The position numbers were made by a program, and so were the translations under genes. DNA of 57,209 nt from a virus: IMG/VR virus record IMGVR_UViG_3300020159_000496, positions 1 through 57,209 of that record, one strand, 5' to 3'. Position 1 is the stretch's first letter; every line of letters begins with the position of its first letter. Positions 1-57,209 of the stretch are shown here, piece by piece. The notes beneath the pieces are model-generated. The model saw only the letters and a program-made list of their open reading frames with translations. It was not told the DNA's origin and ran no database searches.

Positions 1-1791
1 GTCAGCTGGGTCGTTTAATGGAGCGTCTTTAGCTGCTACATAACCAGTTGCTGTGCCACTTAATGGGATATAATTGCTGATCACAAAATCGTAATCGCTG
101 TCTACGCTTGGTGAAGCGTAGAAATTAGGTGTACCTGTAGCATCGTTGACATTGTATTCAACAAATCCTGCGTCACCAAATAAACCGTTAGTATCGACAA
201 TTCTAAGTTCGCCACCTAGTTTGTGGTTGATGGTAATTTTTCCATCAATTACAGTTGCTTCTACATTAACAAGTCCAGAGTTATTAATAGCTTGGCGTAG
301 TGTATTAGCATCAGCTGCTGTTCCTGCTGATGTAAACGACACTGTTACAGCACTTGATAAAGCAGCACTGTTAATTAAACTTTCTCTTAGGCTAAACGAA
401 TAGCTACCGCTAAATGTTCCAGTACCAATTGTATCTGATGTTACAGATGTTTGACCTTTGGTTCTTCTAGCAAATGTTTTAAAGCTAGCTGTTTGCGGTG
501 TATTGTCGTAACCAGTATCTTCACTATAGTTATATTGAACATATAGTGTATCTTTCTCTATGCTAAGTCCACCAGCTGTTCTGTTAACACCGTAGATTGT
601 TGATTGTGCGTTAGCATACAATGGAGCAGAGACTTCTAACCACGATTTAGCAGCACCGTTCCAACGCTTAACTCTCCAACGAGAACCAAGATTAGGATCA
701 GTACTCTTAACCCAGATAGATCCAGATGGTCTTGGACCAGAAGCTGCTGTTTTCCACTGTGGTACTTGTGTATGAGGAGCAATGTTAAGTTCTGGACCAT
801 AATATGTTCCGGCTGCAATGCCAAACAACACCTGAACAGTTGCTGATCCGTTTTCTAAAACAATAGCATTACTGCCAGATGAATCTCCAACCATATCGTC
901 AGTTGTGTCAGTGATAAACAAATTCACAAATCCGTTTACTGATGCTGCTTTAACACCTTGAATCAACGCATTGTTGATCAATGTAACCATATTAGTTACA
1001 GTTGTGTAAGCAGGTACGTTAATTTGGACACCGTTGATTAAGAATGTTGTTGATGTTGATTGAGATGAGTGTCCGTCATTTTCTGCGGAAAACGCTGGCC
1101 AAAACTTACGCCATTCTTTAGTACCAATTAACCGCCAAGAAATTGGCTCGCCAACTGTTGTATAATCTTTGCCTTTGTAGTACATTCTAATCACATCAGA
1201 AGCAGCAACTACAGCGTAGTCGCCAACACGCCCAACACCACTCGCTGGTGTTGTTCCGTCTAGGCTTTCTGTATCGTCTGCTGTGATAACAACCGGCACT
1301 TTATTTGTAAATTTCTGTCCTGCTAAACTGGCAGGAGCTGAATCCCACTCAAAAATACCCCAGTTTGTACTTTGAGTATCTAACCACCATTGGCCGTCTG
1401 TGGCCTCAGAACCAGGAACTTCTGATCTAGCACTTAGGTCGTCTAGGTTAACACCTGCTCTAACAATGTAAGCACTGTTAGCTGAACCTAAGAAACTATA
1501 TGCGGCTTGTAGGCCGTATTCGTTTTGCTCGTCACCGTGTCTAGGTGCTCCTGAAATTGTTCGCTTAAATGATGGTACACCAAAGAAGTCAATAAGCTCT
1601 CTTTGGCTGGAAACTTTGTAAACTTTGCCTGCGTTGGAAGCTAATGTACCTTGTGCTGTACCTGTTCCACTGGCATTTGATTTGTTTTCTGCTGTAGCAA
1701 TTACGATGAGGGGAGTTGTGCTGCTTTCAGCTGGTGTATAAAAACTCTCGTCAATTACCGTAACTTCTACGCCTGGTGATGTTAGTGCCAT
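1..1791 (-). CDS. 18: Tail sheath protein (T4 gp18-like), 3' end cut by window
   Basis: Contractile tail sheath subunit that polymerises around the tail tube and drives DNA injection. Reading the minus strand from ATG 1791-1789 gives an open frame of 597 codons to the window edge without a stop. The protein begins MALTSPGVEVTVIDESFY, the usual opening of phage sheath proteins (T4 gp18 starts MALLSPGIELKE). T4 gp18 has 659 residues, so only a modest C-terminal part should be missing. An AGGAG ribosome binding site lies about 10 nt before the ATG, and a late promoter lies at 1826-1833. Family assignment rests on the N-terminus, the size and the neighbouring gp13-gp15 homologues. The ORFs on the opposite strand are shadows. 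Confidence 0.9.
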   Translation of the reverse strand, partial: MALTSPGVEVTVIDESFYTPAESSTTPLIVIATAENKSNASGTGTAQGTLASNAGKVYKVSSQRELIDFFGVPSFKRTISGAPRHGDEQNEYGLQAAYSFLGSANSAYIVRAGVNLDDLSARSEVPGSEATDGQWWLDTQSTNWGIFEWDSAPASLAGQKFTNKVPVVITADDTESLDGTTPASGVGRVGDYAVVAASDVIRMYYKGKDYTTVGEPISWRLIGTKEWRKFWPAFSAENDGHSSQSTSTTFLINGVQINVPAYTTVTNMVTLINNALIQGVKAASVNGFVNLFITDTTDDMVGDSSGSNAIVLENGSATVQVLFGIAAGTYYGPELNIAPHTQVPQWKTAASGPRPSGSIWVKSTDPNLGSRWRVKRWNGAAKSWLEVSAPLYANAQSTIYGVNRTAGGLSIEKDTLYVQYNYSEDTGYDNTPQTASFKTFARRTKGQTSVTSDTIGTGTFSGSYSFSLRESLINSAALSSAVTVSFTSAGTAADANTLRQAINNSGLVNVEATVIDGKITINHKLGGELRIVDTNGLFGDAGFVEYNVNDATGTPNFYASPSVDSDYDFVISNYIPLSGTATGYVAAKDAPLNDPAD

Positions 1792-1825
1792 TCCGTTATC
1801 TCCTGATGGGTTGAACCTTGTATAA

Positions 1826-1833
1826 TATTTATT
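1826..1833 (-). promoter_or_regulatory. T4-type late promoter AATAAATA before tail sheath gene
   Basis: The minus strand reads AATAAATA, seven of eight positions of the T4 late element TATAAATA. By T4 geometry transcription would start near 1820, leaving a leader of about 29 nt that includes the AGGAG site of the sheath gene. A plus-strand TATAAT overlaps it at 1821-1826 but has no convincing -35 partner. Confidence 0.65.
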
Positions 1834-1907
1834 CGCAGGATCAAAAAACACAGCGTTTAAACCATCAGAAAAGGGATGAAAAAGGTCCAATTCTTTTAAA
1901 TATTAAT

Positions 1908-2243
1908 ATGAGACCACTGTGTAAATGCGGACAAAGACCCCGTGCTGTTAACTATAAAAAGAATGATAGAACATACTATCGCAAACTATGCGAAATATGT
2001 CTTTCCCACGGTTTAGGTCATAGAATACCACGCTGGGTTAGAGCAGGGTATAAAATGAAATTGCAATGTGAAAAATGCGGACACAAAAGCCCGCATCGAG
2101 AAGTGTTTAGAGTGTTTCACACAGACGGCAACTTAGATAATTGCCGACCTGCTAATTTAAAAACTATTTGCTGTAACTGTGCTAATGTGTTGGCCAAGGA
2201 AGGAATTGTCTGGCGGCAGGGCGATCTTATTGCCGACTACTAG
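1908..2243 (+). CDS. Small HNH-like zinc-binding protein
   Basis: A 111-residue protein if translated from ATG 1908; the frame is open back to 1818, but the first clear conserved block (CKCGQRPRAVNYKKN) starts at this ATG. It has three Cys pairs (CKC, CEIC, CEKC) followed by HTDGNLDNCRPANLKTIC and CCNC, which matches the core of HNH nucleases (H-x-D-G-N, N-L, C-x-x-C). It is therefore probably a metal-bound DNA-binding or nicking protein of the kind common in T4-like phages. No good ribosome binding site is visible. Its last 87 bases overlap the 3' end of the convergent dNMP kinase gene. Whether it cleaves DNA cannot be judged from sequence. Confidence 0.7.
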   Translation: MRPLCKCGQRPRAVNYKKNDRTYYRKLCEICLSHGLGHRIPRWVRAGYKMKLQCEKCGHKSPHREVFRVFHTDGNLDNCRPANLKTICCNCANVLAKEGIVWRQGDLIADY

Positions 2244-2846
2244 TGTTTTGGCATTCTTATATAGGTCATCAATACTACCGTTGTTGTCAAGTATTAGATC
2301 AAAATCAGTACCTACCCAAGCAGTTTCGGAAGCATGAATCTTTAACTTTTTTAGTTCATTGGCTGCTACATTACTGCCGTTGTTGGCATCAATAGCTGTA
2401 TCATACCAGTTAGGAAGATTACCACGCTGTACCCATACAATTTGGCCGCCTGCGTCTTTGATTGATTTAATTTCGTTAGGAAAACGGCAGTCGGAAATTA
2501 CTACATTATCTTTACTATTGCGAAGTTTATTTTCTAAAGAAGCAATCCATATATCGTCATGGAAGCCTTTACGGCATACTTCTGTGCCCCAATACTGTAA
2601 GACCCATCTAGGAGTAAGTGTAGGCATAGCTAGTCGTTCTGCCCACCATGGATCCACTTGTTCACGCCATTCACGGGCTTCTTTTGTTCGCCCTTCTAGC
2701 ATGGTACGATCCCATCCAAATACACTTGCCACAGCATCTTTAAGGGTGCTGGCGAAAGATTCTCTTCTAAATTCGTGAAAGTTAACTAGATAGTCAGCGA
2801 TAGTATCTTTCCCGCTGCCAATAAATCCGCAAATACCTACAATCAT
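2157..2846 (-). CDS. 1: Deoxynucleoside monophosphate kinase (T4 gp1-like)
   Basis: Phosphorylates dNMPs to dNDPs for phage DNA synthesis. The 229-residue protein (T4 gp1: 241) has an N-terminal Walker A loop, GFIGSGKD, at residues 7-14 and a central SDCRFPNE block. The start is ATG 2846-2844; the frame runs 12 bases further to a TTG, but GGAGGA just before the ATG is an excellent ribosome binding site and would lie inside the longer version. It is the only nucleotide-metabolism enzyme in a structural region and has its own sigma70-like promoter at 2867-2895, consistent with early expression. Its 3' end overlaps the convergent HNH-like gene by 87 bases. Confidence 0.88.
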   Translation of the reverse strand: MIVGICGFIGSGKDTIADYLVNFHEFRRESFASTLKDAVASVFGWDRTMLEGRTKEAREWREQVDPWWAERLAMPTLTPRWVLQYWGTEVCRKGFHDDIWIASLENKLRNSKDNVVISDCRFPNEIKSIKDAGGQIVWVQRGNLPNWYDTAIDANNGSNVAANELKKLKIHASETAWVGTDFDLILDNNGSIDDLYKNAKTLVVGNKIALPPDNSFLGQHISTVTANSF

Positions 2847-2866
2847 AATATCCTCCAATTAAGAAT

Positions 2867-2895
2867 ATTATACATGAGTTGTAGTTTTAAATCAA
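2867..2895 (-). promoter_or_regulatory. Sigma70-like promoter for dNMP kinase
   Basis: On the minus strand, TTGATT (2895-2890) and TATAAT (2872-2867) are separated by 17 bases. Transcription would start near 2860, about 14 bases before the kinase ATG and just upstream of its GGAGGA site. The -10 is perfect and the -35 matches four of six. It sits in the 56-base gap after gp13. Confidence 0.6.
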
Positions 2896-2902
2896 TATAT
2901 TT

Positions 2903-3667
2903 TTAACCAATTACAAAAGTATAACCTGCGTTAGCATGGCCAGGTACGTAATTAACTAATTCAGCTGTTAAGCGATCAATATCTGCTTGGGCTTCTTGTT
3001 TGAGTGTGGCACCGTTCAACTGTGTGCCGCCCTGTGGGCCTGCTATTTGACCAAACTTTTCACGGGCCTGTCCTAGCATCATCTTACAGTTAGCCAAGGT
3101 GTAGTCTTTGATCCAAATGCCTGCGTAAGTGTCCACAAGCATAGCAACGTCTGGTCTAGTGTTGTAACACCATAACATAACTTCTTCGTCTGTTCTAGGT
3201 CTTTGGTGTATTGTAAGTTTATGACTCTGAGCATGCCAAGTAAATTGAATAAAACTACCAAACATTTTGCCTACCCGTTCTTGATAACCAGAAAATAATT
3301 CATAGGTTAACAATCCACCCATGTTAGTTGATGATAACAAATAGGTATTTGTATAGGCTAAATTAAACGGTTCAAAAACAGTACCGCCGTTTCCTCCACC
3401 GCTGCGTGAACCTATAGATCTTCTATAAATTTCACGTACTACTTGTATGTTGTCCGGTAAAATATATTCGTTTTGATCTTCTGACAATGTCAAAAAAGCA
3501 AACGACTCTTCTACTGAATTATCAGCACGTTGACGAAACACTGCTAAACTACGCTGTAACGCAGTTTCATAGTGTTGCGGGTCTAATTCAACATCAATCA
3601 TGCCATCGCCCAGCATTAGACGGCAGTAATCAAAGACTTTTTGTTTTTCTTGGTCAAGTTGGCTCAT
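2903..3667 (-). CDS. 13: Neck protein (T4 gp13-like)
   Basis: Head-completion protein that with gp14 closes the filled head and receives the tail. The 254 residues follow T4 gp13 at both ends: an N-terminal block with IDVELDP around residue 25 and a C-terminal block WIKDYTLANCKMMLGQAREK matching T4 [20 protein letters not shown], ending with the YTFVIG tail (T4 FGILVG). Length from Met to VEL is 28 residues against 29 in T4, which supports the chosen ATG. It is shorter than T4 gp13 (309). The late promoter 3673-3680 is so close that its predicted start nucleotide is the A of the ATG. It points away from gp14, its usual downstream neighbour. Confidence 0.85.
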   Translation of the reverse strand: MSQLDQEKQKVFDYCRLMLGDGMIDVELDPQHYETALQRSLAVFRQRADNSVEESFAFLTLSEDQNEYILPDNIQVVREIYRRSIGSRSGGGNGGTVFEPFNLAYTNTYLLSSTNMGGLLTYELFSGYQERVGKMFGSFIQFTWHAQSHKLTIHQRPRTDEEVMLWCYNTRPDVAMLVDTYAGIWIKDYTLANCKMMLGQAREKFGQIAGPQGGTQLNGATLKQEAQADIDRLTAELVNYVPGHANAGYTFVIG

Positions 3668-3672
3668 GCTAG

Positions 3673-3680
3673 TATTTATC
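3673..3680 (-). promoter_or_regulatory. T4-type late promoter GATAAATA before gp13
   Basis: The minus strand reads GATAAATACTA, matching T4 TATAAATACTA at all but the first base. In T4 the start lies six bases after the last A of the octamer; here that is base 3667, the A of the gp13 start codon. It lies in the 27-base gap between the divergent gp13 and gp14 genes. Confidence 0.7.
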
Positions 3681-3694
3681 GTAGCGGTAAATAT

Positions 3695-4915
3695 ATGACT
3701 ATGCCAAGATTAAGCCTTTATAAACCAGAACGCGGCAATGACTTTAAATTCATTGATAAAAACATCTGGGAAATGTTCCAAGTGGGCGGGACTGACGTCC
3801 TAGTCCACAAATACGTTGGACCCGGTGATTCTTCACCCGGAACAAGCACACCCACAACCCCTGTTTATACAGGCGGAATTCCAGAATTACACATTCAGGA
3901 TCTGCTATTTTTAGAAAATAGAGATAGAAAATATGATCCGGATGTGTTCATTCTTAGAGGCGTATACAACATACAAGATTTAGATTTTAATCTATCGCAA
4001 TTTGGATTATTTTTACAAAACGATACAATTTTTATCACATTCCACATTAACGATACTGTGGAAAAAATAGGAAGAAAACTAATTAGTGGCGATGTTATTG
4101 AACTGCCGCATCTTAAAGACTATCATGCTCTTAATGATCTTAAATTTGCTCTACGTAGATTTTATGTAATTGAAGAAGTGACTCGTGCTGCCGAAGGATT
4201 TTCGTCAACATGGTATCCGCATCTATACAGAGCTAAATGTACACCGCTAGTTGATAGTCAAGAATTTAAACAAATATTAGATGGCCTAGCAGATGACACT
4301 GGAGAAGATTCTAATACCACACTCCGAGATCTCATGAGTACTTACAATACTGAAATGAGAATTACCGAAGCAGTATTGGATCAAGCAGAAGTAGATGCTC
4401 CCAGAAGTGGATACGACACTTCGATGTATTATACAGTGCCAGTTGACGAAAACGGCAATGTAAAATTAGTTACTACTGACCTTGACAGTATTGAAGCTAG
4501 CAATGACGGTTCCGGTGTTGATGCCAGTGTTATTATTGCTACTCCGGTTAAAGATGGGTATCAAAGTTATCACGAAGATGCTGTTACGCCAAACGGTGCT
4601 CCGTTTACTAGTGGTATTAATTTTCCTACAAATCCAACAGAAGGTCAATTTTGCCTACGTACAGATTATTTTCCAAAGAGACTGTTTAGATTCAACGGCA
4701 ATAGGTGGATCAAGTATGAAGATAATGTACGCATGACGATGAGCAATCTAGGAACTTCCGATACTGATTCAGGTGAAAGATTTGAAGGTAGAGATATCAA
4801 ACAGAATCAGAAAGGAACATTTATTAACAACACCAACGAACGAATGATCGACGGTAAACTAGTTAAAGAAAAACAGAGCTTGAGCAAAGCACTAAAACCA
4901 AAGGCAGATGAATAA
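3695..4915 (+). CDS. 14: Neck protein (T4 gp14-like)
   Basis: Second head-completion protein, joining head to tail with gp13. 406 residues from ATG 3695 (another in-frame ATG is at 3701; the frame is open back to 3641 inside gp13). The segment LSQFGLFLQNDTIFITFHIN, followed by a region ending GDVIELP, corresponds to T4 gp14 [20 protein letters not shown] ... GDLIYFP. It is longer than T4 gp14 (256); the extra C-terminal part has a GQFCLRTDYFPKRLFRFNG-W segment also seen in aquatic T4-like phages. The ribosome binding site is weak. Its TAA overlaps the ATG of gp15 (TAATG), so the two are probably translationally coupled. Confidence 0.8.
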   Translation: MTMPRLSLYKPERGNDFKFIDKNIWEMFQVGGTDVLVHKYVGPGDSSPGTSTPTTPVYTGGIPELHIQDLLFLENRDRKYDPDVFILRGVYNIQDLDFNLSQFGLFLQNDTIFITFHINDTVEKIGRKLISGDVIELPHLKDYHALNDLKFALRRFYVIEEVTRAAEGFSSTWYPHLYRAKCTPLVDSQEFKQILDGLADDTGEDSNTTLRDLMSTYNTEMRITEAVLDQAEVDAPRSGYDTSMYYTVPVDENGNVKLVTTDLDSIEASNDGSGVDASVIIATPVKDGYQSYHEDAVTPNGAPFTSGINFPTNPTEGQFCLRTDYFPKRLFRFNGNRWIKYEDNVRMTMSNLGTSDTDSGERFEGRDIKQNQKGTFINNTNERMIDGKLVKEKQSLSKALKPKADE

Positions 4916-6345
4916 TGGATTTTTTCTATGATGGTCAAATAAGACGATACGTTACACAGTTCATGAGAATCTTTATTGGTTTTAAGTTTCAATCCAATGA
5001 CGGTTCTTTGAAACAAGTACCAGTAATGTACGGCGACCTAACCAAACAAGTTGCTCAAATTATCAAGGAAAACTCTGAGAATAAAATGGCCAGTGTGCCT
5101 AAAATTTCTTGCTATATTACAGGCCTAGAGCTTGATCGAACTCGATTGGCTGATGCTAGTTTTGTCAGCAAAATCAGTGTACGTGGCAGATCATACGAAT
5201 CGTTTGACGATGTAACTGGTGAGCCAATCTATGATAATACTCAAGGTGGCGGGTATACTGTTGAAAGATTAATGCCGACACCGTTTAAATTAAGTATGCG
5301 AGCAGATGTTTGGACATCTAATACTGATCAAAAATTACAGTTACTCGAACAAATTTTAGTTTTATTCAACCCAAGTTTAGAAGTACAGACCACAGACAAC
5401 TACATTGACTGGACTAGTTTAAGTGTTGTTGAACTAACAGCATCTAACTTTAGTTCTAGATCAATTCCTCAAGGCACCGAAACAGACATTGACATCTGTA
5501 CATTAGATTTTGAATTGCCAATATATATTAGCCCGCCGGTAAAAGTTAAGAAACTTGGTGTGGTACAAAAAATTATTATGAATATGTTTGACGATGACGG
5601 TCAAATAAAACCGTTGTCTGAATTAGCATTTAACAGTCCTATTGATAATACAGATATTAAAACAACCTCAGTTGTAACAACTCCTGGAAACTTCGGAGTT
5701 TTAATGCTGTCATCTAAGACAGTTACTGGTGTAGAAACTGGATCGTATTATGTTAGTGCGTTAGATCCTAACGAAGCTATTGTAGAAAGTGGGTTAGATA
5801 TTCCTAAGAAAACCGGTGCTGTGATCGATTGGAATAAAATAATTCCGCAGTACGGCAAGTATCGTCCGGGCATTAGTCGTATTAGATTCTTACAACCAAG
5901 CGGTTATGAATTAATAGGAACTTTTTCAGTTAACGAGGTCGATTCACAATTTCTTGTAGTAGATTTTGATACTGATTCTGAACCACAAACCGATTTAATT
6001 ATTAATGCTATCATCAATCCACAGACATTTAATCCTCTAGCTACACGAGTAGCTGGTATAAAATATCTAATTTTAGAAGATATTGGTTCAACAAACAACA
6101 CCGACGGTGCGGATGCTTGGAAGAATTCCAACTTATCAGACTTTGTTGCCGCAGCTAATTCTATTATTGAATGGAGCGGAACACAGTGGACAGTGATCTT
6201 TAATCCAGCAACCCAAACTGTAAGTCCGTATTATATTAAAAATCTTAAAACAGGTGTTCAATATAAGTGGGAAAACGATCAATGGCTCAAATCTTTTGAA
6301 GGCGAATACACTGCCGGATATTGGAGTTTTGATCTCGAAGGATGA
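4915..6345 (+). CDS. 15: Tail completion / sheath stabiliser (T4 gp15-like)
   Basis: Caps the finished tail, stabilises the sheath and binds the neck. 476 residues, opening MDFFYDGQIRRYVTQFMRIF, which matches T4 gp15 (MFGYFYNSSFRRYATLMGDLF). A central segment PTPFKLSMRADVWTSN...QLLEQIL corresponds to T4 SPIKMIYELSIFTRYEDDMFQIVEQIL. It is about 200 residues longer than T4 gp15 (272), with a C-terminal beta-rich extension ending in a YKWENDQWLKS block. It starts on the gp14 stop (TAATG) and ends in an ATGA overlap with the next gene, so gp14, gp15 and two small genes form one plus-strand unit. Confidence 0.82.
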   Translation: MDFFYDGQIRRYVTQFMRIFIGFKFQSNDGSLKQVPVMYGDLTKQVAQIIKENSENKMASVPKISCYITGLELDRTRLADASFVSKISVRGRSYESFDDVTGEPIYDNTQGGGYTVERLMPTPFKLSMRADVWTSNTDQKLQLLEQILVLFNPSLEVQTTDNYIDWTSLSVVELTASNFSSRSIPQGTETDIDICTLDFELPIYISPPVKVKKLGVVQKIIMNMFDDDGQIKPLSELAFNSPIDNTDIKTTSVVTTPGNFGVLMLSSKTVTGVETGSYYVSALDPNEAIVESGLDIPKKTGAVIDWNKIIPQYGKYRPGISRIRFLQPSGYELIGTFSVNEVDSQFLVVDFDTDSEPQTDLIINAIINPQTFNPLATRVAGIKYLILEDIGSTNNTDGADAWKNSNLSDFVAAANSIIEWSGTQWTVIFNPATQTVSPYYIKNLKTGVQYKWENDQWLKSFEGEYTAGYWSFDLEG

Positions 6346-6743
6346 TACATACTAGCATGCAGAAACATGCCGGTATTCTTTTTATTTCCAAAAAATCTTC
6401 TAGGGTCTTATTGATCTTAGAAGACCTCAAATGGACTGTTCCCAGCTTTGCTAGAGAACATTCTGTGGTTAAGGATGCCCAGGCTATAATTCACGAATAT
6501 TATGGTAAGGATGCTAGACTAGTTCCGGTTGAACTATACGTTAGTCAAGACAGCGGGTTTGAATTTTCAACTTATATATGTTTAGTAGACTCAGAATTTG
6601 TGCCATCTAATGATCAAACATTTTGTTGGACCACACTTAATACCCTGCCCAAAGGTATTCATACTGGATTAAAAACTACATTAACAAATAAAATTATTAA
6701 AACTAAAATAGATACAATTTTATTAATGGAGAATTCACAATGA
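6342..6743 (+). CDS. Degenerate Nudix-fold protein
   Basis: 133 residues. The N-terminal half (AGILFISKKSSRVLLILED, then WTVPSF) looks like the first strands of a Nudix hydrolase, and the following helix (REHSVVKDAQAIIHEYYG) occupies the position of the Nudix box GX5EX7REUXEEXGU. The box lacks the paired glutamates that bind metal, so nucleotide pyrophosphatase activity is doubtful. The start overlaps the gp15 stop (ATGA); another in-frame ATG lies at 6357. It ends in an ATGA overlap with the next gene. The link to Nudix is from pattern only; role unknown. Confidence 0.55.
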   Translation: MIHTSMQKHAGILFISKKSSRVLLILEDLKWTVPSFAREHSVVKDAQAIIHEYYGKDARLVPVELYVSQDSGFEFSTYICLVDSEFVPSNDQTFCWTTLNTLPKGIHTGLKTTLTNKIIKTKIDTILLMENSQ

Positions 6744-7000
6744 AACTATCTATTACCAAGAGTAAAAATTTTATCAACGATTGCCGTAGATACGAAGAAA
6801 TAATAAAACAGACAAAAAGTACTGAGATAGAAAATTTGTATAAACAATTTCTTTCTCAGGCAAATATGTTGGATTCTAGTGTTGAGTTTATTTCTTCTAA
6901 TTTTTCTACACAGATTGAAGTAAGAAATAGATTAAAATCTCTAAGAGTTTCTTTAGAAAAAAAGATTATTGATCTAAAAGAAAAGACTCAACAGTCTTAA
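6740..7000 (+). CDS. Small coiled-coil protein, unknown function
   Basis: 86 residues, highly charged and rich in Lys, Glu and Ile, with heptad-like spacing across residues 15-40 and 60-84 (SLRVSLEKKIIDLKEK at the end), so probably helical or coiled coil. No signal peptide, membrane segment or Cys pair. It begins at an ATGA overlap with the Nudix-like gene and closes the gp14-gp15 unit. Its last 35 bases overlap the 3' end of the convergent hldD gene. I do not recognise the family; its company suggests a small assembly or structural factor. Confidence 0.65.
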   Translation: MKLSITKSKNFINDCRRYEEIIKQTKSTEIENLYKQFLSQANMLDSSVEFISSNFSTQIEVRNRLKSLRVSLEKKIIDLKEKTQQS

Positions 7001-7856
7001 ATTTATAATCCCCAATTAGTGTTAACAGTTTATCTATATTAGCACAAGTATATTTTTGATATTGTGTTAACAGATTTTGTGGAAAATCAATTTCTACAAT
7101 TTGACTAGAATATTTTTTTGCTACAGCTTCTGCTATAGACAAAAATGATCTAGCAGTACCTGTGCCTAAATTAAAGATTCCATTAACCTTTTTATTCGAA
7201 GCTGATAATTTTATGTTTACTATATCGTCAACACAGATAAAGTCTCTTTGAAAATTTTCACTGTTTTTAAAAATTTGTATCTTTCCAGTGTTTAAAGCCT
7301 GTTGACTAAATTTAGTAATAGGGCTTGCTTGATCTTTCTTGTGAATTTCATTTTTTCCATAGACATTAAAATATCTCCAACCTTGAATGTTAGCATTGGG
7401 ATAATCTAATAATGTAGAATACACATATTGATCAACTAACATCTTACTGGTAGCATACAATGACCCAGGGTTAAGAGGCTGTGATTCTACAAATGTGTTG
7501 CTGTCACCGTAGACTGATGCCGAACTAGCGTATGATAAAACAAAATTATTTCTCACAGCTTGGTCAACAAGCCAATAACTAGGCTGTAGATTGTATTGAT
7601 CAATTTTATCTTGATCTCGTTCAGTGGTTGAAGATATCGCACCTTCGTGAAATACCACATCAACTTTTAACCAATGATTCCAAATGCCATAAAAATTCTG
7701 CGGAGATATAATTTCTGAAAATTTTAAATCCCTAAGATTGTTTTCTTTGTCTTTGTTTATGTCATCAACAATTAAAATATCACTAATAGACTGATCATTT
7801 AGACCTTTAACTATATTAGAACCTATTAATCCGGCACCGCCTGTGACTATAATCAT
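6966..7856 (-). CDS. hldD: ADP-L-glycero-D-manno-heptose 6-epimerase (HldD)
   Basis: Last step of ADP-heptose synthesis: epimerises ADP-D-glycero- to ADP-L-glycero-D-manno-heptose. 296 residues (E. coli HldD 310). It opens [20 protein letters not shown], nearly identical to E. coli ([20 protein letters not shown]), with the Rossmann NADP loop at residues 6-12, [11 protein letters not shown] at 69-79, the catalytic Y134-x3-K138 (YATSK), GWRYFNVYG and [8 protein letters not shown]. ATG 7856 is preferred over 7877 because it matches the family N-terminus, has TTGGAG upstream and shares ATGA with the preceding gene. It ends the heptose operon and overlaps the convergent coiled-coil gene by 35 bases. 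Confidence 0.92.
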   Translation of the reverse strand: [296 protein letters not shown]

Positions 7857-8341
7857 ACTAATGTAGTCTCCAACCATTGCTTACATTCCGACCAACTACG
7901 ATATATGTGTGACTTTCCGCCAGCACGATTCCAATCTTCACAGTTGGATGTGCGATCATCTATAAGGATATCACCCGGCGAACATCGTACCCATTTATCA
8001 TAACTATACGGTCCTAGAAATACAGGGATGTCTGGAAAATATTCGTGTGCCCAAAATACTTTATCTTGTGGTGCCCACGGCATGTCGTTGCCTTTAGGAA
8101 TAGCACTTAAGAAAAATAATCCTGCGTTGTTGTTATCTCTATAATTTCTACACCACTCGACTAACTCGTATGCTCCTTCTTTCACTGGCAATTTACTATA
8201 CATACGTTGATCATTTTTTAATTTTTGCCAAGTTGTATCTGGTAGCATATCGCCGTCTTTGAATAACGGTTCATTGAGGTATTCTCTAGCGTAGCCAAAC
8301 CAATCTGCTACTACATCGTCCATGTCTAGATAGATATTCAT
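7853..8341 (-). CDS. HAD-family phosphatase, 5'(3')-nucleotidase-like
   Basis: 162 residues with the HAD motifs: DMDDVVAD at 6-13 (nucleophile D6, acid D8), S79 in FFLSA, a lysine in the middle, and the acidic pair D128-D129 in DILIDDRTSNC. By itself the DxDDVVAD form resembles small 5'(3')-deoxyribonucleotidases of phages. It lies between the heptose kinase/adenylyltransferase and the epimerase, exactly where a pathway needs the 7-phosphatase GmhB, also a HAD enzyme (motif DRDG). It could therefore dephosphorylate heptose-1,7-bisphosphate; this is inference from position. Start codon shares one base with the cupin stop (TAATG); it ends in ATGA with hldD. Confidence 0.8.
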   Translation of the reverse strand: MNIYLDMDDVVADWFGYAREYLNEPLFKDGDMLPDTTWQKLKNDQRMYSKLPVKEGAYELVEWCRNYRDNNNAGLFFLSAIPKGNDMPWAPQDKVFWAHEYFPDIPVFLGPYSYDKWVRCSPGDILIDDRTSNCEDWNRAGGKSHIYRSWSECKQWLETTLV

Positions 8342-8718
8342 TACTCTGCTTTCTTTTGACTATCGCCGGGAGCAAGTCTGTAATTGTCTTCTACAGAGTC
8401 TGCGGTACTTACCTCAAATATCATAGCACCGTCCGTCATCGCTTCTAACTGGTGCGGCTGTAGCGGAGGATTGTGCCATGTATCACCTTCGTTTAATTCT
8501 TGTTCATAAATTTTAGAATCTCTAGTATCAATCCAACGTAACTTAAATTTTCCAGAATTTACAAACCATGTTTCATCTTTTTTATTATGAAAGTGCATAG
8601 AAAATTTATTTCCAGCCTTTTCAAAAACTAAGATTTTTCCGCAATACTGATCGGTAGTAGCCCAAATAATTTCGTAACCCCAGCCCTTATCAACTTTACC
8701 TGTTAGTCTTTGTGTCAT
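8341..8718 (-). CDS. Cupin protein, sugar isomerase-like
   Basis: 125 residues forming one beta-barrel domain. GNKFSMHFHNKKDETWFVNSG fits the first cupin motif G(X)5HXH(X)4E(X)6G exactly, giving the metal ligands His-His-Glu; the second motif is GDTWHNPPLQPH with the fourth ligand. The KGWGYEIIW start resembles cupin-type phosphomannose isomerases. In a five-gene heptose operon that lacks the SIS-family isomerase GmhA, it is a candidate for sedoheptulose-7-phosphate isomerisation; a sugar epimerase or binding role is equally possible. AGAGGAAA precedes the ATG, which overlaps the kinase stop (ATGA). Confidence 0.8.
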   Translation of the reverse strand: MTQRLTGKVDKGWGYEIIWATTDQYCGKILVFEKAGNKFSMHFHNKKDETWFVNSGKFKLRWIDTRDSKIYEQELNEGDTWHNPPLQPHQLEAMTDGAMIFEVSTADSVEDNYRLAPGDSQKKAE

Positions 8719-9467
8719 TTTATTTCCTCTAATCTTGGAGCATACACGCCCACGTGTTGTACTGTAATGCCGCTGGCTTTAATAGCAAACTTGATTGCGG
8801 CTTGTACGTATTCTTGTATTAAAAACTCATAGGCAAATGCCGCAAGGAATGTATCTCCAGCGCCAGTGACATCTGTAACATCGCCCACTATCTCTGCTGG
8901 AAAAACCCAGCCGTTCCATATTGCGCCCTGATCACCATGTGTAACAATTAGCCATTTATCTTCGGGTAGACTAGTCGCACGTTTATGCTCTAGTTTGTTA
9001 ATCTTTACATAACATCCGTTGAATCTAGCTAGGTCTGTTTTCTTTGTGTCGATAAAGATTGGACCTTTAAATCTACTACGCAAGTCCTCAACTAGTTCAT
9101 AAGTGACTGCGCCTTTGTTATAGTCACTGATCACAATAGCATCATATGGCGGCAGTTCACTATCAATTGTAATAGGATCGCTAGCTGTATCGTTGTCTAT
9201 GCGAAGTAATTGTTGTTTACTACGTTGATCAATTATACGCTTCTTCTTGCTAGTAGTGCCGTGTAAGAATTGTACATCACATCCTAGTGCTTCTAAATTC
9301 TTACGCACATTGCCTGCCATGCCGTCTTTGACTATTTGATACTTAGGTTCAAATACAGGCACAGGCGCTTCTGGACTGATGCGATCAACGGTTCCGTAGA
9401 CATAGGTGTCTACACAATCATCACCGATTAGTAATATCTTGAATAATTTTTGTTGTTGAATAGTCAT
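8715..9467 (-). CDS. rfaE1: D-glycero-beta-D-manno-heptose-7-phosphate kinase (HldE N-domain, RfaE1)
   Basis: Phosphorylates heptose-7-phosphate at C1. 250 residues of the PfkB/ribokinase fold: GDDCVDTYVYG, RISPEAPVPV at 29-38 (identical in E. coli HldE), SDYNKGA at 115-121, and the anion-hole/catalytic DVTGAGD at 199-205 with D205 as base. It is about 65 residues shorter than the E. coli kinase domain; the lid region after LGCDVQFLHG is contracted, and the usual GGAANVA is GMAGNVR, so substrate handling may differ. No alternative downstream Met exists before the first conserved block, so the gene really overlaps the preceding adenylyltransferase gene by 47 bases. In many bacteria these two domains are one protein. 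Confidence 0.88.
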   Translation of the reverse strand: MTIQQQKLFKILLIGDDCVDTYVYGTVDRISPEAPVPVFEPKYQIVKDGMAGNVRKNLEALGCDVQFLHGTTSKKKRIIDQRSKQQLLRIDNDTASDPITIDSELPPYDAIVISDYNKGAVTYELVEDLRSRFKGPIFIDTKKTDLARFNGCYVKINKLEHKRATSLPEDKWLIVTHGDQGAIWNGWVFPAEIVGDVTDVTGAGDTFLAAFAYEFLIQEYVQAAIKFAIKASGITVQHVGVYAPRLEEIK

Positions 9468-9813
9468 CTAAAGTATCAAAAAATATAATTTTATCGCAGA
9501 CAATCTCGCCGATAATTGGTTTACCCATGTAATCGCTGCCTTTGACCATTATATCACAGGCAGCAACCAAATTAATAAGTTCTACGTCAGTATTAAAAAT
9601 CACAACTTCGTCAACAGCTTTTAAATTCTTAAGCATAAATGCTCTATAGCGTTGATTATTGATTGGACGCTTTGGTCCTTTAAGTTGTGTAACACGCTCA
9701 TCAGAGTCGATTCCGATCATGAGGTGGTCGCCTAAACTCTTAGCATAGTTTAGGAGTTCAATATGTCCTGGGTGGAGAATATCAAAAGTACCGTTAACAA
9801 AAATCAGACTCAT
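9421..9813 (-). CDS. rfaE2: D-glycero-beta-D-manno-heptose-1-phosphate adenylyltransferase (HldE C-domain, RfaE2)
   Basis: Activates heptose-1-phosphate with ATP to ADP-heptose. 130 residues of the cytidylyltransferase-like fold: FVNGTFDILHPGH contains the nucleotide-binding HxGH (14-17), followed by LKGPKRPINNQR, MVKGSDY and DYSTTKII, each matching E. coli HldE C-domain (RLKGDSRPVN, LVKGGDY, GCSTTNII). ATG 9813 fits the family start; an in-frame ATG at 9831 adds six residues but lies within the promoter. The promoter 9820-9847 predicts a transcript that starts on the A of ATG 9813, so this message may be leaderless, while read-through transcripts could use 9831. First gene of the heptose operon. 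Confidence 0.88.
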   Translation of the reverse strand: MSLIFVNGTFDILHPGHIELLNYAKSLGDHLMIGIDSDERVTQLKGPKRPINNQRYRAFMLKNLKAVDEVVIFNTDVELINLVAACDIMVKGSDYMGKPIIGEIVCDKIIFFDTLDDYSTTKIIQDITNR

Positions 9814-9830
9814 GCTGTAATTATACAGCA
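9811..9830. repeat. Perfect palindrome over -10 box and start codon of heptose operon
   Basis: ATGCTGTA-TAAT-TACAGCAT: two perfect 8-base arms around 4 bases on the minus strand. The -10 hexamer lies across the left arm and centre, and the right arm ends in the start codon of the adenylyltransferase gene. This position suits a repressor operator. As RNA, in read-through transcripts it would form a hairpin hiding the start codon. No T-run follows directly, so it is not a typical terminator. Confidence 0.6.
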
Positions 9831-9847
9831 TTGAGCCTGCTTGTCAA
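9820..9847 (-). promoter_or_regulatory. Consensus sigma70 promoter for ADP-heptose operon
   Basis: On the minus strand TTGACA (9847-9842) and TATAAT (9825-9820), both perfect, are separated by 16 bases. With the usual seven-base step the start is 9813, the A of the adenylyltransferase ATG. It lies between the stop of the giant 2695-residue gene and the heptose operon. A 5-base dyad (AGCCT, AGGCT; 9834-9858) also flanks the -35. No late motif is present, so host RNA polymerase would serve this operon. Confidence 0.8.
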
Positions 9848-9851
9848 CCTT

Positions 9852-12800
9852 TTAGGCTTGTGCTTCGCCCCAACGTATAATAAGGTTACCTGTGGTTGCT
9901 GCTCCTGTTACCTTATACACGTTAATAGCCAGTACGTCAGGACCATTTGGAAAGGTTCCTCTGCCGCCTAGGGTAGTATTAGTTAACTCTTTCAATTCCG
10001 AAAGATCCAAATTATCCGAACTGCCCGGTAAGCTGATGAATGAGAATACCTGTTCGCCCGGCAATGCAAACGGAGGTTGTCCAAATCTAAATGTAATTGT
10101 GTTGCCGCCTGCGACTACAGAACTTGATGTCTGTGTAAATGTCACAGTGTAGTAGTTAGTACCGCCAAATGTTCTCAGAGTAGTCACTGAAGCTACACGA
10201 GTACCAGCTGGATATTTGGCATCGTTTATCTCAGAACCCGAACCTGCTCCGTTGTTTGATACTAGGGTTTCCCAACTTGCTTGTGTAAGATACACAAAGT
10301 TAGTAAGACCAGTATTTTGAGACAGTGACAATGTAATTGTTGCGTTGGCATTCACTGCCTGTGCTGTGGTTCTACTCAAGAATAAAGTAAAATACGGAAT
10401 AGTTGTAAATGTTACAGTAGCATCACCATTAATAGTTCCAATACAAGGATTGCTAAATGTCACTGCGTAATAGCCCGTAGAACCAAAAGTTCGTAGAGCA
10501 CTGACACCGGTTATTGTAGTTCCTCCAGCAAACTTGGTAGGATCGTTGGTTGCTGTGCCATTTTGCGGAACATCTATTGGCAGTGCTGTCCAACTAGCTG
10601 CGGTAAACAGCAACGTGTTAGTAGTGGTTACTGCTCCGCCAAAACTAGTAGAAATTGCTGTGGCTGTCAGTGGTAGAGTATTTGATAACCCTTGATTCAT
10701 TGTCACTGTGTAATATTGATTTCCTGCTGTTCCTTGAATTGCTGTTACTGCTGATACTGTAGTACCGGCTGGAAACGCAGAGGTAACTCTAAATCCAGTG
10801 ATAGTTACAGGCTGTGTCATTGCTTCCCAACTTGCACTGGTGATGTTGAGAGTCGTTTGTCCTGCAACATAAGCAGTAGAAATCGTTCCGTTTTGAGTAG
10901 CTCCACTTGCTGTTGAACTGTATTGAACAAAATTGTTGCCTGCCCCTGTTACAATATGCGTTCCATTGTATGCGTTTGGTTGGGCATTAGTTACAGTAAT
11001 TCTAGAATTGATAGGGAATGGTGTGTACCCAGGGTTATTAAAGAATAGTGTTGCTGTTACGCCGTTACCCTGTAGGAAAGTTGTATTAATCTGTCTATAA
11101 AACGTAGTCATTGACGAATTTAAAGTACTTCGTGTATTGGCCACAGGACTAGGACTTGCTACTACTGTACTAATGGTTGTACCGCTTTGAAATTTAGCAT
11201 CTGATGCTGCTATAGAAAATCCTGTTGAAGCACCTGACGAGTTCCAACTTGCTTGCGTAGTATACACAAACGCAGATCCTGCTACCCTGTTAAAGGCAGC
11301 ATTATTAGGTACAGTGATGCTTGCTGTAACAGTATTCAATGCTGTGGCGTTAGCAGTTATCTGACTAGCACCCCCAGCCCAGTTAATAGATCCGCCAGGA
11401 GCAACTTGAGCAAAACTTGGCTGTCCACCTGCTGCTAGCCCTGCCAATGAAGACCAAACAACATCGCTGGGATTTAATGGATAGTTTTGTGGATTTAGTA
11501 CACCCTCAACAACGATACCACCACTGCCTGTGTCGGAAGTGATAGCGATGCCTTTTAGCAACAACTGAGCACGATTTAATAGTTCTCTGTCGCCTAGATC
11601 GCCTACTACTGCGTTTGAAACACTAGGAGCCAATCGTATTAAGAACGCTGTGGTTTTAACAGTGCTAATAGCAATACCGGTAGACGCATAGTTAAAAATG
11701 TAACCACGATCACTGTCAAATAATCCGTCTGTTAAGAACGCCGAACCCCAGTGGCTGATCAAAGGCGTTGTTGTGTTACTTAATAATATAACACCAGTGC
11801 CGTCAGTATGATCAGCTGCTACACCAGCAGTAAAGTTTCTGTTGGCGCCTGACAAGAACAGTTCTAACTGTGCTGATCGTGTACAACCAGTGAGTTTATT
11901 AAGAGTATCATCTTTTCCAGTGTATGAAATTAATTCGTTGTCAATGTACACTGTTCCAGTAGCTGGAAATGCTGACGAGTCGTCTAACATTAGTTCGTTT
12001 GTTGTGTTAGAAATATCACCCATTAATCTAGTCACAGCACCGTAATTGGATACTTCGTAACGAACAGGCAAGTTACCAGTTCGCATGTAAGCTTCGGTGT
12101 TGATGTTGCTGTTTCTCATACGATGAGCAAACACATAGTTACCGTCCGAACCTCTGAGCATGAAGTCAATAAAGCCAGCACCGTACCATGAATATTGAAT
12201 ACCAATCATCTGCATTTTTGTAATGTCTAGATCATATCCACTAGGTCCGTTCCCGTCTAATGTGTCTTTATTAAAATCCTGTTGTTTTACTCGAATCTCT
12301 GAAACCAAACTAATCTTAGCATTTGTTGCCGTGTTAACGCCGCGATAGTCTGGTGTAACTGACATAGAAGTTTGACTATCAACAAAAGTTACTACATGTG
12401 TCATTCCTCTGAGCACTACAGTATCGCCTGCTTTTAATTGATCTCTAAATCTAGAGTTAAGCCCAGTAATCCTATTTGATCCTGGTGTAATTGTCACGGT
12501 CCCTGCTAGTTGTTTTGTCGATGTTCTTTGAACAGCTGACAAAAACTGTCCGTCATATTCCCAAAATATTCCGTTTTGGTCATCAAATACTCCGGCACGT
12601 ACCACAGCACCTTGCCAACTTACTGTTGACACTTGACAATTAAAACTCAATGAAGGTTTTCTTGAACCTACTCGCCTTGTAGCAATAACTCTAAATGTTC
12701 TTTCTGATACAATTTCATCAACTACAAAGTTGCCGTCATAGCCGCCTGTGGTTACACCTTCTAATCTAATAGTACAATTTTTTTGTAATCCGTGATCGTT

Positions 12801-15800
12801 GTCGCCTAGGGTAATTTCAATAGTAGATCCAACTTCAACACCTGTTGATATAATTGACAATACATCATAGCTTGGGGCAAACAACGCACCAGTGGTATAC
12901 ATAACGCCTTTACCAGACTGGTAACGAATATACTTTTTACTTTGACGAATTGCCTGAACGCCGTGCTGTGGACCACCTGTGCCTAGCTGTACGCCGCCGT
13001 CAAACGGTCTATGTGTAAAGAAGCTGTCTGGTCTTGGATAGATAGTAGCGGTAATTGGAGCACCTGTAATAATACCGGGAGCTCTGGCCTGGAAAGTAAT
13101 AGTTGTTTTGGTTGGGATCTGTGTAGCGGTAAACGAACCGTTGGCTAACGCATGATTATTTGAACCATTGTCAGAAGTAACAACTACAATAAACGAACCG
13201 CCTGGTGGTATACCGTGCGGCTCTTGGAAAATAACCTGTAGTGTTGCTAATGATCCAAACCCTAATGTTGTTCCGCCAGCAAAAGAAGCTGTTGTAAATT
13301 CACTAACAGTCACTGAAGAATACAGTGCTAGGTTAATACCAGCAACTCCAGTACCCGTAACAGTTGCTGTGGCAACTTGACCGCCTAGATTAACTGTTGT
13401 AATTGATACTACCGCATCGTTGGTTACATTAACCCCGCCTAAACTACTGCCTAATATTCTAATTCGATTTCCTGGAATATAGCCAGTTCCACTGCTTGTG
13501 GCAATGATGTTTGTGTATCCGCTAGCAGTACGTGTTACCGTAAATTCTGCGCCGTTGCCCGAACTCGGAACAACTACTGTTGGCGCATTAGTAACTGTGG
13601 CTCTATCATCACCAGTGCCTGCGGTTGTGATCAACGATAAAATGCCAGGAGCATCGGCATTCGCAGTTACTCCTACTACAATTGACGCAGCAACAATTTC
13701 TCCGCTGCCGCCTACGTTATCAACTTGAATTTGAAGATCGTGACTAGGAGTATTTCCACCTAACTGTAGTCCATAGATAGTTACAATTTCATTTAAAGCG
13801 TATCCACTACCAGCAAATGCTACCACTAAACTGGTATACACAGCACCCGACCTTGTAACATTAAACTGTGCCGACGATCCTGAGCCCGATGTTGTATCTT
13901 GTAGCAAACCTGTAAATACGGCCGATGTTCTAGTTACTGTTACAGTAACATCATTGGCTGGACTGGTATTATTTGCGAATACAGTTCCAAGAATTAAAAA
14001 TTCAGTGCCTATGATATATCCAGAACCAGCAGTGTTAATCGATGAAGAAAAGCCAGTGCCTGTTCTTGTAACATCAAACACCGCACCTGATCCTAATGTA
14101 CTGTCTGGACTAGTAGCTGTGTATGACGTATTATTAATACCGTTGACTGTTTGGTTGCCTGAAGAAATAACGCTAGTGCCTGAAATAACATCAGCAGTTA
14201 GTATTAAACCGCTTGACACTGTGGCTACTTTTATTAACAAATCGTTGGCAGGACTAGTCCCTCCTCCAAGATCAGTGCCGAGTATCTTTAGTACATCACC
14301 AACTTGATAATCAGCACCGCCGTTATTGACTGCTACTGAGATATATCCTGCTGAACTACCAACAACGTTAAAAGTAGCAGCAGATCCAATTGATAGTTCG
14401 TTAGTTCCACTAAGAGCAGTATATGTAGTAGTATTACCAATAACTGTTCCGTCAAATGGTCTGGTAAATGTAATATTATTTCCAACCACTGATTCTACAA
14501 ATGTAGAGATTCCAGTTTGGTCATTGGCACCAAGGCCGTTAACAATGCCAGTGGCATCTTGAACTGTGAGAGTTGTTAGCCCTAGTAGCGTAGGAGCATA
14601 ATCTCCAACAACCGTCGGTGTAGTTACTATGCCGCCTGAGCCAACTGTGGCAGTTACCTGTGATCCATACCCTATACCAATAGCAGCCGCCATTGGTGAT
14701 CCAACAGCAGGAATACTACCGCCATCAACAGTAAATCTAGTAGTACCGGCGGGTGTACCAAATTCAGTTAAAAACGATCCAGATGTTCCGTTGGATAATA
14801 AGTTTAGTGTTGGAGTTCCGATTGATGCCCCGGTATAAAATCCGCCTTTTCTAATTTGAGAATATGTAGTTTTTAAATTTGTACCCGATGTAACACCAAC
14901 TCTAGATTTTGAAAAGAACGTAAATGAAGAGGCTGTCGGTACTGTTACTACAACAAACGCCCCTTCTGCTCTACTGACTCCTGATACTCCAGTGTCTAGT
15001 CCGGCTACGGTAATTGGATTACCAGAAACCAATCCGTGAGGAGCAGATGTAACTACTGTAATTATTGAAGCACCAACACCGTTGGTTGGAAATGATGCGT
15101 CTGTGATAATCGATGCGACTTCAAAGTCCGAACCCGGTACTTCATATATCGAAGGATATCCTCTTGCGATGCCAATGGCCTGCCATTTAGTTGGCTGTAA
15201 TCCGTATTCAAAGTCAGCATCAAGCATGGACTGTGGTGCTGCCACTCTATGACGCTCAATAGCATCTGTACCAAAGTCATAAGGTCTAACTTTTAGTTCA
15301 GCACCTTCAACGAATATTTGTAAGTCATCAGTTTCGTCCATCGATGACGTATCGAAATGTAATCTTAAATGAATTACTCTGTCAGTGGTTTGCTTAAATG
15401 ACACAAATTCATCATCACCATCAAATTCCGCTAATAGTTGTCCGCCTGCGGTATTTGTTGAGAAGTTATAGATAACAACGTTTCTAGTAGTGTTAGTAAT
15501 TAGAAGAATATCTTCTAACTTAACAGCACCTTGAAATTTAACCAATCCATATCCAGCACTTTCTTTAATCGGAAGACTGCTTACACCTTGCTGAATAATA
15601 TTAATAAGATTGTTTGATAATATGGTAATTATTGAACCAGCTTCGGGATCGTATGATTTAGTTGAATCGACTATTTGTTCTTCAATTGTTTGATACGGAA
15701 CTGTTCTCACTGACACCGCAGGTAATGCCGCCGGACCAGTTCTTAAGAAATTAATAAAGACATTAGTTAACTCTGTAATTCGAGCGTACGACCCAGTTTC

Positions 15801-17939
15801 AGCAGACGGTGCTGTTTTAATTTGAGGATACACCTGTTGGTATGAGACCGCAGTTGCTCTTGGAAAAATGTATGTTGTTAGTAATTCTTGTAAGAATGTA
15901 TATGAGGCAATTTCTGGAATTCTTGATCCGTCAACTTGAAACACCCCGTCAATATAATATTTTTGAGCAATTCTTCTAGATTCTTCATTACCATTATTTT
16001 CCAAGTCATAGATTAACGCATCAATGACATATCCAGAATCTCTAATACACTTGGCTTCGTCGTAGGTATAACCTTTGAATACAACCACTTGATTTATCAC
16101 AGCAGTTTTATTTGTTGTAATTGCGGCAAATGCGGTTTGTAACGGAGCCGTGGCAAATGTTATACTTGGGACAGTTCTAGTGAATCCTGATAATATGCTG
16201 TTGGCCTGTGTTTGAGTTGTGGCAGCAACTACATCAGCAGTTAATTGAACTAATGCCTGGCAAATTGTTGTATCGCCTAGCGAAGCTGCTGGAAACGTTA
16301 GATTCTGTGTTACTGTATTGCCTGTTGTTCTTGTAACAAATTGGCCTTGTAGTACTTGGCCAATAACTGTTTTTAAATGTACATAGGCTGCTACAGTTTG
16401 TAGTCTGTGGGTAGGATCAATCCCTGTTGTGCCGTTGGCAAAACTGTAGAAGAAAAATCTAGCTTGGTCGTATGTTGCTGAGTTACCGCCATACAACATA
16501 TCATAGCAAAGAGCATCTATGGCATATTTTACATCTCTTTCACACTTTACAGGATCGTGATCAGCAGCAGGATATTGAGCAGCTACCCAAGCATTTACTT
16601 CTGTTGCTAGGAAATTTTTGTTAGCTACTAATTGATTTTTTGCTGCAATTCGACTAGCTGTGGCATTAGATGGGTCTACTAATACCAAAGTATCTGCTTC
16701 ACTTCGACCGCCTTCAGCAATGTCAACTATTTCATTAAAGAATGCGTTGTTTCTAGCTACGGCTGCTGAACTTGCTGCTACATTGGCTAGTTCAGCAATG
16801 GCTGTTTTAGTTCTGTTAATAGTGTCAATGACGAAAAAGTCATTGTCTAAGGAATTAAATTCAGCTAGACCAAGGAACAAGGCGTTGTAGTTAGTACCGA
16901 GAGCAATATCAAATTTTGCTCCATCAATAAGATATCCGATGTCTCGTTCGCATTTAACAGCGTCTAACACTTCATTTTCAATCCACCCAGCTATTTCATT
17001 TTGAAGATAGGCTTTGTTTAATGTTAACAATCTCACAGCTTCAGGGTATAATGTAACACCCTGTTCATTCTGCATGATATTGTTAATAATTAAATTTCTA
17101 ATAAATGTGTGACCTTCTACTTCAGCTTGGCCGCTTCCGTCAACTTGAAGAACACCGTTGTCGTAGTATTTCTGAATAGTAAATCGTGTTTCCTCATTTC
17201 CGCCGTAGCGTAAATCATGAAGATAAGCATCTAACACATAGCCCAAGTCTCTCTGACATTTTTCTGAATTAAATGTGTAATTTTCATAGGTAGCAGATTT
17301 ATAAACAATTGCAGGCATTACATCTAATCCGCCAGCAATGACGGTAGTTACAACCGATGTTAACGTGTCAACGCGAGCTGCTGCGGTAGTTTCTGCCGAT
17401 GGCGCAACGGTATATCGAACCACTGACGTTTGAATTGGAGTATATGCTGCTCTAGGAAATATATAATCTGTTATTAAATCTCGTATAAATTCGTGTGTTT
17501 TAACTTCCGGTGTACGATCTCCGTCAACCTGTGGCTCGTCATTGATCCAATATTTGCCAACTACAATTCTAGTTTCTTCGTTACCACCGTAGCGTAAATC
17601 ATGTAGATAAGCATCTAGCACATAGCCAATATCTCGTTTACATTTGGCCGCATCATAGGTGTAGCCTACGAAGCCTAAAAAATTACCAGCTACCTGTGTT
17701 TGAATCCAAGCAGTGGCTTCTTCTTGTATGAACGACACGTTGTTCTGTAGCAAGCGGACAGCATTAGGATATAAGTTTACTTCTGTGTCGACACCAATTC
17801 TGTAATTGAGATACGCAGTTAGTTCTGCTTTAATAAACGGAACGTTATCAGAAAAACTCTGCCATTCGTCGGGATAAAGATTCCCTAAGAAACTAATTCC
17901 TGGTCTAAATGTATAATTGTCTATCTTTTTCTTTGCCAT
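9852..17939 (-). CDS. Giant virion/fibre protein (2695 aa) with repeated modules
   Basis: Presumed fibre or baseplate-associated virion protein. Three repeat zones are visible. First, about residues 40-760 carry five helical segments with K-C-x-R-D-x-x-Y-x-[IL]-D (for example YDAAKCKRDIGYVLDAYLHD), two followed by LRYGGNEETR. Second, about 1200-1540 carry four units of roughly 80-100 residues with a GSGY...G....I.G..LGG..PAND pattern. Third, the last 500 residues hold several T-AASW...FxxGTT(I/V)...YY.VTF units. The end is NLIIRWGEAQA. A clear ribosome binding site (AAGGATC) precedes the ATG. The Cys-Arg-Asp module recurs in the 2003-residue fibre, linking it to the fibre set. No enzymatic motif recognised. 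It follows the 191-residue fibre gene in one late unit. Confidence 0.8.
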   Translation of the reverse strand: MAKKKIDNYTFRPGISFLGNLYPDEWQSFSDNVPFIKAELTAYLNYRIGVDTEVNLYPNAVRLLQNNVSFIQEEATAWIQTQVAGNFLGFVGYTYDAAKCKRDIGYVLDAYLHDLRYGGNEETRIVVGKYWINDEPQVDGDRTPEVKTHEFIRDLITDYIFPRAAYTPIQTSVVRYTVAPSAETTAAARVDTLTSVVTTVIAGGLDVMPAIVYKSATYENYTFNSEKCQRDLGYVLDAYLHDLRYGGNEETRFTIQKYYDNGVLQVDGSGQAEVEGHTFIRNLIINNIMQNEQGVTLYPEAVRLLTLNKAYLQNEIAGWIENEVLDAVKCERDIGYLIDGAKFDIALGTNYNALFLGLAEFNSLDNDFFVIDTINRTKTAIAELANVAASSAAVARNNAFFNEIVDIAEGGRSEADTLVLVDPSNATASRIAAKNQLVANKNFLATEVNAWVAAQYPAADHDPVKCERDVKYAIDALCYDMLYGGNSATYDQARFFFYSFANGTTGIDPTHRLQTVAAYVHLKTVIGQVLQGQFVTRTTGNTVTQNLTFPAASLGDTTICQALVQLTADVVAATTQTQANSILSGFTRTVPSITFATAPLQTAFAAITTNKTAVINQVVVFKGYTYDEAKCIRDSGYVIDALIYDLENNGNEESRRIAQKYYIDGVFQVDGSRIPEIASYTFLQELLTTYIFPRATAVSYQQVYPQIKTAPSAETGSYARITELTNVFINFLRTGPAALPAVSVRTVPYQTIEEQIVDSTKSYDPEAGSIITILSNNLINIIQQGVSSLPIKESAGYGLVKFQGAVKLEDILLITNTTRNVVIYNFSTNTAGGQLLAEFDGDDEFVSFKQTTDRVIHLRLHFDTSSMDETDDLQIFVEGAELKVRPYDFGTDAIERHRVAAPQSMLDADFEYGLQPTKWQAIGIARGYPSIYEVPGSDFEVASIITDASFPTNGVGASIITVVTSAPHGLVSGNPITVAGLDTGVSGVSRAEGAFVVVTVPTASSFTFFSKSRVGVTSGTNLKTTYSQIRKGGFYTGASIGTPTLNLLSNGTSGSFLTEFGTPAGTTRFTVDGGSIPAVGSPMAAAIGIGYGSQVTATVGSGGIVTTPTVVGDYAPTLLGLTTLTVQDATGIVNGLGANDQTGISTFVESVVGNNITFTRPFDGTVIGNTTTYTALSGTNELSIGSAATFNVVGSSAGYISVAVNNGGADYQVGDVLKILGTDLGGGTSPANDLLIKVATVSSGLILTADVISGTSVISSGNQTVNGINNTSYTATSPDSTLGSGAVFDVTRTGTGFSSSINTAGSGYIIGTEFLILGTVFANNTSPANDVTVTVTRTSAVFTGLLQDTTSGSGSSAQFNVTRSGAVYTSLVVAFAGSGYALNEIVTIYGLQLGGNTPSHDLQIQVDNVGGSGEIVAASIVVGVTANADAPGILSLITTAGTGDDRATVTNAPTVVVPSSGNGAEFTVTRTASGYTNIIATSSGTGYIPGNRIRILGSSLGGVNVTNDAVVSITTVNLGGQVATATVTGTGVAGINLALYSSVTVSEFTTASFAGGTTLGFGSLATLQVIFQEPHGIPPGGSFIVVVTSDNGSNNHALANGSFTATQIPTKTTITFQARAPGIITGAPITATIYPRPDSFFTHRPFDGGVQLGTGGPQHGVQAIRQSKKYIRYQSGKGVMYTTGALFAPSYDVLSIISTGVEVGSTIEITLGDNDHGLQKNCTIRLEGVTTGGYDGNFVVDEIVSERTFRVIATRRVGSRKPSLSFNCQVSTVSWQGAVVRAGVFDDQNGIFWEYDGQFLSAVQRTSTKQLAGTVTITPGSNRITGLNSRFRDQLKAGDTVVLRGMTHVVTFVDSQTSMSVTPDYRGVNTATNAKISLVSEIRVKQQDFNKDTLDGNGPSGYDLDITKMQMIGIQYSWYGAGFIDFMLRGSDGNYVFAHRMRNSNINTEAYMRTGNLPVRYEVSNYGAVTRLMGDISNTTNELMLDDSSAFPATGTVYIDNELISYTGKDDTLNKLTGCTRSAQLELFLSGANRNFTAGVAADHTDGTGVILLSNTTTPLISHWGSAFLTDGLFDSDRGYIFNYASTGIAISTVKTTAFLIRLAPSVSNAVVGDLGDRELLNRAQLLLKGIAITSDTGSGGIVVEGVLNPQNYPLNPSDVVWSSLAGLAAGGQPSFAQVAPGGSINWAGGASQITANATALNTVTASITVPNNAAFNRVAGSAFVYTTQASWNSSGASTGFSIAASDAKFQSGTTISTVVASPSPVANTRSTLNSSMTTFYRQINTTFLQGNGVTATLFFNNPGYTPFPINSRITVTNAQPNAYNGTHIVTGAGNNFVQYSSTASGATQNGTISTAYVAGQTTLNITSASWEAMTQPVTITGFRVTSAFPAGTTVSAVTAIQGTAGNQYYTVTMNQGLSNTLPLTATAISTSFGGAVTTTNTLLFTAASWTALPIDVPQNGTATNDPTKFAGGTTITGVSALRTFGSTGYYAVTFSNPCIGTINGDATVTFTTIPYFTLFLSRTTAQAVNANATITLSLSQNTGLTNFVYLTQASWETLVSNNGAGSGSEINDAKYPAGTRVASVTTLRTFGGTNYYTVTFTQTSSSVVAGGNTITFRFGQPPFALPGEQVFSFISLPGSSDNLDLSELKELTNTTLGGRGTFPNGPDVLAINVYKVTGAATTGNLIIRWGEAQA

Positions 17940-17948
17940 CTTTGATCC

Positions 17949-18524
17949 TTAGGCTCCAAATGCCACTGCGAATGCTATCACTGAATTGTCAACATAATCT
18001 TTACGGGCTAAATGTAGTCCCGAAGTAGGTGCTGCGTTGACTGAAATGTTTTCTACGTAGGTAACTGTTCCTGTAATTGTAGCAGCATCAAATGAAATGT
18101 TTGCTCCGTCTGCTACAAATTCGCCATTAACACCATTACGGTCTATAACATTTAATTGATATGTGTTGACTTTTCCTGGAGTTGTTTGTCCAATATCAAT
18201 ATTATCTATAGAGCCAGTTGTTAAACTGTTGACAACTACCCTACCATTAATTACTGATAAGCGAGTAATATTATTTTTTCTAAGTAATACATCGCCGTTG
18301 ACAGTTAGACTTTGTAATATGCCGAGTGTTTCTAAACTACTGTTAGTAATATTTTCTGTTATTCTATTACTTTCTATAATAGGAGCACCAGCTATGCTAA
18401 TGGTTGTTGAATTTAAATTAGCAGTGGTCAGCGATCCAGCGGTGAGATTCCCTGAGTCGTCGACTAAAAACTCTGGACTCCTAAATCCAAACTCTGATCT
18501 AAATTGTTTTTGTTGTACAGTCAT
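17949..18524 (-). CDS. Fibre-like virion protein, 191 aa
   Basis: Beta-rich, low in charged residues, with alternating Thr/Ser/Asn/Gly runs (NSTTISIAGAPII, SLTVNGDVLLRKNN) like the shaft segments of the giant fibres, and an ending LARKDYVDNSVIAFAVAFGA; the KDYVD element is common at the ends of phage fibre domains. Start MTVQQKQFRSEFGFRSPEFL resembles a virion-attachment segment. Lies 9 bases before the 2695-residue gene and 23 bases after the 516-residue gene, so probably part of the same fibre. A candidate late promoter lies at 18535-18542, giving a leader of only about 5 nt. Confidence 0.7.
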   Translation of the reverse strand: MTVQQKQFRSEFGFRSPEFLVDDSGNLTAGSLTTANLNSTTISIAGAPIIESNRITENITNSSLETLGILQSLTVNGDVLLRKNNITRLSVINGRVVVNSLTTGSIDNIDIGQTTPGKVNTYQLNVIDRNGVNGEFVADGANISFDAATITGTVTYVENISVNAAPTSGLHLARKDYVDNSVIAFAVAFGA

Positions 18525-18534
18525 TTTTACCTAT

Positions 18535-18542
18535 TATTTATT
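18535..18542 (-). promoter_or_regulatory. Candidate late promoter AATAAATA
   Basis: The minus strand reads AATAAATA ten bases before the ATG of the 191-residue gene. Predicted start 18529 leaves about 5 nt of leader, without the AGG that lies further up. It may be a real near-leaderless promoter or a chance match in the 23-base gap. Confidence 0.4.
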
Positions 18543-18547
18543 GGTTG

Positions 18548-20098
18548 TTACAGACGGCCTACAACAACTTCAATAATTCCTTCTACGCCGTCAAAATTTT
18601 CTAATGCCTTTCCGAGTACTGTGCCAATTGCTGGTTCAGTTGAAGGTCTAGCATAGCCTCCCCCTCCGCTTATCAGCATATCACCTTTGCGAATCTTTCC
18701 TCTAACTTTACATGGTACTCTGCCCTGTAATGCTAGTTTAATAACTGTTTCACCTTTGAGTTCATTGTTCATTATAAACGCAGGATCAGTAGAAACAACA
18801 CCAGCTATTCTTCTTGTACTATCTTCAGCAATGGTTACTTCTTTCTCGCCACCAAACTCTAAAACAGTGCCGGGTTCATAGGCACGATCAGCTAGATATT
18901 TTTCTGCCAAGTCAGCCCAACGTGCTGTTGTTGCGGTTACGTTAAGTACACTAGTAGCAACATCTAGTGTTACTCCAGAACTAGCATACAAACTTTGTCC
19001 TGAAATTGGATCAGTGCCTTCAGCAATGACCATTGGAAAGGTGCCTGTAAGTATTTCTGTTACTAAAATTTCTGAAGCAACGCCGCCGGCCCCACCACCG
19101 CCACTACTTCCGGTGTTTGTAATAGTGACCCTATCACTGGTAGCATTTGTTGTAATCGAAATTCCAGCCCCTGCTACAAAGGTTAAAGTATCTGATGCCG
19201 AATCTGCTCGTATAGTTGACTGCCCAGAGACGCTGATAATTCCAAAAGCATTAGCAGAGGTGGCGGTACCGCCGCCACCTGAACTTGAAAGTGTAATAGC
19301 TCTATTCAACGGATCGGTAGTAATAGTCATTCCGGCGCCGGCAATCAATGTTAATGTATCATCTAAAGAGACGCTTTCAACATCAGTCTCGCCTGCTATT
19401 GATATAGTTCCGAACGATACTAATCCGTTTCCATCTACAGTGCTGCCTACTGGTAATTCAATGCCGCCGGTTTGATTTTTAGAAATAACAGCACCGTCAA
19501 GATTTATGGTATTTTTAAGATATAGATCTCTAAATCTTTTCAAAGAAATACCAACATCAAACGAACTATCAATGGTTGGAGTTAATGTTCGGTTGATTGT
19601 TGAAAAATCAACTGTGGTACCTCCGTCTGGAATACTTCCGCCGCCGCCACCAGGGGCAAATCCGTCGTCAGGAACAGCATATGATAACGGAATTGGTCTT
19701 TGTAAATCTGTTAATGTAGCAAAGTACTGGGCAAAATAAATCACCCTAGCACCAGAGTATTCTGGAATTATTGGTGATAATGTTAAACTAAGAAAACTGT
19801 CATTGACAGTTGCTGATATTGTAATTAAAGGATCATCAATAGACGCACGGCCATATATTGTATAGGTTGCCTGATCCGGTCTTGCTACAACCAATACCGA
19901 CATTGTTTCTTTCTTTTGCGAATCAAACTCTACAGAGATAATATAGTTGGCCGCGGCAAAATCACCAACATACCATCGGTCTACTTCAGTGTCGGTAAAA
20001 ACCTGTCTCCAGGGTCCTCTATTATAGAAGTTTACTCCGTTCTTTAGGAACAGTGTATTCTTAACTCCCGGGGCAAAATATCTTGTAAAATCTGTCAT
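18548..20098 (-). CDS. Tail fibre/adhesin protein with C-terminal processing-like domain
   Basis: 516 residues. N-terminal domain (1-130) without recognised relatives; then a Gly-rich hinge (APGGGGGSIPDGG), a segment DSSFDVGISLKRFRDLYLKN typical of fibre shafts, and two similar blocks (VSLDDTLTLIAGAGMTITTD and SASDTLTFVAGAGISITTN) each followed by a poly-Gly run. The C-terminal 120 residues (WADLAEKYLADRAYEPGTVL, then RRIAGVVSTDP, GRVPCKVRG, GDMLISG) resemble the chaperone/peptidase-G2-like end domains of phage fibres. Function therefore receptor binding or its support. Ribosome binding site weak. It opens the fibre unit that continues into the 191- and 2695-residue genes. Confidence 0.75.
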   Translation of the reverse strand: MTDFTRYFAPGVKNTLFLKNGVNFYNRGPWRQVFTDTEVDRWYVGDFAAANYIISVEFDSQKKETMSVLVVARPDQATYTIYGRASIDDPLITISATVNDSFLSLTLSPIIPEYSGARVIYFAQYFATLTDLQRPIPLSYAVPDDGFAPGGGGGSIPDGGTTVDFSTINRTLTPTIDSSFDVGISLKRFRDLYLKNTINLDGAVISKNQTGGIELPVGSTVDGNGLVSFGTISIAGETDVESVSLDDTLTLIAGAGMTITTDPLNRAITLSSSGGGGTATSANAFGIISVSGQSTIRADSASDTLTFVAGAGISITTNATSDRVTITNTGSSGGGGAGGVASEILVTEILTGTFPMVIAEGTDPISGQSLYASSGVTLDVATSVLNVTATTARWADLAEKYLADRAYEPGTVLEFGGEKEVTIAEDSTRRIAGVVSTDPAFIMNNELKGETVIKLALQGRVPCKVRGKIRKGDMLISGGGGYARPSTEPAIGTVLGKALENFDGVEGIIEVVVGRL

Positions 20099-20119
20099 GG
20101 GTCCGCTCTTTGTATCATA

Positions 20120-20127
20120 TATTTAAC
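20120..20127 (-). promoter_or_regulatory. Weak candidate late promoter GTTAAATA
   Basis: The minus strand reads GTTAAATA (six of eight to TATAAATA) 21 bases before the 516-residue gene, giving a predicted leader of about 16 nt. It lies just after the terminator of the carbamoyltransferase operon, where a new promoter is needed, but the match is poor. Confidence 0.35.
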
Positions 20128-20144
20128 TGATTTAAACGGAAAGT

Positions 20145-20168
20145 AAAAACCCCCGTAATGGGGGTTTT
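20145..20168 (-). terminator. Rho-independent terminator of glycan operon
   Basis: AAAACCCCC and GGGGGTTTT (20146-20154 and 20160-20168) form a 9-bp stem with a 5-base loop, followed on the minus strand by a run of five T. It begins 3 bases after the carbamoyltransferase stop codon. The symmetric A/T flanks mean it could also work on the plus strand. Confidence 0.9.
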
Positions 20169-20170
20169 AA

Positions 20171-21979
20171 TTAGGTATTTGCTATCTTTATTAATTTACC
20201 GTATTCGGGTAAAAACATATATTCGATATCGCTTTTAACTAGCGTTTCAATAGCGTCGTCTAGGGTTTCAACTAACGGATCACCACCTAAATTAAAGCTG
20301 GTATTAAAAATAATAGGAATACCAGTTTGTGCGTGAAACTCTTTGATTAAATTGTAGTAGTGCGGATTTTGCTCACGCTTGACAGTTTGAATGCGGCATG
20401 TACCGTCAACATGAATAATTGACGGAATTTTTTCAGCAATGCCTGGCTGACAGTTTACCGCATACATCATGTGCGGTGTTTCGTCCATACCGCGTAGATC
20501 AAACCACTCGTGTACATGATCGTGTAAAATACTACCAGCAAAAGGACGGAAATATTCACGACGCTTAACTGCGTTTACAAAATCTTTACCGTCTTCAAAT
20601 GTTGGATCAAATAGCACTGAACGATTTCCCAGGGCACGTGGTCCGTTTTCACTACGGCCTTGGAAAATTGTAACAATATTTTTCTTTCTTAACAGTTCTA
20701 CTACTTCTTTATTAGTAGCATCAACTACTTCGCCGCTGGCATAACTGACTTTTTCTAAAATTTCTTTTTCTGTATAGCTATGTTCAGGTCCTAGATACAG
20801 GGTATCAAGTTTTTGTTTTTCTTTGCTATCAGATAACGCATGCCAAAACATTAATCCAGCACCCATCGCAGTACCAGCATCGTTAGAAATAGGCTCTACA
20901 TATATGTTAATACCTTCATCTTTTAAAGCTTCTAGATAATGATAGTTAGCAACACAATTTAAACCATATCCGCCACTAATCACTACGTTTTTCTTACCAC
21001 TGATCTCAACTGCTTTTTTTATCAAGCGTACAACTTGTTCTTGAGTTTGTGTTTGGCAAGCATAGGCAAGATCTCTACGACTTTGAAGCGTAGTTGGATC
21101 TTGTCCTTCTTCTGGCAGTTCATCTAGGTAATCAAATAGTGCCGAGTTAACAACAGAAGAAGATGGATAGGCAGGAACGATCAAGTTTCTATTAGATAAC
21201 GGAACCTTTGAAGTGAAATCAAACAACTTAGGAATTTGATCGTTTGGAACCCCGTATGGGAATAAACCCATAGTCTTCCCTGCTTCGATAGATGAAAAAC
21301 CGCAATATTCGGTGACAGCCTCATAGGTCTTCACTATACCCGCTCTATCCGAAAGCCATGCTTCATGGAATTCGCCTGCTTCACCAAATTGGTCTGAAGG
21401 GCATTTATCCATATAGGTACCAGCAACTGCTTCACGAGCACCGTAATTTTTATACAACGTTTTAAAACTTGACGGATAGTTACAATCAACAATCGACTCA
21501 ACTTCCCAAACCCATAAGGGTTCGTTGCCGTACATCAACTGAATAAAAGTGCCAGCACCGTCAACGATCAAAGACACTGCGTCATCAAATCCGCTGCGAT
21601 AAAACGCACAAGCAGCGTGAAGCTTGTGATGCATAAAACTTAAATCAACCACTTGTGGGTGATTGTGATTGTCTTCCTTGCGGCTGATAAGACCCAACTT
21701 CCGTGCTAGACCTGTGTATACATCGTCACCACTGAAGTCAATTTTAGCTGCTGTGTCTGATAACTTTTGCGTATGTGCTACTACTAGATAATCTAATTTG
21801 TCTGTATATTCTAAAATCTTTACCATTGAAGCAAGAGGACCACCGTCATATTTTTGACGAGTTAGTCTTTCTTCTTCGATAGAAAAAACAATTTCACCGT
21901 CTTTAAATAGGCACACACCTGCGTTGTGTCCACGTGCTATGGCTGCTATCCAGCCTGAATTAATCTTAGGTTCTGTCAT
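20171..21979 (-). CDS. NodU/TobZ-type carbamoyltransferase
   Basis: Transfers a carbamoyl group from carbamoyl phosphate (through carbamoyl-AMP) to a sugar hydroxyl. 602 residues, family length. It shows IARGHNAGVCLFKDGEI at the start, EEERLTRQKYDG, the metal-binding HHKLHAACAFYRSGF near residue 112, SGGYGLNCVAN near 336, and the C-terminal-domain signature GRSENGPRALGNRSVLFDP near 440. It shares ATGA with the upstream glycosyltransferase gene and ends at a strong terminator, so the two form one operon. Such enzymes occur in phages of aquatic bacteria; the acceptor is unknown. With heptose genes in the same genome a heptose or heptosylated glycan is a plausible target. Confidence 0.92.
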   Translation of the reverse strand: MTEPKINSGWIAAIARGHNAGVCLFKDGEIVFSIEEERLTRQKYDGGPLASMVKILEYTDKLDYLVVAHTQKLSDTAAKIDFSGDDVYTGLARKLGLISRKEDNHNHPQVVDLSFMHHKLHAACAFYRSGFDDAVSLIVDGAGTFIQLMYGNEPLWVWEVESIVDCNYPSSFKTLYKNYGAREAVAGTYMDKCPSDQFGEAGEFHEAWLSDRAGIVKTYEAVTEYCGFSSIEAGKTMGLFPYGVPNDQIPKLFDFTSKVPLSNRNLIVPAYPSSSVVNSALFDYLDELPEEGQDPTTLQSRRDLAYACQTQTQEQVVRLIKKAVEISGKKNVVISGGYGLNCVANYHYLEALKDEGINIYVEPISNDAGTAMGAGLMFWHALSDSKEKQKLDTLYLGPEHSYTEKEILEKVSYASGEVVDATNKEVVELLRKKNIVTIFQGRSENGPRALGNRSVLFDPTFEDGKDFVNAVKRREYFRPFAGSILHDHVHEWFDLRGMDETPHMMYAVNCQPGIAEKIPSIIHVDGTCRIQTVKREQNPHYYNLIKEFHAQTGIPIIFNTSFNLGGDPLVETLDDAIETLVKSDIEYMFLPEYGKLIKIANT

Positions 21980-22917
21980 TTTTTATTTTTTCCTTGAACT
22001 GCGTCTACAATGTATGTGTGGATTTCTGGAGTCATTGACATAATTGTTTCGTGCTTTCTGTCAACTCTTTCGTCCTGTGTTATTCGAATAGGACTGTATT
22101 CTCGAGTATCTTCTCCCATGTCTAGGATAGTAAACAATTTATTTTCAGGGTAAGATACGTTAATTGGATACGTTGATCCAAATAATACAGTAGCTGGTTT
22201 GTCTAAACAGTGGGCCAAATGCTGTCCTAAACTATCACACCCTAAAAAGTGATCAGCATATTTGATAATAGCTGCCCATTGACGCATAGATACGTTTTCA
22301 GGCATGGCAATTTCATCTTTGAATTTTTCGTCAGTGAAATCAATTTTGAATTCACTCATTAAAATTACACCAAAGTCTTTATCTTGTAATTTTTTAATAA
22401 TGGCTTTTACATCTTTAAATTCGATACTACGAGATGTTGAATCAACCGGCGTATCGTCAACAACCTGTATGCCTCTACCAAATGGTTGAAACACAACAAT
22501 TTTACTTTTCTTTATTTGTTTCTTTACATCAGATATTAGTTTACGACCCGTTAACAATTCGTCCTTGCTAAGATTTAATGTGGGTTTTGGCAAAGGTCTA
22601 ATACCTTTTTTATTGATTTCGATGTCAAATGCCTGTGCTATAGAACACTTTTGATTATAATATTCCCATACTCTGTAAGGCTCAGTGCTTATAATATCTT
22701 TATCTTTGAGTTTCTCAATGAAAAGATTTTTATGCCAAACATCATAGGTCCTAGCATCAAGTGTTGGATGTCCTTTAAAAACATCTGTGCCGCCTTCGCA
22801 AATAATGATAAAATCCTTGTCACCGGATTCTTGTTCATATTTTTCAAATGCGGGTATTGCTGAAATCATACGGCCCGCACCGCCGTTTAAAAAAAATGCT
22901 CTAGAGCGTTGTTCCAT
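21976..22917 (-). CDS. GT9-like (heptosyltransferase-family) glycosyltransferase
   Basis: 313 residues in the GT-B fold pattern of family 9: an N-terminal NGGAGRMISAIPAF segment, a central KKSKIVVFQPFGRG strand as in the donor-domain start (family: ...i.i.pGa), and a C-terminal YADHFLGCDSLGQHLAHCLDKPATVLFGSTYP near 220-250, matching the D-S-x-x-x-H-x-A-x-x-x-x-x-P-x-x-x-x-F-G-x-T motif of heptosyltransferases. GT9 enzymes usually use ADP-heptose, which the operon at 6966-9813 could supply. TTGGAG lies 6 bases before the ATG but is partly buried in a long inverted repeat (22925-22987). Cotranscribed with the carbamoyltransferase gene. Donor not proven. Confidence 0.75.
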   Translation of the reverse strand: MEQRSRAFFLNGGAGRMISAIPAFEKYEQESGDKDFIIICEGGTDVFKGHPTLDARTYDVWHKNLFIEKLKDKDIISTEPYRVWEYYNQKCSIAQAFDIEINKKGIRPLPKPTLNLSKDELLTGRKLISDVKKQIKKSKIVVFQPFGRGIQVVDDTPVDSTSRSIEFKDVKAIIKKLQDKDFGVILMSEFKIDFTDEKFKDEIAMPENVSMRQWAAIIKYADHFLGCDSLGQHLAHCLDKPATVLFGSTYPINVSYPENKLFTILDMGEDTREYSPIRITQDERVDRKHETIMSMTPEIHTYIVDAVQGKNKK

Positions 22918-22924
22918 TTAAACT

Positions 22925-22987
22925 CCAAGAAAATAGGTTCTGTTCTACTATGTATCACTACAATAATAACACAGAACCTATTCTTGG
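22925..22987 (-). repeat. Long inverted repeat sequestering the GT9-gene ribosome binding site
   Basis: On the minus strand CCAAGAATAGGTTCTGT (22987-22971) can pair with ACAGAACCTATTTTCTTGG (22943-22925): 17 pairs with a two-base bulge and a 27-base loop. The last pairs use the GG of the GGAG ribosome binding site. A competing small hairpin, GAACC with GGTTC (22990-22974), uses the left arm. Lies 12 bases after the preceding gene's stop. Confidence 0.8.
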
Positions 22988-22992
22988 TTCAA
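22963..22992 (-). promoter_or_regulatory. Candidate sigma70-like promoter inside the inverted repeat
   Basis: On the minus strand TTGAAC (22992-22987) and TATTAT (22968-22963), spacer 18, would start RNA near 22956, inside the loop. Such a transcript lacks the left arm of the repeat and leaves the ribosome binding site free. Both boxes are imperfect. Confidence 0.4.
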
Positions 22993-22998
22993 GAGATT

Positions 22999-23646
22999 TT
23001 AATAATAATTTGGTAAATTATTTGGGAATGGAATTTTCCAGTGGTCTATTCCAGCATAACGTCTTTCTAGATCACGCAACCATGCCACGTGGTCAGCTAG
23101 AGTCTGTTCGTCTTCTTCTGGGTAATCATTTAATTGGATACTATTTTCTATCATTGTTGCGATTTGAAGATAATTTTCAATCATACTTGCTTTGGTAACA
23201 GCGTGTAATCTGTATTCTGGACCAACAAATTGATTGCTGATGTATTTCAACGATTGTCCGTAAAAACACTGTCCTATTGAACCAGTATTATCATCATAGT
23301 GATACGTATAGTTCCACTCATTTCCGTCTGCATCAACTAAGTCTGTAGAATAATCTGGAACTTCGTTTGTTTCATAAGAGTGTAACAAATAAGCACAGGC
23401 AAACGGATGTTCAACAGCATCGATCAAATAAAATGTTGTTGCTGGATCATCATCAACTAGCGTTTCAAAATTAATCTCTGCTAAAGATTCGCCTTTTCTA
23501 GCAACATATTTGATTTCGCCGGTAGCATCAATCACACAGATAGCAACATAACGCGGACCTGTATATACCGCATTTTGTACCTTGTTTAGAGCTGTGGTAT
23601 TTTTGTACGGCTCGTCTGGTAGTAAAAATGTAAAATTTTTTCTCAT
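22999..23646 (-). CDS. Unknown protein next to adhesins, possible chaperone
   Basis: 215 residues, acidic, without signal peptide, membrane segment or known motif. Residues 30-90 look beta-rich (YVAICVIDATGEIKYVARKG, then TTFYLIDAVEHPFACAYLL); the C-terminal third is helical (TLADHVAWLRDLERRYAGID) and ends HWKIPFPNNLPNYY. AGAGGAAG precedes the ATG, and a late promoter overlaps the stop of the preceding adhesin gene. In T4-like phages genes just behind the distal adhesins often encode fibre assembly chaperones, so that is a guess from position; the family is not recognised. Confidence 0.65.
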   Translation of the reverse strand: MRKNFTFLLPDEPYKNTTALNKVQNAVYTGPRYVAICVIDATGEIKYVARKGESLAEINFETLVDDDPATTFYLIDAVEHPFACAYLLHSYETNEVPDYSTDLVDADGNEWNYTYHYDDNTGSIGQCFYGQSLKYISNQFVGPEYRLHAVTKASMIENYLQIATMIENSIQLNDYPEEDEQTLADHVAWLRDLERRYAGIDHWKIPFPNNLPNYY

Positions 23647-23662
23647 AATCTTCCTCTAACAA

Positions 23663-23670
23663 TATTTATG
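23663..23670 (-). promoter_or_regulatory. Late promoter CATAAATA overlapping a stop codon
   Basis: The minus strand reads CATAAATATTG; the TAA in it is the stop codon of the adhesin gene upstream (23666-23668). Predicted start 23657 leaves 11 nt of leader, which includes part of the AGAGGAAG site of the 215-residue gene. Confidence 0.6.
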
Positions 23671-24634
23671 TAAAGAACCTAATTCTAACAGCACCCCAGC
23701 CGCCTCGGCCAGCGTGGTCTCTAACACCCGGACATGGTGTTGTTGCGTGGCCACCTGTTCCAGGCGTAGCGTAGTGCATACATCCGTGCATCTCATAGCA
23801 ACCACACGATCTATCTGATCTCCAGCAATAATTCATTGGAATACCTGCTGTAGGTGATCTTCTTAATGCCGAAAACGCATTTGTTTCTGCCATCTGAGTC
23901 TGTCCTGACCACTGACCGTATCTGTTGTCGTCTTCAGCACCAAATGCTGCTACGTTACCGGCTCCGCAGCTATAAAATCCTGCTGGGGATGCTACGTGGA
24001 ATTGTGTACAACACGGACATGCTGGTTGGCATCCAAAAAATGCTGTACAGCTAAACTGGCCACAACAGTTAACATCACCACCGTAGGCACAGGCAATCCA
24101 AATACCTGAGAAGTAGTTACAGATAATACCGCAGTTGTCATTAAACGGTCCAGTAAAGCAATGACTTTGGTTTACAAAACAACAGAACATTGAAGTACCT
24201 GTTGAACACATGCCGCGACCGCCTGCTCCACCTTGAGCACAAATACAACCGTTTGCTGTAACACCACTGGAAGTCCAACACACTTCTGTTGGATCAGAAC
24301 AACCTCTAAAACATAAAGCTGATGAATTACCGCAACTATTACCAATTGTTCCGCGAACAAAGTTACTGGCAGTTACTTGAATAGTGCGTTTTGCGTATGC
24401 TCCTGCATTGCCTGGTGTACCACCACCGCAACAGCACATTTGAGCACCACTACCACCAGCACCCCAAACTTCAATTACTGCTCGGCCAGTTCCCGGTGGG
24501 TTCCAACAAAAGCCACTACAGAAGTTTGTGTACATTGTACCGGGTGTGAACACATAGATTTTACCTGTTTCTAAGTTTTCTTCAACTCGGCCAGTGACTC
24601 TAGATCTAATTAAATTTTGAAACGATGTAGGCAT
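23666..24634 (-). CDS. Cys/Gly-rich adhesin paralogue 1 of 3
   Basis: 322 residues with 31 cysteines and abundant glycine, an extreme composition for a virion protein. Starts MPTSFQNLIRSRVTGR, followed by a beta segment (KIYVFTPGTMYTN), then VIEVWGAGGSGAQMCCCGGG, the pattern of glycine-rich phage adhesin domains (V-x-V-W-G-A-G-G). Later CNYFSGIWIACAYGGDVN and a C-terminal block DHAGRGGWGAVRIRFFT shared with both neighbours. No signal peptide. Clustered Cys (CCC, CC) suggest disulfides, metal sites or tight turns in a polyglycine-type fold. Probably receptor binding at the tip of a tail fibre, by analogy with glycine-rich gp38-like adhesins. AAGAGAAG lies before the ATG; the next paralogue ends 12 bases upstream. 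Confidence 0.75.
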   Translation of the reverse strand: MPTSFQNLIRSRVTGRVEENLETGKIYVFTPGTMYTNFCSGFCWNPPGTGRAVIEVWGAGGSGAQMCCCGGGTPGNAGAYAKRTIQVTASNFVRGTIGNSCGNSSALCFRGCSDPTEVCWTSSGVTANGCICAQGGAGGRGMCSTGTSMFCCFVNQSHCFTGPFNDNCGIICNYFSGIWIACAYGGDVNCCGQFSCTAFFGCQPACPCCTQFHVASPAGFYSCGAGNVAAFGAEDDNRYGQWSGQTQMAETNAFSALRRSPTAGIPMNYCWRSDRSCGCYEMHGCMHYATPGTGGHATTPCPGVRDHAGRGGWGAVRIRFFT

Positions 24635-24646
24635 TATATTCTTCTC

Positions 24647-25642
24647 TTATAAGTCTTGTACTGTACCATCTTGAATGAATCGGATACGAATAGCACCATG
24701 ACCACCACGATAGGCATGATCGCGAACGTCTGGGCATGGAAACGCTGGTAATCCTGGGAATCCTGGCGGAACAAATGGAATACATCCATTGCCGTCATAG
24801 CATCCGCAGGTTCTACCACCGGTCCAACATCTATGAGCACCGTCAACACCACGACCTGGTTGGCGACCTGCTACGTTTAATCCGTAGAGGAATCCGTTCA
24901 GAGCCATTCCGCTCCAGTTAGAGTGGCCGTTATCGCCTTCGTTGGTGTAGGTAATCTCGCCGCCACAGTCCGAATAGTAACCAGGTGGAGTTGCCACGTG
25001 ATATATTGTTGAACATGGACAGCTTGGTGTACACCCAAAGAATGAAGCACGACTAAATCCGCCTCTTAAGTTTACATCTCCGCCAAACGCATCAGCACAA
25101 CAGCTGGCAGTGCCGCCGCCATAATTACAAATAATACCGCAGTTGGCATTGAACGGGCCTGTTCCGCAGAAACTACCAGCTTGAAAACAGCACCACATTG
25201 ATGTTCCGGTTGAACAATAAGTAGTACCTCCTCGACCGCCTTGAGCACACATACAGCCGTTTGTGGTTGTTGAACGCCAGCATACGCCAGTGGACTCTGA
25301 ACAACCTCTAAAACATAAATCGTTTGAGTTACCGCAGCTAAAACCAATTGCTCCGGTAATTAAACAACCTGTGGCTACACAGATTGTTCTTTTCGAATAC
25401 GCACCTGGATTTCCAGGAATTCCGCCACCGCAACAACACATTTTAGCACCACTACCACCAGCACCCCAAATTTCTACGGTAGCTATACCGTTAGCAGGTG
25501 CTATCCAGCAAACTTCGCCGCACATCTTTGTACGGACGTTGCCGTGTGTGTAAGCCCAAATTCTACCTTGTTCTAAGTTTTCTTCCTCAAAGGCAATAAA
25601 CGGTTGTTTTGCTTGGACAAGACCTTTAAATGATGTAGGCAT
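24647..25642 (-). CDS. Cys/Gly-rich adhesin paralogue 2 of 3
   Basis: 331 residues with 30 cysteines, colinear with its neighbours: MPTSFKGLVQAKQPF start, VEIWGAGGSGAKMCCCGGG, SCGNSNDLCFRGCSES, GCMCAQGGRGG, FFGCTPSCPCS, and RDHAYRGGHGAIRIRFI near the end, with a short extra tail DGTVQDL. It differs from the others most around residues 175-195 (CNYGGGTASCCADAFGG) and 225-260, the region likely to be exposed. Good ribosome binding site AGAGGGA. The gap to the upstream paralogue is one base, so the three are cotranscribed. Role as for paralogue 1. Confidence 0.75.
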   Translation of the reverse strand: MPTSFKGLVQAKQPFIAFEEENLEQGRIWAYTHGNVRTKMCGEVCWIAPANGIATVEIWGAGGSGAKMCCCGGGIPGNPGAYSKRTICVATGCLITGAIGFSCGNSNDLCFRGCSESTGVCWRSTTTNGCMCAQGGRGGTTYCSTGTSMWCCFQAGSFCGTGPFNANCGIICNYGGGTASCCADAFGGDVNLRGGFSRASFFGCTPSCPCSTIYHVATPPGYYSDCGGEITYTNEGDNGHSNWSGMALNGFLYGLNVAGRQPGRGVDGAHRCWTGGRTCGCYDGNGCIPFVPPGFPGLPAFPCPDVRDHAYRGGHGAIRIRFIQDGTVQDL

Positions 25643-25643
25643 A

Positions 25644-26612
25644 TTATTGTCCCTCTATAAATCTAATACGGATAGCACCGTGGCCGCCGCGTCGGGCATG
25701 ATCTCTAACCTCAGGGCAAGGATTTGGGGGTGTGCCTGGATATCCAGGACCTACACCTGTGTAGCAACCTTCGTTTTCATAACAGCCGCAGCCGCCACCA
25801 AAGCCCCAGCAGTAAGACCAAGGAACACCGTGTGTTGGTTGTCTCGACTGTGCGTTTAATGCTGATTGATGTTGGTGAGCACCTTGGCCCGACCAGTTTG
25901 AGAATTCGTTATTGTTTTCTGTACCAAATACTACAACTCCACCGCATTTAGATACATATCCCGGAGGTGTTGCTACGTGATAGGTAAAAGAACAGATGCA
26001 TGGGCCTTGACAGCCCATGAATGCTGTACATGAAAATCCGCCACATCTATTAATGTCGCCGCCATAGGCACAGGCAATCCAAATTCCACCAAAGTAGTTA
26101 CAGATTGTTCCGCAGTTGTCGTTGTATGGTCCACGGAAACAGTATCCGTTGGCAGCAAAACAGCAATATAACGATGATCCTGTTGTACAGAATGAACGCC
26201 CGCCCGCTCCACCTTGAGCACACATACATCCTGAAGCACCGCAGTTGCCTGTCCAACATATCTGCGTTGGGTCTGAGCAACCTCTAAAACAAAGTGCGTC
26301 AGCGTTGCCGCAGCTAAATCCTACTGATCCACAGATGTAACAGTTTGTGTTTACCTGAATAGTGCGTTTTGAATACGCTCCTGCGTTACCAGGAAGTCCG
26401 CCACCGCAGCAGCACATACGAGCACCGCTTCCGCCAGCACCCCAAATTTCTACAACTGCTGTACCTTTGGCAGGTGCTCGCCAACAAATTTGATAGTTGG
26501 TAAAGTTGTTACCTGGTGTAAACACATGGATTCGGCCACGCTCTAAATGTTCTTCAGTAGCGTATATTCCGTCACCTTTGATCTTTACCAGGTTTTTAAA
26601 TGATGTTGGCAT
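25644..26612 (-). CDS. Cys/Gly-rich adhesin paralogue 3 of 3
   Basis: 322 residues with 31 cysteines. MPTSFKNLVKIKGDG start, VVEIWGAGGSGARMCCCGGG, CGNADALCFRGCSDPTQICW, CNYFGGIWIACAYGGD, FMGCQGPCICS, and DHARRGGHGAIRIRFIEGQ end. Over much of its length it is closer to paralogue 1 (same CNYFxGIWIACAYGGD and NDNCG blocks) than to the middle copy, so the array probably grew by more than one duplication or by exchange. AGGAAG precedes the ATG. First of the three in transcription, 21 bases after the 110-residue gene. Confidence 0.75.
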   Translation of the reverse strand: MPTSFKNLVKIKGDGIYATEEHLERGRIHVFTPGNNFTNYQICWRAPAKGTAVVEIWGAGGSGARMCCCGGGLPGNAGAYSKRTIQVNTNCYICGSVGFSCGNADALCFRGCSDPTQICWTGNCGASGCMCAQGGAGGRSFCTTGSSLYCCFAANGYCFRGPYNDNCGTICNYFGGIWIACAYGGDINRCGGFSCTAFMGCQGPCICSFTYHVATPPGYVSKCGGVVVFGTENNNEFSNWSGQGAHQHQSALNAQSRQPTHGVPWSYCWGFGGGCGCYENEGCYTGVGPGYPGTPPNPCPEVRDHARRGGHGAIRIRFIEGQ

Positions 26613-26633
26613 GTATCTTCCTGTGTTAACTCA

Positions 26634-26966
26634 TTAAGCAGATGCTACGATCCAGCCGTATGTTGCTCCGCTGTAAATCAAAGTAATAATTGAGCCGTTA
26701 ACGTCAATGGTTAAATCGTCGGCAATGTTTTGAATTTTAGCACCGTTTCGACCAATAGTAATATTGTTTGTAGCTGCTAGACCTCCAATGTCAATGATCT
26801 GAATAGTGTCATTGAGTAAAAGTGTAGAAGCATTCGGCAATGTAATAGTAAAAGCTGCTGCTGTACTATTAGCTAAAATTCGATCATTGACTGTGGCGTT
26901 AAAAGCACCAGAAACTTCGCGAATAACGTTATTTGCTGTGCCAGTTGTTGTGATATATCTTCCCAT
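26634..26966 (-). CDS. Small beta-rich virion protein, 110 aa
   Basis: Alternating hydrophobic/Thr/Asn residues with the segment FTITLPNASTLLLNDTIQII, then NNITIGRNGAKIQNIADD and LIYSGATYGWIVASA. This pattern (TLP....GD.I.i.D..g....N.iTI.rNG..I.G) is common in short tail-fibre or fibre-tip proteins of phages. No Cys, no signal peptide. Directly downstream of a late promoter (26987-26994) with an AGGGGAA ribosome binding site, and first gene of the adhesin operon; possibly the adaptor on which the adhesins sit. Confidence 0.7.
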   Translation of the reverse strand: MGRYITTTGTANNVIREVSGAFNATVNDRILANSTAAAFTITLPNASTLLLNDTIQIIDIGGLAATNNITIGRNGAKIQNIADDLTIDVNGSIITLIYSGATYGWIVASA

Positions 26967-26986
26967 GTATTTCCCCTGTCAATGTA

Positions 26987-26994
26987 TATTTATG
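26987..26994 (-). promoter_or_regulatory. Late promoter CATAAATA overlapping a stop codon
   Basis: The minus strand reads CATAAATATAC; its TAA is the stop codon of the 106-residue gene (26990-26992). Predicted start 26981 leaves a 14-nt leader containing AGGGGAA. It would drive the 110-residue gene and the three adhesin genes. Confidence 0.65.
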
Positions 26995-27310
26995 CTGTAG
27001 GCGTTTCTATGCCAAACGCTACAGCACTGACGTTTGCGGCACTGGAATAAACTACTAGTAGTCTACCAGCATCCATAACGATACCTGTACGTTCTAGAAC
27101 GCCCTTACCCAATACTTCTGTGTCAAATTCGATCCACTCAGCTGCTGTGGGTGTTGCAGCTGCTGAGATAGCTACTCTAATAGAACATGCTTGATTGTTT
27201 CTATTACAAATTGACAACGTAACCACCGAAAAAGTGTCCGATGGTACGGTGTAAACCGATGTATTTGTAGCTTGTGCTAGATCGCTTGCTCCTAATCTAC
27301 CTGTTGCCAT
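26990..27310 (-). CDS. Small beta-sandwich-like virion protein, 106 aa
   Basis: MATGRLGASDLAQATNTSVY start, SVVTLSICNRNNQACSIRVA, EWIEFDTEVLGKGVLERTG and AVAFGIETPTA. This order (strand, N-rich turn, strand, E-x-L/G-x-G-x-L, strand) recurs in the 109- and 123-residue proteins at 39473 and 53479, so they look like paralogues placed beside fibre genes. Ribosome binding site GGAGAAA. Twelve bases after the 2003-residue fibre and cotranscribed with it. Likely a fibre connector or tip; inference. Confidence 0.7.
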   Translation of the reverse strand: MATGRLGASDLAQATNTSVYTVPSDTFSVVTLSICNRNNQACSIRVAISAAATPTAAEWIEFDTEVLGKGVLERTGIVMDAGRLLVVYSSAANVSAVAFGIETPTA

Positions 27311-27322
27311 TTAGTTTCTCCG

Positions 27323-30300
27323 TTAACTATGTAAAAATAAGTTCATAGCCACTGGGATTCCATTAATACCACCGATGAAATTCATCTTAGCAAGCACGTT
27401 TATTTGCCCGCTTGTAGTGGTTGTAATGTAGTCATTAGCTACAAATATCTGACCTGCTGTAAGAGTATTTACGTTCAATGTGCTCGAGCCCGAGCCAATT
27501 TGTGAAGATATATACGCTTTAATAGCTCTTTGAGTAGGTATAACTGAATCTGAATCCTGTGTGAAGAATGGATCTGTTGAAAATTCAGTAACTGTAGCAC
27601 CCCCTGTGCCTAATTCAACTGAGCCTAAACTGAGCTCTTGTAGACCTGCAATGTTAAACGCATCAGCATTTAATGTTGCTGTACCAGTACTTTGTTCAAC
27701 GGTAAACAACCCGCCAACTCTAAAGTTACCATCTTGGTCGGTACTTGTATAGAATACACGACCACCGTTGCTTTCTACAGTTTCATTATCTGGTATTGGA
27801 TCTGACAACGGTAGTCCCGGATAGTTTGTATTGCTAAAGTTTCCAGTACCAATGTCTAAGAAGTCATGTCCTGTTAATCGAACCTGTGAGTATCTAATTC
27901 TAATTTCAAAAGGATCTTCATGCGGGGCAACTTCAGATATTTCAATAGGTGGGCTTATTTGTAATCTAGCCGTGTACGGACCTGTTCCTAACAGCTGAGT
28001 AACGTTTACTAGTTTATAGAATTTGCCGGGAATACTGGCAAATTCAACGTTTGAACCTGGAATCGGTATAGTGTAAAATCCCTTGACGTCGACTAAGCTA
28101 CCGTTTTGGAATAGGTCAGCATATCCATCGCCTGATACTGTAGCAGTAGCAACTTCCCAATCAGCACCACGATCAATAAATGTTGGATTCGCCAACACCC
28201 CGTTGCCTACTCTAACAGTAAACGGTACTTCGTAGGTATTGTTAGGATCGGTGATAGTAATGCTTGGAGGTGATCCAGAAACATAACCACTGCCTGGTTC
28301 AACAACTCTAAATTCTATAATTTTAGTATCAACAACTCGAGCTCTAACATAGGCTTTTGATCCAGTTACCAATGCTGCCGGTCCTGTTCCTACTGATTGA
28401 GGAATTACCCATATTGGTGATCTGTTTGGATTACCAAAGACCGGACGACATGTAGTAGTAAATGTTGCTGTACCCTGTGTCCAGGTTATACCATCCTGCG
28501 ATTTATAATAAGCAACTGATGAAGCATGGCTAGTTGCTACAAATAAACCTTGACCGTAGCCAACTTCGTCAGCATTAATGGTTCCAGCTACTGCTACCCA
28601 TGTTGTGCCGTTGTTGCTGATTGCTACATTACCTTCAGTTGATAGAGCAACGAATACGTTATTACCAAACGCAATGCTATTCCATGTAGCAGATGTCGGC
28701 AACGCAGCGGCAGTCCATGAAATACCATTTAAACTGTAAGCACTAGCAGTGCCGCCCGCAGCAACAGCAAAGAATCTTCCTTTACCGTAGGTTATACTTT
28801 GCCAATTAGTTGAGCCTGGTAATACGTTAGCACCGTTAGCCCATACTGTTCCACCTGTTGACACTAAAGGATTATTAGAATCTGAACGAACAGCAACGAA
28901 TCTGTCACCTCCAAATGCCGCTGATGTAACAGCACTAGTTTGTGGTAAGGCTGATGCTGACCACGTTTCTCCGCCATTGATGCTATAAGCCGCGGTTGAT
29001 GTTGCTGATATACCTAATGCCACAACATAAGCTACGTTACTAATAGTTCCGGAGGCTAATGCTGTCCACTGTGCCGAAAACGGCAATGTTGATAATGACC
29101 ATGTTGTGCCGTTTGTTGAATAATATGCTTGATTTATCGACACTCCTGCGTTTGAAAGAATCGTTACAAAGTTGCCGCCCCTGCCGATACCTTCATGAGA
29201 GAAAGTTAAAATTTCTCCTACTGTTATACCGGCCGTAGAATCAACAGTTTCAACACGTATGCTGATATCGTTAGCCGGTGAAGCACCGCCAACTGCTGTT
29301 CCAGCAATGGTTAACAGATTGTTATTAACATAATTTTGTCCTGCTTGATTTAAAGTTACTGTATAAGTTAGTCCGTTTCTAACTATGTTAAATGTTGCTC
29401 CGGTGCCAGTGACGCTGCCTGTAGCAGGTATATTAGTAAATGTTTGTCTTACATTAGCATAAACAGCATCTGATTGGCCAGATGCTGAACCACCCGAAAC
29501 GCTAGGTGAACTCTCAGCAGGTGCCGGAATATTAACTCTTGGTTCGATGATGTACAATGATGATGGATCTGGTGATACAATAGTAGTACCTGGAATTACA
29601 TGATCCCATCCAGCCGTGCCTGTTGATTCTTTAAGAACTGTGGCAATTTTACTACCAGCATTATAGGTATTAATATAACCATACTGCCCAACGCCTACAC
29701 CAGATTGAATGTAAATTCTCATACCGACATACGCAGAGCTTGTTTGGTCGTCTGTGGCAGCAAGAGTTATTGCTGTTGTTGAACCACCCTGGGCTACGTT
29801 TTCAGCACTTAGGTAATCTAGTCCGCCAAACTGTCCAGAACTGTCGTCGACATCTAATAGTCTAAGTTCAAATATACCACCATCGCGGGTTTCATCGCCC
29901 ACTGTAGTGAATGCAGTGCCCGGACCGTTAAATGTAAACGCAGCAGATGTGTAATTATTACCAGCATTTGAATATTCAACTCGATAGACTTGTTGTCCAC
30001 TAGTTAAAGACTTTGTTGATATCGCTTCTTCATACCTATTATTAACAATACCAGTAATTGGCGTTTCAGTGGCATCAACACCTTCAGCTACGCAACCAAA
30101 TTCGCCGTATGAGCTGTTGCCGTTAGTAGCACGAATCTTACCACCATTTTCTGCTAGGTATCCAATGTGTCCATAATATCCGAACACTGAAACTAATTCT
30201 GTTCTACCTAAATTAGTACACCAAACACCGATACCATCGGATAGCACTTGTGTAAAGTCGTTGCTAACGATAGATTTGTTTCCGCCGGCATGTAAATCGC

Positions 30301-33300
30301 CGTCAATTTTACATCCAACACAGGCAGTACCAAATGTAGTAACGTTTTGAACGTAACATGATCTTGTGGTAATCCAAACTGATTCGTCATTTGGTCCCCA
30401 TCCTGGATCTAAAGAAGTGTAAGCCCCTGCTGTAGGTCTACGAGTACCGTAGGCATTAGGAGCTCCTAGTGTACCAGTTAGTCCTTGAACAGTTAGGTTT
30501 CTAATGCCTGTTGCGTTTCTAACCAAGAACATGTTTTCTGTTAGAGATCCAGTTACACCGTTTACATAAAACTTAGCCGACATCAATGTCTTGTAGTTGC
30601 CTGTATATGTTAGATCATATTTAAAAGCATCGATATATTCGCTAACATCCCTAGCACAGGCAGCAAGGCTGTAAGTGTACGCAGGGTAAGTTAACGAAAT
30701 ATACGCATGAACTTCAGCAATAATAAATTCTCTATTAAGTTCAAGCTGTCGTACCGCAGAGTAGACATCGTATAAAGATGACGCAGCATTTGATCCTGTC
30801 ATTGTAGGAGCAGATCCAGTGGCATTAATATAAAAGTTAATATACGCAGTTGCGTTGGTTATTAACCCAGTCAATAATGTTCCCTGAGTAGCAGTGGCAA
30901 ACGGTTTAGTTTGACTCTGAGATAATGTGTTGGGATTTGAACCTGTTGTTGTTTTTGCTACAGTGGTGCCTTGTACAATGTCACTGATAATAGCACTAAT
31001 TCGTGATAGAGCATCTAAACTTTTTGGAACATCAGTGACATCAATTTGTGATGCTGATGGTCTAATATTTGTTGAGCGTAGTTCGTCGCCTACTACAGCA
31101 GTATCAATCGGCACAACAATTGGCAGTGTTTCAAAGAACACGCCAGTTTTAACTAGAATTGTTCTCTGTGGTTTTACTTCTGCTCCAACACTTCCTAATG
31201 TACCGCCACTGATTGCTACTGTGATTAATGATTTTAAACTTGAAACTTCTGCGAATGACAGGGCTTCTGCTACAAAATCTGTATCAATAATCTGTAAAAT
31301 TCTATTATTGACAGGGACACTGTTAGTAACTTGATAGTTTGTAGCTGGAGCAGCATTTAACAATACCGCAGTGTTAACTAACGTAGTTATTGCGTAGTTA
31401 ATTGCTGCTACAGTTTCTTCCTTCTGTCCTAATCCGTAGAATGTAGAAGCATTAGTTACATATTCAACTGCTGCTTTTCTAGATCTAGCATTACCACCAT
31501 GACGGAGGTCCCATAGAATAGCATCGATGATCAAGCCAACATCTCGTTCACACTTGGTTGTATCGTAAGAAAAACTAGATACAAACGGTGAGATATTATT
31601 TGCAATCTGATAGTTGATCCACTGTACAGTTTCTCGCTGTACAAACTGTCTATTAATTTCCATTAGACGTGCTGCTTGAGGATTTCTAGTACCTTTTTCA
31701 ATCTGCTCAGCAGCGTATCGTACTGTTCTCCAGGGCTTGTCTAGAGTAACACCGTAGGCTGGTGCTGTTTGATCGACTCCATCTAAGCTCACATAATATA
31801 ACTGATCAACTTCACCCCAATATCTCCACTCGGGCGCTTGGGCATTGCCAACAACTAGTACTTGGCCGTCTGCGCCAATTGGCAATCTTGTTGGACCAGC
31901 ACCGCCGTAGTAGACAAGGTCACCCTGTGTGGTTAGCACAGATGATTCTTGACCGTTGGCTAATAGGTTCCAAACAGTTCCAGTAACATCAATATCTGGT
32001 CTATTTGTAGCAGATGCTGATGTATGAGCATTCACGCAAACATAACTATTAGGTCCATAACGAACTGCTTCACCTAACACATACCCGTAGCCGTTTGCCC
32101 ATGCTCCTAACCAACGAATACCGGGATTTAATTGTTCCCAGTATGTTAAGTTTGGCGGCTTTTGATTTGTGTTATCAGCAATAGCAACATAGGTAAAACC
32201 GCTTAATCTTATAACATCGCCTACTCGATAATCAGTAGATAAATTCCAGTCTTGTTGGAATTTAAATGCTGTGGTAAACAGATCCCAGTTTTGCGAACCT
32301 GTTACAGCCTGCGTAGGTTTAATGTTGCTATGGTTTGTGGTAGCTACATAAGCATAACCGCCATAGGTAATAATATCACCAGGTTGATAAATTGTTGAAC
32401 TGTTCCAGCTATCTTCGAACTGAATACCTTCTAAAAATTCTCCCCAGTAACCGGAGTCTTCATCTTGCTCAAACGTTCTAGACAATGATGATGAATGTTT
32501 TTGTAAACAGATATAAATGCCGTTGCCATTTTTAACAAGATCGTTTACTTTATAATTCTGATCTTCAGCATCCCATAACCCAAGGTATTCAATGCCTTGA
32601 TTAAAATAATCCCACTTGCTTTGATCATCTTCTAGACCAAGAACAAATGTTGCTGCCGCAGGGTGTCCTTCGTTACACACATATGATGTGCCACCAAAAG
32701 ATACTACGTCGTTGATTTTGTATCGGGTTCCTGGGGTCCAGTCACCTTTCCAATCAAATGCTTCTGAGAACTGATCCCATTTATTGATATCTGCCTTTTG
32801 ACCTGCAGTTAGTCTATCAAGTCCTTCTAATCCCATAGCCGCTGTTGGGGCTGAAGTATGTCCTAGATTACACAAATATGTATTGCCGCCATATTTGACA
32901 ATGTCGTTTAATTTGTATCTAGTGTTGGTTGTCCAGTCACCTTTCCAATCAAACCCTTCGGCAAATTGATCCCACTTAGTTTGCGTACTATCGCCAAGAT
33001 CAAGATCAACTTCTAGGCCAACACTTACATCAGCATTTGAAGTATGTCCAACTAAACAAATATAAATTTGAGCACCGTATTTGACAATGTCGTTTTCAAA
33101 ATACGTTGTGCCCGGAGTCCAATCTCCACGCCATGATTGACCATCGCTGGCCTGATTCCAACGTGCTGGGAAGTTGTCCGCATCCACATAAAAATCTGGA
33201 TCTGCTGTATGACCTATAACGCAGATGTAAACACGACCGTTTACACGTACTACGTCGTCTTTAAGGTAAGAGGTCCCTGAGATCCACTCACCTTTCCATA

Positions 33301-33334
33301 CAAATCTAATTCTACCTAATTTAAACTCTGCCAT
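27323..33334 (-). CDS. Giant tail-fibre protein (2003 aa) with CBM-like modules, beta-helix and Asp-box repeats
   Basis: Presumed host-recognition fibre. Residues 1-461 are eight modules of about 50-65 residues with W-K-G-x-W...Y...D-I/V-V-K-Y-G...Y-x-C...H-T-S...W, like family 5/12 carbohydrate-binding modules. Around 510 comes YYVSLDGVD; two Cys-Arg-Asp helical segments lie at about 595 and 910; about 720-1090 is beta-helix-like (TGVFFETLPIVVP, then RNLTVQGLTG, GNKSIVSNDFTQVLSDGIG). About 1390-1630 holds Asp-box-type repeats (YSTNGTTW, YSINGGETW, YSLNGISW). The C-terminal 250 residues contain HDFLDIGTGNF and GGRVFYTSTDQDGNFRVGGL, shared by all four giant fibres from 27323 to 52595. The CGGAG site and a late promoter lie before the ATG. 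Confidence 0.85.
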   Translation of the reverse strand: MAEFKLGRIRFVWKGEWISGTSYLKDDVVRVNGRVYICVIGHTADPDFYVDADNFPARWNQASDGQSWRGDWTPGTTYFENDIVKYGAQIYICLVGHTSNADVSVGLEVDLDLGDSTQTKWDQFAEGFDWKGDWTTNTRYKLNDIVKYGGNTYLCNLGHTSAPTAAMGLEGLDRLTAGQKADINKWDQFSEAFDWKGDWTPGTRYKINDVVSFGGTSYVCNEGHPAAATFVLGLEDDQSKWDYFNQGIEYLGLWDAEDQNYKVNDLVKNGNGIYICLQKHSSSLSRTFEQDEDSGYWGEFLEGIQFEDSWNSSTIYQPGDIITYGGYAYVATTNHSNIKPTQAVTGSQNWDLFTTAFKFQQDWNLSTDYRVGDVIRLSGFTYVAIADNTNQKPPNLTYWEQLNPGIRWLGAWANGYGYVLGEAVRYGPNSYVCVNAHTSASATNRPDIDVTGTVWNLLANGQESSVLTTQGDLVYYGGAGPTRLPIGADGQVLVVGNAQAPEWRYWGEVDQLYYVSLDGVDQTAPAYGVTLDKPWRTVRYAAEQIEKGTRNPQAARLMEINRQFVQRETVQWINYQIANNISPFVSSFSYDTTKCERDVGLIIDAILWDLRHGGNARSRKAAVEYVTNASTFYGLGQKEETVAAINYAITTLVNTAVLLNAAPATNYQVTNSVPVNNRILQIIDTDFVAEALSFAEVSSLKSLITVAISGGTLGSVGAEVKPQRTILVKTGVFFETLPIVVPIDTAVVGDELRSTNIRPSASQIDVTDVPKSLDALSRISAIISDIVQGTTVAKTTTGSNPNTLSQSQTKPFATATQGTLLTGLITNATAYINFYINATGSAPTMTGSNAASSLYDVYSAVRQLELNREFIIAEVHAYISLTYPAYTYSLAACARDVSEYIDAFKYDLTYTGNYKTLMSAKFYVNGVTGSLTENMFLVRNATGIRNLTVQGLTGTLGAPNAYGTRRPTAGAYTSLDPGWGPNDESVWITTRSCYVQNVTTFGTACVGCKIDGDLHAGGNKSIVSNDFTQVLSDGIGVWCTNLGRTELVSVFGYYGHIGYLAENGGKIRATNGNSSYGEFGCVAEGVDATETPITGIVNNRYEEAISTKSLTSGQQVYRVEYSNAGNNYTSAAFTFNGPGTAFTTVGDETRDGGIFELRLLDVDDSSGQFGGLDYLSAENVAQGGSTTAITLAATDDQTSSAYVGMRIYIQSGVGVGQYGYINTYNAGSKIATVLKESTGTAGWDHVIPGTTIVSPDPSSLYIIEPRVNIPAPAESSPSVSGGSASGQSDAVYANVRQTFTNIPATGSVTGTGATFNIVRNGLTYTVTLNQAGQNYVNNNLLTIAGTAVGGASPANDISIRVETVDSTAGITVGEILTFSHEGIGRGGNFVTILSNAGVSINQAYYSTNGTTWSLSTLPFSAQWTALASGTISNVAYVVALGISATSTAAYSINGGETWSASALPQTSAVTSAAFGGDRFVAVRSDSNNPLVSTGGTVWANGANVLPGSTNWQSITYGKGRFFAVAAGGTASAYSLNGISWTAAALPTSATWNSIAFGNNVFVALSTEGNVAISNNGTTWVAVAGTINADEVGYGQGLFVATSHASSVAYYKSQDGITWTQGTATFTTTCRPVFGNPNRSPIWVIPQSVGTGPAALVTGSKAYVRARVVDTKIIEFRVVEPGSGYVSGSPPSITITDPNNTYEVPFTVRVGNGVLANPTFIDRGADWEVATATVSGDGYADLFQNGSLVDVKGFYTIPIPGSNVEFASIPGKFYKLVNVTQLLGTGPYTARLQISPPIEISEVAPHEDPFEIRIRYSQVRLTGHDFLDIGTGNFSNTNYPGLPLSDPIPDNETVESNGGRVFYTSTDQDGNFRVGGLFTVEQSTGTATLNADAFNIAGLQELSLGSVELGTGGATVTEFSTDPFFTQDSDSVIPTQRAIKAYISSQIGSGSSTLNVNTLTAGQIFVANDYITTTTSGQINVLAKMNFIGGINGIPVAMNLFLHS
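31952..33334 (-). repeat. Eight tandem CBM5/12-like modules (2003-aa fibre)
   Basis: Modules end at about residues 65, 127, 192, 247, 303, 356, 405 and 461. Best-kept positions are the first Trp pair (WKGDW), NDIVKYGG, Y-x-C and H-T-S. At DNA level, repeated stretches such as the codons for FDWKGDWT in modules 3 and 4 are near-identical. Confidence 0.7.
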
Positions 33335-33358
33335 CGATGACTCCGATATTCGATACCA

Positions 33359-33366
33359 TATTTATC
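33359..33366 (-). promoter_or_regulatory. Late promoter GATAAATA before 2003-aa fibre
   Basis: GATAAATA on the minus strand, seven of eight to the T4 motif. Predicted start 33353 gives a 19-nt leader with CGGAG. Lies between the stop of the 1904-residue fibre and this gene, so the two paralogues can be transcribed separately. Confidence 0.65.
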
Positions 33367-33376
33367 TAATATGATT

Positions 33377-36300
33377 TTAACCTAAATCCCTTCCTACCTC
33401 TTGCCCATCAAGATTGCTATTAAATCCGTCTGAGAACATGCTCATAGCCAGCATCATCCCCGAAATACCCTTCTTAATATTAACATTTACTGGTATATTC
33501 ACATAGGTATTTGTTGTACTACCAATATTATTTGGTCCACCTATTCTAACAGTACCAGCTATTAGTGTACCAGTAGCAGCTTCTGAGCCGCCTCCCGAAA
33601 TACGTCTAGAAACAAATGCTTTAATTGCCCTTTGTGTTGGGACAATATTATTAGAATCAGCAGCAAATGTAACATCTGTTGAAAATTCTCTAATAACCAC
33701 TCCAGTGCCGCCGACACGGATACCGCCTAAACTAAGTTCTGATAAGCCACCTAGATCAAAGTAATCAGCACTAATTGTTACAACACCGGTTGCTTGCTCA
33801 ACAGCAAACAATTCACCAACTCTAAAGTTACCATCTTGATCAGTACTTGTGTAAAATACTCGACCACCACCCCTGTTATATACTTCGTTTTCTGGTGCTC
33901 TTGACAAAGTCCCTTGAGTATATAAGACAGGATAATTTGTTTGTTCAAAATTTCCTGTTCCAATATCTAAGAAGTCGTGTCCAGTTAGGCGTACCTGACT
34001 GTATTTTTCTCGTATCTCAATAGGAGTATTATGAGGCGGACTATTTGTTCTATTAAAATCCGGAGCTACCCTAAGAGCTAATCTATAGTTACCCGGTGCT
34101 CCACTAAGAATATCAACAGTTAGCACTCTGTACACTCGATTATCTGAGCCGTCTGATGCTACGGCAGCAGTGTTGTCTGACAATACGAGATACTTGTTCA
34201 ATCCTGCTACAGCGGCTGTTGGATTACTTATTGGCAGATCTCTTTCTAACCAATCTAATCCCAGTCTAGAAGAGTATGTTGCTGATCCTGTACCTGAAAA
34301 TAACACAAATTTCCTATTAGCGAAAATAATATGTGACCAATCGTCAGTGTCAGGTGCTGCTAATACATCCCATGTGTTGCCGTCATCTTCCGACACAGCA
34401 AACTCATCGCTATTTTTAGCAATTAATATTAAATGGTCGTTGCCGTATGCTAAATCTGACCATTCTTGTGTTGCTGTTATTGTACGGATAAGCCATGTTT
34501 GGCCGTCTAACGAAATTGCAACCTTGTCACTGTTTTCAGCAATGGCTACAAAATTGTTTACACCGTGTTTAACTTTGACCCAATTAGCACTAATTGGCAA
34601 CGATGAAGACAACCATGTTACGCCATTGTCAACGGAATATAACGCACTAGCCGATCCATTAGATATCACTGTCCATCTATCGTTGACAAAGTCTATAGAT
34701 GTCCAGTTTCCTGTTGGAACTGTGAGTGTGGTCCAAGTTGTTCCGTTGGTGCTTTTAGCAAAAACTGTACCGTAAGCAACAGCAATATACACACCGTTGG
34801 CATATTTTATATCTCTCCAATCACGCTGGACTGAGATTGTAGTTGAGGTCCACCCAGTACCGTTGGCCGAATAAACAATTTGAGATAATCCAGCACCTTG
34901 GTATGTTATTGCTACAAATTTATCGCTGCCTACAGTTGCCCCTCCCCAAGGGCCAGATATTGGCAGCACCGAAGGTGTCCAACTTACTGTGTTTAACTCA
35001 AAGTTAGCACCTGTTCTAACTACTCTTGGTACTCCGTCAATGATAAGGTGCCCGCCTAGCTCGTAGATATCAGCATACCCATCACCGGCCACGGTTACCC
35101 GTGTAGTTGAAGTTTTGTAACCTATTCCTCGACTTAAAAACGTAGGATTTGCCAATACGCCATTGCCTATTCTAAACTCGTAGTTAGGTTGAGATGTAGA
35201 AACTGGATCAGAAAACGTAAAGATTGGTTGGGCAATGTAACCGCTACCAGGCTCCCATATTTTCATACTTCGTATTCTTCCTCCAGAAATGATTGGTCTT
35301 CCTCTAAAAGTAGCACCGTATTGGAATGTAGATATGTTGCCGCTGCCCAAGGTAGACGATAGCACTGCCCATCGACCTCTTGAATCGGTGTTAGGTATAA
35401 ATGCTGCGGTTGTTCTATCCGAAATACTGGCAGTCAATGCTTTTAATTCCCATACAAAGCCGCCGCTGTCTGATACTGCTACAAACTGAGTGTTACTGCT
35501 ACTAACAGCAACAAATAAGCCTTGAGCATAGCTGATTCGATTCCATGCTGTATCAAACGGTAGGGTTGACAGATACCAAGCAACACCATCAAAACTGTAG
35601 GCCACTGCGTTAGAGTTACTAGATATAGCTACGAACCTGTTATTACCGTAACACATATCAGTCCAAATAGGCTGAGTTGAGTCACCGAACGTTGGAATAT
35701 TAAAGCCAGCAGTCCAAGAAGAACCGTCTGTAGTGGTTACAGTTTTGCCGTCTTGACCAATTACTACGAATTTATTTTTGCCGTATGCTACAGCCGCCCA
35801 TGGTGCTGTAACCGGAGTAGACACGGTTGACCATGTCGAAGATGCTACAGTATATACTGCCACTGATGTAGATGCCGACGGAGAAGTAGCTATAAATTTT
35901 CCATTGCCACCAGCAACGTTTTTACTGCCGTTGATACCAATGTTAGCCGCAATCGTTGAATAAGTGAAAGATGACCCGCTCCATGTGCCGACTATTGCTG
36001 AAGTTCCAAGAGTTACAGCAACTACAGTATTGGCTCCGTCCCAGGCAATTGCGGTATAAAAATCTGCATTAGCAGTAGAACCGACGTTGACTAAATTTGT
36101 TTCGTCACTGCCTTCATATATTCTTCCATTAGTACCGTCAGTAGTTCGCCCGGTTGCTAACATTCTATCAAATGCTGGTATGTATAAAGAATCAGTAAAA
36201 TATCTAACATCACCGACCGATGCCGCGGTTGTATATGTCGGAGCTGCTGTAATCGGACGTGGTTCAATTCTATATACTGTTGTAGTATCTAGTAATGCCG

Positions 36301-39091
36301 CTAAAGGATAACCAGCAATTACGTGTGTCCATCCTAGTTCGCCATTGTATTCGTTGTATACATCAATGCGTTTAGAAACAATATCATATGAACCGATAGT
36401 TCCATATTGGCCAGTACCAGTTCCGCTGGTGATGATAATTCTACAACCGATGTAATCAGTTTCAAATGCTTCGTCGTTGGACGCAATGGTAATTCCAGTT
36501 GTATTACCAATCTGGGCATTGTTACCCGTAGACTGGAAGCCACCACCGCCTAAAAATGTGGAATCATCCGGATCTAATAGTCGCCACTCAAATGTGCCAC
36601 CGTCTCTAAATTCATCTGCTATTACAGCAGCTCCGGTACCAGAACCAACAAAACTAAATGTTGCTGAAGTATAATTCTCACCAGCATTAGAAAATTCTAA
36701 ATTTAAAATCTCATCGTTAGCTTCTCCAGAAAACGCACTTTCTATAGATGCTTCTGTAGTTCGATTATTAACTAATCCCTCAGCAGGTGTTTCTGATTCG
36801 TCAACCCCTTCAGCTACACAACCGTATGTACCATACGAGCTATTACCGTTGGTAGCACGAATCTTACCACCATTTTCTGCTAGGTAGCCCATGTGTCCAT
36901 AGTATGAGAATATTGAAACTAATTCTGATAATCCGTTATTAGTTACCCAAGCTCCAATACCATCAGACAACACCTGTGTAAAGTCGTTGGCCACAATTGA
37001 TTTATTGCCTCCACCGTGTAAAGCACCGTCTACTTTTAATCCAGTACAACCGTTACCAAATGTAGTAACGTTCTGTACATAACATGATTTTGTAGTAATC
37101 CATACAGAACTGTCTGTTGGGCCATTACCCGGGTCTAACGACACATACGCACCTGCTGTTGGTCTACGAGTACCGTACTGATTAATACCGCTAAGGGTTC
37201 CGTTCAACCCTCTAAAGGTCATATTTCTTAGTCCTGATCCGTTGTTGACATGAAACATGTCGTATAGTCTGTAATCAAGAGGATCAGCATACGGATCTCC
37301 GTTTTCATCAAACGAAATATTATTGGGATTATATAAAGGTTCAACAATCGTGCTTCGTAATTCTTCGCCAACAATAGCAATGTCTCTTGGCACACGTATT
37401 GGCAGAATCTCCGAGTAGACTCCTGCCTTTACAAATATAGTTGCTGGTCCTGTGGCAAAATCACAGGCGTATTTTATTGTTCTAAAAGCACTATTTAAAC
37501 TTGTACCGCTGTCCGCAGTATCTGCTCCCTCAGTACTTACATAGTAAACTTTTTGTGTTTGATTAAATGTTTCCCAAGACGGAGCATTATCTACTACTCG
37601 AAGAGCTTGGCCAGGATCGCCAATGGGCAATCTAGATTGATCAACAGAACTTCCGTCTTCAGTAAGTCCAAATACTTTAATATCGCCTTGATATCTTAAA
37701 CTGTTGGTTGGCTCACCTCGAATTAACAGTGTCCATAAATCATCTTCGTAGTCGTTATCAGGACGTTGGTTTACGTTAGTAGCAAGGTGTTTAGTTAGGC
37801 ATCGGTAGGTGTTTTCTTCAAATAATACAATGTCACCAATTGAATAGGTTTCATTTAATTCCCATTCTTTTCTATATGATTCACCAGGAATAACTAATTC
37901 CCAATCAGTTATACTTTGGTTTGGATCTGTTAGTGTATCTTTGATAGCAGTATAAACTTGTCCGCCTTTTCTTACAACATCGCCAACAAAGTATGTGGTA
38001 TTGTTTTCCCAATCACCGGATACTTTATATCCGATAATTAATAATTTCCAAAAAGCAATAGAACTATCATCGTTGAGTACTGCTGAAGTTGACGGTATTT
38101 GACCTACGTTATTGTTTAATGCTTCGTAAGAGTAGCCACCGTACTTGACTACGTCACCGCGTTGGTATACTGTTGTAGTAGTCCATTCTTCTTCATACTC
38201 AAAACCCGGAACATACAATTGCCATTTTGATAGATCAAACACAGCGGTACTTGTATGGTGATTGTAGCAGATCCACTGGTTAGCACCATACTTGACAAGA
38301 TCGTTGCGTTTGTATCGAACACCTGGACTAGTTGGTGGAGTTAATACCTGCGGAACCCAGTTGCCTTTATATTCAATATTTTCAAAAACAATTTCCCAGT
38401 CTGCTTGATTAAGTTCTAGCCCGTCAGCTAGTGTTAGAGCAGAAGTGTGTCCATCAATACATCTGTAAACAATACCGCCATATTTTACAATATCATTTTT
38501 TCTATATCGTGTGTTGGGTGCCCACGTCTGTCTCCATTGCTGAGCAGGGTTGACAATTTCCCAGTTAGCAAAAGTTCCTTCTAATCCAACCGTGGCATCG
38601 TTTGATATATTTCTAGCAACACAACGATAAACAATACCGCCGTATTTTACAACATCTCTTTCAGAATACAAGGTAGCTGGTTGCCAGTTGCCTTTCCACT
38701 CGTCTGATCTAGCATACGATACCCATTTAGCTTGATTGCTTTCTAGGCCATTTAGTGTTGTAGCTGAAGTGTGTGAGTCGATACAAATATAAGAAATAGC
38801 CTTATACTTTACAATATCGCCAACATTATAGACAGTAGATGCAGTCCAGTCGCCTTTCCACTCGTAGCCGTCAAACATCAATTCCCAGCGTGGTTCACTA
38901 GATGCTGGTATTGTTTGTTGATTTATAAATTCTAAATCAGCGTAGAAACTCACAGTAGAAGAACTGTGTCGCTGAATACACACATAGCTTTTGCCACCAA
39001 ATCTAACAACATCGTCAAGGATGTAATTAGTATTTGGGTTCCAGTCACCTTTCCAGGTAAATTTTAATCGACTTAATTTAAATTCTGCCAT
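33377..39091 (-). CDS. Giant tail-fibre protein (1904 aa), paralogue of the 2003-aa fibre
   Basis: Same order of parts as its downstream neighbour. Residues 1-459: eight W...Y...DIVKYGG...C...H-T-S modules. About 517-770: beta-helix-like region (YYVSTEGADTADSGTSLN, AGVYSEILPIRVPRD, then YGTRRPTAGAYVSLDPGNGP, identical in most positions to the paralogue). It lacks the two Cys-Arg-Asp helical segments. Asp-box-type repeats are expanded into two clusters, about 1030-1250 and 1370-1650 (YSFDGVAW, YSANGTGW, STNGTTW, YSVDNGVTW, SLDGQTW). The end carries the shared HDFLDIGTGNF and GGRVFYTSTDQDGNFRVGEL blocks. Weak ribosome binding site (AGAGATAAG); 10 bases after the 119-residue gene and probably read from the promoter at 46002. 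Confidence 0.85.
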   Translation of the reverse strand: MAEFKLSRLKFTWKGDWNPNTNYILDDVVRFGGKSYVCIQRHSSSTVSFYADLEFINQQTIPASSEPRWELMFDGYEWKGDWTASTVYNVGDIVKYKAISYICIDSHTSATTLNGLESNQAKWVSYARSDEWKGNWQPATLYSERDVVKYGGIVYRCVARNISNDATVGLEGTFANWEIVNPAQQWRQTWAPNTRYRKNDIVKYGGIVYRCIDGHTSALTLADGLELNQADWEIVFENIEYKGNWVPQVLTPPTSPGVRYKRNDLVKYGANQWICYNHHTSTAVFDLSKWQLYVPGFEYEEEWTTTTVYQRGDVVKYGGYSYEALNNNVGQIPSTSAVLNDDSSIAFWKLLIIGYKVSGDWENNTTYFVGDVVRKGGQVYTAIKDTLTDPNQSITDWELVIPGESYRKEWELNETYSIGDIVLFEENTYRCLTKHLATNVNQRPDNDYEDDLWTLLIRGEPTNSLRYQGDIKVFGLTEDGSSVDQSRLPIGDPGQALRVVDNAPSWETFNQTQKVYYVSTEGADTADSGTSLNSAFRTIKYACDFATGPATIFVKAGVYSEILPIRVPRDIAIVGEELRSTIVEPLYNPNNISFDENGDPYADPLDYRLYDMFHVNNGSGLRNMTFRGLNGTLSGINQYGTRRPTAGAYVSLDPGNGPTDSSVWITTKSCYVQNVTTFGNGCTGLKVDGALHGGGNKSIVANDFTQVLSDGIGAWVTNNGLSELVSIFSYYGHMGYLAENGGKIRATNGNSSYGTYGCVAEGVDESETPAEGLVNNRTTEASIESAFSGEANDEILNLEFSNAGENYTSATFSFVGSGTGAAVIADEFRDGGTFEWRLLDPDDSTFLGGGGFQSTGNNAQIGNTTGITIASNDEAFETDYIGCRIIITSGTGTGQYGTIGSYDIVSKRIDVYNEYNGELGWTHVIAGYPLAALLDTTTVYRIEPRPITAAPTYTTAASVGDVRYFTDSLYIPAFDRMLATGRTTDGTNGRIYEGSDETNLVNVGSTANADFYTAIAWDGANTVVAVTLGTSAIVGTWSGSSFTYSTIAANIGINGSKNVAGGNGKFIATSPSASTSVAVYTVASSTWSTVSTPVTAPWAAVAYGKNKFVVIGQDGKTVTTTDGSSWTAGFNIPTFGDSTQPIWTDMCYGNNRFVAISSNSNAVAYSFDGVAWYLSTLPFDTAWNRISYAQGLFVAVSSSNTQFVAVSDSGGFVWELKALTASISDRTTAAFIPNTDSRGRWAVLSSTLGSGNISTFQYGATFRGRPIISGGRIRSMKIWEPGSGYIAQPIFTFSDPVSTSQPNYEFRIGNGVLANPTFLSRGIGYKTSTTRVTVAGDGYADIYELGGHLIIDGVPRVVRTGANFELNTVSWTPSVLPISGPWGGATVGSDKFVAITYQGAGLSQIVYSANGTGWTSTTISVQRDWRDIKYANGVYIAVAYGTVFAKSTNGTTWTTLTVPTGNWTSIDFVNDRWTVISNGSASALYSVDNGVTWLSSSLPISANWVKVKHGVNNFVAIAENSDKVAISLDGQTWLIRTITATQEWSDLAYGNDHLILIAKNSDEFAVSEDDGNTWDVLAAPDTDDWSHIIFANRKFVLFSGTGSATYSSRLGLDWLERDLPISNPTAAVAGLNKYLVLSDNTAAVASDGSDNRVYRVLTVDILSGAPGNYRLALRVAPDFNRTNSPPHNTPIEIREKYSQVRLTGHDFLDIGTGNFEQTNYPVLYTQGTLSRAPENEVYNRGGGRVFYTSTDQDGNFRVGELFAVEQATGVVTISADYFDLGGLSELSLGGIRVGGTGVVIREFSTDVTFAADSNNIVPTQRAIKAFVSRRISGGGSEAATGTLIAGTVRIGGPNNIGSTTNTYVNIPVNVNIKKGISGMMLAMSMFSDGFNSNLDGQEVGRDLG
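37715..39091 (-). repeat. Eight tandem CBM5/12-like modules (1904-aa fibre)
   Basis: Module ends at about residues 75, 129, 183, 238, 296, 354, 403 and 459. VVKYGGIVYRC is shared exactly by modules 3 and 4 in its last seven residues. Equal module number to the paralogue suggests duplication of the whole gene after the modules had multiplied. Confidence 0.7.
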
Positions 39092-39101
39092 AACTTATCT
39101 C

Positions 39102-39461
39102 TTATATTCCTGTAGGATACAAATACTCTTCACTGATCCTTACTACCAATTGTCCGTCGTCGTCAATGTAATAATATAAATTTCTATTATCCCAACGATA
39201 TTGCTCGTATGTTAGATTGCCATACACTACATCGTGATTAACGTCTCTGCCTTCTAGAAAATCAATACCAACTTCAAAGTCATTATAGTTATCTTCGGGT
39301 GTACCTGGCTGATTAACTTCAATTACATCGTCGGGGTTAAGCTGATCTAATCTACCTAGATATAGTTCACCGTTATCGGTTCTTCTCAAACCATAAAAAA
39401 ATCGTTGAACTCCAACACCTAAAATACTTTCAACGTTATAATCACCAATATAATAGGCCAT
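39102..39461 (-). CDS. Small virion-associated protein, 119 aa
   Basis: Acidic and Tyr-rich: MAYYIGDYNVESILGVGVQR, then YGLRRTDNGELYLGRLDQL, EVGIDFLEGRDV, and YEQYRWDNRNLYYYIDDDGQ near the end. No Cys, no membrane segment. GAGAGCAAC precedes the ATG. Sits between the 109-residue protein and the 1904-residue fibre in the operon that starts at 45906. Family not recognised by name; a fibre joint is the likely role from context. Confidence 0.65.
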   Translation of the reverse strand: MAYYIGDYNVESILGVGVQRFFYGLRRTDNGELYLGRLDQLNPDDVIEVNQPGTPEDNYNDFEVGIDFLEGRDVNHDVVYGNLTYEQYRWDNRNLYYYIDDDGQLVVRISEEYLYPTGI

Positions 39462-39472
39462 TGTTGCTCTCC

Positions 39473-39802
39473 TTAAACAATCTCAACATAACTAACTATC
39501 ACATCAGCAGCATCGTTTCTGTCGGCAAATGCTGCTAATAAATTATTCTCTGCCATAACTAGTTTTTCACCACCGTTAATTACTCGTAAACTTTGATTCG
39601 GCGGAATAGTAACGTCTTTTATGAAATATCCAGTAGTGGAAGTATTATCAGTTAAGGTAATACTAACTTTAATAGTAGCTGATGTTAGGTTAGTCATGCT
39701 GAGACCAATCACCGTAGTACGGCTAGTTGCTGTGGTTTCAATCATATGTACCGCAGCAGTACCTAAATCTTTAACTACTTTATTTCTAAAAAACGTTGCC
39801 AT
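39473..39802 (-). CDS. Small beta-sandwich-like virion protein, 109 aa
   Basis: MATFFRNKVVKDLGTAAVHM start, TVIGLSMTNLTSATIKVSIT, YFIKDVTIPPNQSLRVINGG, KLVMAENNLLAAF and VIVSYVEIV. The I-P-P-x-x-S-L-x-V-I-x-G-G-x-K-L-V segment is typical of small beta-sandwich proteins in T4-like tails, and the layout matches the 106- and 123-residue proteins in this window. It lies 8 bases after the 2031-residue fibre. Probably a fibre connector; inference from position and fold pattern. Confidence 0.7.
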   Translation of the reverse strand: MATFFRNKVVKDLGTAAVHMIETTATSRTTVIGLSMTNLTSATIKVSITLTDNTSTTGYFIKDVTIPPNQSLRVINGGEKLVMAENNLLAAFADRNDAADVIVSYVEIV

Positions 39803-39810
39803 TTATATTA

Positions 39811-42800
39811 TCATCCAAAAATTAATGCTGTAGTAATTGCTAGTCCCTCTGCTTCAGAAAGCGTAATCCCGCTTCCTGAACTACCTGCTGCCGATACCCA
39901 CTGCGTACCATCATAGACTTCAACACGACTATCTGTGGTGTTAAAACGCATCATGCCCGTTTCAACTAATGCTCCCCTTTGATCAACTCTACCTCTTGGA
40001 AGAACAAATCCGTTAGTACCAGCAATTTTAAAATATCCAGTACCTGTTTGATTAAACGAAGTAATAGTATCTGCTTGCGTGTTAGTAATTGTGTTATTTC
40101 GTAAAGCAAAAAACCCAATTACTGTGCTACCGGTACCATTAGGAGCTAGTATTAAATCTCCATCAACGTTGGTAGTAGAAACTGTATTACCCGTGATATT
40201 TATATTACCTATATCTAGGTTGCTAGTAGAAAAAGTAGTAGCAGTTAGACTGGCTTTGTTTAATCCATCGATGTAAAAACTAATAGTATTGTCGTTAGCA
40301 CCGGGTGTTGTTTCTGGTGTAATGTATGTATTTTCATCTAGATCGTAGACACCGTCTAACCTACGCCAGTTAGATCCATCAAATCCTTCATAGTAATTAC
40401 GGTCAGTGTTATATCTAACCTGTCCCGTTTGGCCAGTTGGTCTTTGACCATCTGTTCCTCTAGGTAATCGAACAGCCTGTGTGCCTTGAAAGTCAACAAT
40501 ACCAGTGCCGTTGGGAGCAATAATTAAATTTGTATCAGTTTGAGTAGTTATTTGATTCTGATTTATAATAATCGACTCAATTTCAACAGCGCCAACACCG
40601 TTGGCTCGCAATTCTAAGTTGCTGTTAGATACGTTAGTTGTAATTAAATTACCACTGATAGTAACTGAGCCTAGGGTAAGAGTTGGAGCAGTTATGGAAT
40701 TAGACGCAACAATATCTGTGGCTGTTACATCGCCAGTTACAGAAAGATTTTGAGCAATTCTAACGTCATTAAATGGAACACTGATAATTCCAGCACCAGT
40801 TGCTTGGAATGTTAAATCACTGCCTAGTGTTGTTGTGCTAATTACATTACCTTCTACTCGAATATTGCTAAATTGAGCAGTTCCGGTAATATCCATATTA
40901 CCTGTAAGATTAAACGCACCAGTTTGATTGACAGTGCCTGTGTGATTAGCTGTGCCAGTGTGTGTTAATGTTCCTGTAATCTGTGTATTATTAAGTTGTA
41001 CATCTGTGCTTACTACCAGTCCACCGTTGACAACTAAATCTGTGCCATCAATTATCACAGACCCAGCACCGTTAGCACGTAATTCTAAATCTGAATTAGA
41101 TAATGTTGTGGCAATTCTGTTACCACGAACAACAATATTACCTGTGTCAATTTCGTTTGATTGTAATGATCCAAACGTACCAATAATATTATTGGCATAC
41201 AGTGTTCCGTTGACAAATAAATCATTTTCAATAAGAACATCGTTTTCGGGAATGTAAACAATTCCTGACCCAGGTGCGTCTAGTACTAGATTATATCCGC
41301 TCTTTGACGAAATTTGGTTGCCATTAATCTGTATGTCAGCAATTTCTGAAAGGCCGCTAACGTCTAAGTTACCGTTAAGAATATAATTGCCAGTTTGTGT
41401 AGTGTTACCTGTGTGAACAGTATTTCCGTTTTGTGTTAGCGTACCTGTGATTGTGGTTGTTTGTAACTCGGTGTCGCCTTGAACTGTTAGATCATTTTCT
41501 ACAACAAAGTCTGCGGTAGGAATTAATACTCTACCAGTACCATTGGCACGTAATTCTAAATCCGAATTAGACAGCGTGGTAGTTACAAAATTATTCTGAA
41601 TACGGATATCGCTGGTTTGAACAATTTCAGTTTCTAATATAGTAAGAGATAAGTTTTCAACAGTCAATGAACCATTAACAGTTAAGTCTTGACCAACTAT
41701 TACATTGTTGCTAGGTATTGATACAATACCTGAACCGCTGGCAATAAGTTCTAAATTACTATTTGAATCTGTGGTAGAAAGTTGGTTACCGTCAATGCGG
41801 ATATTTTCAAACTGAGCAAAAGAGCTAACTGTGAGATTTCCAGTTAATATATAATCGCCAGTGTGTGCTACTGAACCAGTATGTGTAAGATCACCATTGT
41901 GAAGTATTGTTCCGTTGATTATGGTAGCTGCTAAGGTTGCTGTACCACTAACAAACATGTTTTCGTTGACTACTAAATCGCTGGTAATTTCAACATCACC
42001 AGTTCCGTCAGCTCTTAGTTCTAGGTCGCTGTTAGATAATGTTGTAGAAATAACATTGTTTTCAATTAAAATATTACCGTTAGTATAGCGATCTGCGGTA
42101 ACATCAGTAGTAACGTTTAAAGTATTGGCAGTCAGCGAACCAACAACATCTAAATTGCCAGTTACTTCTAAATCTGTTCCATCAACAACAATAATACCCG
42201 TACCATTGGCTCTTAACTCTAAGTCACTGTTGGACTCTGTGGTAGTAATAACATTGTTGTCAATTAAAATATTTTCAAATTGAGCAGCATTGTCTACAGA
42301 AAGGTTACCAGTGACTGTTAGATCGCCAGTTTGTGTATAGTTTCCTGTTTGAACAATGTTACCAACTACAGTTAATGTGCCTGTAACGTTGGTAGTTGAT
42401 AGATTTGTTGTTCCTATAACTTCTAGATCTTCATCAACTTGTAGGTCACTAGAAGAAATATAAATTTTTCCAGTGCCGTTTGATCTAATTTCAAGATCGG
42501 AATTAGATAACGTAGTAGCAACGGTATTTCCAGAAATTACAATGTTTTCATTTCTGATAGTCGTAGATGTTACAGTACCAGAATTAGTTATCGTTGTTCC
42601 AGTAATTAATCCATCAACTGTTAATGTTTGATTTATTTGTACATCGTTGCTAGGCACATAAATTCTTCCTGTGCCTGCTGCTTCTAGTTGAAGATCTTGA
42701 TTGCTGTTTTTTGTTCTAATATTATTTTGAACAATTTCAATATTTTCTAAATCTAACGAAGCTGAATAAAAAGATCCACTAACACTTAGGTCACCTGTTT

Positions 42801-45800
42801 GTATAACATTACCAACAATATCTGCGTTGCCTGTAAGAGTTAACAAGCCAGTTACATTAGTAGTTTGTAAATTTGTAGTACCTAATACAGTAAAAGTTTC
42901 GTTAACTTGTAAATCGTTGTCAGGAATTAATACACGGCCAGTGCCCGCTGCTGATAATTCTAGATCGCTGTTAGAATCTAATGTGCTGATTTTGTTATCA
43001 AAAATCTCAATGTTATCAGCTGTTAAGCGATTGACAAATATTTGTCTCCAACGTTCTACAGTTGTACCTAAGTTGTAGGTATCTGTTACTTTAGGAATGA
43101 TATCACTGTCAATGCGAGCTTCAATATTAACAGAGTCTGTGGTTTGGTCACCAATTGTGATATTACCACCAATTGTTACATTGCCAGTAACATCTAAGTC
43201 GCCGGTGATATTAACATTGTTTAAGAAATTAACCTCGCCAGTGAATGAATCAATATTCATTACTTGGGTTAGTGTTTCTATAGTATTGTTTGATATGCTG
43301 AAATCGCCGGTTTCAATTTTTGTAGCATCGATGTAGGTTTGATTTACACCGTCGTTGAACAACAAACTTCCAGTTACTGCTACGTTAGAATTGCTGAAAA
43401 CAACTTCACCAGTATCTTGATTAATGTAGAATTGATCACCTACACGGAAATCGCCTTTGTGATCAACTGATGTGTAATAAATTTTAGCACGATTTAATTC
43501 AACAACTTCGTTGGCCTGAATAACTGTAGTAGGATCGTTTGTAGATTGACCTCCGTTACCGATGTAGGCTAAATTTTGACCTATTAGGTAGGCAACAACA
43601 CCATCGCCGTCTCCGTAAATTCCGTAGTTACCGTATACGCAGGCAGATCCAATACTTCTTACTTCCGCACCAAAGTCTGAGTAATCAGCAAAATTAATAA
43701 CAGAAGCAGCTCCACCTGTAGTTGTATTTCTAATGTCTTGTGTGGTATTACCGTCATCAACAATAATAGTTGAATTATTTGTACCATTAAAATGCAATAG
43801 TAATACTGTGGCTAGGTCGCTAGTGAATGCGCTAGTTGGTGCTGTGAATGTTGTTGTATAACGTGCTACACCTTTGCTAATTTTAAAATCGTCAATATGT
43901 CCAGTGAAGGAAGTGAGACCAACAAACGACGCACCTAATACTAAAGGTTTTGTAGTTCCGTAATCAGTAGCGTCAGCATAAGTATTAGTCGACACGACCC
44001 CATTAATAAAAAATCTAGTAACACCGCTAGCACGGGAGATAGCAAGATGATTCCAAGTATTAAGAGTATGATTATTGCTAGATGTTAATACAAATGCCCC
44101 ATTTACAAATAATCTTAAATTTCCTCCACTGTTGGACTGAACCATGATCGAATTTTGATTCGATGTTGTTCTGGTATCAACTAATATTTGTGAAAGTGAG
44201 GCTGTTTTATAGAACCACCCTTCTATAGTAAAGTCTCCAGTACCAAATCCAAAATCTGGTTGGCTAGAATAGGTGATAAAATCGCCAGTACCGTCTAATA
44301 CTAAACTTGCTGTGCCAAATTTCTTTATTGCGGTTGATAGTTTTGCGTTGCCGCCGATTGACGCTGTTTTGCCAACTCGGTCGTCAAGTGTTTCAAATCC
44401 AATAACTTTACCGTCTATGTTAAAAAAATCACCGTCGATGCTGTCAATAGTCCCTGAAGCAAGGACTGTAGTGCCGTCAGTATCGTAGTAAGACAGAGTG
44501 TCTCCTACATTCCATGATCCTGTTCTACTAGTTAACTTTATTCGTGTTTTACCATCACCGGCAAATCCGGCTGATCCGCTGTACAAATACATGCCCTTGT
44601 CAGCAAAATATGTAAACGAATTTAACCACTCAACTCTAGCACCGTTTGTGGCATTTAAAGTTTCTGCTGCTGGAGTAATGAATGTCACCGAATGGAATAA
44701 CATCGCAGCTTCATTACTGCTTGGATCTGCTAGACTACCGTCAACAAAGGCTCCGTGACCAGCATCGCCGGCTAGATAACCTAGCGGATCATTTGGCGGA
44801 TTAGTGCCCAGTCTAACTGTACTGCCTTTGGTTAATACTGAAATATTTCGAACATACGGACTTCTTGAAGTTACAATAAATCCTGGTTTAAACACAAACG
44901 CATGACCAGTATCGTTTATTGCATTGTATTCAAAATCTGCTACAGTTAAATCTTCAACTGTAGTTTCGCCGTTTAGTTGGAAACAGTCTAAAGATCTTGT
45001 ACCGGCAGTGGGTTTGATTGTAACAGATCGAATGCCAGTGCCCTTAACTGTTACGCCAACAGGAACTTCTAACGGAAATATTTCTTCGTAGACACCAGGA
45101 TATAGATAAACAGTTGTGCCAGCAGTTGCGATGCTCAATGCGTACTTTAATGTTCTTAATGAATCATTAGGATGCTCGCCTTGATGTGTATCACTGCCGT
45201 TTACCGCAGATACATGAAGCATGTTTCCCGGTAGTGCTGATATGTTTACTCCGTCAATGATTAAATTTTGAGAAGTAATTATGTCAGCGTATAAATTTCT
45301 AGTCCAAACGTCATTCCAGCGTTTGCCACCTAAACTAGGATCTGAACCAATTTGATATGTTTCGTTAGCGTCAGGAATAAGATTGCTAGCAATTTCAGCG
45401 TTGACTGTGATTGTATCAGTATTAGCGTCACCTAATGTGATGTTGCCGTCGGCAGTAATTGCTCCGTCGACTTGTAGACTTCCTGTGACCTGCACAGCAG
45501 ATTGAATATCTACGATACCAGTACCGCTAGGGCGAATTTCTAAATTAGCATTTGACTCGTTGGTTGCTATGATATTATTGAATATATCAATAGAATCTAT
45601 AGAAAATTTGCTAGTTCTTAGAGCAGAGCCTTCTGGGAGATTAAAAGTTAAATCGCCGTCGTAGGTAATTGTATTTGGTGAAAAAGTAAAGTCGCCTAGT
45701 TGTGCTGTAGTACCAGTGACTTCTAAATTTGTTGTTCTAAGGGTGCCGTTTACTTGGAGTTCGTGACTAGGAGTAGCAGTTTTAATGCCGATTCGCCTGT

Positions 45801-45906
45801 TGTTAACATCCAGATACAGTAGGTCGGTCTCAAAGGCTAGATCCACACCTTGGCGTAGAAGGTTAGCCTTTAAGAGCGGACCGCTAATTCGACCAAGCTG
45901 GCTCAT
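39811..45906 (-). CDS. Giant tail-fibre protein (2031 aa) with beta-helix, LamG domain and 14 shaft repeats
   Basis: MSQLGRISGPLLKANLLRQG start shared with the next giant fibre; early IGIKTATPSHELQVNG element. About 228-470: beta-helix-like (YLYPGVYEEIFPLEVPVGV). About 520-715: a laminin-G/concanavalin-like domain (KFGTASLVLDGTGDF, FTIEGWFYKT, WNHLAISRASGVTRFFING, GHIDDFKISKGVARYTTTF), a likely glycan-binding insert absent from the paralogue. The rest has 14 copies of a shaft unit with [IV]xTTxSNSDLELRANGTGxV, between which run hexapeptides TG-x4. Also the shared DHKGDFRVGDQFYINQDTG block near 810. AAGGAGAG precedes the ATG; a structured 95-nt leader follows the late promoter. Confidence 0.87.
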   Translation of the reverse strand: MSQLGRISGPLLKANLLRQGVDLAFETDLLYLDVNNRRIGIKTATPSHELQVNGTLRTTNLEVTGTTAQLGDFTFSPNTITYDGDLTFNLPEGSALRTSKFSIDSIDIFNNIIATNESNANLEIRPSGTGIVDIQSAVQVTGSLQVDGAITADGNITLGDANTDTITVNAEIASNLIPDANETYQIGSDPSLGGKRWNDVWTRNLYADIITSQNLIIDGVNISALPGNMLHVSAVNGSDTHQGEHPNDSLRTLKYALSIATAGTTVYLYPGVYEEIFPLEVPVGVTVKGTGIRSVTIKPTAGTRSLDCFQLNGETTVEDLTVADFEYNAINDTGHAFVFKPGFIVTSRSPYVRNISVLTKGSTVRLGTNPPNDPLGYLAGDAGHGAFVDGSLADPSSNEAAMLFHSVTFITPAAETLNATNGARVEWLNSFTYFADKGMYLYSGSAGFAGDGKTRIKLTSRTGSWNVGDTLSYYDTDGTTVLASGTIDSIDGDFFNIDGKVIGFETLDDRVGKTASIGGNAKLSTAIKKFGTASLVLDGTGDFITYSSQPDFGFGTGDFTIEGWFYKTASLSQILVDTRTTSNQNSIMVQSNSGGNLRLFVNGAFVLTSSNNHTLNTWNHLAISRASGVTRFFINGVVSTNTYADATDYGTTKPLVLGASFVGLTSFTGHIDDFKISKGVARYTTTFTAPTSAFTSDLATVLLLHFNGTNNSTIIVDDGNTTQDIRNTTTGGAASVINFADYSDFGAEVRSIGSACVYGNYGIYGDGDGVVAYLIGQNLAYIGNGGQSTNDPTTVIQANEVVELNRAKIYYTSVDHKGDFRVGDQFYINQDTGEVVFSNSNVAVTGSLLFNDGVNQTYIDATKIETGDFSISNNTIETLTQVMNIDSFTGEVNFLNNVNITGDLDVTGNVTIGGNITIGDQTTDSVNIEARIDSDIIPKVTDTYNLGTTVERWRQIFVNRLTADNIEIFDNKISTLDSNSDLELSAAGTGRVLIPDNDLQVNETFTVLGTTNLQTTNVTGLLTLTGNADIVGNVIQTGDLSVSGSFYSASLDLENIEIVQNNIRTKNSNQDLQLEAAGTGRIYVPSNDVQINQTLTVDGLITGTTITNSGTVTSTTIRNENIVISGNTVATTLSNSDLEIRSNGTGKIYISSSDLQVDEDLEVIGTTNLSTTNVTGTLTVVGNIVQTGNYTQTGDLTVTGNLSVDNAAQFENILIDNNVITTTESNSDLELRANGTGIIVVDGTDLEVTGNLDVVGSLTANTLNVTTDVTADRYTNGNILIENNVISTTLSNSDLELRADGTGDVEITSDLVVNENMFVSGTATLAATIINGTILHNGDLTHTGSVAHTGDYILTGNLTVSSFAQFENIRIDGNQLSTTDSNSNLELIASGSGIVSIPSNNVIVGQDLTVNGSLTVENLSLTILETEIVQTSDIRIQNNFVTTTLSNSDLELRANGTGRVLIPTADFVVENDLTVQGDTELQTTTITGTLTQNGNTVHTGNTTQTGNYILNGNLDVSGLSEIADIQINGNQISSKSGYNLVLDAPGSGIVYIPENDVLIENDLFVNGTLYANNIIGTFGSLQSNEIDTGNIVVRGNRIATTLSNSDLELRANGAGSVIIDGTDLVVNGGLVVSTDVQLNNTQITGTLTHTGTANHTGTVNQTGAFNLTGNMDITGTAQFSNIRVEGNVISTTTLGSDLTFQATGAGIISVPFNDVRIAQNLSVTGDVTATDIVASNSITAPTLTLGSVTISGNLITTNVSNSNLELRANGVGAVEIESIIINQNQITTQTDTNLIIAPNGTGIVDFQGTQAVRLPRGTDGQRPTGQTGQVRYNTDRNYYEGFDGSNWRRLDGVYDLDENTYITPETTPGANDNTISFYIDGLNKASLTATTFSTSNLDIGNINITGNTVSTTNVDGDLILAPNGTGSTVIGFFALRNNTITNTQADTITSFNQTGTGYFKIAGTNGFVLPRGRVDQRGALVETGMMRFNTTDSRVEVYDGTQWVSAAGSSGSGITLSEAEGLAITTALIFG

Positions 45907-45950
45907 TCGCTCTCCTTATACCCCGTGTTTCACGGTTAACCACCTTACAT

Positions 45951-45961
45951 TGCGGGTTTAC
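45951..45961 (-). promoter_or_regulatory. Leader element GTAAACCCGCA, copy 1
   Basis: Minus strand GTAAACCCGCA in the leader of the 2031-residue fibre. It sits in a small predicted stem (TGTGG with CCGCA). The leader also holds GTATAG/CTATAC and CCGTG-AAA-CACGG hairpins. The same 11 bases occur at 55835-55845. Confidence 0.4.
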
Positions 45962-46001
45962 CACAGTTTAATATCGTATAGATTTGGTCAACCTATACAG
46001 T

Positions 46002-46014
46002 AATAGTATTTATC
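46002..46014 (-). promoter_or_regulatory. Near-perfect T4 late promoter GATAAATACTATT
   Basis: Twelve of thirteen bases equal TATAAATACTATT, the extended T4 late consensus. Predicted start 46001, giving a 95-nt leader to the 2031-residue fibre. It lies in the 119-base gap after the 2189-residue fibre. Confidence 0.85.
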
Positions 46015-46025
46015 GTTTGGGTAGA

Positions 46026-49000
46026 TTAACCTAGAAGGATGGCAAAGATCTCGTTGAGCTCTTGTATTTCTGTTAGTGTGGCGTTACTGGAAGTCCCGGC
46101 TAGGGTTGAATATGCTATGCCGTTGAATACTTCTGGAGCACTAAGATCAGTGTTAAATCTGAGGTCTCCAACTTCCGGAGCTAGCGGCCGAGCATCATTA
46201 TCTCCTGTAGGAAGAACTAGGGCTGTTAAACTGTTAAATTTAACATATCCAGCTGCGGTATTTTGAATAATCATGTTTGCGCTAGGGCTAGTGTTTGTTA
46301 AAGTAGTTCCTGTAAACAGAATATCACCCATAACAACATTTAGGGTATCTGGTATGAATTTTGAAATTGTGTTCGAAGTATGCAGGTATAGATCAGTTGA
46401 CGATGCTCTTTGATAAATGCCTTCAGTGTATGATAAAGAACTAGGATAGTCAATGACAAAAGTCATTGTTGTAACATCCCAAGCTGTGCCTAGAGTATAG
46501 TTTCTTATAAATGTGTTTGATCCGTTACTTATAATAGCCCAAAATGCTGTTCCGTCATCGTTAAACGCTTGTCCTTTAGCATAATATCCTGTAGGAAGTG
46601 AGAAAGTATATGTGGTTGGCCCAGTCATGCCAACTATTGTCCAAGCTGTCGCACAGGTGTATACCTGAAATGATACTTGACTTACCGCAGTGTTCCGATT
46701 TATTTCATAAAATTTTGTTCCGTCAGCATTGAACCAAGGTTGAGATAACGCAATTATTCCGATATTTACTTTATTGATATGGCTAGCCGTTGTTATATCC
46801 CAAGGGGTTGATAAACTATATTCAAAAACAAAAACATTAAAATTAAGAAATCCGCCACCATTGCCCATAACCCAAAATTTTGTGCCATCGTATTTAAAAT
46901 AGGGCCCTATATTGTTTAACGTTCCCATACCGCCAGCGGTTATAGCATTTAGATCTTGAATTGAAAAGGTTGTATGATCTCCAATTGACGAAATATCCCA
47001 TGGTGTTGATAAGGGATAAGAAACCACATTGCGACTGTTATAAGAAAATGCCACAGTTCCGTCAGGTTTAAAAAATATTCCTCTTAGAGTTCTTGCGGTA
47101 GCCGGAGCACTTAACATTTGTCCGGACGAGTCTATACTGTAGACTATATCCCCATTAATGCCGCCCGGTGTTAAATTTATGTCACTGTTGCTGATGCTAG
47201 AAATAGTGTTTCCGCTAAACAACAATGAGCCTGCTAGCAACGATTGAAGATTTACTCCAGTGCTGTCAACGGTCATTCTAGATGTATTGTTTACTGTAAA
47301 ATCTAATACATTGGTATCTAATGCCCTAACCGAAGTAGCACGATTTCTAGAGAATATGCCACCATATGTTATTGGACCAGTATTTGTCCAACCTTCAAAT
47401 CTATTAATAGAAGTGTTAAATCTTAGCTCACCTGTTGACCCTGTTGACTTGTCTGCTGTAGTTCCTGTAGGTAATTTAACAGCGTTGGTCTTATCAAAAT
47501 CAACAAATCGTCCTGTATATGGAAGTATTGTTAAATTAGCGTTAGTATCAACTGTAGATAAAATATTGTTGTTGATTTGTGTACGCTCTATTCGAACGCC
47601 GCCTGTGCCCGGACCAACTAGATTTAAACTGCTGTTAGAAAGGGTTGTTTCGATAAAGTTATCTTTGATTCGAATATCGCCATCAAATAACTGATCTGTT
47701 AAGATTGTGGTTCCTGTAATGTTTCTAACAGTAGTAGTATTAGACACCAATAAATTTTGACCAAATAATACTCCGTCATTTAACACTATTTGGCCGCCTG
47801 CTGATCTTAGATCAATGTCGCTGTTTGATTGAGTTGTGGCAATTCTAAAATCAATAAAGGCATAGTCTTCAAATCCCACTTGACCTGATGATATTAAATT
47901 ACCAGTGAGATTGTATTCACCTGAAATATTACTAGTACCAATATGCTGTTTTGTACCAGTTAATCCTAGGGTTCCTGTAACAGTGGTATTAGTAAATGTT
48001 GAATTGCCGGTTAGGCTAAATGTCCCAGTATTGATTTCTAACGTTGGTTCTACAACAACTCTGCCAGTGCCGTGGGCCGCTAGTTCAATATCAACATTTG
48101 ATACTGTGGCTTCAATAAAGTTATTTTGAAATCTAAGCTGATCAGTTTCGTAGATATCGCTGGACACGTCATTGGGGAATGTGATATTTTGAACAGCAAT
48201 ATACGCATCGTTGACTGTGAGGTCGTTTTCTATTACCACGTTTGCGTTGGGGATCACAATATTTCCAACTCCGCCCGATGCCAGCAATTCTAAATCTGAA
48301 TCTGAGTCAGTGGTAGTAATAGTATTGCCGCTGATTGTAACATCACCGTTGGTAAATGTATCAAGTAAAACATCACCGATAACAGATAAGTTTCCAGTTT
48401 GATTAACTGTGCCTGTTTGATTTAGTTGTCCAATTAGGCCTAGATTTGATACAGATGTATCTAGTAATGTAGTATTGCCGTTAATATTAACATCGTTGGT
48501 TATTTCAACATTGTTAGCAGTTCTTACAACTCCAATACCGTTGGCACGCAATTCTAAATCTGCGTTTGATATTGTAGTAGTTATGAAATTTTCTTGTACC
48601 AGTACACTATCGACAAAAATTGATAACCCTTGAACCTGTGTATTAACTGTTAAATCATCAGAGTATAAATCACCTTGAATTGTTAGACCGTTGTTAATTA
48701 GTAAATTACTGTTGATGTTTACTGTCTTAGATATAGGTGCTGCTAATTCAATGTTGGCATTTGACGACAGTGTATTGTCATCAATTCTTAAATTTTGATA
48801 CTGAGCATAACTGCCAACAGATAACGATTGAGATATCTCTGTTGTACCGTTAACTATACTGTTGCCGTTAAAAACTCTATTCCCGGTATGATTGACGGTA
48901 CTTATGTTATAAAGTCCGCCAAATGTTGATGTGCCTAATACATCAATATCAAAATTTATGTTAACATCGGAGTTAGGAATGTTTACAATTCCTTGCGGAT

Positions 49001-52000
49001 CTAAAATTAAGTTTTCATTTAGATTGTTAGATTCTATTACTCCGCTAGTTACTGTCACTCCGGATAATATTAATTGTGCCGAAGTTATTTGATATTCAAT
49101 ATTTGCTAGATTAACCGCAGCAGTATTTTGTACTAAAGTGTTGTAGTCAACATTTACAGTATTATCAAATACAACATTGCCAGTTCCGCCTGCTTGAAGC
49201 AACAAGGCATTGTTACCGAGTGTTGTAGTAACGACATTTCCTAGAATAGCAATGTCGTTAAGTGCGAGATAATTAACTCGCAAATCATTAGATATTGCTA
49301 GGTCACCAGTTAGTTGAGAATTTCCAGTTAATTCTACTGATCCCAATATTGCTGTAGATTCTAGTGATGTTGATCGAAGTGTTGAAATTCCGTTTACAGT
49401 TAGATCTTGATCAACTAACATTTCATCTGAAATAACTTTGCCAGACGCAGCAGCATTAACAATTAAATCTGGGGTAGGCGTTGTAATAACATTGCCTTGA
49501 ATTAATACGCCGGCATTGAATATGTCAGATATAATGTCATCTACTTGAATATTTGATGATTGAATTGTATTATAAATTAAATCTTGATCAAGTTGAACAT
49601 CGTTAATTGGTATGTATATATTGCCGGTACCGTTGGCAAGCAAGTCTAAATTAGAATTTGAAGTGACTGTAGATATTACATTACTGTCAACAGATATATC
49701 TCCAAAACTTAAACTAGGAATCGCCAACGATAAATTGTTTGATAACTGATAGTTTCCAGTTACATCGATATTTCCTAATATATTTTGATCGCCGGTTTGA
49801 TTAAAATTGCCTACAATCGTTGTATTTTTTAAGTTTAATACGTTGTTAGCAGTGTATCCCGTGTTAACTTGTAAATTTTCAAATACCACTTTACCTGTGC
49901 CAGCAGCATATAATTCTAAATCGCTGTTAGACGATGTGGTGTATAATTTGTTATCGTTAATGACAATGTCACTGATGTTGGCCTGGCCCAACCAAACAGA
50001 TTTCCATGTTAGTGTAGGAATTCCTAGTCTAGATGTATCAGAAATTTTAGGAATGATATCACTGTCTATTTCGCTGGCAAATGTTACAACATCTATAGCA
50101 CCAAGATTACCAATGTTGATTGTGCCGTCTATTGATAGGTTGCCTGTTAACTCTAAATTACCCGCAATATTACTAGTTTGTAACGTTTGAGGAGTCACTG
50201 CTGACTTGATGTTTAGGTCGCCAGTTGTTGTTGATATTAAATTATCGCGAAAGACTACTTTGCCAGTTTCAATTTTTTCAGCATTTAAAACTGTAATATC
50301 AGCACCGGTAGAAAAAACTATTTCATTTATTCCACTTACGCTTTGGCCAATGCCGTTAAATGTAACTAGCCCGGTATCTTGGTCTACAAAAAATGCCTCA
50401 CCTACTCTAAAGTTTCCTGATTGATCATCACTTTGCCAATATATTCTAGCAGCATTAACTGTAACTGTTTCGTTTTCTTGATTAACTAAAGTTGGATCAT
50501 TTGATGCTGTTGTGCCCAAGCCGATGTAGGCAAAGTTGTGATTGATCAAATACATCAACACGTCACTACCATCGCCTTCAGCACCAACCTGTCCGTATAC
50601 GTTAGCTGATCCAATGCTACGGAGTTCTGCTCCGTAGAGTATAGATGATCCGTCTGGACTTAATCTACCCGATTCTCCGTTTGTAGCATATAATCCTTTT
50701 GACGCAAAGTATGTAAACGAATTTAACCATTCTACTCGAACTCCGTTGGTCATATACAAACCAATAGAATTTGGCACAATAAAAGTCACTGAATGGAACA
50801 GCATACTTGCTGTGATTGATCCAGATGTTCCGCCACCTCCTGGAGGACCGCCACCTTCACCGCCAATGAAGAAGGGACTAATAGTGGGGTTAGTTGCATC
50901 GCCGTCAACTAACGCTCCTCGACCCGCTGGCATGGCAGCTGAGCCGGTCGGTGACGAAAAGATTGGGATTCCTGAAGAGGCCACTAATGAAGTAGTAACA
51001 TATATTCTCCATTGGTCTGTATTAATTGGGTCTTCAATTACATAATCAATAACATAAACAACTCCTGCGATATTGATGCTCCAGCCTGCTCCCACTACTG
51101 TAGCAAACCATGGTGGCAATCCAGTCTTAAAATATGCTACCCATGGCTCTCCGATTGAACTGCCAGTAGTGTCAAAGTTGTCGTTTGCAATAATAAATGT
51201 TGTTTCAACATCTGGATAAAAGCTAATGGGTTTAAGCTGACCAGCTATATTAAAAGTTGTATCAACAGTCATACGCCATGTGTTTGTGTTTGCTGGTTCT
51301 GTCTCAATCGATACAACTGTGTAGAATAAAGGAGGATTAGGATATCGATCAATAACTGCGGTTTGACCTACTAACGAATCTACAAGAGCTTGGCTATAAA
51401 ATGATTTATCTAACGTCACACTATCGCTTGTATAGCTAAAAAGAGTAGGGCCAGGGCCGGGAGTTATTTGCCCGGGAGTTAGTGTTCCAATAACTTCTTT
51501 GGTTATTACTGATACATTTTGAATGTAAGGAGATCTGTCTGATGCGTTATAACCTGGAGCAAATCTAAAAGCATAGCCTTCATTTACTGTTGAGTCATAA
51601 AAGAAATCCCTAACAGTTAAGTTTGAAACAGTTGTGCCAGCGTTTAATAAAAAACAGTCTTTAAATTCACTACTTGAATCAGGTTCAATAGTAACTGCTC
51701 GAATGCCCTTCCCAATTACAGATACTCCTGCGGGTACTACTAATGGAAATTCTTCTTGGTATACACCCGGATAAATGTTAACCGTGTCACCAGCAGTGGC
51801 AAAACTAAGAGCGTGTTTGATTGTTCTAAATCCGCTGAGCTGATGTGTGCCATCATTCCATATTCCACTATCGACGCCTAATGTACTAACATAGTATGAG
51901 TTGCCTGGTCTAAGAGCAGCGTTTTCGTTTATATTAGCGATTCCAGATAGATCTTCAGTTACTAGAAATTCACCATTAACAAATTGACTGTGTAATTCGT

Positions 52001-52595
52001 CCCACTTTTTAGTAGCACTACCAACGTTGAATGTATCACCAACTGTTGGAATTAGATCTCCAATTATTTCTGCGTTGATTACTAGGACGTCGGTGTTACT
52101 GTCATCACCAAATGTAACATTGCCTTGAATAGTTAGACTATCACCTCCGTCAATATTTCCTGCGACAATAGCGTCTGAATCTAAAATAACTTTGCCAGTA
52201 CCGTTAGGATTTAATTCAATATTTTCGTTGCTGATTACGCCCTGGATGTAATTGTCATTAAAGATCAAACTAGGCGTTTCAAGTATATCGGCAAACAGTG
52301 TGCCACTGGCATTTATTGTTACATCGCCGTCGTAGTTGGTAATTGTGCCAGTATCGCCGTCAAGATATAAATTTGTTAGTTGAGCATCGTTGTCAACTAT
52401 GATCAAAGAAGACTGAGTAGTTCCGTCAACTGTTAGTTCGCGAGAAACATTACTGGTGTTTATACCAATACGTTGAGAATTTACTTCTAAAAATAAATTA
52501 TTGTCGCCTAGTTGATTTTCAAAGACAAGATCAACACCCAACCTTTCTAGGTTGGCTTTAAGCATTGGTCCTGTAATTCTACCTAGATCTGCCAA
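46026..52595 (-). CDS. Giant tail-fibre protein (2189 aa) with shaft repeats and C-terminal propeller-like insert; TTG start
   Basis: Paralogue of the 2031-residue fibre: LGRITGPMLKANLERLGVDL aligns with LGRISGPLLKANLLRQGVDL. The start codon is TTG 52595-52593, placed by this alignment and by AAGGGGCG seven bases upstream. About 233-480: beta-helix-like (VNIYPGVYQEEFPLVVPAGV). A Gly-rich GGEGGGPPGGGGTSG stretch lies near 580. The shaft has about 16 looser copies of the T-x-SNSDLELxAxGTG unit. About 1830-2085 an insert repeats F-x-x-D-G-T-K-F and Y-S-L-S-T-P-W-D-I-T, like a beta-propeller, and replaces the LamG domain of the paralogue as the extra binding module. The end EIQELNEIFAILLG resembles the other fibre ends. 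Confidence 0.85.
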   Translation of the reverse strand: MADLGRITGPMLKANLERLGVDLVFENQLGDNNLFLEVNSQRIGINTSNVSRELTVDGTTQSSLIIVDNDAQLTNLYLDGDTGTITNYDGDVTINASGTLFADILETPSLIFNDNYIQGVISNENIELNPNGTGKVILDSDAIVAGNIDGGDSLTIQGNVTFGDDSNTDVLVINAEIIGDLIPTVGDTFNVGSATKKWDELHSQFVNGEFLVTEDLSGIANINENAALRPGNSYYVSTLGVDSGIWNDGTHQLSGFRTIKHALSFATAGDTVNIYPGVYQEEFPLVVPAGVSVIGKGIRAVTIEPDSSSEFKDCFLLNAGTTVSNLTVRDFFYDSTVNEGYAFRFAPGYNASDRSPYIQNVSVITKEVIGTLTPGQITPGPGPTLFSYTSDSVTLDKSFYSQALVDSLVGQTAVIDRYPNPPLFYTVVSIETEPANTNTWRMTVDTTFNIAGQLKPISFYPDVETTFIIANDNFDTTGSSIGEPWVAYFKTGLPPWFATVVGAGWSINIAGVVYVIDYVIEDPINTDQWRIYVTTSLVASSGIPIFSSPTGSAAMPAGRGALVDGDATNPTISPFFIGGEGGGPPGGGGTSGSITASMLFHSVTFIVPNSIGLYMTNGVRVEWLNSFTYFASKGLYATNGESGRLSPDGSSILYGAELRSIGSANVYGQVGAEGDGSDVLMYLINHNFAYIGLGTTASNDPTLVNQENETVTVNAARIYWQSDDQSGNFRVGEAFFVDQDTGLVTFNGIGQSVSGINEIVFSTGADITVLNAEKIETGKVVFRDNLISTTTGDLNIKSAVTPQTLQTSNIAGNLELTGNLSIDGTINIGNLGAIDVVTFASEIDSDIIPKISDTSRLGIPTLTWKSVWLGQANISDIVINDNKLYTTSSNSDLELYAAGTGKVVFENLQVNTGYTANNVLNLKNTTIVGNFNQTGDQNILGNIDVTGNYQLSNNLSLAIPSLSFGDISVDSNVISTVTSNSNLDLLANGTGNIYIPINDVQLDQDLIYNTIQSSNIQVDDIISDIFNAGVLIQGNVITTPTPDLIVNAAASGKVISDEMLVDQDLTVNGISTLRSTSLESTAILGSVELTGNSQLTGDLAISNDLRVNYLALNDIAILGNVVTTTLGNNALLLQAGGTGNVVFDNTVNVDYNTLVQNTAAVNLANIEYQITSAQLILSGVTVTSGVIESNNLNENLILDPQGIVNIPNSDVNINFDIDVLGTSTFGGLYNISTVNHTGNRVFNGNSIVNGTTEISQSLSVGSYAQYQNLRIDDNTLSSNANIELAAPISKTVNINSNLLINNGLTIQGDLYSDDLTVNTQVQGLSIFVDSVLVQENFITTTISNADLELRANGIGVVRTANNVEITNDVNINGNTTLLDTSVSNLGLIGQLNQTGTVNQTGNLSVIGDVLLDTFTNGDVTISGNTITTTDSDSDLELLASGGVGNIVIPNANVVIENDLTVNDAYIAVQNITFPNDVSSDIYETDQLRFQNNFIEATVSNVDIELAAHGTGRVVVEPTLEINTGTFSLTGNSTFTNTTVTGTLGLTGTKQHIGTSNISGEYNLTGNLISSGQVGFEDYAFIDFRIATTQSNSDIDLRSAGGQIVLNDGVLFGQNLLVSNTTTVRNITGTTILTDQLFDGDIRIKDNFIETTLSNSSLNLVGPGTGGVRIERTQINNNILSTVDTNANLTILPYTGRFVDFDKTNAVKLPTGTTADKSTGSTGELRFNTSINRFEGWTNTGPITYGGIFSRNRATSVRALDTNVLDFTVNNTSRMTVDSTGVNLQSLLAGSLLFSGNTISSISNSDINLTPGGINGDIVYSIDSSGQMLSAPATARTLRGIFFKPDGTVAFSYNSRNVVSYPLSTPWDISSIGDHTTFSIQDLNAITAGGMGTLNNIGPYFKYDGTKFWVMGNGGGFLNFNVFVFEYSLSTPWDITTASHINKVNIGIIALSQPWFNADGTKFYEINRNTAVSQVSFQVYTCATAWTIVGMTGPTTYTFSLPTGYYAKGQAFNDDGTAFWAIISNGSNTFIRNYTLGTAWDVTTMTFVIDYPSSLSYTEGIYQRASSTDLYLHTSNTISKFIPDTLNVVMGDILFTGTTLTNTSPSANMIIQNTAAGYVKFNSLTALVLPTGDNDARPLAPEVGDLRFNTDLSAPEVFNGIAYSTLAGTSSNATLTEIQELNEIFAILLG

Positions 52596-52613
52596 GATAC
52601 GCCCCTTATTTGA

Positions 52614-52621
52614 TATTTATC
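52614..52621 (-). promoter_or_regulatory. Late promoter GATAAATA before 2189-aa fibre
   Basis: GATAAATATC on the minus strand. Predicted start 52608, leaving about 13 nt of leader that contains AAGGGGCG just before the TTG start. Confidence 0.7.
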
Positions 52622-52636
52622 GGAGCGACAGATTGA

Positions 52637-53482
52637 TTATTGATCGTAACCGAAGTAAACAATAACGGGTTTAGTGTCAGGCACTGCTGACAAAAATTTG
52701 ATATGCCAACCCGGTTTGGCAATTTTAACGGAATATGATCCGCCTGTAGCACCAGTAACTGTGACCGTAGGTGTAGTAGCCCCGGTATACCCGCTGCCTG
52801 GATCTGTGATATTAATTTCAGTAATTACTCCAGCACCGTCTGTAGTGCCTAGACCTGTAGTAGTTGTACCAGCTACGTTTGGAGCACTGAATACAACCGG
52901 AATAGTCGTGCTGTTTGGTGTTAGGCCTGTACCACCGGTTAGTACTTCAACACCAACTACAATTCCATCTGATTCTTCAAGTGTAAAGTTTGTACCCGAA
53001 ACTTGAAATACGTTTTCAACAATAACAATCATGTTGTCAACATAGTCTGCTGGATCAAGTCCTTGTTCTAGGCCCGGAACATATGGCAATGGGTCTCCGC
53101 TAATTGGAAACCACTTGCTAATATCTTCGTTTGGTTGACTGGTTAAATCCCAAGTACCTAGTCCTAGATTTGCTTTGCGTACTCTAGCAGGTCCTTGTGT
53201 TCTTATTGGATACCACTGACCTTCGTAGTACATTTCAAAACCCACAGGTCTTGTCGGATCCCAATAAACCGCAGTGTCGCTGATTTCGTGGCCGCTGTTA
53301 GGATCAACGTTATACCGTATCATGCCTTCTGCGGGATAGTACGGTCTAAAAATCTGATCACCAGTTGGTAATTTTATACTACTCTTAGATTCAATGTTAA
53401 CCTGATTCGTAGGATACTGAACAATAAGAGTTTTATCGTTCGGTGAATACTTAGAAAGATTTTGAGTTTTAAGATATTTCAT
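52637..53482 (-). CDS. Virion structural protein, 281 aa, fibre-associated
   Basis: N-terminal half has SSIKLPTGDQIFRPYYPAEG and YYEGQWYPIRTQG, the [KR]-L-P-x-G-x-x-x-x-R-P...G-x-[IL]-R-[FY]-N pattern that also ends the giant shafts (for example LPTGTTADKSTGSTGELRFN). The C-terminal half has two repeats of T-G-G-T-G-L-T-P and DPGSGYTGATTPTVTVTGA, the GSGY module seen in the 2695-residue protein, and ends in DTKPVIVYFGYDQ. The ATG overlaps the stop of the 123-residue gene (ATGA). Likely part of the same fibre system. Confidence 0.72.
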   Translation of the reverse strand: MKYLKTQNLSKYSPNDKTLIVQYPTNQVNIESKSSIKLPTGDQIFRPYYPAEGMIRYNVDPNSGHEISDTAVYWDPTRPVGFEMYYEGQWYPIRTQGPARVRKANLGLGTWDLTSQPNEDISKWFPISGDPLPYVPGLEQGLDPADYVDNMIVIVENVFQVSGTNFTLEESDGIVVGVEVLTGGTGLTPNSTTIPVVFSAPNVAGTTTTGLGTTDGAGVITEINITDPGSGYTGATTPTVTVTGATGGSYSVKIAKPGWHIKFLSAVPDTKPVIVYFGYDQ

Positions 53483-53850
53483 ACTGGCAATACACTTACC
53501 GTAGCAACTACTTTACTGTTTTCTGAAGCACGAGCTCTAATACTGTCGCCGGCTCCTAGTACAACTCTTTCAGTATCAAAGAATATAGTTTCCCCTGCGG
53601 GAATTTTTAATGATTTAATAATGGCATTTACTAAAGGATCGGCAGCGGCACCTGCTTTAACAAGATACACATCAATGTTGGTGTCGCCACCATCGGCACC
53701 TGTTGACACTGCTAGAGTAGAATCGTCAACATCAGTGACATTACAAAATATCATTGTAGTTACAGCACTTTGAGAATTTAAATCTCCTGGATCACCTGGG
53801 GCTGTGAAAACTGCTTGTATGTCAACTGTTAATAATTTATTCTCTATCAT
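53479..53850 (-). CDS. Small beta-sandwich-like virion protein, 123 aa
   Basis: MIENKLLTVDIQAVFTAPGD start, MIFCNVTDVDDSTLAVS, TNIDVYLVKAGAAADP, then SLKIPAGETIFFDTERVVLG and GDSIRARASENSKVVATVSV. I-P-A-G-E-T-x-x-F-D-x-E-R-x-V-L-G-x-G-D-x-I is a common signature of small phage tail proteins. Paralogous in layout to the 106- and 109-residue proteins. AAGGA precedes the ATG, and the gene ends in an ATGA overlap with the 281-residue gene. Confidence 0.72.
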   Translation of the reverse strand: MIENKLLTVDIQAVFTAPGDPGDLNSQSAVTTMIFCNVTDVDDSTLAVSTGADGGDTNIDVYLVKAGAAADPLVNAIIKSLKIPAGETIFFDTERVVLGAGDSIRARASENSKVVATVSVLPV

Positions 53851-53859
53851 TTTTAATCC

Positions 53860-55398
53860 TTAGAAAAGCATACTCATCACAAGTGCTTTTTGTTTACTTA
53901 TTAATTCGTTTTTAACAGGATAGGCAACAAGATTTGACGGATTGTTTTGCGTCGCAGGATTATTAATCACCCACTGACTCCAACTCAAACTCTGTTTAAG
54001 ATTATTAAAATACAGCCCCGTGCCTCCCGGTGTTGGTCTCACTATACTGCTGTCGTTTGGATTACCGTATAGTACTGTAGACCCTGTTACATAGTTTAAT
54101 GCGATTGTTGAAGTTGCTTGTGCTTCAAATTGTAATGCTCTGTTGATTTCAACATTGCCTGTACCCAATGTTGTAAGTTTTAAATTGGTATTTGTAACTA
54201 CGTTTAAAATTTCATTGTCGGCAAATTCAAAATCTTGTGCTTGAAATCTATCTTCATAAAATGTTGCTGATAACACATCGTCAACGACTATTCTAACCTG
54301 GCTTTCTGTCAACGATGGATTTGCACCAGAGCTGAAAGTCACTGCTGGAATATAATCGTACTCACCAAAATACGTCATAGCGATCGAAGTAATAGTTTGA
54401 TACGCTGTTGAAAATACATCTAGGTCAACAACTGCTACAGCAGTGGCGGTTAATGGGCCACCGCCAAGATCAATGCCTGGTTGGAAACTCACTGTTACTG
54501 ATTGGTAATCGTTGCCGGCATTAACGATTTCTACTTCTTGTACACCCCAAATTATATTAAATGTTGCGTTGAATCCAAATCCGTCGGTAGTTGTTGCTAT
54601 ATTATTATTTGACGGCGGAATACTAACAAACAATCCGCTGTCAATCAATGAGTATGTTAATATGCTGCCGCTGACGTCAACTGTATCTACTCGGATTCGT
54701 GCGTCACGACGAGCTGATCCGCCAACTAGCACTAGTATGTCACCGACAGAGTAATTTGCTCCCGGGTTTGGTAATTCAGTTTGTTGTATTGACATAATAG
54801 CATTGCCACTCGCTCCGCCGTCTATGTCCTGTACAATTACGTAGGTGTCATCACGTTTAATTTCGTTGTCAGGTGGTCTGTTTATAATCGCCACATCAAC
54901 ATATTTTTTGTTTGGTATATGGTCGTCTAGAGTTACGTGGAGTTCGTAGTCGCTGGTGCCTTCTACAGTTACTACTCCTTCGCCAGTACCAATCAATATT
55001 AAATTTCCGCTATCAGTAAACGAACTAGTTAATATTCTTCTTACTTTTAAATTACTTTCTACATACGATATATTGCCGCCAGCTGTAGCAACGATTTCCC
55101 AAGCGTCTGCCAGTTCGTCATACCAAAATGTTGGATACGAATTTCTAGATGAATCACTTCCGAATCCTCTATCAACTCGTATTCCTGAGTAACCTTCAGT
55201 AACACCATCACCTGTTTCACCATTGTTTAGGGTGATGATGTTATCTTCAATATCTAAGTTGGCCACGCTTACTACTACATAGTCACCTTCTACTCTTAGA
55301 TTACCTGTGACTAAGACTTCACCGCTGTCAAGAGTTATCCTGCCATCAGTCTGCGTTTTTATTTTATAATCGCAATTAGTCTGTAAAACTTGTGCCAT
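53860..55398 (-). CDS. Tail-fibre-like virion protein, 512 aa
   Basis: Starts MAQVLQTNCDYKIKTQTDGR, then a shaft-like VTGNLRVEGDYVVVSVANLD with IEDNIITLNNGETGDGVTEG, the form in which such proteins open their beta-rich shaft. About 160-175: HIPNKKYVDVAI, a K-K-Y-V-D element seen in fibres. About 215-330: GSGY-type repeats (PNPGANYSVGDILVLVGGSA; NAGNDYQSVTVSF). The end has LSWSQWVINNPATQNNPSN and SKQKALVMSMLF, with an MS-M element as in the 1904-residue fibre end (LAMSMF). AGGAAAA precedes the ATG. Second gene of the operon from 55799. Confidence 0.75.
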   Translation of the reverse strand: MAQVLQTNCDYKIKTQTDGRITLDSGEVLVTGNLRVEGDYVVVSVANLDIEDNIITLNNGETGDGVTEGYSGIRVDRGFGSDSSRNSYPTFWYDELADAWEIVATAGGNISYVESNLKVRRILTSSFTDSGNLILIGTGEGVVTVEGTSDYELHVTLDDHIPNKKYVDVAIINRPPDNEIKRDDTYVIVQDIDGGASGNAIMSIQQTELPNPGANYSVGDILVLVGGSARRDARIRVDTVDVSGSILTYSLIDSGLFVSIPPSNNNIATTTDGFGFNATFNIIWGVQEVEIVNAGNDYQSVTVSFQPGIDLGGGPLTATAVAVVDLDVFSTAYQTITSIAMTYFGEYDYIPAVTFSSGANPSLTESQVRIVVDDVLSATFYEDRFQAQDFEFADNEILNVVTNTNLKLTTLGTGNVEINRALQFEAQATSTIALNYVTGSTVLYGNPNDSSIVRPTPGGTGLYFNNLKQSLSWSQWVINNPATQNNPSNLVAYPVKNELISKQKALVMSMLF

Positions 55399-55412
55399 CT
55401 TATTTTCCTAAA

Positions 55413-55799
55413 TTAGATTGCTGTTAAAACAATATAATCGTTAGATGAATCGTTTTCTAGATACCATGTGTAACGATTGCCGCTAAAGTCAGTAGCAACA
55501 CGTTTGGTAATTTTAGCTAGATTAGTTCTTTGTGCTGCGTTGCCGCCAATGAAACCAAATAAATTCATTTCACCTGCTGCTGCTGGCGTACCAGAAACTA
55601 ACACTGCTGTTGTGTAGGCTGTGGTTGTTCCAATGTTACCAACTTGAGCAACAACAAAAGTTTTTGCTCCACGCTGTTTGATAATAACACCATCAACTCT
55701 TAATGACGCATCGTAGAAATCAATTCTAACACCTGAGTCACTTGCGTATGTACCGATAACATCAGTACCATTTACATCTTTTCTTAATGGACGTCCCAT
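55413..55799 (-). CDS. Conserved-type virion protein, 128 aa
   Basis: MGRPLRKDVNGTDVIGTYAS start, then VRIDFYDASLRVDGVIIKQR and GAKTFVVAQVG, GFIGGNAAQRTNLAKITKRV, and SGNRYTWYLENDSSNDYIVL. I recall the M-G-R-P-L-x-K-D-V-N-G-x-x-V-x-G-T-Y opening from small structural proteins of aquatic T4-like phages, without a defined role. AAGGAG before the ATG. First gene after the late promoter 55869-55876, with a 63-nt structured leader. Confidence 0.75.
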   Translation of the reverse strand: MGRPLRKDVNGTDVIGTYASDSGVRIDFYDASLRVDGVIIKQRGAKTFVVAQVGNIGTTTAYTTAVLVSGTPAAAGEMNLFGFIGGNAAQRTNLAKITKRVATDFSGNRYTWYLENDSSNDYIVLTAI

Positions 55800-55834
55800 T
55801 TGTTTCTCCTTAATTTGACGTTCTAGGTCTACGC

Positions 55835-55845
55835 TGCGGGTTTAC
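55835..55845 (-). promoter_or_regulatory. Leader element GTAAACCCGCA, copy 2
   Basis: The same 11 bases as at 45951-45961, here mostly in the loop of a hairpin (ATGCTG with CAGCGT, one G-T pair), enclosed by a further TCTAG/CTAGA pairing. It lies between the late promoter and the AAGGAG site of the 128-residue gene. Confidence 0.4.
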
Positions 55846-55868
55846 AGCATAAATCATTCTAGATACTT

Positions 55869-55876
55869 TATTTATC
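55869..55876 (-). promoter_or_regulatory. Late promoter GATAAATA overlapping a stop codon
   Basis: The minus strand reads GGATAAATAAAG; the first TAA is the stop codon of the 89-residue gene (55872-55874). Predicted start 55863, leader 63 nt. It drives the 128-, 512-, 123- and 281-residue genes. Confidence 0.7.
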
Positions 55877-56141
55877 CACGGCTTAGTAATGACATCAGTT
55901 CCATTTTTTCAGCTGTAGATATAATTCTATTAATTTCATCTAATTCGTGTTGGGCACGTTCTAGATATTGCTTTTGTTTTGTCTGTCGATAGTGTACACC
56001 AGCAATAGCATAATTTTGTATATGTTTTTCAACAGCTTGTTCTATATGATTAACATCGTGTTTAAACATAGAAAACTTTTTACGCCATTCAGAAAATTGT
56101 CGCCTTAGTTGAGGAAAGTCTTTGTCGGATGTAACTACCAT
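55872..56141 (-). CDS. Small helical protein next to capsid gene
   Basis: 89 residues from ATG 56141; the frame extends 21 bases to a TTG, but that codon lies in the capsid-gene terminator. Charged and helical: FPQLRRQFSEWRKKFSMFKH, DVNHIEQAVEKHIQNYAIAG, LERAQHELDEINRIISTAEK, ending LMSLLSRG. Likely coiled coil. No good ribosome binding site; a poor late-like CTTAAATA lies just upstream. Short helical proteins of this sort occur beside gp23 in T4-like phages of aquatic bacteria; function unknown. Confidence 0.6.
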   Translation of the reverse strand: MVVTSDKDFPQLRRQFSEWRKKFSMFKHDVNHIEQAVEKHIQNYAIAGVHYRQTKQKQYLERAQHELDEINRIISTAEKMELMSLLSRG

Positions 56142-56160
56142 AGTGATATTTAAGTCAAAC

Positions 56161-56184
56161 AAAAAGGCCCCGAAGGGCCTTTTT
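56161..56184 (-). terminator. Rho-independent terminator of major capsid gene
   Basis: On the minus strand AAAAAGGCCC-TTCG-GGGCCTTTTT: a 10-bp stem closed by the very stable C(UUCG)G tetraloop and followed by T-rich sequence, 26 bases after the capsid stop codon. The A/T-flanked stem is symmetric, so it could also act on the plus strand. Confidence 0.93.
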
Positions 56185-56209
56185 GATATTCAACAAATCA
56201 AAGATTTGA

Positions 56210-57209
56210 TTAGCTAAATCTAACGTTTCCGTTAGTAATATCAACTTTACCTAGGTAGTCAGCTGCGTTACCTAGAGAAGAAGCTGTGTTTGTTAACTCA
56301 ACATAACCATAACGTGTCATGAATGATACGACTGGTTCGAATGTTGCTGGATCTAACACAACACCACTGCTCATCAATGGAATGTATGGGCAATAGAATG
56401 CTGCTGCGTCAGACTCAGAAGAGCCTTTGTAACCGATCAATACTGCTGTGCTGTCTGTTGCGTATGAGTCAACATACACTTTCATAGCACTGTTCAATGT
56501 ACCAACAAACTTGGTGTTTGTAGGTGCTTCGAATGTGCCTTCTGTTGTTCTTGCGAACGCAGAAGTTGTAGCACTTTGAAGAATTGTTAGCGCAAATGGG
56601 CTAACAACAGCAAAGTTACCAGCACCACGACGTGTACGCTGAGCGATCAAGTTAGCAACACGGTTGATTTGAACAGCTAAAGCAGCATGTTCGTCACCAA
56701 CGAATGTAGCAGTACCAGATACGGCAGCTTGGTCGTATGTCTGAGTAGCAGTACCAGCTAGAGTACGTAAAGAAGCTAGAACTTCTTGGTCGATTTCAGC
56801 TGTAATTTCTTGTGCTAGAGCAGCCATGATTTCTGCTTCGATGTCAATACCCTGTTGGGCTTGTGCATCTTGAGCAGCTTCAAATGTCCAGCGAGCAGAC
56901 AATTTACGTGTCTTAGCTTCAACTGTTTGTTTCAAAATTTGGATGCTCATCTTACGACCAGCAACGCCTTCTAAAGCAGCAGTAGAAACAGGTTTACCAG
57001 CAGGATCAGTACCGCCACCTGAGTAGCTAGTAGCGATTTTGAATGGGCTTAGAGCCTCTTCACCAGCAGTAACGTTGTCGTTAGTTTCTGAATAACGAAC
57101 ACGTAGTGTGTGGATTTGACCAACTGGGCCAGTCATTGGTTGTACACCAACTAATTCGTTAGCAATAACGGTTGGCATTACACGTCTGATCACTGGAAGG
57201 ATCACACGA
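56210..57209 (-). CDS. 23: Major capsid protein (T4 gp23-like), 5' end cut by window
   Basis: Builds the head lattice. 333 codons are present and the frame is open to the edge; the first GTG (57205) is internal, since it lies in the segment matching T4 VYPLIRRVMPQLIAFDIAGV. Further matches are GVQPMTGPVGQ (T4 GVQPMTGPTGQ), KQTVEAKTRKLSARWTFEAAQD (T4 KQVIEAKSRQLKAAYSIELAQD), RRGAGNFAVVSP, VYVDSYA and GYKGSSESDAAAFYCPYIPL. T4 gp23 has 521 residues; the missing N-terminal part should include the prohead protease cleavage site. A strong terminator follows. The usual neighbours gp20-gp22 must lie beyond the right edge, if present. Confidence 0.95.
   Translation of the reverse strand, partial: RVILPVIRRVMPTVIANELVGVQPMTGPVGQIHTLRVRYSETNDNVTAGEEALSPFKIATSYSGGGTDPAGKPVSTAALEGVAGRKMSIQILKQTVEAKTRKLSARWTFEAAQDAQAQQGIDIEAEIMAALAQEITAEIDQEVLASLRTLAGTATQTYDQAAVSGTATFVGDEHAALAVQINRVANLIAQRTRRGAGNFAVVSPFALTILQSATTSAFARTTEGTFEAPTNTKFVGTLNSAMKVYVDSYATDSTAVLIGYKGSSESDAAAFYCPYIPLMSSGVVLDPATFEPVVSFMTRYGYVELTNTASSLGNAADYLGKVDITNGNVRFS

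Follow-up and report, generated by a model that had tools for sequence, protein, structure and literature searches.

Cysteine-dense genes for likely tail-tip proteins lie beside a GT9-type glycosyltransferase gene in very different phages

Phages of very different kinds carry cysteine-dense tail genes next to one particular glycosyltransferase (GT) gene, and this pairing suggests that phage tails undergo a chemical modification not yet described. The finding centers on three cysteine- and glycine-rich (Cys/Gly-rich) genes of a large aquatic phage, in a viral DNA of 57,209 nucleotides, positions 1 to 57,209 of IMG/VR record IMGVR_UViG_3300020159_000496, hereafter called the window. We give roughly even chances to the reading as a whole, in which the three genes encode tail-tip proteins that have a chaperone and are modified by the neighboring GT, cysteine being the candidate acceptor. 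The strict GT link offers a direct test of whether phages chemically modify their receptor-binding tips, and on which residue.

All three genes are on the minus strand. In transcription order they lie at 25644-26612 (copy 1; 322 aa, 31 Cys), 24647-25642 (copy 2; 331 aa, 30 Cys) and 23666-24634 (copy 3; 322 aa, 31 Cys). The open reading frames (ORFs) bear out the colinearity, lengths and cysteine numbers given in the initial annotation, and the WGAGGSGA-x-MCCCGGG core and RGG-G-A-[IV]-R-I-R-F end that it described were found in all three copies. Cysteine accounted for 9.1-9.6% of the residues in the three copies versus 0-2.5% in 26 other genes of the window. So much cysteine is unexpected in proteins that are synthesized in the bacterial cytoplasm; for phage tails, the literature searched yielded no description of it. 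An alignment of the copies contained 36 cysteine columns, 26 of them common to all three, and the first 35 residues of every copy were without cysteine. Copies 1 and 3 had been called the most alike, which held only marginally: their identity was 59.3%, compared with 58.3% for copies 2 and 3 and 54.1% for copies 1 and 2. The Cys/Gly arrays are not a product of chance, because they are found again and again, in dozens of contigs as well as in cultured phages.

A PHROG profile search matched the window copies to phrog_4205 (copy 1, E 2.3e-11). This family and phrog_35878 have no function assigned in the library and take in the window proteins as well as Cys-rich proteins of cyanophages. With the Gly_rich_2 profile (PF21722; cut-off 24.3 bits), the window copies gave either 15.9 bits (one copy) or no match, copy 3 having its match below the cut-off. 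Relatives exceeded this cut-off in phages S-CAM1 (40.4 bits) and S-SSM7 (24.9 bits), as did two proteins of a jumbo phage related to the window (27.4 and 28.9 bits), and profile comparison joined the family groups (A2-A3) with an E-value of 1.9e-24. It is through these relatives that the window family is linked to tail-tip proteins. No solved structure was convincingly related to the Cys/Gly proteins by sequence. The fold evidence comes from an AlphaFold model of copy 1 as a monomer (pLDDT 82.9, pTM 0.83). The best PDB match of this model in Foldseek was the fiber of cyanophage Pam3 (7ypx; E 1.3e-5, probability 1.00, TM 0.45/0.56), with which the model aligned along its full length; next came the Bxb1 tail tip and the glycine-rich domains of ALK/LTK. 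The profile and model data bear out the glycine-rich tail-tip identity proposed earlier, and the Cys/Gly proteins are likely to be receptor-binding tip proteins.

The Pam3 fiber docks through a helical domain, binds its receptor with a glycine-rich tip and requires a chaperone (PMC9608196). Like copy 1, Pam3 gp24 consists of an N-terminal helix, a beta domain and a glycine-rich tip; its chaperone, gp25, is separately encoded, and may have a counterpart in the probable chaperone that a separate gene of the window encodes. Pam3 has a single fiber gene, whereas the window has three paralogues and a GT. Furthermore, the Pam3 paper mentions neither cysteine nor disulfide (PMC9608196), whereas the window copies are packed with cysteine. 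A glycine-rich tip encoded just after the long fiber is also found in the gp38-type adhesins of T4-like phages (Salmonella phage S16 gp38, Syn9 gp38). Syn9 gp38 was among the Foldseek matches and is above the Gly_rich_2 cut-off. The tip-like glycine-rich proteins in the same slot of Syn9 contain 10 and 1 cysteines, and the GT protein search gave no match in Syn9. In the window proteins, the Cys-free N-terminal helix would dock the tip, and the glycine-rich beta domain would present loops.

The Cys/Gly genes form the middle part of a cassette. A fiber gene and two small genes come before them, and genes for a chaperone, the GT and a carbamoyltransferase come after; in the window, every one of these lies on the minus strand. 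The large tail fiber (27323-33334; 2003 aa; phrog_9851 tail fiber protein, E 1.6e-199) is the presumed carrier of the tips. Between it and copy 1 are two small conserved tail proteins of 106 aa (26990-27310; phrog_11338 tail fiber protein, E 4e-10) and 110 aa (26634-26966; matching parts of tail-fiber PHROGs). Downstream of copy 3 lie a probable tail-fiber assembly chaperone (22999-23646; 215 aa), a GT9-type (heptosyltransferase-like) GT (21976-22917; 313 aa) and a carbamoyltransferase (20171-21979; 602 aa; Pfam Carbam_trans_C, E 1e-57; Carbam_trans_N, E 4e-26), which is a conserved neighbor. Neither the chaperone nor the strict GT9 linkage had been noted in the initial annotation. Of the 86 loci with an array, 76 have the two small genes (106 and 110 aa) ahead of the Cys/Gly genes, and 75 have the fiber there; behind the Cys/Gly genes, the chaperone, GT and carbamoyltransferase were found in 70-74 loci, the remainder being mostly cut by contig ends. 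The window chaperone matches phrog_9740 only in part, at its N terminus (E 9e-6), and its predicted fold had no match in a search of the PDB. In related phages, its phrog_9740 homologues score above the Pfam Phage_tail_APC cut-off and also match PHROGs for tail fiber assembly; those above the cut-off include homologues from a window-related jumbo phage with another array subtype. The tip proteins would be folded with the help of this adjoining chaperone and mounted on the large fiber encoded upstream. Virion proteomes of array-bearing phages were not found in the literature searched.

The cassette is shared by jumbo phages and cultured cyanophages, which are very different groups. Each of the cultured Synechococcus phages S-CAM1, S-CAM3, S-SSM7 and Sf-FS3 has three Cys-rich genes in its cassette, and Prochlorococcus phage P-SSM2 has two. 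In S-SSM7 and Sf-FS3 (L097, L098), the tail and heptose genes are interspersed with several genes for 2OG-Fe(II)/prolyl-4-hydroxylase-like oxygenases. L111, a contig recorded as a Euryarchaeota MAG, carries two Cys/Gly genes, the chaperone, two GT genes and the carbamoyltransferase; because it bears the phage cassette, it is probably a misbinned phage. In the window, the fiber gene itself appears duplicated, since the fiber at 27323-33334 and the adjoining giant fiber gene at 33377-39091 both match phrog_9851.

We sampled GT loci from IMG/VR with a GT profile and defined Cys-dense ORFs as those with at least 15 cysteines in 150 aa. All 54 loci whose two flanks were visible had a Cys-dense gene within 6 kb, a count that overstates independence since the loci share ancestry and are not 54 separate events. 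The gene was on the GT strand in 46 loci and only on the opposite strand in 8. A one-strand scan had left apparent GT loci without a Cys-dense gene; these were rejected, as in every case with enough flanking sequence the gene lay on the other strand. Five loci with the opposite-strand arrangement (L255, L256, L262, L266, L272) have one or two paralogous genes, with products starting FGCSYTxYxWPTW, between the GT and the carbamoyltransferase. When tiles of the same size were laid across phage genomes of 270 kb and 233 kb, a Cys-dense ORF appeared only at the array itself; outside the array, no ORF of 100 aa or more exceeded 6.4% cysteine. Seen from the arrays, the GT was present in 72 of 78 loci with a visible flank. 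All six exceptions belong to a single-copy group (L041, L064, L065, L066, L076, L089) that is without the usual cassette neighbors. Their contigs, fragments of 11-28 kb, carry no GT anywhere, which counts against the reading that we favor. In L066, the single-copy gene is near the major head protein gene and adjoins another fiber-like gene.

The Cys-dense proteins beside the GT are of several unrelated types. The GT protein search also yielded O18 and P14, two single-cell records in which no array was detected; at the same place they have Cys-dense, glycine-poor genes (758 aa with 73 Cys, 290 aa with 31 and 282 aa with 26); phmmer found no similarity among their products or to the window family. 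Vibrio N4-like phages encode a distant GT homologue (24-26% identity), and the next gene specifies a tail protein with 41 or 39 cysteines; an environmental relative has 58 cysteines in 760 aa. The latter and the protein of Vibrio phage SBP1 pass Pfam Phage_Tail_Tip. BLAST masks low-complexity sequence, and missing matches in annotated phages are weak evidence. Downstream of a carbamoyltransferase in L200 (11464-14727), a 1087-aa protein has 25 cysteines, all in its last 267 residues, which form another unrelated tip-like region dense in cysteine.

Cysteine density follows the GT gene and not the fold, and this association persists when the orientation, the protein type or the phage family changes. 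Read most simply, the linkage means that the neighboring tips are the target of the GT, which would most likely modify them before they leave the cell. Since the unrelated proteins beside the GT have nothing in common but their excess of cysteine, cysteine is the candidate target, and we tentatively propose, at clearly less than even confidence, that it is what the enzyme acts on. In the favored version the cysteines would be the acceptors of an S-linked sugar, perhaps heptose and perhaps carbamoylated. If true, this would explain why unrelated tail proteins next to one enzyme are packed with cysteine. In its general form, the proposal is that unrelated phage groups have filled their tips with cysteines as sites of S-linked sugar, perhaps heptose, for a dedicated GT9, giving a dense glycan coat on any fold; this we regard as possible rather than probable.

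The window GT (22.9 bits) and the Vibrio phage enzyme (25.2 bits) are above the cut-off of 22 for Glyco_transf_9 (PF01075); matches to LPS heptosyltransferases were weak, with scores far below the NCBIfam equivalog-level cut-offs. The window also contains ADP-heptose genes on the minus strand (6966-9831; Pfam, TIGR02197): a heptose epimerase (6966-7877; TIGR02197 above the equivalog cut-off), a phosphatase-like gene (7853-8341; Pfam), a cupin (8341-8718; Pfam), a heptose kinase-like gene (8715-9467) and an adenylyltransferase-like gene (9421-9831), the last two resting on rfaE domain I and II matches that are both below cut-off. As with GT9 heptosyltransferases, there is a GT9 domain, here with ADP-heptose genes in the region and an adhesin as possible target. 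The similarity is weak and partial, and the known targets of GT9 heptosyltransferases are sugars, whereas cysteine is proposed here. Protein O-heptosyltransferases of adhesins are known, with serine as acceptor; neither S-linked heptose nor a GT9 enzyme with cysteine as its acceptor is known to us. Because marine Synechococcus LPS is, to our knowledge, without heptose, a phage with a target of its own would have to provide the sugar itself, which perhaps explains the heptose genes of large cyanophages.

A different role for these enzymes is that the GT, carbamoyltransferase and heptose genes serve only to alter glycans of the host or phage that have nothing to do with the tips, their linkage to Cys-dense genes being that of an inherited host-interaction island. 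The GT and carbamoyltransferase could indeed act on surface glycans instead of tips: the GT resembles LPS heptosyltransferases, and LPS gene clusters co-occur in large cyanophages, the authors being unsure of their role (Sullivan et al. 2010, PMC3037559). However, the linkage survives inversion, a change of Cys-dense protein type and a change to unrelated phage families. Moreover, the adenylyltransferase-type domain occurs in cyanophage and jumbo records and is absent from Vibrio phages, which nevertheless keep the GT and the Cys-rich tip and could use host ADP-heptose. We therefore consider glycan remodeling rather unlikely.

To return to modification of the tips by the GT, its most debatable part is the acceptor residue. 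Over 79 sequences, 8 cysteine columns were invariant and 19 were conserved at 90% or more; cysteine was the most conserved residue type. Substitutions in close pairs involved cysteine in 5.5% of cases versus about 18% expected, an approximate value with a few contributions from truncated ORFs. As far as alignments can tell, these data show strong selection for cysteine; the conservation of individual cysteines would be explained by structural roles no less well than by sites of modification. Because the positions are conserved, disulfides are a strong rival: the tips would fold reduced in the cell and become cross-linked by oxidation, either after lysis or as the tip is assembled, and the GT would separately glycosylate Ser/Thr/Asn or alter host surface glycans. 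Cysteine number per protein was slightly under-dispersed (ratio 0.83 to the expectation for independent columns), adjacent CC pairs were enriched in cyanophage members, and the ALK/LTK domains matched by the copy 1 model are those of extracellular receptors, all of which are consistent with disulfides. On the other hand, odd and even cysteine totals were about equally frequent, 8 of 52 close pairs differed by exactly one cysteine, and cysteines are also spread through the Vibrio Phage_Tail_Tip protein. A search for sulfhydryl oxidase gave no match, but neither did the controls; thioredoxin was encoded in 1 of 19 records searched. Since single-cysteine changes are tolerated and even totals are not preferred, the data speak against obligatory, all-paired intrachain disulfides. 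The strict GT link is left unexplained by disulfides, to which, taken broadly, we assign a real but minority chance.

The cysteines might alternatively hold a metal (e.g., Fe-S, Fe or Zn) that stabilizes the tips or exploits metal-uptake receptors. The very high cysteine density would suit this role, and an IscU/NifU-type Fe-S scaffold gene was present in 6 of 13 array-bearing environmental records (L066:2517-2897 and the records behind L001, L020, L022, L049 and L061). However, IscU was absent from all six cultured cyanophages searched and from two terminase-selected array records, and the gene was not found in 17 terminase relatives, mostly fragments; an Fe-S link through IscU was rejected as not general. 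CxxC spacing was depleted in the window copies (2 seen versus 9.3 expected), which speaks against CxxC metal sites. Metal binding has no link to the GT, and we regard it as improbable.

The initial annotation pictured an array diversified by duplication and exchange. Duplication there was, but it is ancient, and exchange was limited to one block of ~35 aa near residues 140-175 of copies 1 and 3, apparently swapped between the window group and L019/L020. In a tree of 177 proteins, grouping followed array position (7 label changes) and not genome (134); copies 2 and 3 of the window fell in the position-2 and position-3 clades, and recent duplication was thereby ruled out. Among 76 loci with visible flanks, 57 had three copies, 12 had two, 6 had one and 1 had four. 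The expected rapid diversification was not seen: in close relatives the copies were 84-95% identical, overall no less than the fiber or chaperone. Nor did per-site entropy reveal hypervariable tip loops. It was lowest in cysteine and glycine columns and low at 61-80 and 131-140, so that the most conserved stretches include the Cys/Gly loops, and the N terminus was among the most variable regions. Judged by these comparisons, the array is an old, functionally fixed set and not a fast-changing one. The lasting position-specific paralogues suggest distinct roles in one complex: the three ancient copies may have been kept together for different jobs, and a heterotrimeric tip is possible.

Finally, the window has its affinities among jumbo phages close to Pseudomonas phage PA5oct, whose terminase shares 53% identity with that of a close relative of the window. 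No psbA was found in 16 related records. Because psbA is lacking and the terminase is PA5oct-like, a cyanobacterial host was set aside: the window phage probably infects something other than a cyanobacterium.
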